Assembly (NCBI GenBank): GCA_017540225.1
Contig: JAFYBM010000231.1
Coordinates: forward strand, 1-51,943
Direction of reading: 5' to 3'
DNA length: 51,943 bases
Source: Oscillospiraceae bacterium
GTDB lineage: Bacteria > Bacillota > Clostridia > Oscillospirales > Ruminococcaceae
Part shown: positions 1 through 51,943 of the stretch, piece after piece
Numbering within the stretch: position 1 is the first letter of the stretch
Layout: the number at the start of each line of letters is the position of its first letter
Position numbers and translations under genes: made by a program
Notes under the pieces: model-generated
Databases searched by the model: none
What the model saw: the letters and a program-made list of their open reading frames with translations, nothing else
What the model was told of the DNA's origin: nothing

Positions 1-1383
1 GACGCGGATGCCTGCGAGATCTGCTGCGCTGCCCTCAACGACTGCACGCACATACACGCCGACCGGAATGCCGTAAGCCTGAGAGACCTCCTCGGTCACA
101 TCCTTGCCGGTAATACCGATCATCGGTTTGCCGGTCACATAGCCGTAATTGATCAGGTCATTGATGACCTTCTGCGCATGAGAGATCGGGATTGCAAAGC
201 ACAGACCTTCGACCGATGCGCTGTCGCTGTAATAGCTGCTGCTGATCTTCGAGGAATTGATGCCGATGACCTGTCCGTAGCTGTTAATCAGCGGGCCGCC
301 GGAGTTTCCGGAATTGATCGCGGTATCCGTCTGGATCAGCTTCATGGTCGAATCGTTGATCGTGACCTCGCGGTCGAGCGCGGAAACGATACCGGTCGTC
401 ACAGAACCGAACAGCTCAAAGCCCAGCGGGTTGCCGATCGCAATAACCAGTTCACCGACACGCAGATCATCGCTGTTGCCGAATTCCGCGACCGTCAGCT
501 TCTGATCGGTTGTTACCTTCAGCACCGCAATATCCTCTGCAACATCATAGCCGACGATTGTTGCCGCAAACTGCGTATCACCTTCATAGAAATCCTCATT
601 CAGGACGATTTTAACTTCCTTTGCCTGTCCCATATGATATTTCTCGCTGCTGTCATAAATGACGTGGGCATTTGTGATGATATAGTAGGAGCCGTTGCCG
701 TTATCCGACATAATGATTCCGGTGCCGGTTGCAGGAACCTCCTGCTCGGTCTGCTGCGGTGTGCCGAAGCCGAAGCCCCACATCGAATAGCTTTGTCCCT
801 GATACACAAATGTCGATGCGACACCGACTGTTGCGGGCGTGATCTTATCCACAATATCCGGAATGCTCATGGCATTTTTGCGGGCTGCAAGCTCAATGAA
901 GCTCATCGCCTCCGCGCCGGAGCTGCCGGAACCGTTCTGGCTGTTTTGATCCTGTGCAGCCGAATCACTGCCGTTTTTGTCATCATTGCTTTTGCCTGCG
1001 GCAGAATCCTTCTGCTCCTGCGCTGCGCTTTCCTCGCTCATTTCGGTATTCTGCTTGCCAAGGAAGGAACGCACGGAAGCATTTTCCGTTGCAAACTGAT
1101 AGCACTGGATCGAAGCATATGCAATAAAAGCGACACTTGCAAAAACGGCCAGTGCTTTCAGGCCCTTATGCGATTTCTTTTTCGGCGGTTCATCGCCGGA
1201 CGGTGCATCGCCGCCGTAATTGCCGTAGCCGCCGCCGTTGCCTCCGGAATAGCCGCTGCGGGGAGAATAATAACTGCCGCCTGCATTCTGCTGATCCTGA
1301 GAAAACAGATCCAGCCGGTCGCTGCTGTTCATATACGGGTCATTCCCGCGGTTCATCGGATTCCGATTCTGATCATCAAACAT
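1..1383 (-). CDS. HtrA/DegP-like membrane-anchored serine protease (C-terminus cut by window edge)
   Basis: Trypsin-like serine protease of the HtrA family, expected to degrade or process misfolded proteins outside the membrane. The frame is open from the ATG at 1383 to base 1 (461 codons), so the C-terminus is missing. A Gly/Tyr/Asn-rich cytoplasmic head (about residues 1-70) precedes one membrane helix (about 74-94), then an acidic Ser/Gln/Asn linker. The catalytic triad is visible as His240 (NAHVI), Asp284 (AEDIAVL) and Ser361 (GNSGGP). A PDZ domain begins near the cut end (GVYVRAVVEGSAADLAGI). The RBS AAAGAGGTG lies just upstream of the ATG. Family membership is clear; the substrate is unknown. 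Confidence 0.93.
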   Translation of the reverse strand, partial: MFDDQNRNPMNRGNDPYMNSSDRLDLFSQDQQNAGGSYYSPRSGYSGGNGGGYGNYGGDAPSGDEPPKKKSHKGLKALAVFASVAFIAYASIQCYQFATENASVRSFLGKQNTEMSEESAAQEQKDSAAGKSNDDKNGSDSAAQDQNSQNGSGSSGAEAMSFIELAARKNAMSIPDIVDKITPATVGVASTFVYQGQSYSMWGFGFGTPQQTEQEVPATGTGIIMSDNGNGSYYIITNAHVIYDSSEKYHMGQAKEVKIVLNEDFYEGDTQFAATIVGYDVAEDIAVLKVTTDQKLTVAEFGNSDDLRVGELVIAIGNPLGFELFGSVTTGIVSALDREVTINDSTMKLIQTDTAINSGNSGGPLINSYGQVIGINSSKISSSYYSDSASVEGLCFAIPISHAQKVINDLINYGYVTGKPMIGITGKDVTEEVSQAYGIPVGVYVRAVVEGSAADLAGIRV

Positions 1384-1607
1384 TTTGAGCACCTCTTTCA
1401 ATATCATTCGGAACGGTTTGTCTGCCGGTTCCGTTTTTGTCCTGCCTATGCTTTTATTATACGCTCTTGTGTGAAAAATATATGATAAATCAAAAAAAAC
1501 AGCGTTAAAGGATTCAGTTTTCATTTTCACAAAGCCGCCGCGGCTGACGGATGCATCCTTTTTTTGCACCGATACTGTTTCTCTTGTATCTTTTTCTGCC
1601 TCTCCCA

Positions 1608-1636
1608 TTGCGTTTTTCCGCATTCTATGTTATAAT
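1608..1636 (+). promoter_or_regulatory. Sigma-A-type promoter TTGCGT-17-TATAAT for the prenyl synthase
   Basis: TTGCGT (1608-1613), a 17-bp spacer and a perfect TATAAT (1631-1636) lie about 50 bp before the start codon at 1687. The preceding bases 1591-1617 recur exactly at 48588-48614, and the core recurs near 9110, so this promoter sits in a repeated cassette. Confidence 0.75.
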
Positions 1637-1686
1637 AGACTAGACATGACAGCTTTTTCGGTATGAAACAGGAAAGGAGCCGCAAT

Positions 1687-2967
1687 ATGCCAGAAAAGCA
1701 ACTGACGCCGGTTCGGCTGATTATCTCATTCGGACAGAACGAATCAAATGTTTCTGTCCATTCCGTTTCTGACTTTTATAACACTCTGATGCAGAGCACC
1801 GCTTACCGCAGCGGAGCCTGTACCGTATCCGTGCAGGCAGCCTCTCCGGAATCGGAGGAGGCAGCAAAGCAGTGCCGCGATCTGCTTGCATTCCTGCAAG
1901 CGTATCAGACTGCAAAAAAAAGGCTCAGCAGCAAGATGGAGCAATTCAACCGCACACTCGCCGGAGAGGCGCCGGAAGCACCGGATGCCCAGCGGATCAT
2001 GTCGGAATTTGTCCGCATGAATCAGGCAGGGAAATATATCCGCGGCGCACTGGTCAATATCGGTTATTCCCTGTTCAGCGACCGGTCTGCGGAATACAGT
2101 GACGATCTGGCACTGGCCTTTGAACTGTTCCAGACTGCGGTGCTGATTCACGATGACATTATCGACCATGCAAGGCTCCGGCGCGGACAGATCACGATTC
2201 ATGAAAACTATCTTGTGCAATGGAAAAAGGACGGTCTTGCTTACGATGAAACGTGTCCGGATACAGCGCACTCGCTGGCAATCTGTGCCGGCGATATGGG
2301 TATGTATCTTGCAAATCTGCGTATTGCGGAGGCTTATGCCGATTCGCCGCAGCTCGGCCGGATCAGCTCCTATTTTTTCCGCACAGCACTGAAAACACTG
2401 TACGGCGAGGTCATCGACGTTGCACTGCCGTTTTATGAGATGCACCGCTTCCGCGGAGAGCATGATATTACGGCGGATATTCTGAACATTTACCGGCTGA
2501 AAACCGCCTGGTATACGCTGATCGGGCCGCTGTGTCTGGGCGCGCTTCTTGCGGGATGCAGTGAGGCGCAGATGCATCAGACAGAGGAATTTGCGGAGGC
2601 GCTCGGCATCGCTTTCCAGATCAAGGATGACATTATCGGCATCTACGGCAATACCGAAACCGGCAAGGATGTCGGCTCGGATATTTCGGAATACAAGCAG
2701 ACACTGCTGTATGCTTACACCAAAACAACAGGCTCCCATTTTGATGCGCTGATGCAGTATTACGGAAAAAAAGACCTTTCGGAAACCGATCTGGAGGCTG
2801 TACGCGATATTTTCCGGCAGTCCGGCGCACTCAGCTATGCAGAGCAGACAATGAACGGCTATTTTGACAAGGCGCGCACACTGCTGCTGAAGCTGGATTT
2901 CCTCAGTGAGGAGAAAAAATCGGAGCTGCTCGGCCTTGTGCTGTTCATGAAGCTGCGAAATAAATAA
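1687..2967 (+). CDS. Polyprenyl (geranylgeranyl-type) diphosphate synthase with N-terminal extension
   Basis: Trans-prenyltransferase that condenses isopentenyl diphosphate onto an allylic diphosphate to make an isoprenoid chain. The first aspartate-rich motif is DDIID (residues 156-160); the second is DDIIG, in the context FQIKDDIIGIYG. At 426 residues it is longer than the usual 290-350, because about 70 residues precede the family's GKYIRG-like substrate motif (about 115-120). I chose the ATG at 1687 because AGGAAAGGAG (1670-1679) is well placed for it; an upstream in-frame ATG at 1663 has no such site. Chain length cannot be read from sequence alone. It is alone between HtrA and cysK. Confidence 0.88.
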   Translation: MPEKQLTPVRLIISFGQNESNVSVHSVSDFYNTLMQSTAYRSGACTVSVQAASPESEEAAKQCRDLLAFLQAYQTAKKRLSSKMEQFNRTLAGEAPEAPDAQRIMSEFVRMNQAGKYIRGALVNIGYSLFSDRSAEYSDDLALAFELFQTAVLIHDDIIDHARLRRGQITIHENYLVQWKKDGLAYDETCPDTAHSLAICAGDMGMYLANLRIAEAYADSPQLGRISSYFFRTALKTLYGEVIDVALPFYEMHRFRGEHDITADILNIYRLKTAWYTLIGPLCLGALLAGCSEAQMHQTEEFAEALGIAFQIKDDIIGIYGNTETGKDVGSDISEYKQTLLYAYTKTTGSHFDALMQYYGKKDLSETDLEAVRDIFRQSGALSYAEQTMNGYFDKARTLLLKLDFLSEEKKSELLGLVLFMKLRNK

Positions 2968-3049
2968 CCGGAGCGGCAAAACCGTTCTTCCCTGCATATT
3001 ATAATCATACAGATACAATTGCGCATCAGCAGAAACGGAGAATCAAGCC

Positions 3050-3979
3050 ATGATCTATGACAATATTCTGGCGGCGCTCGGCCATACGCCGATCATCCGC
3101 CTCAACAAGATGAATAAACCCGGCAATGCCGAAATCCTCGTCAAATTCGAGGGCCTGAATGTCGGCGGCTCGATCAAGACCCGCACGGCCTACAATATGA
3201 TCCTCAATGCAGAAAAAGCCGGAAAAATCAAGCCGGATACGATCATTGTGGAGCCGACAAGCGGCAATCAGGGCATCGGGCTTGCGCTGGTCGGCGCTGT
3301 CCGCGGCTATCAGACCGTTATCATTATGCCGGATTCGGTCAGTGAGGAGCGCCGCAAGCTCGTGCGGCATTACGGCGCCGAGGTCATCCTGATCCACGAT
3401 GACGGCGACATCGGAAAATGTATCCAGCAGTGCCTTGATACCGCGCTTGATATGGCGCGGAAGGATCCGCGTGTGTTTGTTCCGCAGCAGTTTGAAAATC
3501 CCGATAATACCCGCGCACACAAATATGCGACCGCACTGGAGATTCTGGAGCAGGTCGGCGGCCGGATCGACGGCTTCTGCTCCGGCATCGGTACAGGCGG
3601 AACGATCACCGGCATCGGTGAAACGCTGAAATCCCAGAATCCCGAAATGGAAATCTGGGCGGTTGAGCCGGAGCACGCAGCTATTCTCGCCGGCGGAACG
3701 GTCGGCACACATCTGCAAATGGGCATCGGTGACGGCATTATCCCGACAATTCTCAACCGCAGCATCTACGATCACATCCATATCGTAACAGATGACGACG
3801 CCATCAGAACAGCACAGCAGCTCGCCTCTATGGAGGGCATCATGTGCGGCATTTCGAGCGGAACGAACGTTGCGGCAGCACTGAAACTCGCTGAAAAGCT
3901 CGGTGAGGGCAAAACGGTTGTCACGATCCTGCCGGATACCGCAGAGCGTTATTTCTCGACGCCGCTCTTTGCGGAATGA
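3050..3979 (+). CDS. cysK: Cysteine synthase (O-acetylserine sulfhydrylase)
   Basis: PLP enzyme that makes cysteine from O-acetylserine and sulfide. The PLP lysine is in GGSIKTR near residue 44; the substrate loop PTSGNQG and the phosphate-binding glycine loop GTGGTITG are intact. Its 309 residues match the family's usual length. An RBS (ACGGAG) precedes the ATG. The stop overlaps the start of the DUF1284 gene (ATGA), so the two are probably co-translated. A lone TATAAT at 3000-3005 could be a -10 box, but no good -35 is seen. No serine acetyltransferase is nearby. Confidence 0.94.
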   Translation: MIYDNILAALGHTPIIRLNKMNKPGNAEILVKFEGLNVGGSIKTRTAYNMILNAEKAGKIKPDTIIVEPTSGNQGIGLALVGAVRGYQTVIIMPDSVSEERRKLVRHYGAEVILIHDDGDIGKCIQQCLDTALDMARKDPRVFVPQQFENPDNTRAHKYATALEILEQVGGRIDGFCSGIGTGGTITGIGETLKSQNPEMEIWAVEPEHAAILAGGTVGTHLQMGIGDGIIPTILNRSIYDHIHIVTDDDAIRTAQQLASMEGIMCGISSGTNVAAALKLAEKLGEGKTVVTILPDTAERYFSTPLFAE

Positions 3980-4410
3980 ACGAAAGAGACAGCGCTTTGA
4001 TTCTGCGCCCGCATCATTTACTCTGCATTCAGAAATTCACCGGTCACGGATATGATGCTGCATTTACGGCACATATGACGGCACTTTGTGAGATGCTGCG
4101 CAGTGCGCCGGATACACAGGTGAGACTTGTTTCCGGTGCGGATACCCTTTGCGCAGCCTGTCCGAATTGCCGCGGCGGGATCTGTGATGCACAGGAAAAG
4201 GTCGCGGCACTGGATGCTGCCTTACTGGCAAAGGGCGGACTGCCGGATTCACCGCAGGCATGGCATCTTTTTGCGGAAGCTGCCGGCAGAAATATCCTTG
4301 CGACAGACCTGTTTGACAAAATCTGTGCAGACTGTCAATGGTACGGACTATGCAAAGCCACAGGAGGAATCATAAATGGAACAAAAAAAGCAACCGATCC
4401 GCACACTTGA
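3976..4410 (+). CDS. DUF1284 family cysteine-rich protein
   Basis: A 144-residue protein of the DUF1284 family, whose function is unproven. It opens with the family signature LRPHHLLCIQ. Paired cysteines (CAACPNCRGGIC and ICADCQWYGLC) suggest binding of a metal or iron-sulfur cluster; that is inference. It overlaps cysK by 4 bp and runs 35 bp into bioY in another frame, so the three genes form one transcript. Overlapping bioY may couple their translation, but I see no direct link to biotin chemistry. Confidence 0.85.
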   Translation: MNERDSALILRPHHLLCIQKFTGHGYDAAFTAHMTALCEMLRSAPDTQVRLVSGADTLCAACPNCRGGICDAQEKVAALDAALLAKGGLPDSPQAWHLFAEAAGRNILATDLFDKICADCQWYGLCKATGGIINGTKKATDPHT

Positions 4411-4945
4411 TCTGGTATATATCGCAGTCGGTGCGGCACTGATCGGCATTTGCTCATGGATCAGCATTCCGATGACTGTACCCTTTACGCTGCAAACCTT
4501 TGCCATCTTCTTTATTCTGGTATTGCTCGGCGGCAGGCGCGGCACAGCCTCAGTCATGGTCTGGCTGCTGCTCGGCGCGGCAGGCGTGCCGGTTTTCGCG
4601 GAATTTACATCCGGTGCGGGCGTTCTGCTCGGAAATACCGGCGGCTATATGATCGGTTTCATTTTTATCGGGCTGATCTATATGACGGCGGAGCATTTCT
4701 TCGGCAGCAGACTGCCGGTGCAGATTACTGCGCTGCTGCTGGGACTTGCCGTTTGCTATGCATTCGGTACAGCGTGGTTCACGGTCGTTTACACGCGGGC
4801 AAAGGGTGCGGTCAGCATCGGCGCGGTGCTTTCATGGTGTGTGCTGCCGTTTATCCTGCCGGACATCGGCAAGCTGGTTCTTGCACTGGCACTTGCAAAA
4901 CGGGTTGCACCGGCACTGCAGTCGGTCAAAAAGGCACAGATTTAA
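4376..4945 (+). CDS. bioY: BioY, substrate-binding subunit of the biotin ECF transporter
   Basis: Integral membrane S component that captures biotin for uptake, usually working with shared EcfA/EcfT energizing subunits encoded elsewhere. The 189 residues form about six hydrophobic helices. BioY hallmarks are visible: the N-terminal helix followed by ISIPMTVPFTLQTFAI, the VLLGGRRGTASV stretch and the GNTGGYMIGF loop. The RBS (AGGAGGAATC) lies inside the preceding gene. Biotin uptake fits the biotin-dependent sodium-pumping decarboxylase implied by the oad genes in this window; no biotin biosynthesis gene is seen here. Confidence 0.93.
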   Translation: MEQKKQPIRTLDLVYIAVGAALIGICSWISIPMTVPFTLQTFAIFFILVLLGGRRGTASVMVWLLLGAAGVPVFAEFTSGAGVLLGNTGGYMIGFIFIGLIYMTAEHFFGSRLPVQITALLLGLAVCYAFGTAWFTVVYTRAKGAVSIGAVLSWCVLPFILPDIGKLVLALALAKRVAPALQSVKKAQI

Positions 4946-4949
4946 GGAA

Positions 4950-4980
4950 AAGCGCCGGTATTCTTATACCGGCGCTTCAG
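4950..4980 (+). terminator. Hairpin terminator after bioY
   Basis: A perfect 12-bp inverted repeat (AAGCGCCGGTAT, 4-base loop TCTT) begins 5 bases after the bioY stop. The downstream T-run is short (CAGTTT), so termination may be partial. The 267-base gap up to 5212 holds this hairpin, a second one at 5081 and no convincing gene. Confidence 0.7.
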
Positions 4981-5080
4981 TTTACGCAGCAACCGATTGC
5001 GCAGAGCGCGTCCCCATTTTTATCTTTCGCTTCTCTGCGGCAGCGAGAAAAGAAGAAAACAGCCTTTATCGACAGGCTGG

Positions 5081-5115
5081 GCGGAGACAGATTATACTGT
5101 CTCCGCTCTGTTTTT
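5081..5115 (+). terminator. Rho-independent terminator (second hairpin in the gap)
   Basis: GCGGAGACAG, loop ATTATA, CTGTCTCCGC, then TCTGTTTTT. This is a strong 10-bp stem with a U-tract, a back-up terminator insulating the peptidoglycan-binding genes from the cysK-bioY transcript. Confidence 0.75.
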
Positions 5116-5124
5116 ATCCGATCA

Positions 5125-5153
5125 TCATAAACTTCTGCTGCTTTGCATAGAAT
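5125..5153 (+). promoter_or_regulatory. Possible sporulation sigma-E-like promoter
   Basis: TCATAAA (5125-5131), a 14-base spacer and CATAGAAT (5146-5153) resemble the mother-cell sigma-E pattern known from Bacillus. It lies 60 bp before the SpoIID-like three-gene unit. The match is imperfect and this is inference. Confidence 0.3.
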
Positions 5154-5212
5154 GCCACAGAGCCTTCCCCCGCAGCAATGCCGGCATCGCCGGCTGAAAG
5201 GAGCGTATTATC

Positions 5213-5830
5213 ATGAATCGACAGGAATTTGAGGATACCGCCAAGCGCTACCGCGAGGAGCTGTTCCGGATGTACGCCAGCCAGAATATCACGCCGCAGC
5301 CCAAGCCGCAGCCCGCCGCTGTTCCGGCACAGAATTTACAGCCGGTTCCGGAGCCGCCGGAACCGGAAATCAGGCCGGCGCCCGTTCCGCAGCCGGCAGC
5401 TGAATCTGACAATCTGCCGGAAATCGGAGAGCCGGCAATGCCGAAGCGGGAATATACCGGTATCATCCGTGTTCATGTTTCAACCGGCCGCGGCGCACGG
5501 CCGGTCGCCGGTGCAACCGTCATCATCACGCATATTACAACCGGCGAGCCGGAGCTGATCTCCCTGCAAACAACCGATGAGAGCGGTAATATCTCCGCAG
5601 TGACCGTTCCCGCGCCGCCGCCTTCGGAAGATCAGCGGCATCCGCAGTCATTCCTCTATGACATCACCGCACAGGCTGCCGGCTATTACCGCGAACACAG
5701 TACCGATGTTCCCGTGTTCCCGAATGTGACCTCGATTCAGGATTTTGACATGATCCCGCTGCCCGCCGGCAGTGAAGAACCGGTCTCCGCCGGCGACATC
5801 ACCTTCTTTAACGAAATGCAGCAATACTGA
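5213..5830 (+). CDS. Unknown protein: Pro-rich linker plus carboxypeptidase-regulatory-like beta domain
   Basis: A 205-residue protein of unknown function. A short charged helix (about 1-25) leads into a Pro/Glu/Ala-rich linker (about 28-78). The C-terminal part (about 82-190) looks like a carboxypeptidase regulatory-like or prealbumin-like beta-sandwich (IRVHVSTGRG, AGATVIITH, TTDESGNIS, FLYDITAQAAGYY). There is no signal peptide or membrane helix. The strong RBS AAAGGAG precedes the ATG. It lies 13 bp before the SpoIID-like gene and is probably co-transcribed with it and the following peptidoglycan-binding gene, which suggests a shared role at the wall or spore surface. Confidence 0.75.
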   Translation: MNRQEFEDTAKRYREELFRMYASQNITPQPKPQPAAVPAQNLQPVPEPPEPEIRPAPVPQPAAESDNLPEIGEPAMPKREYTGIIRVHVSTGRGARPVAGATVIITHITTGEPELISLQTTDESGNISAVTVPAPPPSEDQRHPQSFLYDITAQAAGYYREHSTDVPVFPNVTSIQDFDMIPLPAGSEEPVSAGDITFFNEMQQY

Positions 5831-5843
5831 GAGGAGCGTTGAA

Positions 5844-7232
5844 ATGCTGGAAGGCGAGGTCTTTATCCCCGAAACGATCACGGTGCATCTCGGCCTGCCG
5901 GATTCCGATGCAGCAAACGTGACGATTCCCTACATCAGTTATCTGAAAAATGTCGCGTGCAGCGAAATCTATCCGACATGGCCGGAAAATTCGCTCCGTG
6001 CCAATATTTATGTCATCAATACCTATGCGCTCAACCGCATTTATACCGAATGGTACCGCTCCCGCGGCTATCCGTTTGATATTACCAATACCACACAGTA
6101 CGATCAGGCATTTGTCTACGGCCGTGAGCTGTTTGAAAATATAGCACAGCTCTGCGAGGAACTGGTGCGCTCCTATATCCGCAGACAAGGCAGCTTTGAA
6201 CCGCTTTTTTCCGCATTTTGTGACGGCTCACGCACGACCTGTGCCGGCCTTTCGCAGTGGGGAACCGTTGCACTGGCCAATCAGGGAATGATCCCCTATG
6301 AAATCTTGCAGTATTATTACGGGAATGATATTGACATCGTGCGCGCGCAGGAGATCCGTGCGCGAACACCGAGCTATCCCGGTATGCCGCTGACCGAGGG
6401 AATGGTCAGCAACGATGTGCAGACCGTGCAGATTCAGCTCAACCGGATTGCGCAGAATTTCCCCGCAATCCCGAAAATTCCGGAGGCAGACGGCATTTTC
6501 GATGCAAGAACAGCCGAATCCGTGCGCGTATTTCAGTCGGTATTCAATCTCACACAGACCGGCATTGTCAATGAACCGACATGGTACCGGCTGTCGTATA
6601 TTTACGTCAGCGTGAAACGGCTTGCCGAGCTGCAATCCGAAGGACTGGACTATGCCGAATTACAGCGGAATTACCCGAATGTGCTTCGTGAGGGCGATTA
6701 CGGCGATGCCGTCCGCGCATTTCAGTATTATCTCGCGGTCATCGGCGCATATTATGTCAGTGTGCTGCCGCTGCAAATTACCGGCGATTTCAATGCAGAA
6801 ACCGCGGCATCCGTCCGCTCCTTCCAGCAGACCTACGGCCTGCCGCAGACCGGTATCGTCGATCGCCGCACATGGAATGATGTTTACCGCGCCTACGCCG
6901 GCATACTAACCTCGGAGCCGGCACAGGAATGTGTGCGCCTTTATCCGAATGAAGTGCTGCGTGAGGGTGTTCGCGGCGAAAATGTCCGCCTCCTCCAGCA
7001 GTATCTCACCTATATCGCGCAGTTTGACGACAATATCCAGCCGGTTTCCGATACCGGATATTTCGGCCCTCTGACGCGCTCCGCCGTGCAGGCCTTTCAG
7101 CGGGAATACGGCCTGACCGTGAACGGGCAGGTCGGCGTTGTGACATGGGATGCGATTACCGGTGTCTATTCCGAAATGCGCTGCGGCTCCGGCAAACGCC
7201 CCTATCAGGCGCCCGGTTACATTATCCGATAA
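5844..7232 (+). CDS. SpoIID/LytB-like domain protein with three peptidoglycan-binding modules
   Basis: A 462-residue protein. Residues about 25-165 resemble the SpoIID/LytB amidase-enhancer domain: a conserved Glu41 in ACSEIYPTWP, RANIYVINTYALNR, then CDGSR, LSQWGT and EILQYYYG. Three PG_binding_1 modules follow at about 188-258, 280-352 and 370-443, each with the F-Q-x3-L-x3-G-x5-TW pattern. No signal peptide is visible, so export would need another route, or the protein acts in the mother cell or forespore. I chose the ATG at 5844 because GAGAGGAGCG sits directly upstream. Known SpoIID is a membrane-anchored lytic transglycosylase; this soluble, module-rich form may bind or remodel cortex. 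That role is inference. Confidence 0.82.
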   Translation: MLEGEVFIPETITVHLGLPDSDAANVTIPYISYLKNVACSEIYPTWPENSLRANIYVINTYALNRIYTEWYRSRGYPFDITNTTQYDQAFVYGRELFENIAQLCEELVRSYIRRQGSFEPLFSAFCDGSRTTCAGLSQWGTVALANQGMIPYEILQYYYGNDIDIVRAQEIRARTPSYPGMPLTEGMVSNDVQTVQIQLNRIAQNFPAIPKIPEADGIFDARTAESVRVFQSVFNLTQTGIVNEPTWYRLSYIYVSVKRLAELQSEGLDYAELQRNYPNVLREGDYGDAVRAFQYYLAVIGAYYVSVLPLQITGDFNAETAASVRSFQQTYGLPQTGIVDRRTWNDVYRAYAGILTSEPAQECVRLYPNEVLREGVRGENVRLLQQYLTYIAQFDDNIQPVSDTGYFGPLTRSAVQAFQREYGLTVNGQVGVVTWDAITGVYSEMRCGSGKRPYQAPGYIIR

Positions 7233-7258
7233 ATATTTGATGCATTTGGAGGAATGCT

Positions 7259-7771
7259 ATGTTATATACCGAAGCTCAGAAGCAGGAGCATATCGAGGAG
7301 ATTCTCGGCCTGCTGTATCAGATCGCACTGCGCGACAGCCGGATCCCGATTGTGCTGCCCGGCAAAGAATATACCGATGAAGCCGCCCTCGCTGTCCGTG
7401 CGTATCAGCAGGCCTATGATCTGCCCGTCACCGGCGAGATCGACGATGCAACATGGAATTCCATCGTCGAAACGTATCACCGGCTGATAGATGAAGCAGC
7501 GCCGCTTGTGCTGTTTCCCTCCGGCGCATTTCTCCTGCAGGAGCGCGACAGCGGCGATCTCGTTCAATTGGTGCAGGCGCTGCTCAATCTCGCCGCCTCT
7601 CATTATCAGAACCTCATGCCCGTTGACGTTACCGGCGAATATGATGCGGAAACTGCCGCTGCCGTCCGGAATTTGCAGCGCATCTCCGCCCTGCCCGAAA
7701 CCGGATCCCTCGACCGCCCGACATGGAACCGCCTCGCTGCACTTGTCACAAGCCTCCCCCTCGGTATCTGA
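7259..7771 (+). CDS. Protein made of two peptidoglycan-binding modules
   Basis: A 170-residue protein consisting almost entirely of two PG_binding_1 modules (about 1-78 and 95-168). Each ends in the typical G-x5-TW signature (GEIDDATWN and GSLDRPTWN). There is no catalytic domain, signal peptide or membrane helix. The RBS TTGGAGGAA precedes the ATG, 26 bp after the SpoIID-like gene, so the three genes form one unit. It could be an adaptor that targets partners to peptidoglycan; this is inference from domain content. Confidence 0.82.
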   Translation: MLYTEAQKQEHIEEILGLLYQIALRDSRIPIVLPGKEYTDEAALAVRAYQQAYDLPVTGEIDDATWNSIVETYHRLIDEAAPLVLFPSGAFLLQERDSGDLVQLVQALLNLAASHYQNLMPVDVTGEYDAETAAAVRNLQRISALPETGSLDRPTWNRLAALVTSLPLGI

Positions 7772-7790
7772 CCCGCCCGCACTGAGGGGA

Positions 7791-7859
7791 GAGAGTGCCT
7801 CCGGCGGATTGATAATGGGGGCGGAGCCTCATTATAAATGCATCGCAGATACCTCTGTC
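7791..7859 (-). repeat. Dispersed palindromic intergenic element, copy 1
   Basis: About 69 bp that, read on the minus strand, closely matches 25899-25965: AGAGGTATCT...G at one end and ATCCGCCGGAGGCAC at the other. The ends are inverted repeats, so the RNA would fold into a long hairpin. It lies between the peptidoglycan-binding gene and the AI-2E family gene. Confidence 0.75.
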
Positions 7860-7898
7860 CCCCGGTGCAGACGGGTTACATATTGAGAAGGAGGGCTT

Positions 7899-8996
7899 AT
7901 GATGGATGCAACGGTGCGGCGGATTGTGACAGCGGGGGCGATTCTGCTCGGAATTGCGGCGGTACTGCTGCATATTGAGGCTATTCCGTTGCTGCTTGGG
8001 AAGCTGCTGCACGTTTTCCGGCCGCTGCTGCTGGGGATTCTGTTTGCGTCGATGCTGTCACCGGCCTATGAGCGGCTGTGCGCAGATTTCGGCCGTGCGG
8101 CAGACCGGAGAAAAATACAAAAAAGGGGCTGGATCCGGCCGATTTCACTGTTCGGCGCGATGCTGCCGCCTGTGCTTGTACTGGTCAGCATCATTTGTAT
8201 ACTCATCCCGCAGATCATGAACTCTGTCCGGCTGATCTCTGACAATCTATCGCTTTACAGCGACAATCTGCGGACATGGTTCAGCCGCTATTCCGAAACG
8301 CGGCTGGCACAGCTCATTTCGCCGGAACAGCTTGAAGCGTGGCTCGCTGCTTTCCAGAATGACGCGCCTGCGCTGCTTCGCAAGACCTATGACCGCACAG
8401 CTGCATTGCTTGAGGCCTTGCTGGACATCGGCATCGGGGCGGTGTTTTCGCTGTATCTGCTTGCAGACAAGCCCCGTCTGTTCCGTCAGATGATGCAGCT
8501 CTGCGGCAGTTTCCCTTCCAGAGCACGCCTGCTGCGCATCTGGGAACGCGGCCGTCTCATCTGCAATACCTTTGCGCGGTTTCTCAGCTCGCAGTGCAAA
8601 GAATCGCTGATCCTCGGTGTCATGTGCTGGCTTGGGATGCAGATGTTTCATTTCCCGTATCCGGTACTGATCAGTGCGGTCATCGGCATCACAAATATTG
8701 TACCGTATATCGGCCCGCTTGCCGGAACGGTTCCCTGCGCGCTGCTTCTGCTGATGGTGCAGCCGCGTGCGGTTATCTGGTTTCTGCTGTTTATTTTGCT
8801 GCTTCAGCAAATCGAAAGCAACCTGATTTATCCGCGTGTTGTCGGACATTCGATCGGACTGCCTCCTGCATGGGTGCTCGCTGCAATTGTAACCGGCGGC
8901 GGACTATTCGGCATGGCCGGGCTGCTCCTCGGTGTACCGCTTGCGGCGGTGCTGTATACAATTTTGTTTCCGGATGAGGAATCGCTGAACGCCTGA
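7899..8996 (+). CDS. AI-2E family (YtvI/PerM-like) membrane transporter
   Basis: A polytopic membrane protein of 365 residues from the AI-2E/PerM family, whose members export small molecules or ions; the substrate here is unknown. About eight hydrophobic segments are visible: two at the N-terminus, one after the RGWIRP stretch, and a C-terminal block with the family signatures IGITNIVPYIGPLAG and NLIYPRVVGHSIGLPP. The RBS AAGGAGG (about 7889-7895) could serve the ATG at 7899 or 7902. The sporulation-linked homologue YtvI is the nearest functional analogue I can name. It stands alone between a palindromic repeat and a terminator-like hairpin. Confidence 0.88.
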   Translation: MMDATVRRIVTAGAILLGIAAVLLHIEAIPLLLGKLLHVFRPLLLGILFASMLSPAYERLCADFGRAADRRKIQKRGWIRPISLFGAMLPPVLVLVSIICILIPQIMNSVRLISDNLSLYSDNLRTWFSRYSETRLAQLISPEQLEAWLAAFQNDAPALLRKTYDRTAALLEALLDIGIGAVFSLYLLADKPRLFRQMMQLCGSFPSRARLLRIWERGRLICNTFARFLSSQCKESLILGVMCWLGMQMFHFPYPVLISAVIGITNIVPYIGPLAGTVPCALLLLMVQPRAVIWFLLFILLLQQIESNLIYPRVVGHSIGLPPAWVLAAIVTGGGLFGMAGLLLGVPLAAVLYTILFPDEESLNA

Positions 8997-9014
8997 CGAA
9001 TCTTTTTCTGCTGC

Positions 9015-9045
9015 CCCATTGCGTTTTTCTGCATTTTGTGATATA
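9015..9045 (+). repeat. Upstream copy of a 31-bp direct repeat carrying a promoter-like core
   Basis: Bases 9015-9045 are identical to 9110-9140 (31 of 31). This copy keeps TTGCGT (9019-9024), but its -10 is TATAGC rather than TATAAT, so it is probably a weak or dead promoter left by a local duplication. Confidence 0.8.
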
Positions 9046-9070
9046 GCCGGCAGTGCCGGCCTCCGTTTTT
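9046..9070 (+). terminator. Hairpin terminator after the AI-2E family gene
   Basis: GCCGGC, loop AGT, GCCGGC (9046-9060), then CTCCGTTTTT. It sits between the two copies of the 31-bp repeat and would separate the AI-2E gene from vanY. Confidence 0.6.
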
Positions 9071-9113
9071 GCTCCCATAATTGTTCCATTTTTATCTTTT
9101 TCATCTTCTCCCA

Positions 9114-9142
9114 TTGCGTTTTTCTGCATTTTGTGATATAAT
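9114..9142 (+). promoter_or_regulatory. Promoter TTGCGT-17-TATAAT for the VanY-type carboxypeptidase
   Basis: TTGCGT at 9114-9119, a 17-bp spacer and TATAAT at 9137-9142, about 50 bp before the ATG at 9192. It shares its core and flanks with the promoter at 1608-1636. Confidence 0.75.
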
Positions 9143-9191
9143 ATATAGGAAGCCCGCTCAGGGAATCAGAAACAAAAAACAGAAAGGAAAC

Positions 9192-10349
9192 ATGAAAATG
9201 GCTACCCAGAAACAGAAAAAAAAGCAAAAAAACAATATTGTGCTGCCGGCAGCGATTCTGACGACCTTCGGTCTTGCGGCAATCCTGACCGTTCTCGTTG
9301 CGGATCACACGCCGCGCAGCAATATTTCTGAAAATTCAGCGGATGTGATTGAGGAGCTTCCCGAAATTACCACGGAGGTGACTGTTACGACAGCTGAAAC
9401 ATCTGAAACCACAGCAGAAGTGACAACGGAGCCGGCACCCCTGCCGCCCGGATCGGTCACCGGTCTGACGCTCTCTTTCTATGAGACTGCGCTCAAGGTC
9501 GGCGATACACCTGTCATGCCGCTTGTAACTATGACACCGGAAGATGCTGTGGATAAATCCGAGAAATGGGAAACAACCGATCCTGCGGTTGCAACGGTCG
9601 ATGGCATCGGCTGGATTACAGCAGTCGGCGCAGGAAGCTGCATTGTCCGCGTCACATCGGTCAATAATCCTGCCGTATTTGCGGAGGTCAAGGTTTCTGT
9701 TGCAGATCCGAACGGTTCAGCACAGGCCAAGCGCAAGCCGGCTGAGACCAAACCGGCTGACACTGCACCTGCGGAAACCACTGCAAATGCAGCAGCCGCC
9801 GGAACCGTTGCGGGCATGGAGGTTAAGGACGGCATCACCTATATTCAGGGCGTCATGATCGTCAACAAGACCTATTCCCTTCCGGCGTCCTACAATCCGC
9901 AGGGACTGCTGCCGGAGGCACAGGCGGCCTTTGCAGAGATGCAGGCCGGCGCAAAAGCGGACGGCTACACACTGACATCGGCATCGGATTTCCGGTCCTA
10001 CGAGACACAGGAAACGCTCTATAACAATTATGTTGCGCGGGACGGCAAGGAGAAAGCCGATACGTTCTCTGCACGCGCAGGCCATTCCGAGCACCAGACC
10101 GGTCTGACGATCGACGTGAACTATGCGGGAGATGAATTCAACAGCACACCGGAGGCAAAATGGCTTGCTGACAACTGCTGGAAATACGGTTTCATCATTC
10201 GTTACCCGCAGGGAAAGGAAGCAGCGACCGGCTTCAAATACGAGTCATGGCACATTCGGTATGTCGGCAAGGAGCTTGCGCAGAAGATTACGGAAAGCGG
10301 TCTTTGCCTGGAGGAATACTTCGGCATCGACTCAAAATATGCAGAATAA
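9192..10349 (+). CDS. Membrane-anchored D-alanyl-D-alanine carboxypeptidase (VanY family) with a BIG2 domain
   Basis: Zinc D,D-carboxypeptidase that trims the last D-Ala from peptidoglycan stem peptides. Of 385 residues, a Lys-rich start and one hydrophobic helix (about 14-36) anchor it outside the cell. A Thr/Glu-rich linker follows, then a BIG2 Ig-like domain (about 95-170: WETTDPAVATVDGIGWITAVGAG), an Ala/Pro/Thr linker, and the VanY domain (about 220-375). Zinc and catalytic residues are in SEHQTGLTIDV and ESWHIRYV. The RBS AGAAAGGAAA precedes the ATG at 9192. There are no van resistance genes nearby, so the role is probably wall maturation rather than glycopeptide resistance. Confidence 0.9.
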   Translation: MKMATQKQKKKQKNNIVLPAAILTTFGLAAILTVLVADHTPRSNISENSADVIEELPEITTEVTVTTAETSETTAEVTTEPAPLPPGSVTGLTLSFYETALKVGDTPVMPLVTMTPEDAVDKSEKWETTDPAVATVDGIGWITAVGAGSCIVRVTSVNNPAVFAEVKVSVADPNGSAQAKRKPAETKPADTAPAETTANAAAAGTVAGMEVKDGITYIQGVMIVNKTYSLPASYNPQGLLPEAQAAFAEMQAGAKADGYTLTSASDFRSYETQETLYNNYVARDGKEKADTFSARAGHSEHQTGLTIDVNYAGDEFNSTPEAKWLADNCWKYGFIIRYPQGKEAATGFKYESWHIRYVGKELAQKITESGLCLEEYFGIDSKYAE

Positions 10350-10356
10350 CACAAAA

Positions 10357-10395
10357 AGCAGGGGAAAGGATGAACCTTTCCCCTGCTCTGTTTTT
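10357..10395. terminator. Bidirectional terminator between convergent genes
   Basis: AGCAGGGGAAAGG, loop ATGAA, CCTTTCCCCTGCT, then CTGTTTTT: a perfect 13-bp stem. The A-run on the left serves the minus-strand gene, whose stop codon overlaps the T-run at 10394-10396. Confidence 0.88.
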
Positions 10396-11191
10396 ATCCG
10401 TAAAGCGCCGAGCCGAAGAATACACGGTCAAAGAAATCGCGTGTTTTTTCCTCTCCGAGTGCCTTTTTGAAAACATCCGTTGAAACGCCGCCCTTTTCGA
10501 TCAGGCCGTCACTGTAAGCCTTGGTCGCAGCAAGCTGCGCTGCGGCCTGCTCCGGTAAGCTCGGCTCCAGTGCCGCTGCCGCATCCAGATAGGTGCGGAG
10601 TGCATCATAAAACATCTCCTGATTCAGCGGATCCTCCGCCTTTTTGAGCTGCTTGTGCATGACCACACTGAGCAGACTGTCATACCAGTTTTCCGAAACG
10701 TCCAGATCGGAAACCTGTTCATAGCGCGCTGTCATTTCACGGAGCTGACCGAGTACCTGCTGATATTCCGCAGTCTGCGTATCACCGACCAGATCGTAGT
10801 ATTCCACATAGGATTTCCGGTTGCCGAGAATATACATATAATCCAGTGTGCAAAGCGGCACATCGCGCTCATACGGCGTAATCATGAACGAAACCATCTG
10901 CATAAAGCCCATATTTGCGCGCATGACCGACAGATTTCCCAGCCCCTCGATCTCATACTGATCCGTGTGGAACTTCATCAGTCCGTAGAAGCGAAGATCC
11001 GCGTATTCGCCTGCGTCCAGCTCCCTGACGGTGAAATGCTCCTCAGCGATTTGCAGTCCGTTGGCAATTGTATCGTACATCACGCGGTTGTTCTGCATTG
11101 CGTGATAGGTCAGAAAGCCCGCGAACAGCGCGATCAGCAGCAGAAATACCAGAAGAACCTTCGGCCACTTTTTCTTCTTTTCCGCACTCAT
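10394..11191 (-). CDS. Unknown membrane-anchored extracytoplasmic protein
   Basis: A 265-residue protein I do not recognise with confidence. A Lys-rich start (MSAEKKKKW) and one helix (about 9-29) suggest an N-terminal anchor with the rest outside the cell. The middle (about 60-130) contains LRFYGLMKFHTDQYEI, PYERDVPLCTLDYMYI and SYVEYYDL, followed by an acidic, helical C-terminal half. The central block faintly recalls the core of ferredoxin-dependent bilin reductases, but this is only an impression. It lies 18 bp downstream of the kinase-like gene on the same strand, so the pair is probably co-transcribed. Confidence 0.7.
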   Translation of the reverse strand: MSAEKKKKWPKVLLVFLLLIALFAGFLTYHAMQNNRVMYDTIANGLQIAEEHFTVRELDAGEYADLRFYGLMKFHTDQYEIEGLGNLSVMRANMGFMQMVSFMITPYERDVPLCTLDYMYILGNRKSYVEYYDLVGDTQTAEYQQVLGQLREMTARYEQVSDLDVSENWYDSLLSVVMHKQLKKAEDPLNQEMFYDALRTYLDAAAALEPSLPEQAAAQLAATKAYSDGLIEKGGVSTDVFKKALGEEKTRDFFDRVFFGSALYG

Positions 11192-11209
11192 TCCTTGTTA
11201 ATCCTTCTT

Positions 11210-11971
11210 TCAGACATAATCCACAACATTGACCCAGCGGGAAAGCAGTGCGAAATCATCCTCGCTGTTTTCCTTCACGGACTGCGATGCCGCAACAATC
11301 GGCATCCAGTTCTGCACATACTGGATCGCAGTATCGCTCATTTTGCAGAAGAGCTTGAGATACTGCTTGGCCTGCTCCTCCTGCCCGTTCAGCACCATCC
11401 AGAGATAGGTTCTTGCCACATCCGCAGATGCATTGCCCTGTGTGACGTGCGCCCAGTCGATAATAAACGGTGTACCGTCCGGCGTGATGATGATATTGGT
11501 CGGGTTGAAATCGCCGTGGCAGACCTTCTTGTGCTTCGGCATACCCTCTAAGCGCGTATGCAGCTCAAAGCGGATCGTCGCCTCGAATTTGCTGTCGCTG
11601 ATCTTGCGGTGCATTTTGTCCTTGAGCTTGGTCAGCAGCGGTGCGCGCTTGGTGTGGATCTCCATTTGCAGCGCGACAAACTGTTTGAGATATTCGTCTT
11701 TTTTGTCCGGATTTTCGTCCATGAGCTCCTGCAAGGTCTTGCCCTCGATATAATCCGAGCGGATCGCCCATTCACCTGCTGCGGTCTTGAAAACCTCATG
11801 GATCTTCGGAATATGAAGATCGGTTTCCTCCACACGCGCCTGATTCAGCGCCTCATTCAGCACGGATGCCTTGGAATAATCCGGACTGAACAGCTTGACA
11901 ACTGTATCGCCTTCGCGGTAAATGACTTTTTTCGGACGGGTCGCAATGACCTGATCTTTCTGATACAGCAT
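11210..11971 (-). CDS. Aminoglycoside-phosphotransferase-fold kinase
   Basis: Small-molecule kinase of the APH/choline-kinase fold, 253 residues. The catalytic loop is HGDFNPTNI and the metal-binding motif IIDWAHV follows about 15 residues later. An N-terminal lobe Lys is in DTVVKLF. Nothing indicates the substrate; resistance, sugar phosphorylation or a housekeeping role are all possible. The RBS AAGGGGG lies just upstream of the ATG. It is followed by an unknown anchored protein and preceded, 19 bp away, by adhE, so all three may share a transcript. Confidence 0.82.
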   Translation of the reverse strand: MLYQKDQVIATRPKKVIYREGDTVVKLFSPDYSKASVLNEALNQARVEETDLHIPKIHEVFKTAAGEWAIRSDYIEGKTLQELMDENPDKKDEYLKQFVALQMEIHTKRAPLLTKLKDKMHRKISDSKFEATIRFELHTRLEGMPKHKKVCHGDFNPTNIIITPDGTPFIIDWAHVTQGNASADVARTYLWMVLNGQEEQAKQYLKLFCKMSDTAIQYVQNWMPIVAASQSVKENSEDDFALLSRWVNVVDYV

Positions 11972-11990
11972 TTGAATTTGCCCCCTTTAT

Positions 11991-14438
11991 TCAGACCTGT
12001 TCGCTGTTGTTTCCGTAGTATGCATTCAGATACATCTGCCTGATCTCGCTGATGAGCGGATAGCGCGGGTTCGCACCGGTGCACTGGTCATCGAACGCCT
12101 GCTCGCACATTGCATCGAGGCGGTCGAGGAAGTCTTTTTCGTCGATGCCCCATTCCTTGATGCTGTCCGGAATGCCGATCGTCTTTTTGAGATCATTGAG
12201 CGCCTTGATCAGATTCTCGACCTTTTCGCGGTCGTTCCTGCCCTTAATGCCGACGGCCGCCGCCATTTCTGCATAGCGTGCCAGTGTGTGCGGATAGCCG
12301 TACTGCGGGAAGGTGCCCATTTTCGGCGGCACCTCTGCGGAATTGAAGCGGATGACCTGTTCCAGCATCAGCGCATTGGCTACGCCGTGCGGAATGTGGT
12401 GGAATGCACCGAGCTTGTGCGCCATTGAGTGGCAGACACCGAGGAACGCATTTGCAAAGGCCATGCCTGCGAGTGTTGCTGCATTCGCCATATTGCCCCA
12501 TGCTTCTTCGTCCTTTGCGCCGTTTTTATAGGTGCGCGGCAGATTTTCAAATACGAGCTTCAAAGAGCGGATCGCAAGGCCGTCGGTGTAGTCGGTTGCC
12601 AGCATCGAAGCATAGGCTTCGAGCGCGTGTGTTGCAACGTCAATGCCGGATGCCGAGGTCAGACCCTTCGGCGCGGTTTTCATCATATCCGGATCGACAA
12701 TTGCCATTTTCGGCATCAGCTCATAGTCTGCCAGCGGATACTTCACACCGCTGTCCTGATCGGTAATGACAGCGAACGGCGTGACCTCGGAGCCGGTGCC
12801 GGCAGAGGTCGGAACCGCGATGAAATATGCTTTGTCACCCATATGCGGGAAGGTGTAAATACGCTTGCGAATATCGACAAAACGCATTGCCATATCCATG
12901 AAATCTGCCTCCGGATGCTCATAGAGCACCCACATGATCTTGCCGGCATCCATTGCCGAGCCGCCGCCGAGTGCAATAATCACATCTGGCTGGAATGCTG
13001 TCATGGCCGCAGCACCCTTCTGTGCAGAGTCAAGCGTCGGATCCGGCTCAACCTCAAAGAAGGTGCTGTAGGTGATGCCGAGCTTTTCCAGCTTGTCGGT
13101 GATGCATTTGGTATAGCCGTTCTTGAAAAGGAAGCTGTCGGTCACGAGAAATGCGCGCTTTTTGCCCATCATTTTCAGCTCATCGAGTGCAACGGGCAGA
13201 CAGCCCTGCTTGATATAGACCTTTTCCGGCGCACGGAACCACAGCATATTCTCTCTCCTCTCCGCAACGGTTTTGATATTGAGCAGATGCTTGACGCCGA
13301 CATTTTCACTGACGGAATTGCCGCCCCACGAGCCGCATCCCAGCGTCAGCGACGGACGCAGATCAAAGTTATAGAGATCGCCGATGCCGCCGTGCGAGGA
13401 CGGGGTATTGACGAGAATGCGGCAGGTTTTCATGCGTGCGGCCATTTCGTCGATCTTGGCACGCTCAGTCACAGCATTGAGATAGACAGAGGAGGTGTGG
13501 CCGAAGCCGCCGTCCGCAATCAGACGCTCCGCCTTCTGCATTGCTTCTTCAAAATTCTTTGCGCGGTACATTGCAAGCACCGGCGAGAGCTTTTCGTGTG
13601 CAAATTCCTCGTCAATGCTGACATCCTCGACCTCACCGATCAGGATCTTCGTTGTTTCCGGCACTTCGACGCCGGCGAGCGCTGCGATGGTATGCGCCTT
13701 CTGACCGACGATCTTTGCATTCAGCGAGCCGTTGATGATAATGGTACGGCGCACCTTGTCAAGCTCCTCACCCTGCAGGAAATAGCAGCCGCGGGCAGTG
13801 AATTCCTTTTTCACCTTATCATAGATCTTATCCAGCACGATCGTGGACTGCTCCGAGGCACAGATCATGCCGTTGTCAAAGGTTTTGGAGTGGATAATGG
13901 AGTTGACGGCGAGCGTAATGTCAGCAGAGTCGTCGATAATCGCAGGAGTATTGCCCGCACCGACACCGACTGCCGGTTTGCCGCTTGAATAGGCGGCATT
14001 GACCATGCCGGGGCCGCCGGTTGCGAGAATGATGTCAGAATAACGCATGACCGTATTGGTCATATCGAGCGAAGGCTTGTCGATCCAGCCGATGATGCCT
14101 TCCGGTGCGCCGGCTTTATATGCGGCCTCTGCAACAATCCTTGCCGCCGCAATGGTCGATTCCTTTGCGCGGGGATGCGGCGAAATGATGATGCCGTTGC
14201 GCGTTTTCAGGGTAATCAGCGTTTTGAAGATTGCAGTCGAGGTCGGGTTTGTGGTCGGAATGACCGCCGCAATGACACCGATCGGCTCGGCTATGCGCAT
14301 CGTGCCCATTGCGGGATTGCGCTCGATCACGCCGCAGGTTTTGGTATCACGGTAGGCGTTGTAGATATACTCGGAGGCAAAGTGATTTTTGATGACCTTA
14401 TCCTCCACCACGCCCATGCCGGTTTCCTCAACTGCCAT
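11991..14438 (-). CDS. adhE: Bifunctional acetaldehyde-CoA/alcohol dehydrogenase, part downstream of an in-frame amber codon
   Basis: AdhE reduces acetyl-CoA to acetaldehyde (N-terminal aldehyde dehydrogenase domain) and then to ethanol (C-terminal iron alcohol dehydrogenase domain). The aldehyde domain keeps its catalytic Cys in NGMICASEQS and the GVGAGNTP loop; the alcohol domain keeps GGGSAMDAGK and the metal-binding HSMAHKLGAFHH. The homologous frame really starts at the ATG at 14603, with strong RBS GGAGG, giving 870 codons, the normal AdhE length. However, codon 32 (14508-14510) is TAG where homologues usually have Gln. The longest intact frame after it starts at 14438, with no evident RBS. 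If the base is real, the gene is broken or needs readthrough or internal initiation. Confidence 0.85.
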   Translation of the reverse strand: MAVEETGMGVVEDKVIKNHFASEYIYNAYRDTKTCGVIERNPAMGTMRIAEPIGVIAAVIPTTNPTSTAIFKTLITLKTRNGIIISPHPRAKESTIAAARIVAEAAYKAGAPEGIIGWIDKPSLDMTNTVMRYSDIILATGGPGMVNAAYSSGKPAVGVGAGNTPAIIDDSADITLAVNSIIHSKTFDNGMICASEQSTIVLDKIYDKVKKEFTARGCYFLQGEELDKVRRTIIINGSLNAKIVGQKAHTIAALAGVEVPETTKILIGEVEDVSIDEEFAHEKLSPVLAMYRAKNFEEAMQKAERLIADGGFGHTSSVYLNAVTERAKIDEMAARMKTCRILVNTPSSHGGIGDLYNFDLRPSLTLGCGSWGGNSVSENVGVKHLLNIKTVAERRENMLWFRAPEKVYIKQGCLPVALDELKMMGKKRAFLVTDSFLFKNGYTKCITDKLEKLGITYSTFFEVEPDPTLDSAQKGAAAMTAFQPDVIIALGGGSAMDAGKIMWVLYEHPEADFMDMAMRFVDIRKRIYTFPHMGDKAYFIAVPTSAGTGSEVTPFAVITDQDSGVKYPLADYELMPKMAIVDPDMMKTAPKGLTSASGIDVATHALEAYASMLATDYTDGLAIRSLKLVFENLPRTYKNGAKDEEAWGNMANAATLAGMAFANAFLGVCHSMAHKLGAFHHIPHGVANALMLEQVIRFNSAEVPPKMGTFPQYGYPHTLARYAEMAAAVGIKGRNDREKVENLIKALNDLKKTIGIPDSIKEWGIDEKDFLDRLDAMCEQAFDDQCTGANPRYPLISEIRQMYLNAYYGNNSEQV

Positions 14439-14603
14439 TTTTGCCAGTGGGATTCTTGCCTGATTCGCGGCAATCGCCGCCGCACGGAAAATCTCGTCAA
14501 CCTTTTCCTACGGGAATTTCGCAAACTCTGCCTGCGCCTTCCGGACGCTGTTAATCAGCCCGCGCAGCGCCTCAACATTGTCAATGACCGGATATTCTTT
14601 CAT
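14439..14603 (-). pseudogene. adhE: N-terminal segment of adhE ending in TAG (codon 32)
   Basis: From the ATG at 14603 (RBS GGAGG, 6-7 bp spacing) the frame reads MKEYPVIDNV..., ends in FAKFP and then TAG at 14510-14508. It continues without shift into EKVDEIFRAAAIAANQAR and the rest of AdhE. A single C-to-T change (CAG to TAG) explains it. The frame is otherwise intact, so either the mutation is recent or the base is a sequencing error. Confidence 0.85.
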
Positions 14604-14640
14604 GATAAACCTCCGATTTCTGATTTGCCGGGGTAACATC

Positions 14641-14702
14641 AGGCGGCAGAACGTCCTCCGCGCTCCGAAAACCGGAATCGGAGACACTCTGCCGCCTTTT
14701 TT
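14641..14702. other. Nested hairpin in the oadB-adhE spacer
   Basis: A perfect outer stem (14641-14650 with 14688-14697, AGGCGGCAGA) encloses a perfect inner stem (CTCCGA / TCGGAG, 14663-14668 with 14678-14683). The T6 run is on the plus-strand side, where no gene needs a terminator. On the minus strand it lies between the oadB stop and the adhE RBS, so it could be a weak terminator, a processing site or an adhE leader structure. Confidence 0.6.
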
Positions 14703-14730
14703 CCATATTTATTTACCAGCCTGCCGCTGT

Positions 14731-15942
14731 TCAGCCGATCACAGAAAGCAGAACGCCCGCTGCAACTGCCGAACCGATAACGCCGGCCACATTCGGGCCC
14801 ATTGCGTGCATCAGCAGGAAGTTGGTCGGATCGGTCTCCGCACCGACCTTCTGGGAAATTCGCGCTGCCATCGGAACTGCGGAAACACCCGCGGAGCCGA
14901 TCAGCGGATTGACCTTGCCGCCCGTGACCTTATACATGATCTTGCCGAAGATCAGGCCGCAGGCCGTGCCGAGCGAGAATGCAATGACACCCAGCAGCAT
15001 GACGCCGCCGAACTTGATGTTGATGATCTGATCCGCCTTCGTGGTCGCGCCGACGGAAATGCCGAGGAAGATCGTAATGATGTTCATCAGCGCATTCTGC
15101 GCGGTGTCAATCAGACGCGCAGCCACACCGGATTCCTTGAGCAGGTTGCCGAACATCAGCATACCGACAAGCGGTGCTGCGGAGGGAACCAGCAGCGAAA
15201 CAATGATCGTAACCGCGATCGGGAAAATGATGCGCTCGGTCTTGGAAACGGTACGGAGCTGTTCCATCTTGACGGAACGCTCTTTTTTCGAGGTCAGCGC
15301 CTTCATGATCGGCGGCTGAATGATCGGCACCAGTGCCATATAAGTATATGCAGCCAGCGCGATATTACCCGTTGTAATTGCGCCGCCGCCTGTCAGCAGA
15401 CGGGTCGAAACATAAATTGCGGTCGGGCCGTCCGCGCCGCCGATAATCGCAATGGAGCCGGCCTCCGCCGCGGTAAAGCCCAGCAGACCTGCCACAACGA
15501 ATGTAAAGAAGATGCCGCCCTGCGCCGCAGCACCCAGCAGGAAGCTCTTGGGATTTGCGATCAGCGGGGAGAAATCGGTCATACAGCCGATGCCGAGGAA
15601 GATCAGCGGCGGATATATTTGCAGCTTGACGCCGAGATATAGTATATCCAGTAATCCGCCCTCTTTCAGCACCTCTCCGTAATTCACATGGCCGTCAACC
15701 AGCACCCAGAGATCGGGGTGATAGAGTCCAGCCATCGGCAGATTCGTCAGCAGCATACCGAAAGAGATCGGCAGCAGCAGCAGCGGCTCAAAGCCTTTGG
15801 CTATCGCAAGATACATAAATACAAATGACACCAGAATCATGATCAGATTCTTCCAGCCGCCTTCCGCAAACAGCGCGTGCATTCCGCTGTCCGACCAGAG
15901 GCCGCCGAGGGTGTTGGTAAAGAAATCCAGTACACCGCTCAT
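14731..15942 (-). CDS. Sodium-pumping decarboxylase beta subunit (OadB/GcdB/MmdB family)
   Basis: Membrane subunit of biotin-dependent decarboxylases that couple decarboxylation of carboxybiotin to Na+ export. At 403 residues it has the usual length, with about ten hydrophobic segments. The family signatures GIGCMTDFSPLIANP and IIGGADGPTAIY are intact; the Asp in GGADGP is the known functional residue. It follows OadG by 27 bp on the same strand. The substrate (oxaloacetate, methylmalonyl-CoA or glutaconyl-CoA) is set by the carboxyltransferase alpha subunit, which is not in this window, so no specific symbol is given. Confidence 0.92.
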   Translation of the reverse strand: MSGVLDFFTNTLGGLWSDSGMHALFAEGGWKNLIMILVSFVFMYLAIAKGFEPLLLLPISFGMLLTNLPMAGLYHPDLWVLVDGHVNYGEVLKEGGLLDILYLGVKLQIYPPLIFLGIGCMTDFSPLIANPKSFLLGAAAQGGIFFTFVVAGLLGFTAAEAGSIAIIGGADGPTAIYVSTRLLTGGGAITTGNIALAAYTYMALVPIIQPPIMKALTSKKERSVKMEQLRTVSKTERIIFPIAVTIIVSLLVPSAAPLVGMLMFGNLLKESGVAARLIDTAQNALMNIITIFLGISVGATTKADQIINIKFGGVMLLGVIAFSLGTACGLIFGKIMYKVTGGKVNPLIGSAGVSAVPMAARISQKVGAETDPTNFLLMHAMGPNVAGVIGSAVAAGVLLSVIG

Positions 15943-15969
15943 GATTTCAATCCTCCAAGCTGTTTTTTC

Positions 15970-16404
15970 TTAAAACGGGCGAGTGGCGTCGAGAACGCCG
16001 GCCTGTGCCCAGATATTCCGTCCGGAGCCGCCGCGGGTGACCTGCTTCACGGAGCGGAGCTGATACTGCTTTCCGTCCGCAGCGCCCATTGCGGCGATTG
16101 CCGCCATAATAACCGCGATGACCTCCTCGTCCTCGCCGGATGCAGCCGGTTTTGCCGGTACTGCGGCTTTCGCCGGCGCAGTTGATTTGGCAGCGGGCTG
16201 CGGTGCCGTCTTTTTCGGAGCTGCGGGCTTGTTTCCGCCTTTTTTGAAGAAAACGCCGGAGCAGCTCAGATAGACAACAAGAATAATCAGCGCAAAGAAA
16301 ACAACCGAAAGTCCGATCAGTGTCATGGATAATATCTCGGTACCGTTGAGCTTCTCCGTGCCGTGCAGAACCTTATCCGCCAGAATGACGGGTGTGCTAT
16401 ACAT
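15970..16404 (-). CDS. OadG-like gamma subunit of a sodium-pumping decarboxylase
   Basis: A 144-residue membrane-anchored subunit that holds the decarboxylase complex together. One helix (about 27-49, SVVFFALIILVVYLSC) is followed by a long Lys/Ala/Pro linker and a conserved tail with EDEEVIAVIMAAIAAMGA and RGGSGRNIWAQAG. I chose the ATG at 16404 because AAGGAGGG lies directly upstream; an in-frame ATG further upstream has no site. The flexible Ala/Pro linker resembles those of biotin-carrier proteins, but there is no MKM biotin motif, so the carrier must be encoded elsewhere. It is the first gene of an oadG-oadB pair. Confidence 0.85.
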   Translation of the reverse strand: MYSTPVILADKVLHGTEKLNGTEILSMTLIGLSVVFFALIILVVYLSCSGVFFKKGGNKPAAPKKTAPQPAAKSTAPAKAAVPAKPAASGEDEEVIAVIMAAIAAMGAADGKQYQLRSVKQVTRGGSGRNIWAQAGVLDATRPF

Positions 16405-16525
16405 GAAGATTCCCTCCTTGATTGTTACATACATATTCATTATACTCTATTTCCGGAAAAAAGGCAAGTGCTTTTTGCAATAAATTCCGGACACAGAAAC
16501 CGTGATTTTTCGTTCATGACGGGGA

Positions 16526-16568
16526 GAAAAAATAATCCGGTCCTCCCGCAGCGGGGATGACCGGATCA
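16526..16568 (-). terminator. Terminator of the dockerin gene
   Basis: On the minus strand, AATGATCCGGTC pairs with GACCGGATTATT around a second short GC stem, followed by a T-run (plus-strand A-run 16526-16531). It starts about 8 bases after the stop codon. The rest of the 16441-16575 gap shows nothing else. Confidence 0.82.
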
Positions 16569-16575
16569 TTTCATG

Positions 16576-18723
16576 TTATGCTTTCAGGGCACGCGGCACG
16601 GTTCTGACGTCCAGAACGGTCAGCAGACCGTCGCCGTCCGCATCGGCGTCTGCGTAGTTGAGGTCAGGGTGCTCGGTATCCGGCAGCTCCGCCAGTACGC
16701 GTGCGATCAGAACCGCATCCGAAACGGTGACATTGCCGTCGCCGTCGAGGTCGCCCGCGGCAGATGCCGCTGCACCCGCGGATTCCAGGGTCAGCGTCAG
16801 CGCACCGTCCGGTGTCATCGAACCCTCCGACATTGTACCTTCTTTCTTGCTGTCTTTGAAGATGATCTCACCTTCACCGGCTGTGATCTTCCAGGTCAGC
16901 TTCGAGCCCTTCTCGTACCAGAACTTTCCGTTGACCGTCTTGAATGCACCGGTATCGTTCGTCACGGAAATCTTCATGCCGCCGGCTGTCTCATAGCAGC
17001 ATTCGTTTTCTCCGACAGCTGCATATTTCAGCGGTACAAGCTGGGTTGACCGCACCTCTACGGTCAGCGGTTCATAGACGGTTGTTTTATCGTAGGTTCT
17101 GGTGTATTCGTCTTCCTGCTTGTAGTTGCGCTCGTAGAGTTCCATATTCCGTCCGTTGTCCAGCAGATAGAAGTTAATTAGCTCATGGCTCACGATCTGA
17201 TAACCGTTTTCTGTCAGCCGCAGCACGACATCACAAGGGCCGCCGAGGAAGTAGCGGCAGGGGCCGTATTCTGTTTGTTCGGTGAAATAATCAAAATATT
17301 CAACCATGCCTTCTTCGACAGTCCAGCCGGCCATGCCGCCCTCGCCCATTGAACTGACTCCGCGCACATAGATCATGTCGCCGTCCTGCCAGTAATTCAG
17401 CATCTTGCCGAACATATCCCAGCCGCCGGCGCCGCCGGCAAACTTAATCATCTGAACAGTACCTGCATCCTTGTCATACTGATAACTCATACCCGGTGTC
17501 TCGCCGGAGCCGTCCTCCAGGAAGAAATCCTTGAGATCGGTGTGATTTGCAAAGATTTCATCGGCATATGCAATGAAATCCGCATAGGGGATCGTGTATG
17601 CCACGCCGATCCGTTTTTCGTTGATATATTCTGTCTTCCAGAGGTTTTCAATGCTGGCTTTCGTATAGAAATGCCTTGCGACCATATCTGCGACAAATCC
17701 GTCATCGGCCGGCTCATCTGCGCTGAAGCAGTTGCTGAATTGATACATTTCGCCAAACAGACTGCTGAGCTCATCAAGCTTGGCTGTTTCTGCATCCCGC
17801 GTATATGTCAGTGTCAGCGTCAGAGGGCCTTCGGAGCTGATTCTGTCACCAGTTACCTCACCGGAGCTTTTGGCGGTTTCATAGGAGAGCGTGAATTCTT
17901 CGGTTGCTTCCGGATTCTTCTTAATCAGCAAATCGCCGGCTTCGGGCTTCCAGATCCTGTCATTGACCATCCGCAGAGACAGCCCATCACCGCTGAGCGT
18001 GACCAGTGTTCCGTAGCTGCCGGAAAGATTGAATTTTCCGTTTCCTACATACTGATCGTTTTCGTTCGGCTCCTGATCTTCGCCGATAAAGGGTACGCCG
18101 AGCGTATCTTTACCCATCAGCGGATTCGGGGTTTTCGTCAGGACAGTAACCGGAACATAGGTCGTGGTCATATAAATGCTGCCGTCCTCATTAAAATCAC
18201 GCACATACAGTTTGTCTCCGACGACATAACGGTCGGACGGCCAGAAATAATCGGGATCGGCGGTTTCATCCGACGCATTGCAGCGCAAAGGCTGGAGGTT
18301 GCCATCCCAATCCTGCTGCAAAATCATTTCATAAGGACGTAAAATCTGATAATAGGTCTGCGATTCCGCATCGTAATTGCAGTAATCGATGTTTTCGGTC
18401 ATCGTTTCATCCGGTGTGCCCTCTGTTTCAAGGCAGGATGTCAGGCTGACGTATAATCCGGAGCCGTCCCAGCTTTCTTTATAATACGCCGCCCAGAGCA
18501 CATAACGCAGCGGCTGATCGGGATTTGCGGCGATATGGCGGTTTGCCTCATCGTGGAACAGCGCATATACCTTCTCCGCAACAGGTGCCGGCAGTCCGGT
18601 CGCCTCGTCGATCTGATTCGCTGCGGGCGGTTTCTCGCTTTCTCCGGCGAATGCGGTCAGCGGTGAGAGCGTGCAGAGCATCGCGCCGCTGAGCAGAATG
18701 CTCAAATACTTTTTGAATCTCAT
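16576..18723 (-). CDS. Secreted dockerin-containing protein of unknown catalytic role
   Basis: A 715-residue exported protein. The signal peptide (MRFKKYLSILLSGAMLCTLS, cleavage near AFAGE) starts at the ATG at 18723, chosen for its RBS AAAAGGAGG; earlier in-frame starts would spoil the signal. The C-terminal 60 residues form a type I dockerin with two calcium loops (DLDGDGNVTVSDAVLIARVL and DADGDGLLTVLDVRTV). The region in between is rich in Tyr, Asp and Thr, with repeated beta-like segments and a stretch resembling bacterial surface proteins; I recognise no glycosidase motif. A dockerin implies docking to a cohesin scaffold, as in cellulosome-forming ruminococci. No scaffoldin is in the window. 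Confidence 0.88.
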   Translation of the reverse strand: MRFKKYLSILLSGAMLCTLSPLTAFAGESEKPPAANQIDEATGLPAPVAEKVYALFHDEANRHIAANPDQPLRYVLWAAYYKESWDGSGLYVSLTSCLETEGTPDETMTENIDYCNYDAESQTYYQILRPYEMILQQDWDGNLQPLRCNASDETADPDYFWPSDRYVVGDKLYVRDFNEDGSIYMTTTYVPVTVLTKTPNPLMGKDTLGVPFIGEDQEPNENDQYVGNGKFNLSGSYGTLVTLSGDGLSLRMVNDRIWKPEAGDLLIKKNPEATEEFTLSYETAKSSGEVTGDRISSEGPLTLTLTYTRDAETAKLDELSSLFGEMYQFSNCFSADEPADDGFVADMVARHFYTKASIENLWKTEYINEKRIGVAYTIPYADFIAYADEIFANHTDLKDFFLEDGSGETPGMSYQYDKDAGTVQMIKFAGGAGGWDMFGKMLNYWQDGDMIYVRGVSSMGEGGMAGWTVEEGMVEYFDYFTEQTEYGPCRYFLGGPCDVVLRLTENGYQIVSHELINFYLLDNGRNMELYERNYKQEDEYTRTYDKTTVYEPLTVEVRSTQLVPLKYAAVGENECCYETAGGMKISVTNDTGAFKTVNGKFWYEKGSKLTWKITAGEGEIIFKDSKKEGTMSEGSMTPDGALTLTLESAGAAASAAGDLDGDGNVTVSDAVLIARVLAELPDTEHPDLNYADADADGDGLLTVLDVRTVPRALKA

Positions 18724-18744
18724 AAAAGGCCTCCTTTTAATACA

Positions 18745-18775
18745 CGGAAAGAGCCCGTCATCAAGGCTCTTTCCG
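18745..18775 (-). terminator. Hairpin after the EF-G-like gene
   Basis: CGGAAAGAGCC pairs with GGCTCTTTCCG (18745-18755 with 18765-18775) in the short space between the EF-G-like stop and the dockerin RBS. The T-run after it is poor, so it may only weaken read-through. Confidence 0.55.
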
Positions 18776-18781
18776 AAATGC

Positions 18782-20872
18782 TTATTCTTCTTCGTCATCC
18801 TTTTTGACGCTTGCAACAACCTCATCGAGCAGGTTTGCCGGCAGCGGCTCATAGCGCAGGAATTCAAACGTGAATTCGCCCATGCCCTTTGCAACCTGAC
18901 GCAGATACATTGTGAAGTCATGCATCTCGCGCACCGGAACCTCCGCCTGAATGACGGTAATGCCGTCACCGGCCGGCTCCATGCCGAGCACACGGCCGCG
19001 GCGCTTGTTCAGATCGCCCATGATGTCGCCGGTCTTCGCATCCGGAATGGATACGCTCAGCGCACCGATCGGCTCCAGCATGATCGGATTCGCCTGCTTC
19101 ATGCCTTCCTTGAAAGCGAGCTGTGCAGCGGTCTTGAAGGCCATTTCAGAGGAATCGACAGGATGATAGGAACCGTCGATCAGTGTTGCCTTGATGCCGA
19201 CAACAGGGCAGCCTGCCAGAACGCCCTTCTTGACGCTCTCCTGCAAGCTTTTTTCGATTGCAGGGAAAAAGTTTTTCGGAACGGAACCGCCGAAGATCTT
19301 TTCCTCAAAGACGAGGGTATCGCTGTCGGTCGGCTCAAATTCGATCCACACATCACCGAACTGGCCGTGGCCGCCGGACTGCTTCTTATGGCGTCCCTGC
19401 ACCTTGTCGGTCTTCTTGCGGATGGTCTCACGGTAAGCGATCTTCGGTTCTTCAAGAACAATATCCACGCCGAATTTGCTCTTCATCTTTGCCTTGACGA
19501 CATCCAGATGCTGGTCACCGAGACCTGCAAGGATCTGCTCCTTTGTTGTGGTATCAAGTCCGAAGCTGAGTGCCTGATCCTCCTCAAGCAGTCTCTGGAG
19601 ACCGCCGGAAATCTTTGCCTCATCGCCCTGCTTGCTGGCCTTGACCGCCATACGGTATGTCGGGTGCGGATATTCAACCTTTTCATAGGCAATCACGCGA
19701 TCCGGATCACAAAGCGTGTCGCCGGTATTTGCGGAAATCTTGGTTGCGATAACAATATCACCGGCAACCGCAGAGGCAACCTCTGTCTGCTTTTTGCCCA
19801 GCATGGTATAGAGCTTGCCGACGCGCTCGGAGCTGCCGGTTGTCGCATTGACTAGATCCTTATCCGGCGTCAGCGTACCGGTGATGACCTTGATGAAGCT
19901 CATCTTGCCGACGAACGGGTCAGCGACCGTGCGGAATACGAATGCGGAAAGCGGTGCGGAAGCATCGACCTTGACCTCGATCTCCTTGCCGTCCTTACCG
20001 GTTGCCTTGCGTGCGCCTGCCGCAGAGGGATCCGGCATATACTTGAGGAACTCAAGCAGCAGATCGCAGCCGGCAGGATTGGTGCAGGAAACAGTGAACA
20101 CCGGCATTGCACGGCCGGTACGCATTGCCTCGTGAATACCGTGGCTGATCTCCTCCTGCGTGAAAGCCTCGCCCTCGAAGAATTTTTCCATCAGCTCATC
20201 GCTGGTCTCTGCAACGGCCTCACTGAGTCCGTCCATGAGGGAATCCGCGGTAACGCCTTCTTTATCATTGAGCACGATGCCGGAAGCATCTGCTGCAACG
20301 GAAACGCCCTTTTTATCATAGGTATAGGACTTCATTCTGCCGAGGTGAACAAGAGATTTGAACTGATTGTTTGCGATCTCCGGAACAATAACCGGGCAGA
20401 CGGAAGCGCCGAAATTCTCTTTCAGGGAATTGAGCACCGAATAGAAATCCTGATTCGGATCGTCGATCTTTGTCACAACAAAGAGGATATGCTTTCCGAG
20501 CTTCTTTGCAGCCTGAAATGCCTTGATTGTACCGACATGGACACCGGACTTTGCAGATACGCAGATAATAACGGTATCGCCTGCGAAAAGGCCCTCATTG
20601 GTCGCAGCAGCAAAGTCGATCAGACCCGGCGCATCCAGCAGATTGATCTTGAAATCGCTGTATTCAAAGCTGGCAAGTGAAAGATTGATTGAATACTTGC
20701 GCTTGATCTCCTCCGGATCAAAGTCGCAGACGGTATTGCCGTCAACGGCCTTTCCCATGCGGTCGAGGATGCCGGCGCGGTAGAGCAGTGCTTCTGCCAG
20801 AGCAGTTTTTCCGCAGCCGCTGTGGCCGGTGAGTACGATGTTTTTGATTTTCGAGGTATCCAGGTTTTTCAT
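18782..20872 (-). CDS. EF-G-like translational GTPase (EF-G2 type paralogue)
   Basis: A 696-residue protein with all EF-G domains. The P-loop is GHSGCGKT and G3 is DAPG, as in the EF-G-like subfamily rather than classical EF-G. The G4 motif reads TKID instead of the usual NKxD. The switch-I region (RKYSINLSLA) also differs from the ERGITI-type of true EF-G. The C-terminal EF-G domains IV-V are present (GHGQFGDVWIEFEP, GRVLGMEP) and the tail is acidic (KKDDEEE). The RBS TAAGGAGAG and a good promoter lie upstream. Its role is unproven: it may act in ribosome recycling, rescue or stress rather than routine translocation. Confidence 0.9.
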   Translation of the reverse strand: MKNLDTSKIKNIVLTGHSGCGKTALAEALLYRAGILDRMGKAVDGNTVCDFDPEEIKRKYSINLSLASFEYSDFKINLLDAPGLIDFAAATNEGLFAGDTVIICVSAKSGVHVGTIKAFQAAKKLGKHILFVVTKIDDPNQDFYSVLNSLKENFGASVCPVIVPEIANNQFKSLVHLGRMKSYTYDKKGVSVAADASGIVLNDKEGVTADSLMDGLSEAVAETSDELMEKFFEGEAFTQEEISHGIHEAMRTGRAMPVFTVSCTNPAGCDLLLEFLKYMPDPSAAGARKATGKDGKEIEVKVDASAPLSAFVFRTVADPFVGKMSFIKVITGTLTPDKDLVNATTGSSERVGKLYTMLGKKQTEVASAVAGDIVIATKISANTGDTLCDPDRVIAYEKVEYPHPTYRMAVKASKQGDEAKISGGLQRLLEEDQALSFGLDTTTKEQILAGLGDQHLDVVKAKMKSKFGVDIVLEEPKIAYRETIRKKTDKVQGRHKKQSGGHGQFGDVWIEFEPTDSDTLVFEEKIFGGSVPKNFFPAIEKSLQESVKKGVLAGCPVVGIKATLIDGSYHPVDSSEMAFKTAAQLAFKEGMKQANPIMLEPIGALSVSIPDAKTGDIMGDLNKRRGRVLGMEPAGDGITVIQAEVPVREMHDFTMYLRQVAKGMGEFTFEFLRYEPLPANLLDEVVASVKKDDEEE

Positions 20873-20989
20873 GTGTGAAACTCTCCTTACTGCCGCGTGC
20901 GCGATGGAGTACTAATCCGATCAAAAATTTCGGAAGCGCGTTCTTTTTCTGTGAGCACGGCACTCTGCGCAAACGTATTTAACATTCTT

Positions 20990-21018
20990 ATTATACCATG
21001 TGTGAAAAAACCTTTCAA
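20990..21018 (-). promoter_or_regulatory. Promoter TTGAAA-17-TATAAT for the EF-G-like gene
   Basis: On the minus strand, TTGAAA (21018-21013), a 17-bp spacer and TATAAT (20995-20990), about 115 bp before the ATG. This leaves an untranslated leader of roughly 110 bases. Confidence 0.78.
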
Positions 21019-21289
21019 GTGTGAATTTCATTTTCTACGTTTTCACGAAAAACAGCCATGTGATTTGTGCATTATAACAACATTTTCCAGCCGGCATCCC
21101 GCTTATTTTTGATAGATAGACTATCAGGCGATGGTGAAAAGCCGTCCCGATCGGGAGCGCTGAAAACTGTGCAGCCGGCTTCAAATATACAGGCAGAGCA
21201 AAACGGCCGGCGGTGCTGCCGCCGGATGCACGGTCTTTTTCGGGAACAGGCTTTGTGCGGCAGAAATAAGACGAAATCCCTTCTTGCCC
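21019..21289. other. Non-coding spacer with several dyads between divergent genes
   Basis: No convincing gene in either strand. Dyads seen: TGATAG/CTATCA around 21110-21126, CCCGATCGGG at 21146-21155, and CCGGCGG-TGCTG-CCGCCGG at 21207-21225, with TCTTTTTC ten bases on. These could belong to a small RNA or to terminators, but I cannot assign a known class and see no clear extra promoter. Confidence 0.5.
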
Positions 21290-21319
21290 TTGACGAATCC
21301 CATCTTGATGTGCTATAAT
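21290..21319 (+). promoter_or_regulatory. Promoter TTGACG-18-TATAAT for the pyrF operon
   Basis: TTGACG (21290-21295) and TATAAT (21314-21319), about 65 bp before the pyrF start. The leader is short and I see no PyrR-type attenuator hairpin in it. Confidence 0.78.
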
Positions 21320-21384
21320 ATGATTGCATACTATGGGTCTGTATGCCTTGTAAGACCAACTATATAAAAAAGGGGATACAAATT

Positions 21385-22308
21385 ATGTCTTTCGATCGTC
21401 TGATTTCCAAAATCATCAGTATGAAAAACCCGACCGTAGCCGGCCTTGATCCGAAGCTCGATTATGTTCCTGCGTTCATTCGCAAGGGCTTCCTTGAGGA
21501 GGACGGCGAAACCCTCAAGGCCGCTGCCAAAGCGATTTATCGCTATAACCAGCTCCTGATTGACGCGCTCTGCGACATCGTGCCGGCCGTCAAACTGCAG
21601 GCCGCTTATTATGAAATGTACGGGCATCACGGCGTCAAAACAATGGAGCGTACCATCCGCTATGCAAAGCTCAAGGGAATGTATGTCATCACTGACGGCA
21701 AGCGCAATGACATCGGTGCAACAATGGAAGCCTATACCGCTGCGCATCTCGGTTCCGTCAGGATCGGCGAGTGCGAATATGAACCGTTCGGCGCGGATGC
21801 ACTGACTGTCAACGGCTATCTCGGTACAGACGGCATTTCCCCGCTTCTCGGTGTTTGCAAAGAGCGTGAAAAAGGCATTTTCGTCCTCTGCAAGACCTCC
21901 AATCCCTCCTCCGGCGAATTTCAGGATCTTCTGATCGACGGCGTGCCGCTCTATGCGCACATGGGCGATCAGTGCGAGAAATGGGGCGAGGAGACACGCG
22001 GTACTTACGGCTACAGCGGCGTCGGCGCGGTCGTCGGCGCAACCTATCCGGAGCAGCTCACGGAGCTTCGCAAGCGTCTGCCGCATACAATGTTCCTCGT
22101 GCCGGGCTACGGCGCACAGGGCGGCGGCGCAGCAGGCATTGCCGGTGCATTTGACGAAAACGGTCTCGGCGCGATTGTCAACAGCTCCCGTGCGATCATG
22201 TGCGCCTATAAAAAAGAGGGCTGCGATGAGCGCGATTTCGCTGAGGCTGCCCGCAGAGAGGCCGTCCGCATGAGAGAGGATCTGACCTCGTATATCAGCA
22301 TCGGATGA
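21385..22308 (+). CDS. pyrF: Orotidine 5'-phosphate decarboxylase
   Basis: Last step of UMP synthesis: OMP to UMP. It is the long bacterial form (307 residues), with substrate motif TVAGLDPK near the start and the catalytic block DGKRNDIG. The late phosphate-binding region LVPGYGAQGGG is present. The ATG at 21385 has RBS AAAAAGGGG upstream; a further in-frame ATG at 21343 has none. It is the first gene of an operon continuing through a Nudix-like protein, pyrK and pyrD, with ATGA overlap to the next gene. Confidence 0.95.
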   Translation: MSFDRLISKIISMKNPTVAGLDPKLDYVPAFIRKGFLEEDGETLKAAAKAIYRYNQLLIDALCDIVPAVKLQAAYYEMYGHHGVKTMERTIRYAKLKGMYVITDGKRNDIGATMEAYTAAHLGSVRIGECEYEPFGADALTVNGYLGTDGISPLLGVCKEREKGIFVLCKTSNPSSGEFQDLLIDGVPLYAHMGDQCEKWGEETRGTYGYSGVGAVVGATYPEQLTELRKRLPHTMFLVPGYGAQGGGAAGIAGAFDENGLGAIVNSSRAIMCAYKKEGCDERDFAEAARREAVRMREDLTSYISIG

Positions 22309-23081
22309 CGGACACATCCCAGCCGCAGAGCTGCCATGTTCATGCGGTAATCCGGCAAAGCGGAAAGATCCTCATGCTTTACAGCGGGAAATACGGCTAT
22401 TATAAATTCCCGCACGGACAGACGGAAACCGGCGAAACACCGGAGCAGGCGCTCTGCCGCATTGTCTCTGCTCAGACAGGGCTTTCCGTTCTGCCCGAAA
22501 GCATCCGTCCCTGCTGCAATGTGATGTATCATCCCGAAGACAGCGGAACACAGGCGCATTTCTATTACGGCTGCAAGGTCAGCGGCACGCATTCCGCTGC
22601 GGCACCGGACGGAGAAGGCCGCTTTCTGCTGAAAGAGATCTCCCGCAGACAGGCGCTGACGGCAAACAAAACGGAGGATCACGGGATTCTGGCGGAGGAT
22701 GCACGGTTTCAGGCAATGCTGAACCGCGAAAACCTTGTTCTGCATTCTCTGCGGATATTTACGCCGCTGATGCTCAGCATTTTTGCCGTGATCGGTTCGC
22801 TGCTGATTCCGGTGATCGGCGGGCTTTCTTGCCTGATTTTCGGCTTTCACAGTCCCACGGACGGCGGATATGTATACGGCATGGATGCCTTTGAAGTCGG
22901 ACTGATTCTGGGGATCTTTCCGGCCGGACCTGCTCTGGCCGTCAGCATTACGGCGCTGCTGCTGAGTCTGCGGGATAAACGCAGGGGCAGCCGGAAAAAG
23001 AATGCATATGTTCTGCCGCTGATCGCGCTTGCCCTCCTGCTGCTCTATGCAATGGCTGCGGCCGGATTCGGCAACAGATGA
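22305..23081 (+). CDS. Nudix-like domain with degenerate catalytic box, fused to membrane helices
   Basis: A 258-residue protein. Residues about 8-120 form a Nudix-type fold (VHAVIRQSGKILMLYSGKYGYYKFPHGQTETGE). The Nudix box aligns as G38, E44, R52, then Ile53, Ala56 and Gln57 where catalytic Glu residues belong, then Gly59-Leu60. The metal-binding REUxEE core is therefore lost and pyrophosphatase activity is unlikely. The C-terminal part (about 145-258) has three strong membrane helices and a basic loop (RDKRRGSRKK). It sits between pyrF and pyrK, overlapping pyrF by 4 bp. A nucleotide-sensing membrane protein is a possible role; this is inference. Confidence 0.8.
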   Translation: MTDTSQPQSCHVHAVIRQSGKILMLYSGKYGYYKFPHGQTETGETPEQALCRIVSAQTGLSVLPESIRPCCNVMYHPEDSGTQAHFYYGCKVSGTHSAAAPDGEGRFLLKEISRRQALTANKTEDHGILAEDARFQAMLNRENLVLHSLRIFTPLMLSIFAVIGSLLIPVIGGLSCLIFGFHSPTDGGYVYGMDAFEVGLILGIFPAGPALAVSITALLLSLRDKRRGSRKKNAYVLPLIALALLLLYAMAAAGFGNR

Positions 23082-23105
23082 AAATACAAATAATGGTGAT
23101 GTATC

Positions 23106-23894
23106 ATGAAACAAGACAAATATACCGAAAAACTGACATACCGTATCCGCGCGATGGAGCAGCTCACGGCGGCTGCATGGAGCATGGTGATCGAATGTCC
23201 GGAAGCCGCTGCAAAAGCACAGCCCGGACAGTTTGTGAACATCCTGCCGGACGGGGCATTCACCCTGCGCCGCCCGATCTCGATCTGCGGCATTGACAAA
23301 AAGCAGGGCACACTGCGCATTGTCTTTGAGGTGCGCGGCAAGGGCACAAAGGCGCTCTCGGAGCTGCGCGCCGGCGATACCGTCAATATGCTTGCACCGC
23401 TCGGTCACGGCTTTACGCTGCCCGCGCCGGATTCGCGTGTGATTCTGGTCGGCGGCGGCATCGGCACACCGCCCATGCTCCCGCTTGCAGAATATTTCGG
23501 TAAAAATGCCGTTGTGATCTCCGGTTTCCGCAATCGGGATGCCGTGATTTTGCAGGATGATTTCGCTGCTGCCGGTGCAAAGACGATTCTCTGCACCGAT
23601 GACGGCTCTGCCGGCAGATTCGGCCTTGTAACGCTGCCGCTGGAGGAGGAGATCAAGGCGGAAAAACCTGCGCTGATCTGTGCCTGCGGCCCGCTTCCGA
23701 TGCTCAGAGCGACGGCGGCGCTTGCCGAGGCATATGAGATTCCGTGTCAGGTTTCACTGGAGGAGCGTATGGGCTGCGGCATCGGTGCGTGTCTGGTCTG
23801 CGCCTGCCGCACCAAGGACGCAAACGGCGATGAGCAGTACACCCATGTCTGCAAAAACGGTCCGGTGTTCAATGCGAAAGAGGTGATCTGGTAA
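23106..23894 (+). CDS. pyrK: Dihydroorotate dehydrogenase electron transfer subunit
   Basis: FAD and [2Fe-2S] subunit that links class 1B dihydroorotate dehydrogenase to NAD+. The 262 residues show an FAD-binding barrel (RRPISICGID), a nucleotide-binding domain (ILVGGGIGTPPMLPLA) and the C-terminal cluster motif ERMGCGIGACLVCAC...HVCKNGPVF with four cysteines. The RBS is weak (GGTGAT), suggesting translational coupling to the upstream gene. It overlaps pyrD by one base (TAATG). Confidence 0.94.
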   Translation: MKQDKYTEKLTYRIRAMEQLTAAAWSMVIECPEAAAKAQPGQFVNILPDGAFTLRRPISICGIDKKQGTLRIVFEVRGKGTKALSELRAGDTVNMLAPLGHGFTLPAPDSRVILVGGGIGTPPMLPLAEYFGKNAVVISGFRNRDAVILQDDFAAAGAKTILCTDDGSAGRFGLVTLPLEEEIKAEKPALICACGPLPMLRATAALAEAYEIPCQVSLEERMGCGIGACLVCACRTKDANGDEQYTHVCKNGPVFNAKEVIW

Positions 23895-24805
23895 TGGCTG
23901 ATCTGTCTGTCAAAATCTGCGGCATTCCGTTCAAGAATCCGGTCATTCCGGCATCCGGCGTGTTCGGCTACGGCCGCGAATATGAGCAATATTACGATCT
24001 GTCGCGGCTCGGCGGCATTTCCACAAAGGGTACGACCGGCACAAAGCGTACCGGCAATCTGCCGCCGCGTGTCGCGGAAACACCGATGGGAATGCTCAAT
24101 TCGGTCGGCTTGCAGAATCCCGGCATTGATGCGTTTATCGCAAATGAGCTGCCGCATCTGCTTGCCTGTGATACGGTGATCCTCGCAAATATCGCCGGCT
24201 CGACACCCGAGGAATGCGCGGAGGTCGCGGCAAAGCTCGACAAGACCGATGTCCACATGATCGAGCTGAATATTTCCTGCCCGAATGTCCGGCAGGGCGG
24301 CGCCGCGTTCGGAACCTCCTGCACGGCGGCAGCGCAGGTGACAAAGGCAGTCCGTGCGGCAACGAAAAAGCCGCTCTGCGTCAAGCTCTCCCCGAATGTC
24401 ACAAGCATTGCTGAAATAGCAAAGGCCGTGGAGTCCGAGGGCGCAGATGCGATCTCACTGATCAACACGCTGCTCGGAATGCGCATTGATCTGCGCACCA
24501 GACGGCCGATCCTGCATAACAATATGGGCGGATTTTCCGGTCCGGCGATCTTTCCGGTTGCGGTGCGGATGGTCTGGCAGGCCGCAAACGCTGTGAAGCT
24601 GCCAATCATCGGCATGGGCGGCATTTCGTCCGGCGAGGACGCCGCAGAAATGATGATGGCAGGTGCATCGGCGGTGCAGGTCGGCACCGCGATTGTGCAG
24701 GATCCTTACGCGCCGCTGCGCATCATTGACGAGCTGAATGACTGGCTCGATAAGAACGGCGTCGATTCCGCTGCCGAGCTGACAGGAAGCGTGAAGCCGT
24801 GGTAA
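23894..24805 (+). CDS. pyrD: Dihydroorotate dehydrogenase B, catalytic subunit
   Basis: FMN enzyme that oxidises dihydroorotate to orotate, passing electrons to PyrK. It has the usual 303 residues and the class 1B signatures PASGVFGYG, LNISCPN (catalytic-base Cys), SLINTLLGMRID and GMGGISSGEDA. It follows pyrK directly and its end overlaps the GTG start of the phosphatase gene by 7 bp. pyrC and pyrE are not in the window; pyrB lies 5 kb downstream. Confidence 0.95.
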   Translation: MADLSVKICGIPFKNPVIPASGVFGYGREYEQYYDLSRLGGISTKGTTGTKRTGNLPPRVAETPMGMLNSVGLQNPGIDAFIANELPHLLACDTVILANIAGSTPEECAEVAAKLDKTDVHMIELNISCPNVRQGGAAFGTSCTAAAQVTKAVRAATKKPLCVKLSPNVTSIAEIAKAVESEGADAISLINTLLGMRIDLRTRRPILHNNMGGFSGPAIFPVAVRMVWQAANAVKLPIIGMGGISSGEDAAEMMMAGASAVQVGTAIVQDPYAPLRIIDELNDWLDKNGVDSAAELTGSVKPW

Positions 24806-25470
24806 CAACGGTGTATCTTATACGGCACGGTGAGGCTGAGGGCAATGTACTGCCGTATTTTCAGGGCACATCCGATACCTCACTGACCGAAAGAGGGCGC
24901 GAACAGCTGAAATATCTGGCGGAGCGCTTTCGCACGGTTCCGCTGGATGCGATCTATTACAGTCCATGGAAGCGTGCGCAGGAAACAGCCGAGGCCGTCA
25001 ACCGGTTTCACGGACTGCAAATGATCCCCGACCGCGCACTGCGTGAAATCTGCGGCGGTGACTTTGAGGGTGTACCGGTTGCGGAGCTGGCAGACCGGTT
25101 CCCTGCGGAATTCGGGGTATGGACAAATCATATCTGGGATTTTCAGGCGCCGAACGGCGAAGCAATGACTTCCGTTTTTCAGCGTATGTCCGAGGCCGTG
25201 ACACGCATTGCGCAGGAAAATCCGGACAAAACCATCGCAGTCTGCTCGCACGGCTGTGCGCTGCGGAATTTTCTCTGCTATGCCGAATTCGGTGACATCA
25301 CCCGTCTGAATGATGTCGGCTGGGCGGATAATACCGCTGTTTCCTGTGCAGAATATGATCCTGAAACCGGATGGCGCCTTGTTTTCAAGAACAGCGCCTC
25401 CCATTTGCCGAAGGAACTGCGCGCCGCACCCAATCCTGCATGGTCACCCGATGACGAGGAGGACACATGA
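24799..25470 (+). CDS. Histidine phosphatase (phosphoglycerate-mutase-like) family protein
   Basis: A 223-residue phosphatase-fold protein with the catalytic motif YLIRHGEAEGN at the N-terminus and the second histidine in CSHGCALRNF. Acidic and arginine residues expected around the phosphate are present (YYSPWKRAQETA). It begins at a GTG inside the end of pyrD and overlaps ruvX by 4 bp, so it is translated as part of the pyr operon. Substrate unknown; the position suggests a nucleotide or sugar phosphate, but this is inference. Confidence 0.88.
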   Translation: MVTTVYLIRHGEAEGNVLPYFQGTSDTSLTERGREQLKYLAERFRTVPLDAIYYSPWKRAQETAEAVNRFHGLQMIPDRALREICGGDFEGVPVAELADRFPAEFGVWTNHIWDFQAPNGEAMTSVFQRMSEAVTRIAQENPDKTIAVCSHGCALRNFLCYAEFGDITRLNDVGWADNTAVSCAEYDPETGWRLVFKNSASHLPKELRAAPNPAWSPDDEEDT

Positions 25471-25895
25471 TTATTTTCGGTGTTGATTTCGGGGATACCC
25501 GCACGGGCTGGGCAGTCTGTGACCGCTCGGAGATGATGGCATCTCCGGCAGGGGTGCTGACAGAAAAAAATTTCCTGCACTGCGCCGAAAAAACCGCAGA
25601 GGCGGCATTGAATGCGCACGCAGAGATGATCGTTGTCGGGCATCCGAAAAACATGGATGGAAGCTGCGGCGAACGGGCACAGAAATGCGAGGATTTTGCA
25701 CATATGCTCGAAGAAAAAACCGGTTTGCCGGTCATTCTCTGGGATGAGCGCTGCACAACGGTTTCTGCGCATAATTTCCTCAATGTAACAAATACGCGCG
25801 GCAAAAAGCGCAAGGCTGTCGTGGATGCCGTTGCCGCGACCATTATTCTCGAAAGCTATCTTGCCTACCGCAAGAATAAAGGTGCCAATCCGTGA
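25467..25895 (+). CDS. ruvX: Holliday junction resolvase-like / pre-16S rRNA nuclease
   Basis: YqgF/RuvX family RNase H-fold nuclease, thought to process the 5' end of pre-16S rRNA or to resolve DNA junctions. Its 142 residues are standard. Catalytic acids are in GVDFGDTRTG, WDERCTT and DAVAATIILE. Its ATG overlaps the phosphatase stop (ATGA) and the gene ends just before a palindromic repeat element. Confidence 0.92.
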   Translation: MIIFGVDFGDTRTGWAVCDRSEMMASPAGVLTEKNFLHCAEKTAEAALNAHAEMIVVGHPKNMDGSCGERAQKCEDFAHMLEEKTGLPVILWDERCTTVSAHNFLNVTNTRGKKRKAVVDAVAATIILESYLAYRKNKGANP

Positions 25896-25898
25896 GGC

Positions 25899-25965
25899 AG
25901 AGGTATCTCCGATGGATTTGTAGCGGGGGCGTACCCTTCACTACAAATCCGCCGGAGGCACCTCT
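25899..25965 (+). repeat. Dispersed palindromic intergenic element, copy 2 (best preserved)
   Basis: Left arm 25899-25923 (AGAGGTATCTCCGATGGATT plus 5 bases) and right arm 25941-25965 pair at 21 of 25 positions around a 17-base loop. Convergent genes flank it, and the right end overlaps the stop codon (25964-25966) of the small minus-strand gene. It may serve as a terminator as well. Confidence 0.8.
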
Positions 25966-26137
25966 ATCTCATGAGGTCGGCAACGCTGTCCATGACGGCG
26001 CCGAGGGCATGGGCGGCCTTGACGGTGCGGCGCTTGAATTTTGATTTCTCGCTTTTGGAGGCGCTGCTGACAAGATAGCCGACCATTCCGGCGGCCGCGC
26101 CGACAGCCATACCTTTTGCGATTGCCTGAAACTGCAT
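25964..26137 (-). CDS. Small unknown protein, possible membrane-associated helix
   Basis: A 57-residue protein of unknown function, read from the ATG at 26137, chosen for its RBS AAAGGAG. The first half is a Gly/Ala-rich hydrophobic helix (KGMAVGAAAGMVGYLVSSAS), the second half is basic (KSEKSKFKRRTVKAAH) and amphipathic. This layout resembles small YtxH-like proteins. Its stop codon lies in the end of a palindromic element. It runs opposite to its neighbours. Confidence 0.65.
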   Translation of the reverse strand: MQFQAIAKGMAVGAAAGMVGYLVSSASKSEKSKFKRRTVKAAHALGAVMDSVADLMR

Positions 26138-26224
26138 ATCAAAACGGCTCCTTTCTTGCTTGATACTGTTATCATGCCGCGCCGTTTGCTGCATATGCAA
26201 GCCTTATTCTGAGATAAAGGATGT

Positions 26225-26779
26225 ATGATTTTGCATAAACTGCATTTTGTTCTGGTTGAGCCGCGGATTCCGCAGAATACCGGCAGCATCGCACGCACCT
26301 GTGCGGTCACGGGCGCTGCGCTGCATCTGATCCACCCGCTCGGCTTCAAAATCGACGACGCAAAATTAAAGCGCGCCGGCCTTGACTACTGGGATAAGCT
26401 CGATATTTTTCACTATGAGAATCTCGACGCTTTTTTTGCGCAGCACCCTGCCGCGACGGAACAGAATCCCTATTTCTATTTCACGGCAAAAACAGGCACG
26501 CTCTATACCGATGTATCATATCCGGAGGAAACATTTTTATTCTTCGGCAGAGAGGATACCGGTCTGGATGATGCGCTGCTGCAGGCGCATCCGGAACGCT
26601 GCGTGCGTATTCCGATGCGGGAGACGCTGCGCTGTCTCAATCTTTCCAATTCTGTTGCGATTGCTGCCTATGAAGTTCTGCGGCAGCATGATTTCGCGGG
26701 ACTGACCCGTGACGGCCGCTGGGCAAAATCCGACTGGGAGCCGGATGCCCCGAGAGAATACGACATCAGTCAAATCTGA
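26225..26779 (+). CDS. trmL: tRNA (cytidine/uridine-34 2'-O)-methyltransferase, SpoU family
   Basis: SAM-dependent trefoil-knot methyltransferase that modifies the wobble base of some leucine tRNAs. The 184 residues show the SpoU motifs: VEPRIPQNTGSIARTC near the start, FFGREDTGLD in the middle and LNLSNSVAIAAYEVLRQ near the end. The ATG at 26225 is preceded by a modest site (ATAAAGGA). The DegV gene follows 16 bp later. Confidence 0.93.
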   Translation: MILHKLHFVLVEPRIPQNTGSIARTCAVTGAALHLIHPLGFKIDDAKLKRAGLDYWDKLDIFHYENLDAFFAQHPAATEQNPYFYFTAKTGTLYTDVSYPEETFLFFGREDTGLDDALLQAHPERCVRIPMRETLRCLNLSNSVAIAAYEVLRQHDFAGLTRDGRWAKSDWEPDAPREYDISQI

Positions 26780-26795
26780 GAAAGGAATGAACCCT

Positions 26796-27677
26796 ATGCT
26801 GAAACAAAAAATCAAGCTGATGACCGATTCGGTCAGCGACATCTCCAAGGAACAGGCAGAGGCGCTCGGCATTCATATGCTCTATATCCCGATCACAGTC
26901 GAGGGCAAGCCGCTGCGCGAGGAACTTGACTTCACAAAGGAAGAATTTTACGAAATGATCGAAAAGGCGCAGGAATATCCTTCGACTGCGCAGATCACGC
27001 CCTTTGAGATTCAGGAGGCTTATGAGCAGATTGCCGCCGAGGGCTGCACCGATCTCATCTATATGACAATCGGCGCGGGCGGCTCCGGTACATATGCCAA
27101 TGCGGAAATGGCCAAGACGCAGTATTTTGAGGAGCATCCGGACAGCAGCCTGAAAATCCATCTGGTTGACGGCCGCAATTATACCGCAACCTACGGCTAT
27201 GCCGTGGTTGAAGCGGCAAAAAAGCTGGCACGCGGTGCCGGTGTCAAGGAAATTGTCAGCTATCTGGACGACTGGGCACGCCATGCGGGACTTTATTTTG
27301 TGCCGATGACGCTGAAATATGTCAAGCGCTCCGGCAGAGTGAGCGCAGCAGCGGCATTTGCCGGTGAGCTGCTCGGCTTAAAGCCCTTCTGCCGCATCTG
27401 CAACTGCACATCCAGTGTGCTTCAGAAGATCCGCGGAGAACAGAATATCATTCCGAAAATGGTTGAGACGGTCAAGGCCGATATGCAGCCGCATTCGCCG
27501 TATATCGTGATGCAGGGCAGCAATCCGAAGCTCGCACAGGATCTGGGCGCCGCACTGACAAAGGCGCTCGGCTATCCGCCGGAGGCCTATTGGAGCATCG
27601 GCGCAGCAATCTGCTGCAATGCCGGCCCCGATGTCGTCGGCTTTGTGATTAAACGGCAGGAGGAAGCAGCGGACTGA
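26796..27677 (+). CDS. DegV family fatty-acid-binding protein
   Basis: A 293-residue DegV-type protein, the family of FakB-like fatty acid carriers for fatty acid kinase. Signatures: LMTDSVSDIS at the start, the YPSTAQITPFE loop and MTLKYVKRSGRVSAAAAF near residue 170. I prefer the ATG at 26796 because AGAAAGG lies 10 bases before it; the ATG at 26787 is too close. No fakA is nearby, so the function is inferred from the family only. Confidence 0.9.
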   Translation: MLKQKIKLMTDSVSDISKEQAEALGIHMLYIPITVEGKPLREELDFTKEEFYEMIEKAQEYPSTAQITPFEIQEAYEQIAAEGCTDLIYMTIGAGGSGTYANAEMAKTQYFEEHPDSSLKIHLVDGRNYTATYGYAVVEAAKKLARGAGVKEIVSYLDDWARHAGLYFVPMTLKYVKRSGRVSAAAAFAGELLGLKPFCRICNCTSSVLQKIRGEQNIIPKMVETVKADMQPHSPYIVMQGSNPKLAQDLGAALTKALGYPPEAYWSIGAAICCNAGPDVVGFVIKRQEEAAD

Positions 27678-27750
27678 AATTCTGACAGTCCGCCCGGCTC
27701 GGGAAGCGATTTTGAACGCGGGTATGCCCGCAGGAGGCAAATATAAGAAT

Positions 27751-29619
27751 ATGTGTGGAATTGTAGGATTTACAGGCTGCAAAGCTGATGCAAAGGCTGT
27801 TTTAGCGGAAATGATGGAAAAGATCCGTCACCGCGGCCCTGATGCAGGCGGCAGCTATCTTGATGACGACATTGCGCTCGGACACCGCCGCCTTTCAATC
27901 ATAGACATTACAGAACAAGGCGACCAGCCTATTTTTAATGAGGACCGCTCAATGGTTCTCATCTTCAACGGCGAGATCTACAATTATCAGGACATCCGCA
28001 GAGAGCTGATTGCCGCAGGCCACAGCTTCAAAACGGAGACAGATTCCGAAGTCCTGATCCACGGCTACGAGGAATACGGCACGGAGCTGCTCAATAAGCT
28101 GCGCGGAATGTTCTCCTTTGTGATCTGGGATACAAAGAAAAAGGAGCTTTTCGGCGCAAGAGATTTCTTCGGCATCAAGCCGATGTATTATGCGCAGATG
28201 GGCGATACATTCATGTTCGGCAGCGAGATCAAATCCTTTCTGCCGCATCCCGATTTCAACAAGGAGCTGAATACCGCCGCACTGGAGCAGTATCTTACCT
28301 TCCAGTATTCCCCGACGGAGGACACCTTCTTCAAGGGCGTCAAAAAGCTGCCCGCCGCGCATTATTTCCTCTGGAAGGACGGAAAACTGACTGTTGCACG
28401 CTACTGGGATGTGCATTTTGAGGCGGATGACCAGCCGCTGCTCGGTGACTGGGTCAAAACCATTTCCGAGACCTTCAGCGATTCTGTTGCCGCACATAAG
28501 ATCGCGGATGTCGAGGTCGGCAGCTTTCTTTCTTCCGGTGTCGATTCAAGTTATGTTGCGGCGGTTGCCAATGTTGACAAAACCTTTACGGTCGGCTTCG
28601 GCAGCGATGAAAAGTATAACGAAATCGGCTGGGCAAAGCGCTTTTCGCGTGCGATCGGCAAGGAAAACTACAGCCATGTCATCACGCAGCAGGAATACTG
28701 GGAGGTGCTGCCGAAGATCCAGTATCAGATGGATGAACCGCTGGCAGACCCGTCCTGCATCGCGCTGTATTTTGTCTGCAAGCTGGCTGCGGAACAGGTC
28801 AAGGTCGTGCTTTCCGGCGAGGGCGCAGATGAGATTTTCGGCGGCTATAATGTCTACAGTGAGCCGAACGGTACATGGTATGACCGTCTGCCGATGGGAC
28901 TGCGGCGCGGCGTTGCAAATGCAGCAAGCATTCTGCCGGCCAAGCGCGGTGTGAATTTCCTTGTGCGCAAGGGCAGAACACTGGAAGAACGCTTCATCGG
29001 CAATGCATATATGTTCACGCCGGCCGAGCGCAAGGCGCTGCTCAAAATCAAAACGGATGCGCCTGATCCGACCGCTGTGACAAAGCCGTTTTATGAAAAG
29101 GTCAGCGGAGCGGATGCCGTTACAAAAATGCAGTATCTTGACCTGCATCTCTGGATGACGGGCGATATTCTGCTGAAAGCGGATAAGATGAGTATGGCAC
29201 ATTCGCTGGAGCTGCGCGTGCCGTTCCTTGATAAAGAGCTGATGCACGTTGCCGAGCAGATCCCGACAAGATTCCGCGTGACGCACAGTGTTCCGACTGA
29301 CGATCAGACACCGTATACAACAAAATATGCAATGCGTCTTGCGGCAAAACGGGATACGCCGCCCGAAACTGCCGATACCTCCGCAAAGAAAAAGCTCGGT
29401 TTTCCGGTGCCGATCCGTGTCTGGCTGAAACAGGATGACTGCTACAGCACCGTTCGCACGGCCTTTGTCTCGCCGGCTGCGGAACAGTTCTTCCATACGG
29501 AAAAGCTCGTTGCGCTGCTGGACGCGCACAAAAGCGGCAAGGGCGATTACAGCCGCAAAATCTGGACTGTCTATATGTTCCTTGTCTGGTATAAGGTCTA
29601 TTTCAGCAATGCGGAATGA
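27751..29619 (+). CDS. asnB: Asparagine synthase (glutamine-hydrolysing)
   Basis: Makes asparagine from aspartate, ATP and glutamine. The start MCGIVGF gives the catalytic Cys2 of the glutaminase domain (about 1-200). The synthetase domain has the ATP loop LSSGVDSSYVAA and the SGEGADEIFGGY motif. The 622 residues match the family. The RBS CAGGAGG is 13 bases from the ATG, a slightly long spacing. It sits between degV and pyrB and shares aspartate as a substrate with PyrB. Confidence 0.94.
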   Translation: MCGIVGFTGCKADAKAVLAEMMEKIRHRGPDAGGSYLDDDIALGHRRLSIIDITEQGDQPIFNEDRSMVLIFNGEIYNYQDIRRELIAAGHSFKTETDSEVLIHGYEEYGTELLNKLRGMFSFVIWDTKKKELFGARDFFGIKPMYYAQMGDTFMFGSEIKSFLPHPDFNKELNTAALEQYLTFQYSPTEDTFFKGVKKLPAAHYFLWKDGKLTVARYWDVHFEADDQPLLGDWVKTISETFSDSVAAHKIADVEVGSFLSSGVDSSYVAAVANVDKTFTVGFGSDEKYNEIGWAKRFSRAIGKENYSHVITQQEYWEVLPKIQYQMDEPLADPSCIALYFVCKLAAEQVKVVLSGEGADEIFGGYNVYSEPNGTWYDRLPMGLRRGVANAASILPAKRGVNFLVRKGRTLEERFIGNAYMFTPAERKALLKIKTDAPDPTAVTKPFYEKVSGADAVTKMQYLDLHLWMTGDILLKADKMSMAHSLELRVPFLDKELMHVAEQIPTRFRVTHSVPTDDQTPYTTKYAMRLAAKRDTPPETADTSAKKKLGFPVPIRVWLKQDDCYSTVRTAFVSPAAEQFFHTEKLVALLDAHKSGKGDYSRKIWTVYMFLVWYKVYFSNAE

Positions 29620-29773
29620 GCGCTGCGGCTGCACACATCTCACCTGAATAAAGAACGCCGGCGGGAAATCCTGATATTGGCCGGCTCATGACGGGCATCT
29701 TTGTGCGCCCGCTGTTCGCGGCAATTGTCGCTTCGATCTTCTTATCCTGAAAATCAAGACGGAGGTTAAAATT

Positions 29774-30856
29774 ATGGGCGAACAAAATTATTCGCATCTG
29801 ATCGACCTGAATGACTATCCCGTGGAATGGTGGAACAAGGTCATTTCACTCGGCGCTTCCATGTATGCACATCCGCAGCGCTATGTGCAGGCCTGCGCCG
29901 GAAAGATCATGGCAACGCTGTTCTATGAGCCGTCAACCCGCACGCAGATGAGCTTTCAGTCTGCGATGATCCGTCTGGGCGGCAGCATTATCGGCTTCGA
30001 TAATCCGATGAGCAGCTCTGTCTCCAAGGGCGAAAACATCAAGGATACCACAAAGGTCGTCAGCACTTACTCCGATATTCTCATTATCAGGCATCCGCTT
30101 GCCGGAACAGCAAAGGCAGCCGCGCTGACAGCGGAGTGTCCGGTTGTCAATGCCGGCGACGGCGGACACCTGCACCCGACACAGACGCTGACCGATCTGC
30201 TGACGCTCAGAATGGAAAAGGGCAGACTCGATCATCTGACGGTCGGGCTTTGCGGCGATCTGCTCTACGGCCGCACGGTGCATTCGCTCTGCAAGGCGCT
30301 CTCCTGCTATGAGGGCAACAAATTTGTTCTCATCTCCACGCCGGAATTACAGGTTCCCGATTATATCACAAAGCTGCTGCGCGATTCCGGCTGCGAATAC
30401 CGCACGGAATCCTCGCTGGATGATGCGATCGGTGAGCTGGATGTGCTTTACATGACACGCATTCAGCGGGAGCGTTTTCTCTCCGAGGCGGATTATCTCG
30501 CACAAAAGGATGTTTACCGCCTGACGACCGAAAAAATGAAGCGGGCGAAAAAGGATCTTGCCGTGCTGCATCCGCTGCCGCGTGTCGATGAGATCGAGAT
30601 TGCAGTGGATGACGACCCGCGCGCACTTTATTTCAAACAGGCGCAGTACGGAATGTATGTCCGTATGGCGCTGATCCTCCGGCTTCTGGAAAGCGAAAAG
30701 CCTGTGCCGCTGCTGCGTGGCGAATGCCGCAATGATCTGCGCTGCGTCAATAAGAAGTGCATCACCGCACAGGAGCACTATCTGCCGCATCAGTTCACGG
30801 AGGAATGCGGCCGCACAGTCTGCGAATTCTGTGAGGAACGCGCACTACAGATCTGA
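29774..30856 (+). CDS. pyrB: Aspartate carbamoyltransferase with C-terminal PyrI-like zinc module
   Basis: Catalyses carbamoyl phosphate plus aspartate to carbamoyl aspartate. The catalytic chain (about 1-312) has FYEPSTRTQMSF, the carbamoyl-phosphate motif, GDGGHLHPTQTLTDL and LHPLPRVDEI. After residue 312 an extra block of about 45 residues carries LRCVNKKCIT, a PHQF stretch and VCEFCEERAL. This spacing closely matches the four-cysteine zinc domain at the end of the ATCase regulatory chain PyrI. The nucleotide-binding allosteric domain of PyrI is absent. RBS ACGGAGG precedes the ATG. The 154-base gap upstream shows no clear regulatory structure. Confidence 0.92.
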   Translation: MGEQNYSHLIDLNDYPVEWWNKVISLGASMYAHPQRYVQACAGKIMATLFYEPSTRTQMSFQSAMIRLGGSIIGFDNPMSSSVSKGENIKDTTKVVSTYSDILIIRHPLAGTAKAAALTAECPVVNAGDGGHLHPTQTLTDLLTLRMEKGRLDHLTVGLCGDLLYGRTVHSLCKALSCYEGNKFVLISTPELQVPDYITKLLRDSGCEYRTESSLDDAIGELDVLYMTRIQRERFLSEADYLAQKDVYRLTTEKMKRAKKDLAVLHPLPRVDEIEIAVDDDPRALYFKQAQYGMYVRMALILRLLESEKPVPLLRGECRNDLRCVNKKCITAQEHYLPHQFTEECGRTVCEFCEERALQI

Positions 30857-30870
30857 CAGGGAGACACAGA

Positions 30871-33057
30871 ATGGGAAGTATCATCTTATATATTCTGCTG
30901 CTCGCAGCGGCAGGAGCAGCCGCGTTTTTCATATTCCGGAATACGCGCGCCGACCGGCTTGCGGGCAAAAAATACGCAGATGCCATTGCATTTCTGCTGC
31001 GCAGCTTTACGGTCTGCCTGCTGATTGAAATGTTCGTGTTCAATTTCAATGCAACGCATCTGTTCGGACACAGCTATCCGCGGCAGACACTGGATCCGCA
31101 TTCGGCCTATACTGAAAATTTTGATGCAGATACAGGCTGCAATACCGGCGCCGGAACGACCGTGCTGGAATTTCACAATATCAATGTGCCGGTCGGAACA
31201 CTGACCGTTTACGGCGAATCCGACCAGAAAAGTCTTGTGCATTTTTCAATCGACATCATGGACGAGACACAGCAGAACGGCTATCGCTACGGCATTGCCG
31301 CTTTGCAGGCAATCAGAGGCAATGCCAAAAGCAAAACCATCCCCTGCAATTTTTCCGGCAGTGTCTCCGATCTCCGGATTACTTTTAATTCCGATGAGGG
31401 TGAAACGGTCACAATCAGCGGCATCGAAGTGAATAAGCCGATCGGCATTCATATTTCATTTATCCGGCTGCTGATCCTGTTTTTCGGCTGCGTCACGGTC
31501 TGGTTCCTCAGCGATTCCGCACGGCTCCCGCGCAGATCTTTGCCGGCGCTTGCAATCGGACTGACCTGCTGCCTGGTGCTGTTTGCGACCTACGAGACCA
31601 ATATGTACCGCTTTATCAATCCGGAGCACAGCATCCTCACCGACCTGAAATCAACGGGCGGAAACCAGATCTCGCAGGAGATCGTGGATGCCTTCGCGGA
31701 CGGCCGTGTCTGGCTGAGCGAGGATGTCAATGAGGAGCTGATGGCGCTGGACAATCCCTATGACGGAAGTCAGCGCGCCGGCATCAGCGGCTATGTGCCG
31801 TGGGATCATCTCTATTACAACGGAAAATACTATTCCTATTACGGCATCGGGCCGGTTCTGGTACTGTTTTTGCCGTATTATCTGCTGACCGGCTATTATT
31901 TTCCGTCCGTCTGGGCAGCCTGGCTGTTCACGGTTCTCGGCATCATCTTCCTGACAAAATTCTATCTTGATTTTGCGAAAAAATATATCCCGAAGGATAC
32001 GCCTGTTTCGCTGCTGATCAGCGGACTGGCGATCATGCAGTTTTCGACGGGCAGCTTCTTCACGCTTTATAATGCGTCATTTTACGAGCTGGCACAGTCC
32101 TCCGGCTTTGTCTGTCTCACGGCCGGCGCTTACTTCATGAGCGCCTCCAATGTACTCGGCGGCGGACCGATCAAGGGCGGAAAGCTCGCCGCATCCACGG
32201 CCTGTCTGAGTATGGGTGTGCTCTGCCGCCCGACACTCGCTGTCTACTGCGTCGCGGCACTGCTTTTTATCTATGCCGGCTTCCGCAGAAAGCAGCAGGA
32301 ATTCCATGCACAGCATGAGGGCGAAAAATCCGTCGGCAAGCTGCTGCGATACTGTCTGCCGTATTTTCTCTGGGGGCTGCTGCCCTTTGTGCTGATCGGC
32401 TCGATTCAGGTCTGGTATAACTGGGCACGCTTCGGCAACCCGCTGGATTTCGGCATCCAGTATTCGCTGACAATCAATGATTTCACGCATACGCAGTATC
32501 ACACGCATCTGGCGCTTCTCGGCATCTACAGCTATCTGCTTGCACCGCCCGAATTTATTGAACGGTTCCCGTTCTGGCGCGCCGGAGAAGCAAGAACCTT
32601 CGATCCGCAGGGATACTATTTCATTGCGACCGGTGCGGCACTCGGCCTGATCTGGCGTGCATTGCCGATTGCAGCTTACGCGAAATCCGGAAAGGCATAC
32701 CGGCTTTCCGCGGCACCGGATAAGCGGCTCCGTGCGATTCTGCTGGCTTCTGTCTGCGTGATCTGTCCGCTGATTATCATTTTTTCGATCTGGGAAAGCG
32801 GCTATGGCACGCGATACTGTGTGGATTTCGCATGGGAGATCATTTTCGGCGCACTGCTGATCTGCTTTGCGGTATATGACCGCTGTGCAGAAAACACAAA
32901 GCGGCATCTGGTCAAACTGATGACTGCGGCAGCGTTTGTCAGTCTGATGATGAACTATATTCAGGCATATACCTATGTAAACCCGACAAACCTCAGCAGC
33001 ACGGACGGACAGGCGATGGAGCTTGCATTTGCAAGACTGTTTGAATTCTGGCGCTGA
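30871..33057 (+). CDS. Large polytopic membrane protein, possibly GT-C glycosyltransferase-like
   Basis: A 728-residue membrane protein I cannot name. Two helices at the N-terminus (about 1-22 and 40-58) enclose a first loop, then a beta-rich extracytoplasmic region (about 60-190). About ten further helices follow from residue 195. Aromatic loops such as YVPWDHLYYNGKYYSYYGIGP recall GT-C glycosyltransferases that use lipid-linked sugars, but no Asp-rich catalytic motif is clear. It starts 14 bp after pyrB (RBS CAGGGAG), so it may be transcribed with it, and ends at a strong bidirectional terminator. Confidence 0.75.
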   Translation: MGSIILYILLLAAAGAAAFFIFRNTRADRLAGKKYADAIAFLLRSFTVCLLIEMFVFNFNATHLFGHSYPRQTLDPHSAYTENFDADTGCNTGAGTTVLEFHNINVPVGTLTVYGESDQKSLVHFSIDIMDETQQNGYRYGIAALQAIRGNAKSKTIPCNFSGSVSDLRITFNSDEGETVTISGIEVNKPIGIHISFIRLLILFFGCVTVWFLSDSARLPRRSLPALAIGLTCCLVLFATYETNMYRFINPEHSILTDLKSTGGNQISQEIVDAFADGRVWLSEDVNEELMALDNPYDGSQRAGISGYVPWDHLYYNGKYYSYYGIGPVLVLFLPYYLLTGYYFPSVWAAWLFTVLGIIFLTKFYLDFAKKYIPKDTPVSLLISGLAIMQFSTGSFFTLYNASFYELAQSSGFVCLTAGAYFMSASNVLGGGPIKGGKLAASTACLSMGVLCRPTLAVYCVAALLFIYAGFRRKQQEFHAQHEGEKSVGKLLRYCLPYFLWGLLPFVLIGSIQVWYNWARFGNPLDFGIQYSLTINDFTHTQYHTHLALLGIYSYLLAPPEFIERFPFWRAGEARTFDPQGYYFIATGAALGLIWRALPIAAYAKSGKAYRLSAAPDKRLRAILLASVCVICPLIIIFSIWESGYGTRYCVDFAWEIIFGALLICFAVYDRCAENTKRHLVKLMTAAAFVSLMMNYIQAYTYVNPTNLSSTDGQAMELAFARLFEFWR

Positions 33058-33073
33058 CTGCATTCCGACAAAC

Positions 33074-33106
33074 AGAGCCTTCCCAAATGGGAAGGCTCTC
33101 GTTTTA
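33074..33106. terminator. Bidirectional terminator between convergent genes
   Basis: AGAGCCTTCCC, loop AAAT, GGGAAGGCTCT, then CGTTTTATT: a perfect 11-bp stem. It serves the membrane protein gene on the plus strand and prs on the minus strand. Confidence 0.85.
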
Positions 33107-34261
33107 TTATTTCAGCGCGCGCTGTTTTTCGAGCAGCGCCTCAATTTTATCATGCGGATTGATAACCGTTGTGATCGAGACATCATGATTGATTGCTGCA
33201 ATAAAATATGCTGCATACTTGGACACATCGACCTCATGGAACCACGGCCGTTCCAACAGCTGCGGCATCCGGTAGGTGAGATTTGTGCCGAAAACCGCAT
33301 TCAGCGTGCCGTTTGCATAGGCCTCGTCAAACTGTTCCAGACCGTGTGTGAAAAGCGCATAGGTCGCATATGCGATGATGCGCGCTGCGCCGCGGGATTT
33401 CAGATTTTCTCCGAGATCCAGCATCGAGCCGCCGGAAGCGATGATGTCATCGGCTACGAATACGGTCTTGCCCTCAACGGGATTGCCGAGATATTCATGC
33501 GCAACGATCGGATTCTTTCCGTCCACAACGCGGGAATAATCGCGGCGCTTATAGAACATACCGAGGTTGACGCCGAGCATTGTTGCATAATACATATTCC
33601 GGCCGAGCGCACCTTCATCCGGACTGATGACCATGAACTTCTCCGGCGACATATCGAGGTCGGGGAAGGTCTTGAGCATCGTCTTCAGCACCTGATAGGA
33701 GGGAATCACGTTGTCAATGCCCATCAGCGGAACGGCATTGTTCACGCGGGGATCATGTGCGTCAAAGGTAATGATATTGTCAACGCCCATTGCCTGCAAT
33801 TCCTGCAATGCGCAGGCACAGTCGAGGGATTCGCGGTAATTTCTGCGGTGCTGACGGCCGCCGTAGAGCAGGGGCATAATGATATTGAGGCGGTGCGCCT
33901 TGCCGGAAGCCGCCTGAATGATACGCTTGAGATCCTGATAGTGGTCATCCGGTGACATACAGTTGACCTTGTCAAACATTTTATAGGTGATGCTGTAGTT
34001 TCCGACGTCAATGACGATGAACAGATCCAGTCCGCGGACTGTCGATTTGATGAGGCCTTTACCGTCTCCGGAAGCAAAGCGCGGGCACTCACATTCAATC
34101 AGATAGCTGTCATCCGGAAAGCCGTTTTCATTTGCCCAGCGGACGAGATAGCTGTCAATTTTAGCAGCGAGCTGTTCGGCACCCGGCATCGCAATGATTC
34201 CGAGCGGGGCAACGCTCTTTCGGTTGTGATAAAGTGCATCGGTAGCGGCAGCAGCAGTCAT
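33107..34261 (-). CDS. prs: Ribose-phosphate pyrophosphokinase (PRPP synthetase)
   Basis: Makes PRPP from ribose 5-phosphate and ATP, the sugar donor for nucleotide synthesis. It is a long clostridial type (384 residues rather than about 315). The PRPP loop VFVADDIIASGGSM is clear, and upstream the ATP and metal region has LLYGGRQHRR and TFDAHDPRV. The RBS AAAGGAAG precedes the ATG. It lies 84 bp downstream of the pyrophosphatase gene on the same strand, a sensible pair in pyrophosphate and PRPP metabolism. Confidence 0.9.
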   Translation of the reverse strand: MTAAAATDALYHNRKSVAPLGIIAMPGAEQLAAKIDSYLVRWANENGFPDDSYLIECECPRFASGDGKGLIKSTVRGLDLFIVIDVGNYSITYKMFDKVNCMSPDDHYQDLKRIIQAASGKAHRLNIIMPLLYGGRQHRRNYRESLDCACALQELQAMGVDNIITFDAHDPRVNNAVPLMGIDNVIPSYQVLKTMLKTFPDLDMSPEKFMVISPDEGALGRNMYYATMLGVNLGMFYKRRDYSRVVDGKNPIVAHEYLGNPVEGKTVFVADDIIASGGSMLDLGENLKSRGAARIIAYATYALFTHGLEQFDEAYANGTLNAVFGTNLTYRMPQLLERPWFHEVDVSKYAAYFIAAINHDVSITTVINPHDKIEALLEKQRALK

Positions 34262-34345
34262 AATCCGGTACTTCCTTTCCCATTCAGAGATTTACATTCT
34301 TTCGTTTGTTGTTTCTTTCTGTTTGACACACCGGAAAGCATCTGA

Positions 34346-34876
34346 TTATTTGCAGAAGCACTCTATATAACGTTCAATATCTGCGCTGATAATTTCTCTT
34401 GCCGCATTGGCATCACCGAACTGATCGACAGCGGTCGATTTCTGCTCCAGCTCTTTGTATACAGAGAAGAAATGGATCATTTCCTCCACGATATGCGGCG
34501 GCAGATCGGCAATATCGGTATAAGTGTTGTAATTGGGATCATCAAAGGGAATGGCGATGATTTTGTCATCGCGGTGTCCCTGATCGAGCATACGAATGAC
34601 GCCGATCGGATAACAGCGAACCAGCGTCATGGGAAAGAGCGTCTCGGAGCAGAGCACAAGCACATCCAGCGGGTCGTTGTCATCCGCGTAGGTGCGCGGG
34701 ATCAGGCCGTAGTTTGCGGGATAGTGGGTCGAGGTATGCAGGATGCGGTCCAGCTTGATAAGGCCTGTCTCCTTGTCCAGCTCATATTTATTTTTACTGC
34801 CCTTCGGAATTTCGATCACGGCGACGAAATCATCCGGAGTAATACGCTTGGGGTTAATTTTGTGCCAGATATTCAT
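34346..34876 (-). CDS. ppa: Inorganic pyrophosphatase (family I)
   Basis: Hydrolyses pyrophosphate to phosphate, driving biosynthetic reactions forward. The 176 residues match soluble family I enzymes, with VIEIPKGSKNKYE, YPANYGLIPRT and the metal site DDNDPLDVLVL. I chose the ATG at 34876 (MNIWHKINP) because GAGAAAGG precedes it and it sits correctly after the promoter; a longer frame would start inside the promoter region. Confidence 0.94.
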   Translation of the reverse strand: MNIWHKINPKRITPDDFVAVIEIPKGSKNKYELDKETGLIKLDRILHTSTHYPANYGLIPRTYADDNDPLDVLVLCSETLFPMTLVRCYPIGVIRMLDQGHRDDKIIAIPFDDPNYNTYTDIADLPPHIVEEMIHFFSVYKELEQKSTAVDQFGDANAAREIISADIERYIECFCK

Positions 34877-34925
34877 AAAATCAACCTTTCTCCCGCACAG
34901 CGGTGCGGGGCGTTTGTTCCTTTTC

Positions 34926-34954
34926 AGTATAGCATAATTCGGGCGGAAAGTCAA
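34926..34954 (-). promoter_or_regulatory. Promoter TTGACT-17-TATACT for ppa-prs
   Basis: On the minus strand, TTGACT (34954-34949), a 17-bp spacer and TATACT (34931-34926), 50 bp before the ppa start. Confidence 0.8.
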
Positions 34955-35034
34955 TCAGCATTCTGATTTTTGTGATTTTGTATGAATTCTTCTGCGCCTT
35001 TTCAGTTATCATTTGCTACCGCAAAAATCAGCCG

Positions 35035-35063
35035 AAAAACGGAAGCAGGAGCAGACCGTTTTT
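35035..35063 (-). terminator. Weak terminator after the YigZ gene
   Basis: AAAAACGG pairs with CCGTTTTT around a 13-base loop, directly after the yigZ stop. The A/T-rich stem ends provide a T-run on the minus strand, but the stem is only 8 bp. Confidence 0.45.
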
Positions 35064-35684
35064 TCAGAATGCGACAAAATGCGTTTCCAGTATTTCGAGC
35101 GCAGGCTTGCCGTTGAAGGCCTCTGTCAGTCTGGCTTCGAGTGCGGGAAACAGCGCTGTCTTGATGTCAAACAGCAGTGTGACCTTCTCTCCGAAGTCGC
35201 TGCCGGCATCGGCAGTTTCAAATTCGGGAAGCATGAAGCTGACCTTGCCATAATTGGTATAGTCGATGATGTACCGGACGCGGTTTGCTTCACAGAAATG
35301 AAGCTGCTGCGCGTTTTTGATACTCTCCGCGGCGGACGAGGAATATGCTCTTGTCAGTCCCGGCGCACCGAGCAGCACGCCGCCGAAATAGCGCGTGACG
35401 ACGCAGCAAAGATCGGTCAGATCATTCTTTTGCAGCACATTCAGAACCGGAATGCCGCCTGTGCCCTGCGGTTCGCCGTCATCACTGTAGCGGGATACAC
35501 CGCCCTCACGCAGACGGTACGCCCAGACATTATGACGCGCCTTGTGATGCTTTGCCTTCACCGCCTCGATGATCTCGCGGCACTTTGCCTCGCTTTCTGC
35601 GGGAAAGAGCTGCGCGATGAATTCCGAGCGTTTTTCGGTGATGCTGCCTTCACAGGGCGCTGCAATTGTTGTATATTCGATCAT
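35064..35684 (-). CDS. YigZ/IMPACT family protein
   Basis: A 206-residue member of the YigZ (IMPACT) family, widespread and linked to translation control in eukaryotes but poorly defined in bacteria. Family motifs are KRSEFIAQLFPA, RHNVWAYRLREG, SDDGEPQGTGGIPVL and VTRYFGGVLLGAPGL. It overlaps the small upstream gene by 4 bp and ends an apparent operon starting at tmcAL. Confidence 0.92.
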   Translation of the reverse strand: MIEYTTIAAPCEGSITEKRSEFIAQLFPAESEAKCREIIEAVKAKHHKARHNVWAYRLREGGVSRYSDDGEPQGTGGIPVLNVLQKNDLTDLCCVVTRYFGGVLLGAPGLTRAYSSSAAESIKNAQQLHFCEANRVRYIIDYTNYGKVSFMLPEFETADAGSDFGEKVTLLFDIKTALFPALEARLTEAFNGKPALEILETHFVAF

Positions 35685-35965
35685 GGTTCGTTCTCCGTTG
35701 CAATGAGGCGGTAATAATATGCGGAATACTGCGGGCTGTGGTATGCCTTGCCGGTGCCTTCCACGCGGTAAACGGTCGTACCTGCGTCTGTTTCATGTCT
35801 GATCCCGGCAAATTCGCCCTTCGCGTAATACAGATTCGGGTTGTGTATTTTTGTCAGGAGCGCAAGGCCGTCCCCCTCAATCCGAATCCGCATCACCTGA
35901 CATTTCTTCCCGTTGATATACACCGGAAAATGCCGCAGCAGCTTTCCTTTTCGTTTATCCTTCAA
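35681..35965 (-). CDS. Unknown small basic protein
   Basis: A 94-residue protein I do not recognise, rich in Lys, Arg and Tyr, with beta-like segments (FPVYINGKKCQVMRIRI, YAKGEFAGIRH, TTVYRVEG). There is no signal peptide or membrane helix. Its start appears to be TTG at 35965, supported by GGAAGGAG six bases upstream; an ATG start is absent nearby. It lies between an anchored unknown protein and yigZ, overlapping the latter by 4 bp, so it is part of the same operon. Confidence 0.65.
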   Translation of the reverse strand: MKDKRKGKLLRHFPVYINGKKCQVMRIRIEGDGLALLTKIHNPNLYYAKGEFAGIRHETDAGTTVYRVEGTGKAYHSPQYSAYYYRLIATENEP

Positions 35966-35980
35966 TGGCGCTCCTTCCGG

Positions 35981-36514
35981 TCAGTGCGACAGGGACAAAT
36001 AACTGATAAACTCGCAGCTTTCAGGGAAATACACAATGCCGGAGCTGCGGTCGCCTGCTTCATAAGGACTGTATACGAGAATGACAGCATCCCCGATCTT
36101 CTGTCCGGTCACAAGCTCAAAGGGCAGATGCTCCGGAAAAGCGCTGAGCCGTTCATCGTCGCGGCATTCGCTGACCGGCATCCGATACCAGTGTGCATAG
36201 CCGTAATTCAGGTCATTTTCATCCTGAGAATCCAGCCTGTATTCCGTAATGAGCGAATCAATATACGCGGCTGCATCCGGCTCGCTCAGCACAAAGCGTG
36301 TGAAATAGCGCCGTGCCAGCGGAGTTTTCCGCAGTGCAAAATGGCAGTCGGAAGCGCCCGCGGGCAGCGGATACTGGATGATACCGCCGTTTTCCGAATA
36401 ATCCGCTGCATCCTGCGTGACAAATGTGCGCATTTCCAGCAAAAGCATCACGCAGAACACGCCGCCGACAATACAGAGCAGCGCTGTCATAAAGCCTTTT
36501 TTCCTTTTTTTCAT
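35981..36514 (-). CDS. Unknown protein with one N-terminal membrane helix
   Basis: A 177-residue protein of unknown function. A basic start (MKKRKKGF) and one helix (about 9-27) suggest it is anchored with the rest outside the cell. The outer part is acidic and Tyr-rich (DENDLNYGYAHWYRM, YFPESCEF) without known motifs. It starts 7 bp after the tmcAL stop with little RBS of its own, so translation is probably coupled. Confidence 0.7.
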   Translation of the reverse strand: MKKRKKGFMTALLCIVGGVFCVMLLLEMRTFVTQDAADYSENGGIIQYPLPAGASDCHFALRKTPLARRYFTRFVLSEPDAAAYIDSLITEYRLDSQDENDLNYGYAHWYRMPVSECRDDERLSAFPEHLPFELVTGQKIGDAVILVYSPYEAGDRSSGIVYFPESCEFISYLSLSH

Positions 36515-36521
36515 ACCGCGT

Positions 36522-37712
36522 TCATTTCACCATGCCGATCTGTGCCTTATAGTCGGCATCAGCCGGCTTGATGGAGCGCTGTGCCAGCCCGTAGACTGCG
36601 GTTGCACGCGCCTCCAGATCGGAGCAGACCCTGCAGCTTTCGTTGATCTCCGCCAGCTTGGAAAGCGATGTCGCAAAGGGCAGCGTTGTTCCGGCGCTCT
36701 TGGCTGCGGAAAGAATATCGCGGCCGCGCTCGGAGAGTGCAAGGATTCTGCCGTAAGGCGGCGGCGTTTGTGTATCCTCCGGCCGGATCCCGATCAGCAT
36801 GGCCAGCAGGATGCGCCGGATGCGCGCCATGGAATAGCGTTTGCTCTTGATCGCCAGCAGCATGGATTCCAGAGAAGTCTCATTGCGGGCGTTGTAGATC
36901 TTGTTTTCAAGTCCCTGTGCAACTTCAGGCAGTGCCGCGATTTCCTCAACCGTCGAGGTGCGCAGCTTATAAAGCATCACGCGCTCCAGATTTTCAAAGC
37001 GGGCAACCATGCCCGTTGCGGCGCAGGCGCTGATTGCATCAGCAGAGGCATCCGGAACGAAATCATCGAAATCATCGCTCTGATTCTCCATTAGCTGCCG
37101 GATCAGGGATGCACTTGCCAGCCTGCCGATGTTGGCGATGCCTTCACGCGGCTCGCGGCGCTGAACGGTAAAGGGCTGAATTTTCAGCTTGACAGAAATC
37201 ATTGCCTTCAGATATTCGATCGCAAGCGTATTGTTCGGATAACTGAAAAGCTGCCCGATCTCATCGCCGTAATTCTGCCGCACAAGGATTTGCAGTGCTT
37301 TCGGGTAAGAATTGCCGAGCTTCAGCAGATCTTCCAGCTCCGGCATTTTGGCGCAGGCATAGCTTGCCTTCACCGCCGCAGTCAGCAGGGAAAGATCGCC
37401 GCACTCGCTGCCGAAGGAAAGCTCATCGACACAGCCCAGCCCTTTCAGAATAAACATCGCACCTTTTGCAAAGGTTTCAGCGGCACTCAGGCTGTAAGCA
37501 ACCGGCAGTTCAATGACCAGATCGACACCGCACTGCACGGCAGCCTTTGCACGCTCAAACTTATTGATGACCGCAACATCGCCGCGCTGGACAAAATTAC
37601 CGCTCATGACGGCAACGATATGAGTCGCGCCGTTTTTGCGCGTCTGCTCGATATGGTACAGATGTCCGTTGTGGAACGGATTGTATTCACAAATGATGCC
37701 GCTGATTTTCAT
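36522..37712 (-). CDS. tmcAL: tRNA(Met) cytidine acetate ligase (YlbM family)
   Basis: Makes N4-acetylcytidine at the wobble position of elongator tRNA(Met), using acetate and ATP. The nucleotidyltransferase signature ICEYNPFHNGHLYH (HxGH) begins at residue 7, with MSGNFVQRGDVAV next. The 396 residues match the family. I chose the ATG at 37712 because GGGAGG lies upstream, and the family starts with MKISGIICEYNPFHNG. It is first in a minus-strand operon. Acetate, its substrate, connects it loosely to the divergent ackA. Confidence 0.92.
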   Translation of the reverse strand: MKISGIICEYNPFHNGHLYHIEQTRKNGATHIVAVMSGNFVQRGDVAVINKFERAKAAVQCGVDLVIELPVAYSLSAAETFAKGAMFILKGLGCVDELSFGSECGDLSLLTAAVKASYACAKMPELEDLLKLGNSYPKALQILVRQNYGDEIGQLFSYPNNTLAIEYLKAMISVKLKIQPFTVQRREPREGIANIGRLASASLIRQLMENQSDDFDDFVPDASADAISACAATGMVARFENLERVMLYKLRTSTVEEIAALPEVAQGLENKIYNARNETSLESMLLAIKSKRYSMARIRRILLAMLIGIRPEDTQTPPPYGRILALSERGRDILSAAKSAGTTLPFATSLSKLAEINESCRVCSDLEARATAVYGLAQRSIKPADADYKAQIGMVK

Positions 37713-37760
37713 GATGCTGTGCCTCCCTGTGTCATTGGTAAAAATCACTGCAAAAAATGC

Positions 37761-37798
37761 AATGCGGAACACAGAACGGTGTCTTCCGCATTTTTTTT
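37761..37798. terminator. Terminator-like hairpin between divergent tmcAL and ackA
   Basis: AATGCGGAA(C)AC pairs with GT(C)TTCCGCATT, followed by T9 on the plus strand; on the minus strand the stem is followed by GC and T6. No plus-strand gene ends here. On the minus strand it lies in the tmcAL leader, 49 bases before the start, where it could act as an attenuator. Confidence 0.65.
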
Positions 37799-37808
37799 GC
37801 ATTTCCTC

Positions 37809-37837
37809 TTGAAAGTTGCGGGAATATCGTGTATAAT
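37809..37837 (+). promoter_or_regulatory. Promoter TTGAAA-17-TATAAT for ackA
   Basis: TTGAAA (37809-37814), a 17-bp spacer and TATAAT (37832-37837), about 90 bp before the ackA ATG. Confidence 0.8.
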
Positions 37838-37928
37838 ATAGAGTGCGATAGATACAAGCCGCACTTTTTTTCTCAGTGCAGCAGGAAATCTATGGAAAGA
37901 ATCATCATTTTGAAAGGAAGATCAGTTT

Positions 37929-39128
37929 ATGTTAATTCTCGTAGTCAACGCCGGAAGCTCCTCCCTCAAGTATCAGCTCATTGATATGAAGGATGAGAGC
38001 GTGCTTGCCAAAGGCAACTGTGACCGCATCGGCATCGACGGCCATGTTTCGCACAAGACCGCAGACGGCCGCTCCGTTGATGCAGACTGCAATTTCCCGA
38101 CGCATACCGAGGCTTTTGAAAAGCTCGTTGAAGTTCTGACAACCGGCGATGCTGCCGTCATCAAATCTATGGATGAGATCTCCGCAGTCGGTCACCGGAT
38201 CGTTCAGGGCGCCGAGGTCTTTGACAAGCCCTGCCTCGTGACGCCGGAGGTCATCGACAAGATCGACGAGCTGCGCGAGCTGGCACCGGTTCACAACCAT
38301 GCGCATGCACTTGCGCTCCGTGCCTGCACCGCTGTCATCCCGAAGACCACCCCGCAGGTCGTTGTCTTTGATACGGCATTCCACCAGACCATGCCGCCGA
38401 AAGCATTTATGTTCGCACTGCCCTATGAGGATTATGAGAAATATCATGTCCGCAAATACGGCTTCCACGGCACATCGCACCGCTTCGTTTCCGCAGCGCT
38501 TGCAGAGGCAATGGGCAGAGACATCAAGGATCTCAAGATCGTTTCCTGCCATCTCGGCAACGGTTCCTCGATCACCGCAGTTGAGGGCGGCAAGTGCATC
38601 GACACCTCGATGGGCTTCACCCCGCTCGACGGTATCCTGATGGGAACCCGTACCGGTGCAGTTGACCCCTCCGCCGTCACATTCGTGGCAGACAAGCATC
38701 ACTTCACACCGGATGAAATGAGCCAGTACATGAACAAAAAGTCCGGCTTCCTCGGCATTTCCGGCATCTCCTCCGATAACCGCGAGATTACCGCAGCAGC
38801 CGAAAAGGGCAATAAGAGAGCGATTCTCGCAAGCGAGATGCTCGCATATGAGATTCAGCGCTATATCGGCGCCTACACCGCAGCCATGAACGGCGTGGAT
38901 GCTGTCCTGTTTACCGGCGGTATCGGCGAAAACTCATGGGAAGTACGTGAGCGTGTCTGCAAAAACATGACCTATTTCGGCATTGAGATTGACGAGGAGC
39001 TGAATAAGCAGACCCGCGGCAAGCTCCATAAGATCTCCAAGCCGGGCGCCAAAACAGAAGTCTGGGTCGTCCCGACCAACGAAGAGCTGCTGATCGCACG
39101 CGATACACTTGCTCTGATCTCCAAATAA
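37929..39128 (+). CDS. ackA: Acetate kinase
   Basis: Converts acetyl phosphate and ADP to acetate and ATP, a main energy step in fermentation. The 399 residues carry NAGSSSLKYQ at the start, the family motif GFHGTSHRFV, DTSMGFTPLDG and the late TGGIGENS. The RBS GAAAGGAAG precedes the ATG. No phosphotransacetylase gene is adjacent. A good promoter points antisense into its 3' end from 39147-39175. Confidence 0.96.
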   Translation: MLILVVNAGSSSLKYQLIDMKDESVLAKGNCDRIGIDGHVSHKTADGRSVDADCNFPTHTEAFEKLVEVLTTGDAAVIKSMDEISAVGHRIVQGAEVFDKPCLVTPEVIDKIDELRELAPVHNHAHALALRACTAVIPKTTPQVVVFDTAFHQTMPPKAFMFALPYEDYEKYHVRKYGFHGTSHRFVSAALAEAMGRDIKDLKIVSCHLGNGSSITAVEGGKCIDTSMGFTPLDGILMGTRTGAVDPSAVTFVADKHHFTPDEMSQYMNKKSGFLGISGISSDNREITAAAEKGNKRAILASEMLAYEIQRYIGAYTAAMNGVDAVLFTGGIGENSWEVRERVCKNMTYFGIEIDEELNKQTRGKLHKISKPGAKTEVWVVPTNEELLIARDTLALISK

Positions 39129-39146
39129 GCCGCTAATCATATTACT

Positions 39147-39175
39147 ATTATATCACAATGCACGAGCAAACGCAA
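39147..39175 (-). promoter_or_regulatory. Orphan promoter TTGCGT-17-TATAAT reading antisense to ackA
   Basis: On the minus strand, TTGCGT (39175-39170), a 17-bp spacer ending in CATTGTGA and TATAAT (39152-39147). The sequence matches the promoter cassette seen at 9114-9142. No minus-strand gene lies downstream; transcription would run into the 3' end of ackA. Confidence 0.6.
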
Positions 39176-39266
39176 GTGATTCGGCTTCGCTGTTTTTACC
39201 AAAAATGAGTGTTGATTTTTGACACACGCGCAAGATTACAGAAGAAAAAGAACGGAGACAATTTCA

Positions 39267-39842
39267 ATGTCCAGATTTATAAAGCATCTGTCAGATTTTT
39301 TCGCAGTCACAGATGATGATGACGATTTCGAGCTGCCGCTTGACGAAAGCGGCAAGCTCATTCGTCCGATCGGTACCGTCAGAGCGGTCGAACACAGCTT
39401 CAAAACGCGCAGTGCCGGACAGGGTTCGCCTACCGGCTCTCCGCAGCAGACAGAGGTTCTGCCGCTCGATGACGAATCCCGCGCATTGCTGGAAATCGCA
39501 AAGGCCGTGCGCGATAAAGCATATGCAAAATATTCCGGATTTCATGTCGGGGCAGTGCTTGTTGCTGCCTCCGGACAGGTCTATCCGGGTGTCAATATGG
39601 AAAACGCATCCTATCCGGCAGGGCTGTGCGCCGAGCGCGCCGCTTTTGCTGCCGCAATTACCGCAGGAGAACGGGAATTTTCTGCAATTGCGATTATCGG
39701 CAGCGATGACGATGCACCGTGCTATCCCTGCGGCATCTGCCGGCAGGTCATGGCTGAATTCTGTCCGCCGGAGTTCCCCGTCATTCTCTCGGACGGCGTC
39801 TACTCCCTCGGCAGCCTCCTGCCCCATAGCTTTGAATTATAA
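39267..39842 (+). CDS. cdd: Cytidine deaminase with an acidic N-terminal extension
   Basis: Zinc enzyme that deaminates cytidine or deoxycytidine. The catalytic core (about residues 74-191) has CAERAA and PCGIC, the zinc and proton-transfer residues. Normal bacterial Cdd is about 130 residues; here about 70 extra residues lead, starting MSRFIKHLSDFF, then a run of Asp residues and a Pro/Gly/Ser-rich linker. I chose the ATG at 39267 with RBS ACGGAGA. The extension is probably disordered; its use is unknown. Confidence 0.88.
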   Translation: MSRFIKHLSDFFAVTDDDDDFELPLDESGKLIRPIGTVRAVEHSFKTRSAGQGSPTGSPQQTEVLPLDDESRALLEIAKAVRDKAYAKYSGFHVGAVLVAASGQVYPGVNMENASYPAGLCAERAAFAAAITAGEREFSAIAIIGSDDDAPCYPCGICRQVMAEFCPPEFPVILSDGVYSLGSLLPHSFEL

Positions 39843-39866
39843 TCCCGCCCCGCGTGCGGGCGTATG

Positions 39867-39929
39867 AAGTGCCGCTGACGAAGTTATGTGGGGAATCTGC
39901 CCCAATATCAATCCGCCGGAGGCACCTCT
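39867..39929 (+). repeat. Dispersed palindromic intergenic element, copy 3 (diverged)
   Basis: The right arm CAATCCGCCGGAGGCACCTC (39909-39928) matches copies 1 and 2; the left arm (GAAGTGCCGCTGACG...) is eroded. An inner stem TGGGG/CCCCA remains. It lies between cdd and the oligopeptide-binding lipoprotein gene. Confidence 0.68.
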
Positions 39930-39978
39930 TACACCTGCGCACAGGAGCGGGAATACAAATCGAAAGGCGGTAACAGGG

Positions 39979-41619
39979 ATGCGAAAAGCACTTGCACTGA
40001 TGCTTGCACTGATTATGACAGCGCTTTGCTGCGGCTGCGGCGAGGACGAAAACGTCATCAAGGGTGCAGGGCATTCTTTTTCTTATACACTGGTCGGCAA
40101 TCCGGACACGCTGGATCCGCAGCTTGCCGAAAATGCATCTGCCATGACGGTATTATGCAATTTATTTGAGGGACTGCTGACGCTTGATGCGGACGGCAAT
40201 CTGCAAAACGGCGTAGCAGAATCCTATGAGGTATCCGAGGATCAGCTTCGCTACACCTTCAAGCTGCGGAAGGATTCCTACTGGTATCAGGCAATCGGTG
40301 AAAACAGCGCCTTTAATGAGGAGGCGGCTGTTGCCGTTACGGCTCAGGATTTTGTTTTTGCATTTCAGCGGCTGTTCGACTTTGAGACATACACCGATAA
40401 TGCCGCGGCGTTCGCCTGTATCCGGAATGCACGGGAGATCATGGCACACAGGCTTGCGCCCTCCGAGATCGGTGTGCGTGCGCTGGCCGATGACGAACTG
40501 GAATTTACACTGGATTATCCGAACACGGGATTTCTGCTGCTGCTGACATCCTGTGCGGCCATGCCGTGCAACCAGACTTATTTTGAGAGCACAAAGGGAC
40601 GCTACGGCCTTGATGAACAGGCGATTATCGGAAACGGCAGCTTTTCCATGCTACGCTGGCTCTATGACGAATACGGAAAATACAATGTCATCCAGCTGAC
40701 GCGCAACCCGCTCAATCACGAGGTGCGCCGCGTGATGCCGACTGATCTCAATCTCTATATTGAGAAAACCGACGCAGATGCCGCAAGGATCTTTACGGCA
40801 GGAAATGCGGAATGCTATGTCAGCACACAGAACAGTCTGCTCGGCCGTGCGGATTATCATGCTGTCGGTGATTACAGCCTGACGCTCGGCCTGATTGCGA
40901 ATCCGGATTCGCATTTTGCAAATGAAAACGTACTCGGCGCAATGGCGCTGACGCTTGACCGCAATGCATTTCCGGACGGCACACCCGATCTGAAACCGGC
41001 CTCCGGCATTCTGCCGCCGGCAGTCCGGCTGCTGAACAAGAGCTGCCGCGAGCTGATCTCCGACAGCGTATATCCGCGCTATGACCCGCCTGAAGCAGAC
41101 CGCCTCTATCATAAGGCACTGCGCAAGCTGCATATTTCCGAGCTTGAGGAAGGACGCATCATGGTCTGCGCGGGCATGATGGATTATTCGCTGCTGCGTG
41201 AGGTGCTGGAGCTGTGGCGCTCGGAGCTTGATCTGCATCTTTCGATTGAGGAGGTGCCGGAGAGCGAATATGAAGCGCGGCTTGCAAACGGAGATTATTC
41301 GCTGGCGCTGTATGCAGTCAGCGGTGCCTACCACGATGCTGCGGCGGTACTGGAGCGTTTTCTGACTGACGAAAATCTGCACTGCACAGAACGCGAAACC
41401 GTCCGCAGTCTGCTGGACAGAGCAGTTTCCGCACCGAATCTCAGCGACTGCGTGGAGCTTTACCGGCAGGCGGAGGAGGCGATTCTCTCGGATTACTGCT
41501 TTATTCCGCTGTTCTATAAGCAGCGCTATCTGATCTGTAAGAACGGTGTTTCGGATGTGGTGTTCAACCCGTTCAGCGGACAGGTGCAGTTCGCAGATGC
41601 AAAATATTATACCGGCTGA
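39979..41619 (+). CDS. Oligopeptide-binding lipoprotein (ABC transporter family 5)
   Basis: Extracellular solute-binding protein of the OppA/DppA type, 546 residues. The start MRKALALMLALIMTALCCGC is a signal peptide with a lipobox-like end (CCGC is atypical but usable). The body has the family signature NPDTLDPQLAENASAM...LFEGLLTLD, a typical SBP_bac_5 opening. I chose the ATG at 39979 for its RBS AAAGGCGG and signal peptide. No ABC permease or ATPase gene lies next to it, so it may feed a transporter encoded elsewhere or act as a sensor. Confidence 0.88.
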   Translation: MRKALALMLALIMTALCCGCGEDENVIKGAGHSFSYTLVGNPDTLDPQLAENASAMTVLCNLFEGLLTLDADGNLQNGVAESYEVSEDQLRYTFKLRKDSYWYQAIGENSAFNEEAAVAVTAQDFVFAFQRLFDFETYTDNAAAFACIRNAREIMAHRLAPSEIGVRALADDELEFTLDYPNTGFLLLLTSCAAMPCNQTYFESTKGRYGLDEQAIIGNGSFSMLRWLYDEYGKYNVIQLTRNPLNHEVRRVMPTDLNLYIEKTDADAARIFTAGNAECYVSTQNSLLGRADYHAVGDYSLTLGLIANPDSHFANENVLGAMALTLDRNAFPDGTPDLKPASGILPPAVRLLNKSCRELISDSVYPRYDPPEADRLYHKALRKLHISELEEGRIMVCAGMMDYSLLREVLELWRSELDLHLSIEEVPESEYEARLANGDYSLALYAVSGAYHDAAAVLERFLTDENLHCTERETVRSLLDRAVSAPNLSDCVELYRQAEEAILSDYCFIPLFYKQRYLICKNGVSDVVFNPFSGQVQFADAKYYTG

Positions 41620-41638
41620 ATGATGAAAGGGAAAACAT

Positions 41639-42403
41639 ATGCGAGCGGTAACATGGAATGTCAACGGGCTGAGAGCCTGTGAGAAAAAAGGATTTGCAGA
41701 CTTCTTTTCCGCGATGGATGCCGATTTTTTCTGTATTCAGGAGACAAAAATGCAGGAGGATCAGCTTTCCGCACTGACATGGAAGCCGGAGGGGTATCAT
41801 GCCTTCTGGAACAGCGCCGAAAAAAAAGGCTATTCCGGCACGGCTGTCTTTGCAAAAACGGCACCGCTTTCCGTCACAAAGGAAATGACGACCGGCGGTG
41901 TTGCGAATGAGGGCAGAGTGCTGACGCTCGAATATCCGGATTATTATCTTGTCAATGCCTATGTGCCGAATGTCCGGCGCGATCTGGAACGCATCCCGCT
42001 GCGAATGGAGTGGGAGGATGCGCTGCGTGCGCATCTGCTTGCGCTGAATGAGAAAAAGCCCGTGCTTTATTGCGGTGATCTCAATGTTGCGCATCAGCCG
42101 ATCGACCTGAAAAATGCAAAATCCAATGAGGGGAACGCAGGCTATACGCCGGAGGAACGGGCGAAAATGACAGAGCTGCTCGCAGCCGGCTTTTCCGACG
42201 CCTTCCGCTGCAAATATCCCGACCGCACCGATGCATACACTTGGTGGAGCTATATGGGGCGGGCACGGGAGCGAAATGTCGGCTGGCGGATCGACTATTG
42301 GATCGTGTCCGACCGGATTGCGCCGAAAATCGGGGATGTCATCATCCATAAGGACACGCTCGGCAGCGACCACTGTCCGCTGGAGCTGCAAATTGATCTC
42401 TGA
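41639..42403 (+). CDS. xth: Exodeoxyribonuclease III / AP endonuclease
   Basis: Base-excision repair nuclease that cuts at abasic sites and trims 3' ends. The 254 residues contain NVNGLRACEKKGF, IQETKMQ, YCGDLNVAH and the final catalytic block GSDHCPLELQI. The RBS AAAGGGAA precedes the ATG, 19 bp after the binding-protein gene. It belongs to the ExoA/Xth family. Confidence 0.94.
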   Translation: MRAVTWNVNGLRACEKKGFADFFSAMDADFFCIQETKMQEDQLSALTWKPEGYHAFWNSAEKKGYSGTAVFAKTAPLSVTKEMTTGGVANEGRVLTLEYPDYYLVNAYVPNVRRDLERIPLRMEWEDALRAHLLALNEKKPVLYCGDLNVAHQPIDLKNAKSNEGNAGYTPEERAKMTELLAAGFSDAFRCKYPDRTDAYTWWSYMGRARERNVGWRIDYWIVSDRIAPKIGDVIIHKDTLGSDHCPLELQIDL

Positions 42404-42466
42404 GGTTCTGCTTTTCACGCCTGCTGCATAAAATAATTCAGAATACGCAGCAGGGAGGCAGGAAAA

Positions 42467-42745
42467 ATGGCTGAGAATACCGTGCAGCGCACCCATCACG
42501 CGATTCTTGAAAACCGCGAAAAGCTGATGCTTTCGGGTGTCACGGCAATCGAGAGCTTTGATGACCGTGCGGTCATTCTTTATACGCAGCTCGGGGAGCT
42601 TGTGATTCTGGGGCGCGGACTGCATATGCAGCAGCTCAGTGTCGAATCCGGCGAGGTGACGGTCGAAGGCGAGGTGCAGGCGCTGCGCTACGGCGACCGT
42701 GACCGCAGTCAGCCGGAGGGCTTTCTCAGGAGGCTGCTGCGCTGA
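42467..42745 (+). CDS. yabP: Spore protein YabP
   Basis: A 92-residue sporulation protein of the YabP/YqfC family, needed for spore-cortex assembly in Bacillus. The family signature HHAILENREKLMLSGVTAIESFDD is at the start. It overlaps yabQ by one base. The upstream region has CATAAAAT at 42427-42434, a possible sigma-E -10 box, and an inverted repeat CCTGCTGC/GCAGCAGG around the leader. RBS AGGGAGG. Confidence 0.92.
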   Translation: MAENTVQRTHHAILENREKLMLSGVTAIESFDDRAVILYTQLGELVILGRGLHMQQLSVESGEVTVEGEVQALRYGDRDRSQPEGFLRRLLR

Positions 42746-43137
42746 TGCAGACACAACTGACCGTACACACCGAGCTGCTGCGTTTTGGATACAGCCTGCT
42801 GCCGGGAATGTTCTGCGGACTGCTGCTGGAGTGCTTCCGGACGCTGCGCGCACTGCTCCCGCATCATCCGTTCGCTGTTTTCTTAGAGGATACGCTGTTT
42901 TCGTTCCTGTGCTGCTTCATTCTGCAATGCTATGCCTGGTCATTCTGCGGCGGAGTGCTGCGCTGGCAGTATGCCCTCGGAATGCTAGGCGGAGTCGCGG
43001 TCTGGCTCCTGACAGCAGGCGCGGTCTGGGCAAGGATCCTGCGGCGGCTCTGCGGATTTCGGGAGCGTCTCGGACGGCGGCTCAGGCTTTTTTCTGCCGG
43101 AAAACAGAAACAGCAGGAATCTTCCGACAAAATTTGA
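42745..43137 (+). CDS. yabQ: Spore cortex biosynthesis protein YabQ
   Basis: A 130-residue membrane protein with four hydrophobic segments, required in Bacillus for cortex formation and coat targeting. The order yabP-yabQ-divIC-S1 protein matches Bacillus. It starts on the last base of yabP and is surely co-expressed with it. The C-terminal tail is basic (RRLRLFSAGKQKQQ). Confidence 0.9.
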   Translation: MQTQLTVHTELLRFGYSLLPGMFCGLLLECFRTLRALLPHHPFAVFLEDTLFSFLCCFILQCYAWSFCGGVLRWQYALGMLGGVAVWLLTAGAVWARILRRLCGFRERLGRRLRLFSAGKQKQQESSDKI

Positions 43138-43145
43138 AAAAGCCC

Positions 43146-43174
43146 TTGACGGATCGGTTGCTTTGCAGTATAAT
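43146..43174 (+). promoter_or_regulatory. Promoter TTGACG-17-TATAAT for the DivIC-like gene
   Basis: TTGACG (43146-43151), a 17-bp spacer and TATAAT (43169-43174), 60 bp before the start. It gives the division gene its own vegetative promoter, separate from the sporulation genes yabPQ. Confidence 0.83.
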
Positions 43175-43233
43175 AAAACTGTATCCGTATCCGATCATGC
43201 GGATACGCAGAAAAACAGAACGGAGACACAATC

Positions 43234-43560
43234 ATGGAACGCAATACGGGTACGCGCCGGCAAAATGCCAGAGTGCGGAGGCGTGCCGTGTTTGACTGGC
43301 TGGTGAACCGGTTTGTCGCGCTGATCCTCATTATTGCCTGTATCATTGCATTCGTTTCAACGCAGGCAACGCTCAATGAAAAGCGGCAGGAGCAGGCGGA
43401 GCTGGAAGCTGCGATCGAACAGGCACGGGATGAATATCTGGAGCTGGAAAAGTTCGTCGATGCGGACGATCTGGACGGATATATGGAAAAAGCGGCAATC
43501 GAGGATCTCGGCTATGCCTATCCGAATGAGCGCCGGTTTTACGATACATCAAGGAATTGA
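43234..43560 (+). CDS. divIC: Septum formation initiator (DivIC/FtsL-like) protein
   Basis: A bitopic division protein of 108 residues: a basic cytoplasmic head, one helix (about 24-45), then a coiled coil (NEKRQEQAELEAAIEQAR) and a short conserved end EDLGYAYPNERRFYD. This pattern is shared by DivIC and FtsL; the location after yabQ points to DivIC. The stop overlaps the region of the next gene's RBS. It has its own promoter. Confidence 0.88.
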   Translation: MERNTGTRRQNARVRRRAVFDWLVNRFVALILIIACIIAFVSTQATLNEKRQEQAELEAAIEQARDEYLELEKFVDADDLDGYMEKAAIEDLGYAYPNERRFYDTSRN

Positions 43561-43574
43561 AGGAAAGGGTTTGT

Positions 43575-44021
43575 ATGCAGCTCGAAATCGGACAGATTTA
43601 TGACGGCGTTGTCAGAAATATCACGCAGTACGGCGCATTTGTGGATGTTGCTGCGGAGGACGGAAAGCGTCTTTCCGGCATGGTGCATATTTCGGAGGTC
43701 GCCGATGCCTTTGTGCGGGATATTCATGATTACCTGCATGAAAATGACAAAGTGCGCGTGAAGGTCATCAGTATCAATCCGCAGGGAAAGGTCAGTATGT
43801 CGATCAAGCAGGCTGCGGAGCAGACAGAAATGCAAAAGTCGCGGCCGGATCAGAAGGAAAAGCAGAAGCCGCGTATTTACGAGCCAAAGCGCTCGATTCC
43901 GCAGTCGGAAATGAGCTTTGAGGATAAGCTGCTGCATTTCAAGCAGACCAGCGAGGAAAAGATCTGCGATCTCAAGCGCGGCAGCGAACGCCGCAGCGGA
44001 TCCCGCAGCAGAAAATCATAA
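43575..44021 (+). CDS. S1 RNA-binding domain protein (YabR-like)
   Basis: A 148-residue protein with one S1 domain (about residues 1-72: LEIGQIYDGVV, TQYGAFVDV, GMVHISEVAD, NPQGKVSMSIKQ) followed by a basic, Lys/Arg/Ser-rich tail. It matches the YabR-type protein that follows divIC in Bacillus. I chose ATG 43575 for its RBS AGGAAAGGG; a TTG at 43557 is weaker. The tail probably adds non-specific RNA binding. Confidence 0.88.
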   Translation: MQLEIGQIYDGVVRNITQYGAFVDVAAEDGKRLSGMVHISEVADAFVRDIHDYLHENDKVRVKVISINPQGKVSMSIKQAAEQTEMQKSRPDQKEKQKPRIYEPKRSIPQSEMSFEDKLLHFKQTSEEKICDLKRGSERRSGSRSRKS

Positions 44022-44024
44022 TGC

Positions 44025-44059
44025 AAAAGGCTCCGGCGTTGCGCCAGAGCCTTTTCGTT
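44025..44059 (+). terminator. Terminator after the S1-domain gene
   Basis: AAAAGGCTC(C)GGCG, loop, CGCC(A)GAGCCTTTT, then CGTTT, directly after the stop. It closes the divIC-S1 transcript. Confidence 0.8.
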
Positions 44060-44128
44060 TATCCCTCTGGCTCCGCAGAAGAACAGAAACATATTTTTCA
44101 AAATAGTTTATTGATAGGAGCGAGAAGC

Positions 44129-44875
44129 ATGGAGGATGCAATCATTCGCCGGTTTGCCGATCTGGCCGCACAGGCCGACCGCACCGGATGCTATACCTTC
44201 TCCGATTTTCTTTCGGAGGCAGAATTTGCACAGTACTGCACGGTGCGGCAACAGCTTGCGGCACCCGCTGCGGCCTTCGGCGGATACGAAAACGCCGAGC
44301 GTCTGATGCTGCGCTTCGGGGATGCCGCACAGCTCGGCTATGAAACGCCGTTCCCGATCGTCTGCATCCATATTGCACCGTTACAGGATAAATTTGCGGA
44401 TGCACTGACACACCGCGATTTTCTCGGCGCGGTCATGCATCTCGGCATTTCGCGCAGTGAGATCGGAGATATTCTCGTGCACGGGAAACAAGCCTACCTT
44501 TTTTGCCGCGATACGATGGCCGAATATATCTGCTCCAATATCGAACGGATCCGGCATACGAGCGTGCGCTGTCAGGTGACCGAATCGCTGCCTGCGGAAA
44601 GCGCTGTCCATACGGAGCATATGACCGTGCAGTGCGCATCTGTGCGCATTGACGGCGTAATTGCAAAGGTATACCGCTTTTCGCGCAATGACTGCAATCA
44701 GCTGTTCCGCACAGGCAAAGTCTTTGTCAACGGTGCAGCGGTTACGAATAACAGTCTGCTGCTTCGCGCAGGTGATAAAGTCTCCGTGCGCGGAAGCGGA
44801 AAATTCTGCTTCTGCGGCGAGGAGGGGACAACCCGCAAGGGCAATCTGCTCCTCGGCATTGACAGATTCACCTGA
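44129..44875 (+). CDS. YlmH-like S4-domain RNA-binding protein
   Basis: A 248-residue protein of the YlmH family. The central region carries LGISRSEIGDILV, and the C-terminal S4 domain (about 178-240) has FRTGKVFVNGAAVTNNSLLLRAGDKVSVRG. YlmH is often next to sepF/divIVA and has been linked to division and to ribosome quality control; here it stands alone after the S1-domain gene. I chose ATG 44129 for its RBS ATAGGAGCGA. Confidence in the family is high, in the exact role low. Confidence 0.88.
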   Translation: MEDAIIRRFADLAAQADRTGCYTFSDFLSEAEFAQYCTVRQQLAAPAAAFGGYENAERLMLRFGDAAQLGYETPFPIVCIHIAPLQDKFADALTHRDFLGAVMHLGISRSEIGDILVHGKQAYLFCRDTMAEYICSNIERIRHTSVRCQVTESLPAESAVHTEHMTVQCASVRIDGVIAKVYRFSRNDCNQLFRTGKVFVNGAAVTNNSLLLRAGDKVSVRGSGKFCFCGEEGTTRKGNLLLGIDRFT

Positions 44876-44898
44876 TATTTTCGCCGGCTGTTTCGCGC

Positions 44899-44928
44899 TT
44901 GACTTTCATGCGGCGGGCATGATATAAT
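44899..44928 (+). promoter_or_regulatory. Promoter TTGACT-18-TATAAT for the MmcQ/YjbR-like gene
   Basis: TTGACT (44899-44904), an 18-bp spacer and TATAAT (44923-44928), about 60 bp before the ATG at 44988. It probably drives the run of genes through 48554. Confidence 0.8.
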
Positions 44929-44987
44929 GAAACCGGATAAAAAACTACAAAGCAGGACGGGTTCTGTCCTGCAAAAAGGAGCGGAAT

Positions 44988-45767
44988 ATGGCCGGAAATC
45001 AGAAATCTGCAACCAGACAGACCATTCTTCAGGCAATCGCGGAGCAATACGGCATCCGGCCTGCCGCACTGTTTCAGAATGCGCCGGAAATCGCGGTTTT
45101 CCGCCGCGAAAGCGGCAAATGGTTCGGGATTATTATTCCGGTACACCGCAGCAAACTGGGTCTGCCGGAGGATGCGGTCAGCGATGTGCTCAATGTCAAA
45201 TGCGATCCGATGATGCTCGGCTCCATGCTGCTGCAAAAGGGCTTTTTTCCGGCATATCACATGAACAAACAGCACTGGGTTAGCATTCTGCTGGACGGAA
45301 GTGTACCGGCAGAGCGGGTCATGGAGGCTGTGCAGATGAGCTATGCACTGACGGCAGGCGGCTCCGGAAAGCATCCGCGGACACAGCCGAAGGCATGGCT
45401 GGTTCCGGCAAACCCGAAATATGAGAACCTCTCGGAATCGCTGGCCGTGACGCATGAAATCTACTGGAAACAGAGCGGAAAATTTATTGTCGGAGATACG
45501 CTGTATATTTATGAGGGAAAGCCGATCGGCGCGGTGACATACGCCTGTGAAGTCACGGCGGTCAATATCCCGTATCATTTCAATCAGGGCGGGCTGCATA
45601 TGGATACAGTCGTGCAGCTCAGGCTGCTTGCAGTCTATGAACAAACGCAGTTTCCGCTCGTGCGTCTGCAGGATTACGGTGTCCTGTCGGTACGCGGACC
45701 GCGCGGCATTCCGGATGACCTGCTGGCGGCGCTGCGGGAATCCGGCAGACCGGTACAGAACCCATGA
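44988..45767 (+). CDS. MmcQ/YjbR domain protein with C-terminal EVE/PUA-like domain
   Basis: A 259-residue two-domain protein. Residues about 10-120 match the MmcQ/YjbR fold (CyaY-like), with FRRESGKWFGII, LNVKCDPMML and AYHMNKQHWVSILLDG. Residues about 135-230 look like an EVE/PUA-type domain (AWLVPANPKYENL, IYWKQSGKFIVGDTLYIY, VTYACEV), which in other proteins reads modified bases. Its function is unknown; nucleic-acid binding is likely from the fold. The RBS AAAAGGAG precedes the ATG and it overlaps the RluA gene by 4 bp. Confidence 0.82.
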   Translation: MAGNQKSATRQTILQAIAEQYGIRPAALFQNAPEIAVFRRESGKWFGIIIPVHRSKLGLPEDAVSDVLNVKCDPMMLGSMLLQKGFFPAYHMNKQHWVSILLDGSVPAERVMEAVQMSYALTAGGSGKHPRTQPKAWLVPANPKYENLSESLAVTHEIYWKQSGKFIVGDTLYIYEGKPIGAVTYACEVTAVNIPYHFNQGGLHMDTVVQLRLLAVYEQTQFPLVRLQDYGVLSVRGPRGIPDDLLAALRESGRPVQNP

Positions 45768-46618
45768 GCCTGCTGCGGATTGCCGTACAGTGCAGCGGAG
45801 AAATGCCGCTGGGGGAATATCTGCGTTTTCACGCGGGCATTTCCGCGCAGACTGTCAAGCGGCTCAAGGCCGTGCCGGACGGCATGACCTGCGGCGGACA
45901 GCATATCCGGACTGTCGATCCTGTCCGTTCCGGCGATATTGTTCTGCTGCATCTGCCGGAGCAGTGCAGTCACACGCCGAATTTCTCGCTGACCGTGCCG
46001 GTTGTATATGAATCCGAGCAGATTCTGGTCTGTGATAAACCGGCGGGAATGCCGGTACACCCTTCCATGCTGCATCGGGACGATACCCTTGCGAACTGGT
46101 ATGCTGCACAGCATCCGGAATGCGGCTTTCACCTCATCAACCGCCTTGACCGCAATACCTCCGGACTCTGCATCATCGCAAAAACGGTTTATGCCGCACA
46201 CCGGCTGCGCGGGCAGGTGCAGAAGCGGTATTATGCACTGATCCCCAACGGGCTGCACGGCGCCGGAACGGTCGATGCGCCGATCGCACGCGAGCAGGCC
46301 TCTGTCATTACGCGCTGTGTCCGTGCAGACGGAAAACGCGCTGTCACGCATTACCGTGTCATACAGGAAACACCGTTCTGCACACTGCTGGAGCTGACGC
46401 TGGAAACCGGAAGAACACATCAGATCAGAGTGCATCTTGCGTATCTCGGTTATCCGCTGCTGGGCGATGCGCTTTACGGCGGCGATTGCAGCAAGCTGGA
46501 TGCGCAGGCGCTGCATTGCGGCACGGTGCAGTTTCCGGAGCCGCTCACCGGTGAAAGCATCCTGCTGAACTCGCCGCTGCGTCCGGAAATGAACACACTC
46601 TTGCAAAGGAGCTTATAA
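45764..46618 (+). CDS. RluA family pseudouridine synthase
   Basis: Converts uridine to pseudouridine in rRNA or tRNA. The catalytic Asp is in INRLDRNTSGL, with GRTHQIRVHLAYLGYPLLGDALY near the end. The 284 residues include an N-terminal S4-like part (SAQTVKRLKAVPDGM). The exact RNA target (RluD, RluC or another type) cannot be read from sequence. It overlaps the previous gene by 4 bp. Confidence 0.92.
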   Translation: MSLLRIAVQCSGEMPLGEYLRFHAGISAQTVKRLKAVPDGMTCGGQHIRTVDPVRSGDIVLLHLPEQCSHTPNFSLTVPVVYESEQILVCDKPAGMPVHPSMLHRDDTLANWYAAQHPECGFHLINRLDRNTSGLCIIAKTVYAAHRLRGQVQKRYYALIPNGLHGAGTVDAPIAREQASVITRCVRADGKRAVTHYRVIQETPFCTLLELTLETGRTHQIRVHLAYLGYPLLGDALYGGDCSKLDAQALHCGTVQFPEPLTGESILLNSPLRPEMNTLLQRSL

Positions 46619-46620
46619 AC

Positions 46621-47523
46621 GTGCTTGAACGATTTTTTGCAGAATCGGACGCGCAGTTTGCGCGGATCCGGCAGCATCCTGCACAGCGTGTGCCGGAAAA
46701 CCCGCTGCTGGTTCTGCTGCTGTTCTGGATCGTGATGCTCTGTGCATTTTCAGCCGAACGTTTGGTATCATGGCTGATTTTCAGACAGCATCCGGCGCTC
46801 CCGCAAACGGAACAACTGCTTGTTTTTCTGTTCCGCACGAATATCATGAGCGTGATGTCAATTCTTTTCTGCCGCTTTATTGAGCGGCGTCCGCTCCGGA
46901 CAATGGGACTGACAGGGCGGCATGGGCTGCGCGATTACGGCAGAGGCATCCTGCTCGGACTCTTGATGTTCGGTGCGGTCATGCTGACCGGCTGGGCCGG
47001 CGGTGCATTCCGCTTCTGCGGGACAGGCGGTATTTCGGGCAGACTGCTCTATTTTCTGCTGGCAGCCGGCTGGATGATGCAGGGCTTTTCCGAGGAGATC
47101 ACATTCCGCGGCTGGCTGATGATGTCGGCGGGTACGCGCAGCAGACCGCTGACAGCGGTCATTGTCAGCGCACTGAGCTTTGCTGCGGCGCATCTTCAGA
47201 ATAACGGGATTTCGGTGCTTGCATTCTGTAATGTGCTGCTGTTCGGCGCGGTGATGTCGCTGGTCATGCTCCGCACCGATTCTGTCTGGACAGCGGCCGG
47301 ACTGCACAGCACATGGAACTGGGCACAGGGGAGCTTTTTCGGATTGCCTGTCAGCGGGATTGCGGCGGGCGATTCGGTGCTTTTGTTTTCGCAGACAGAC
47401 CGTGCCGGCTGGCTCGGCGGCGGCGCATTCGGGCCGGAATCCGGCCTTGCCGCAACGGGCGTACTGGTCATTATGCTGCTTCTGCTGATCTTTTTACCGC
47501 AAAACAGGAGGAAAATAACATGA
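46621..47523 (+). CDS. CPBP family intramembrane metalloprotease
   Basis: A 300-residue membrane protein of the CAAX protease/bacteriocin-processing (CPBP) family. The diagnostic motif EEITFRGWL (EExxxR) is near residue 160, with a later histidine in HLQNN and the HSTWNW motif. About seven hydrophobic segments. The start is GTG at 46621, supported by RBS AAAGGAG; it sits 2 bp after the RluA stop. The substrate is unknown; no bacteriocin gene is nearby. It overlaps the next gene by 4 bp. Confidence 0.9.
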   Translation: MLERFFAESDAQFARIRQHPAQRVPENPLLVLLLFWIVMLCAFSAERLVSWLIFRQHPALPQTEQLLVFLFRTNIMSVMSILFCRFIERRPLRTMGLTGRHGLRDYGRGILLGLLMFGAVMLTGWAGGAFRFCGTGGISGRLLYFLLAAGWMMQGFSEEITFRGWLMMSAGTRSRPLTAVIVSALSFAAAHLQNNGISVLAFCNVLLFGAVMSLVMLRTDSVWTAAGLHSTWNWAQGSFFGLPVSGIAAGDSVLLFSQTDRAGWLGGGAFGPESGLAATGVLVIMLLLLIFLPQNRRKIT

Positions 47524-48554
47524 CACAATTTGATCCGGCAGCACTGCGCCGGCAGTATCTTGCCGCAGAGGCGGGAGATCCGCGGATGCGTGCCATGCGG
47601 CAGGCGATCACAGCGGCAGAGCAGGCGCATGACGATACCGCTGCGCTGCGGTTTCATCACGATCTCATCAAGGAATCGGTGTTTTCCGGCGACCGCTATC
47701 AGGCACTGGTCGATTTCCCGCAGTATCTGGCAATCACGGAACGCAATCCGGAGCTGAAAGCGGAAAATCTCTGGGATACACTCTGGATGTTCAAATGGAT
47801 CGTTGAGGCATCCACGGAATTCTATCAGATTGAAAAAGTGCAGGTGCTGCGATGGTTTTCAGAATTCCGGCGGGAGCTTGCCGCAAACGGCTATTCGCTG
47901 CGGACATGGTATGAAAAGCGTGCGATCTTTTTCAGCTACTGTGACCGTGCAAAAATGCGGATGGATTACGACAGCTTTCTCTCTGCGCCGAAGGATGATA
48001 TGAGCGACGGAACGGCGAGCGAGCTGAATTCGCAGGTGCGCTTTGAGCTGGAAACCGGAAACCGCGAACGCGCCGGAAAAGCCGCGAATCAGATCTTTGA
48101 GGGAAAGCTGCGGACAGAGGAGGTTCCCTGCAAAACATATTATTATTTGCTGGGGGATGCGCTTGCAAACAGTGATGATGCTGCCGCAGATCAATATGCA
48201 AGACTGCTGCGGCCGCTTTGCAATGGTGCGCGCTTTCAGCTGGAGCCGATCGGAATGATGCTTTGCTACGATGCCGTGCGGGATCCGGCAGCAGGCTTAC
48301 AGTTTTATGCGCAGAATCTGCCGCTGCGAACCGGCTCCCGCAACCCCTTCCTGTGCTATTGGTTTGACCGCGGAGCGGCAAGACTGCTTGCGGCGGCGGC
48401 AGATGCCGGATGCACGCTCCGGACGAAAACGGGGGCAGAAATGTCAGCGGCGCAGCTTGCTGAAAAGGCGGAAAGTACGAAACAGTCAGCAGCGGAGATC
48501 GCTGCGAAATTTGATGCCCGCAACGGTTCGGACTATTTTATGAGCCGGCTTTGA
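47520..48554 (+). CDS. Helical repeat protein of unknown function
   Basis: A 344-residue, mostly helical protein with no signal peptide or membrane helix. Regularly spaced helix pairs (DDTAALRFHHDLIKE, ERAGKAANQIFEG, DDAAADQYARLLRPL) suggest a TPR-like scaffold for protein contacts. I cannot assign a function. I chose ATG 47520 for its RBS AGGAGG and 4-bp overlap with the protease gene, with which it is co-transcribed. It ends just before a strong terminator. Confidence 0.75.
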   Translation: MTQFDPAALRRQYLAAEAGDPRMRAMRQAITAAEQAHDDTAALRFHHDLIKESVFSGDRYQALVDFPQYLAITERNPELKAENLWDTLWMFKWIVEASTEFYQIEKVQVLRWFSEFRRELAANGYSLRTWYEKRAIFFSYCDRAKMRMDYDSFLSAPKDDMSDGTASELNSQVRFELETGNRERAGKAANQIFEGKLRTEEVPCKTYYYLLGDALANSDDAAADQYARLLRPLCNGARFQLEPIGMMLCYDAVRDPAAGLQFYAQNLPLRTGSRNPFLCYWFDRGAARLLAAAADAGCTLRTKTGAEMSAAQLAEKAESTKQSAAEIAAKFDARNGSDYFMSRL

Positions 48555-48566
48555 TGATCAGAGCAG

Positions 48567-48592
48567 CCGCACCTGCAACGGGTGCGGTTTTT
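48567..48592 (+). terminator. Terminator before the sigma-factor genes
   Basis: CCGCACC, loop TGCAACG, GGTGCGG, then TTTTT. It closes the 44988-48554 operon; its T-run merges into the repeated cassette that begins at 48588. Confidence 0.8.
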
Positions 48593-48614
48593 CTGCCTCT
48601 CCCATTGCGTTTTT
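48588..48614 (+). repeat. Copy of the promoter-cassette repeat
   Basis: 27 bases identical to 1591-1617, including CCCATTGCGTTTTT. Here no TATAAT follows at 17 bp, so this copy has lost the -10 half. It lies about 100 bp before the ECF sigma gene. Confidence 0.75.
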
Positions 48615-48711
48615 TCTGTACTGAAAAATTTTTTTGAAAACCGTGTGATATTTTGCCGTGTTCAGTTGTTTTATGAGTGAAGGCTTCAAAACAAACCCCA
48701 AAGGAGAATCC

Positions 48712-49185
48712 ATGGATACCGCACAAATGGCCGCGGTCTATGACCGCATGAAGGACACCGTCTACCGCGTTGCGCTCTCCTACTGCCGCAATGTGCAGGA
48801 CGCCGAGGACATCACCCACGATGTGTTCCTCGCCCGCTTCCGGCACGAGGAGCCGTTTCCTGACGACGAATCCGAAAAGGCATGGATGCTGCGCGTGACC
48901 GTCAACCGGTGCAAAAATCTGCTCAAATCGTTCCGCCGAAAATTTACCGTTCCGCTGGAGGATGCCGCGCAGGTCTGCGTGACGCAGCCCGAGCATGAGA
49001 TCTGGGATGCCGTCAATGCGCTGCCTGCCAGATACCGCTTGGTGATACATCTTTATTATTACGAGGGCTATTCCGTCAGCGAGATCGGAAAAATCACCGG
49101 CCGGAGCGAAACCGCCGTTCAGACGCAGCTTTACCGGGCACGAAAGCTGCTGAAACAAACACTCGGAGAGGAGATTGAACCATGA
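48712..49185 (+). CDS. ECF-type RNA polymerase sigma factor
   Basis: A 157-residue sigma-70 family factor. Region 2 is at about 15-70 (YCRNVQDAEDITHDVFLARF) and region 4 at about 95-150 (LPARYRLVIHLYYYEGYSVSEIGKITGRSETAVQTQLYRARK). I chose ATG 48712 for its RBS AAAGGAG. It overlaps the following anti-sigma candidate by 4 bp, the standard arrangement for ECF pairs. Its regulon is unknown; an autoregulatory promoter is not obvious upstream. Confidence 0.92.
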   Translation: MDTAQMAAVYDRMKDTVYRVALSYCRNVQDAEDITHDVFLARFRHEEPFPDDESEKAWMLRVTVNRCKNLLKSFRRKFTVPLEDAAQVCVTQPEHEIWDAVNALPARYRLVIHLYYYEGYSVSEIGKITGRSETAVQTQLYRARKLLKQTLGEEIEP

Positions 49186-51587
49186 AAATGGATGATTACC
49201 GTCATGCTGCCGACCGCGTCCACATCGCCGAGCATTGCAGACAGGAGGTCATGAACATGACAAAGAATACGGAACCGAAATCCAGAACACCGATGATCCG
49301 CGTGGCAACGGGCATTGCCGCGGCGGCTGCGGTTCTGGGCATTACAGGCGGCTTCGGCATGATGCTGCACAACATGAAAACGGATATGAAGCAGGATCCC
49401 GCCGCGCAGCTTGAAGAACAGGTCGCTGCGCAGTATCCGGAATATTTCCGCGAATACTATGAAGCACGCGCAGGACATCCGGTTGATTTTGACTTTACAA
49501 CACTCACCGGAACCGATCTTGACGAAACATGGGAATTCGACACCGCAGCGGTGCATCTGGTTGCCGCAATCACAGACGGCTGGACTCTTAATTATCTTTA
49601 TACTGTGACACCGAAGGGCGAATGGGAATGCACGGCGAACAATATCAATCTGCTTCCGATGGTTGCGATCAGCGCGGACGGAGTCAGCGGTCACCCCAAC
49701 GCCTGCGCGGACAATGACTGCAACAGCGCACTGATCGACAAAGAGCTGCGCGAGGACGGTTCGCTGCTGTGTCTCGGAACTGTCCGCATCAGTGACGGCC
49801 TCACGGCGCCGCTTTCCGGCGAGGTGAATTATTATGTCAACTGCTTTGAGCACACGACCGGCAACAACTTCGCAAACACCGATCACCCCATTTCGTTCAA
49901 TCTTCCCGCGGAACAGGCAGAATGCCGCCCGCTGGCAAATTCAGGCAACGGCGGCACCTTTACCGCCGCAATCGGACTGGACGGCCAGACCTTTACCTTT
50001 ACACATTCCGTTGTCACACCGCTGGGCGTTATCCTGACAAACTATGATACCAATGAGATCGATTACACCGATGGATCCGGCGGCGGCAGCTCCGTGCAGG
50101 CAGATGCAGTCACGGTCATGAAAGCCATTCACGGCGAATCCGAGCCGCAGCCCGCAGAGATCACCTATCCGGATATGAACAGCGAATTCGCTGCTGTCGG
50201 TGATTATGCGCTCTATTCCACATGGCAGAATTCCCCATGGACGGATGCTTCCGATGAAAGCAATGTGCGCTGCACCTGCTGGCTCCCGTTCACCGAGCCG
50301 CAGCCGCTCGATGATGTGATGTTCCTCCAGCTTTATACGCCGGAATCCCTCGCGGAAAATGAAATTGCAGCCTGCGCAGAGGTCAATATGCAGGCGGAGG
50401 GAGAAGGAAAGCCGGTTCCGGTCGCCGTGACTTCCGATGACAGAGAGTTCCCGCTGTATGATGCCATGACCGGTGGCCAGCGCACCCGCAAATTCAGCTG
50501 GGGTCTGGTGCATCTCGATGATCTGGCACTCTCCGAGGACGGCAAACACATGGAATGCTTCATCCGCGTGGTACTCAATGACGATATTGAGGTCAGCGAG
50601 GGCGACACATTTGCCATCGGTCTGGACACAACGGTTTACTCCGCCGATATGGAGCATATGATCTACAACCAGTTCGAGATCACGGAAATGCAGCTTTCTG
50701 ACCCGCATTCCACGGAATACCGCATCATCTTCGCAGCGCCGGAGGGCAATGTACCCTTCATGACACGCGATGAGGACGGCGGCTACTCGACACATGAAAA
50801 CGATGATTTCCTCGAAAAGCAGCCGCTGCCGGACTATATGCTCTATGAGCTTTCGCTCGGAAGACTGGCCGTTCTGGACGCTGACGGAAATGTTAAAAAG
50901 GAATGCATCGGCGAGCAGGAGAACGCATCGCTCTTTAAGGTGCGCCTGAAGGATTATTCCACGGCAGACGACAAAAAGCCTGAACCGAATGATCCCTCCG
51001 AGCCGTACCCGACGATTGACGACATAGCCGAATCCCTTGACCTTTCGGCACGCGAATTTGAATTCGGTACGGTAATCGTGGACGGCTATTCGACCGATCA
51101 GGACGGCAATCCGATGATCGACATCGGCATCTATCCGAACGGCGCATTCGATTCCATCAATCTTGAGGACGGCAAAGTGCTTGCTGTGCGCGTCACGCCG
51201 GTCGGCTATGACGAGGAAGGCAACCGCTATGAAATGCACTTTGACGAATGCCAGCAGGGCGCAATGTGGTACTATACCGATCTGCAATACACGGACGGCA
51301 GCTTCCATATGCATCTTGGACTTGACCCGCGCTGCATGAAAGAAACACTGAACGAAAACGGAGAATATTACTCCGCAGGCGAACAGAGCGTGCAGACCGT
51401 TGACTGGAGAACGCTCAATATTCAGCTTTATCTGAATGCGCTGTGCATCAAAAACGGCCTGCTGTTTGCGCTCACGCCGGACGGCGGATCGTATGCAGAT
51501 GAAAATGTATACGAATATCAGGTCAAAGCTGCGGATTCGATCCAGCCGTGGCAGTTCCGCTTCGGCAAGGCTGCGGTCAAGGAATAA
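49182..51587 (+). CDS. Putative anti-sigma factor with a very large extracytoplasmic domain
   Basis: An 801-residue protein read from the ATG at 49182, overlapping the sigma gene by 4 bp. A short cytoplasmic head (about 40 residues, HIAEHCRQEV) precedes one membrane helix (about 43-66, MIRVATGIAAAAAVLGITGGFGMML). The remaining 730 residues face outward, rich in Asp, Glu, Thr and Tyr with repeated beta-like segments. The head lacks a classic HxxxCxxC zinc anti-sigma motif, so it would be a different class. Such an outer part suggests sensing of a wall or surface signal. A strong terminator follows. Confidence 0.8.
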   Translation: MKMDDYRHAADRVHIAEHCRQEVMNMTKNTEPKSRTPMIRVATGIAAAAAVLGITGGFGMMLHNMKTDMKQDPAAQLEEQVAAQYPEYFREYYEARAGHPVDFDFTTLTGTDLDETWEFDTAAVHLVAAITDGWTLNYLYTVTPKGEWECTANNINLLPMVAISADGVSGHPNACADNDCNSALIDKELREDGSLLCLGTVRISDGLTAPLSGEVNYYVNCFEHTTGNNFANTDHPISFNLPAEQAECRPLANSGNGGTFTAAIGLDGQTFTFTHSVVTPLGVILTNYDTNEIDYTDGSGGGSSVQADAVTVMKAIHGESEPQPAEITYPDMNSEFAAVGDYALYSTWQNSPWTDASDESNVRCTCWLPFTEPQPLDDVMFLQLYTPESLAENEIAACAEVNMQAEGEGKPVPVAVTSDDREFPLYDAMTGGQRTRKFSWGLVHLDDLALSEDGKHMECFIRVVLNDDIEVSEGDTFAIGLDTTVYSADMEHMIYNQFEITEMQLSDPHSTEYRIIFAAPEGNVPFMTRDEDGGYSTHENDDFLEKQPLPDYMLYELSLGRLAVLDADGNVKKECIGEQENASLFKVRLKDYSTADDKKPEPNDPSEPYPTIDDIAESLDLSAREFEFGTVIVDGYSTDQDGNPMIDIGIYPNGAFDSINLEDGKVLAVRVTPVGYDEEGNRYEMHFDECQQGAMWYYTDLQYTDGSFHMHLGLDPRCMKETLNENGEYYSAGEQSVQTVDWRTLNIQLYLNALCIKNGLLFALTPDGGSYADENVYEYQVKAADSIQPWQFRFGKAAVKE

Positions 51588-51615
51588 TCTGCTTACTCCG
51601 AATCCAATTCAATAT

Positions 51616-51656
51616 GCTGAAGCACCGCACAGACTATTGTGCGGTGCTTCAGCTTT
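51616..51656 (+). terminator. Terminator after the anti-sigma gene
   Basis: A perfect 16-bp stem (GCTGAAGCACCGCACA, loop GACTAT) followed by TTTCTG. The stem is strong, the T-run short. Confidence 0.82.
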
Positions 51657-51779
51657 CTGCGCATGAAAAAAACGTTATCCTGCACGAAAATGCCCTGTTC
51701 AATCGTTTTATAGGTGAAGGGCGATACAGAACACGCTCTCCGCAGCGCGCTGAATACCAAACAGGAGGTGATCCGGCAG

Positions 51780-51943
51780 ATGGAGCAGATCAGCTTTGAA
51801 GAAATTGTCACGGAGCATTATAACACCCTGCTGCGCATTGCCGTGCAGCACACCGGAAACCGCGCCGAGGCAGAGGATATTGTGCAGGACACCTTCCTCC
51901 GGCTGCTCGAAACGGGAAAGCATTTTTCCGATCATGAGCACGC
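51780..51943 (+). CDS. Second ECF-type sigma factor (N-terminal part, cut by window edge)
   Basis: 54 codons plus one base are visible: MEQISFEEIVTEHYNTLLRI, then a region-2 helix with GNRAEAEDIVQDTFLRLLE. That is the start of a sigma-70 family region 2. The RBS is unusually strong (AGGAGGTGATC). It follows the first sigma/anti-sigma pair after a terminator, so it is a separate transcription unit whose anti-sigma partner would lie outside the window. Confidence 0.85.
   Translation, partial: MEQISFEEIVTEHYNTLLRIAVQHTGNRAEAEDIVQDTFLRLLETGKHFSDHEH

Follow-up and report, generated by a model that had tools for sequence, protein, structure and literature searches.

Gene content of the pyrF-pyrK locus

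The window (i.e., the whole stretch of DNA analyzed in this work, 51,943 nucleotides) carries a pyr cluster, in which a gene encoding a 258-aa protein with a degenerate Nudix domain and a membrane module is located between pyrF and pyrK. The following features were distinguished within this region:

21343..22308, + strand: pyrF (orotidine 5'-phosphate decarboxylase; Pfam PF00215, E 4.9e-21)
22305..23081, + strand: gene of the degenerate Nudix domain and membrane module, 258 aa
22329..22748, + strand: Nudix-fold domain, approximately residues 9-148 (AlphaFold2 model and structural matches)
22416..22484, + strand: degenerate Nudix box, residues 38-60, with Ile53, Ala56, and Gln57 instead of Glu
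22764..22841, + strand: predicted membrane helix 1, residues 154-179
22842..22880, + strand: conserved GFHSPTDGG loop, residues 180-192, predicted outside
22881..22973, + strand: predicted membrane helix 2, residues 193-223
22998..23072, + strand: predicted membrane helix 3, residues 232-256
23106..23894, + strand: pyrK (electron-transfer subunit of dihydroorotate dehydrogenase B; Pfam PF10418, E 3.4e-17)
23894..24805, + strand: pyrD (dihydroorotate dehydrogenase; Pfam PF01180, E 6.5e-87)

The initial annotation, made from the sequence, had placed this gene across the end of pyrF and before pyrK, and had read Glu53, Glu56, and Glu57 of its Nudix box as replaced by Ile, Ala, and Gln. Both readings were confirmed. 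The start of the gene overlaps the pyrF stop by 4 bp and 24 bp separate its end from pyrK; the protein matches PF00293 (the Nudix homology superfamily) by fold and profile, and the hydrolase box GX5EX7REUXEEXGU with its glutamates is absent (E53I, E56A, and E57Q). The structure prediction proposed there as a check agrees as well, since the AlphaFold2 model of the full-length protein predicts a Nudix fold for approximately residues 9-148. The pTM of this model is 0.69, and therefore the relative placement of the two halves of the protein is uncertain.

Conservation of the box changes and selection

The search of 5.8 billion proteins yielded 14 relatives with E < 0.001. One of them, P0003, nearly duplicates part of the window protein and was dropped from the conservation set, which comprised 14 rows with pairwise identities of 41-96% (median 52%). 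Ile53 and Gln57 are invariant in this set and Ala56 occurs in 13 of the 14 rows, the exception being P0006, which retained Glu56; counted over all degenerate rows, Glu53 and Glu57 were lost in 15/15 and Glu56 in 14/15. The box residues invariant in the alignment are R52, I53, V54, Q57, T58, and G59, and the box positions rank among the most conserved of the Nudix domain (9/17 invariant at positions 44-60 vs 31/137 for the Nudix part; hypergeometric test, 0.0035).

The dN/dS ratio (Nei-Gojobori) was below 1 in all ten pairs of the five degenerate genes with available DNA, ranging between 0.19 and 0.48 for the whole gene, 0.13 and 0.45 for the Nudix part, and 0.26 and 0.64 for the membrane part, with saturation distant only for the pair G020-G024 (0.19, 0.13, and 0.39, respectively). 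For five intact relatives, the ten pairs gave 0.16-0.28. Ratios below 1 thus indicate that the degenerate gene is constrained, in most pairs less tightly than the intact ones.

Other changes in the Nudix domain

In 33 intact rows, 45 columns were at least 95% fixed. The degenerate rows keep 13 of them (I16, G20, S27, Y32, E44, L50, R52, G59, Y87, C90, F107, N121, and R141), lose 26 (seven owing to gaps in the degenerate rows) and are mixed in six; the ligand of the intact enzyme may therefore not be retained. Position 105, which is Glu in 32/33 intact rows, is Asp in 9/15 and Glu in 1/15 degenerate rows; a possible metal ligand is thus retained in these rows. Moreover, 15 positions became newly fixed in the degenerate rows, including H13, R17, H37 (Gly37 was replaced by His in 14/15 rows), and R114. 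Four of the newly fixed residues (H13, R17, P46, and L118) are already found in 4/4 rows with a half-degenerate box, and the loss of the last glutamate was thus preceded by changes in part of the domain.

The Nudix part has a mean net charge of -9.3 in intact soluble proteins (31 rows, -18 to -4), -9.0 in intact membrane-fused ones (2 rows, -11 and -7), -4.8 in half-degenerate ones (4 rows, -8 to -3), and -0.1 in degenerate ones (15 rows, -3 to +4). The charge shift thus tracks the state of the box rather than fusion to the membrane module.

The membrane module

Three membrane helices, as described in the initial annotation, are predicted in the window protein; within the family this holds in part, because helix 3 is missing, judging by length, in 8/15 rows. 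The working unit is therefore the Nudix domain together with the hairpin formed by helix 1, the loop, and helix 2. The loop of this hairpin is conserved, with 7/12 of positions 178-189 invariant vs 18/112 across the membrane part (4e-4; 14 rows). Based on the basic residues following helix 2, the loop would be located outside and the Nudix domain in the cytoplasm.

At E up to 1, Pfam gave no match for the membrane module of P0001, P0009 gave weak DUF matches below the cut-off, and none of the five proteins scanned against NCBIfam matched a model over its cut-off; in the full-length fold search, the match list was filled by the Nudix part. Comparison of the window's module with 100 relatives gave seven matches at E 2e-14 or better, all from the same genus, and four weak ones (1.6e-4 to 0.009), one of which is a real fragment from G012. 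In the profile search of 297 genomes of the family, drawn from a larger group and including few members of the genus, ten genomes were matched and only the window itself confidently. The other nine matches are weak (E 2e-4 to 0.009); seven of their loci were read and resemble transporters, permeases, and similar proteins, with one proline-rich protein among them.

The module of the half-degenerate proteins shares 19-28% identity with the degenerate ones, as well as a similar P-x-x-GG loop, and judging by these sequences the two are probably homologous. A different hydrophobic three-helix tail was observed in P0024, an intact-box Nudix protein of the clade to which the G027 Nudix half belongs (see below); it is 11-25% identical to the other modules, no homology is claimed, and it is perhaps an independent membrane fusion.

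Distribution of slot genes within the genus

For the census of the pyrF-pyrK slot, 30 genomes of the genus were searched for pyrF (found in 29), pyrK (found in all 30), and the Nudix gene, and the slot was read wherever the spacing of pyrF and pyrK left room for a gene. A degenerate box with the membrane module was found in five genomes (G000, G002, G004, G020, and G024), in three of which (G004, G020, and G024) an intact Nudix gene lies downstream of the degenerate one. G009 also has a degenerate gene (contig C16), which encodes exactly the same protein as the gene of G004 (contig C40; loci L007 and L008), together with a second pyrF with an intact Nudix gene on another contig; because of this identity and the two pyrF matches, contamination of a metagenome bin is likely. 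G001 and G028 have a half-degenerate box with a longer membrane part, and G012, in which the membrane part reaches the contig edge, is probably of the same type. In G027, an intact box is fused to the same membrane module as in the degenerate genes, and six genomes (G005, G017, G021, G022, G025, and G029) have an intact Nudix gene only. There is no room for a gene in 12/30 genomes, where pyrF and pyrK are 24-198 bp apart, the slot of G007 (L066) holds another gene, leucine-rich-repeat-like by its repeats, and that of G010 was unreadable, with pyrF and pyrK on different contigs.

Both traits that the initial annotation had wished to see compared between homologs, i.e., the E-to-I/A/Q changes and the place beside pyrF, are kept among the relatives, the latter in the five degenerate genomes and on the G009 contig. 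All six degenerate copies that were read overlap pyrF by the same 4 bp; intact slot genes beside pyrF start 1-6 bp, and half-degenerate ones 8 bp, after the pyrF stop. Among the genomes searched, the degenerate family is confined to one genus, and the Nudix relatives examined in three other genera (G044, G048, and G075) are not located beside pyr genes. The records of the degenerate genes (five loci) are metagenome bins labelled Clostridia, Oscillospiraceae, or Ruminococcus, some of them from pig and sheep by name.

In view of these data, the suggested link to pyrimidine status found no support beyond the position of the gene: 12/30 genomes have no room for it, G007 has another gene in its place, and the relatives in other genera lie away from pyr genes. 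The PyrR leader was not found either, since the Rfam scan of 20700-31000 (E up to 1) revealed no credible RNA element, the sole match being IRES_HIF1 (E 0.35), far below its gathering score.

Small genes with hydrophobic stretches were also observed in the slot, at 2758-3735 of L057 (G004) and at 830-1297 (- strand) of L060 (G009), and the pyrF-pyrK slot looks like a hot spot for insertions. A phage or plasmid origin was considered and rejected, as tblastn of the protein gave no match in the phage or plasmid collection. It is also worth mentioning that the intact slot Nudix of L062 (G022, reverse strand, frame 1944-3281) and that of P0034 continue in frame into PyrK with no stop, and that this 445-aa frame is possibly a Nudix-PyrK fusion protein.

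Evolutionary history

The tree comprised 55 Nudix domains, near-copies included (several database proteins nearly equal genes of the genus), and the columns of the three Glu residues were excluded from it. The 15 degenerate rows form one group (99/99), which is joined by the four half-degenerate rows (99/98), both inside the intact slot genes; it should be stressed that the four half-degenerate rows include three that hardly differ from one another and that a long-branch warning applies where these groups meet. The box state requires a minimum of one change on this tree, which suggests a single origin of the box loss and a graded series of slot forms. The initial annotation had stated that intact-box homologs in the same position, or scattered changes, would point to simple decay. 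Such homologs do share the slot; they do not speak against a retained role, because on the tree they are the stock of the degenerate clade, and the changes are not scattered.

The boxes read RIVQEE in P0139, RTVQAE in G001, G028, and P0137, and RIVSAQ in the clade of the window, where P0139 was assigned to the half-degenerate type by sequence relationship and the RTVQAE copies sit in the slot. Based on these strings, the few rows available suggest that Glu53 was lost first, followed by Glu56 and then Glu57.

The Nudix half of G027 belongs to another, intact clade, and its grouping with the degenerate clade was rejected (AU test, p 4.9e-6). The membrane module of G027, however, shares 37-56% identity with the degenerate modules and was placed among them in the tree of the membrane part (97/98, 7-row set), although a position outside them is not rejected (AU test, p 0.127); the groups for both AU tests were named after the tree was seen. 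As the two halves fall into different clades, they have been recombined at least once, an outcome that a mis-assembled bin could imitate. The arrangement of G027 is also that of P0017, which comprises three sequences on two contigs, one of them seemingly the G027 contig itself.

Comparison with known Nudix systems

A close parallel is provided by human TRPM2, whose NUDT9-H domain has the box RILRQE, is inactive, and binds ADP-ribose; in this channel an inactive Nudix domain binds its ligand and moves an output domain, whereas the boxes of invertebrate TRPM2 are canonical and NUDT9 with the box RILGEE is inactive (PMC6461439, PMC4974056). The window protein shares with TRPM2 a membrane-fused Nudix domain with the first box Glu replaced by Ile, as well as the existence of intact-box relatives with the same architecture (PMC6461439). 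However, TRPM2 is a large tetrameric cation channel, while the window protein has 258 aa and two or three helices, and the third box Glu, kept in human TRPM2, is replaced here. In bacterial AraR and NrtR, two or three Glu residues are replaced, and upon ligand binding the C-terminal domain rotates around a hinge helix (PMC4666351). The likeness lies in a bacterial Nudix-like domain with replaced box glutamates and a C-terminal output, but their output is a winged-helix DNA-binding domain, and the C-terminus of the window protein consists of hydrophobic helices. The Pfam search of the window protein at E up to 1 gave NUDIX models only, with neither a winged-helix domain nor an ion-channel family.

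MutT-like and CTP-pyrophosphohydrolase-like structures (3gwy, 3hhj, and 3a6s) are 17-21% identical to the window protein and are described as enzymes; unlike them, it is devoid of the three box glutamates and carries a membrane module. The direct relatives are the intact slot Nudix genes of the same genus (P0029, P0031, G020, and G025), which differ in having a REVREE-type box, in being soluble, and in a net charge of about -9. A 2017 review of the Nudix clan includes transcriptional regulation and channel gating among the non-enzymatic roles, and the word "transmembrane" is absent from its main text (PMC5389931). In the part of the literature covered, no bacterial membrane-Nudix family of this type was found.

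Proposed function and alternative explanations

Since the substitutions are conserved, the gene is constrained, and it occupies the same place beside pyrF, these data are best read as a retained function without hydrolysis. To this extent the binding or sensing role put forward in the initial annotation stands; ligand binding as such is a prediction. We propose, with a probability of roughly 0.5, that the protein is a membrane-tethered sensor, which would bind a probably anionic ligand without hydrolyzing it. With the metal-binding glutamates gone, E44, R52, and the fold kept, and basic residues fixed, the Nudix domain, predicted to be cytoplasmic, would bind such a ligand independently of metal and would not perform Mg-dependent hydrolysis; the contacts would be made by the newly fixed His13, Arg17, His37, and Arg114. 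Ligand binding might then shift helix 133-148, which leads into membrane helix 1, and thereby change the state or partners of the hairpin, in a manner resembling the hinge helix of AraR. Metal-independent binding is a reasonable reading because of the TRPM2 and AraR/NrtR precedents, and the presence of the same module on an intact Nudix domain in G027 indicates that the two parts work as a pair. On the other hand, two or three helices would be few if the output were that of a channel or a transporter, and the distribution of the family is narrow, with the gene lacking in many members of the genus.

A fuller scenario is more tentative. A Nudix enzyme of the pyrimidine operon would have joined a membrane module, lost its metal site stepwise, and become a ligand-operated sensor, with the same module present on an intact Nudix domain in a sister species. 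The sensor would link a membrane event to a nucleotide signal, which might depend on UMP synthesis or on electron flow through PyrK/PyrD. If true, it would be a bacterial counterpart of the TRPM2 story within one genus of gut bacteria, in which extant forms with partly lost boxes, together with halves that recombined naturally, would provide a compact system for studying the transition from enzyme to sensor. The known outputs of inactive-Nudix sensors are DNA-binding domains (NrtR and AraR) and an animal ion channel (TRPM2); a small membrane output may reveal that gut anaerobes also sense nucleotides through a membrane branch.

Alternatively, the Nudix domain may serve as a protein-interaction surface, i.e., an adaptor or anchor holding PyrK/PyrD or the adjacent intact Nudix paralog at the membrane. 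The location between pyrF and pyrK, the in-frame continuation of the slot Nudix into PyrK in G022 and P0034, and the intact copy adjoining the degenerate one in G004, G020, and G024 argue for such a role. However, G002 (97% complete) has no intact paralog closer than 44% at E 1e-15 and G000 (77% complete) has none beside the gene itself, so a partner paralog is not general. In addition, 12/30 genomes of the genus possess PyrK and PyrD but lack the gene, and the newly fixed basic residues would suit ligand binding equally well. Overall, we regard the adaptor role as possible but rather unlikely.

It is highly improbable that the protein is still an enzyme, with other residues having taken over metal binding or catalysis. 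The catalytic base does vary among Nudix enzymes, and NUDT9 was nevertheless inactivated by replacement of the first Glu with Ile along with a change of the neighboring residue (RILGEE; PMC6461439). Position 105 is often acidic and P0139 is devoid of Glu53 only, but Glu53 and Glu57 are replaced in 15/15 rows and Glu56 in 14/15.

A function of the domain in binding RNA, or a nucleic acid of another kind, at the membrane seems a remote possibility. RNA-binding Nudix domains without the catalytic glutamates do exist (NUDT21/CFIm25), and the shift of the mean charge from -9.3 to -0.1 would fit such a function, but the individual values lie around zero (-3 to +4) and are not clearly positive. Slow decay of a gene copy is the least credible explanation, for despite dN/dS values that in most pairs exceed those of the intact genes (0.19-0.48 for the whole gene vs 0.16-0.28) and the loss of helix 3 in 8/15 rows, it is disfavored by a reading frame open in all copies seen, by identical replacements throughout, by newly fixed residues, and by dN/dS < 1.

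Other genes of the window

Directly 3' of a pyrB-like gene, at 30871-33057 (+ strand), a 728-aa protein with many hydrophobic stretches and without a Pfam match at E 0.001 is encoded. The elongation-factor-G-like gene at 18782-20872 (- strand; Pfam EFG_IV, E 1.3e-44) is divergent to the pyr cluster, and the long protein encoded at 16576-18993 (- strand) has a C-terminus matching Pfam Dockerin_1 (E 1.4e-6), a sign of cellulosome-type assembly.
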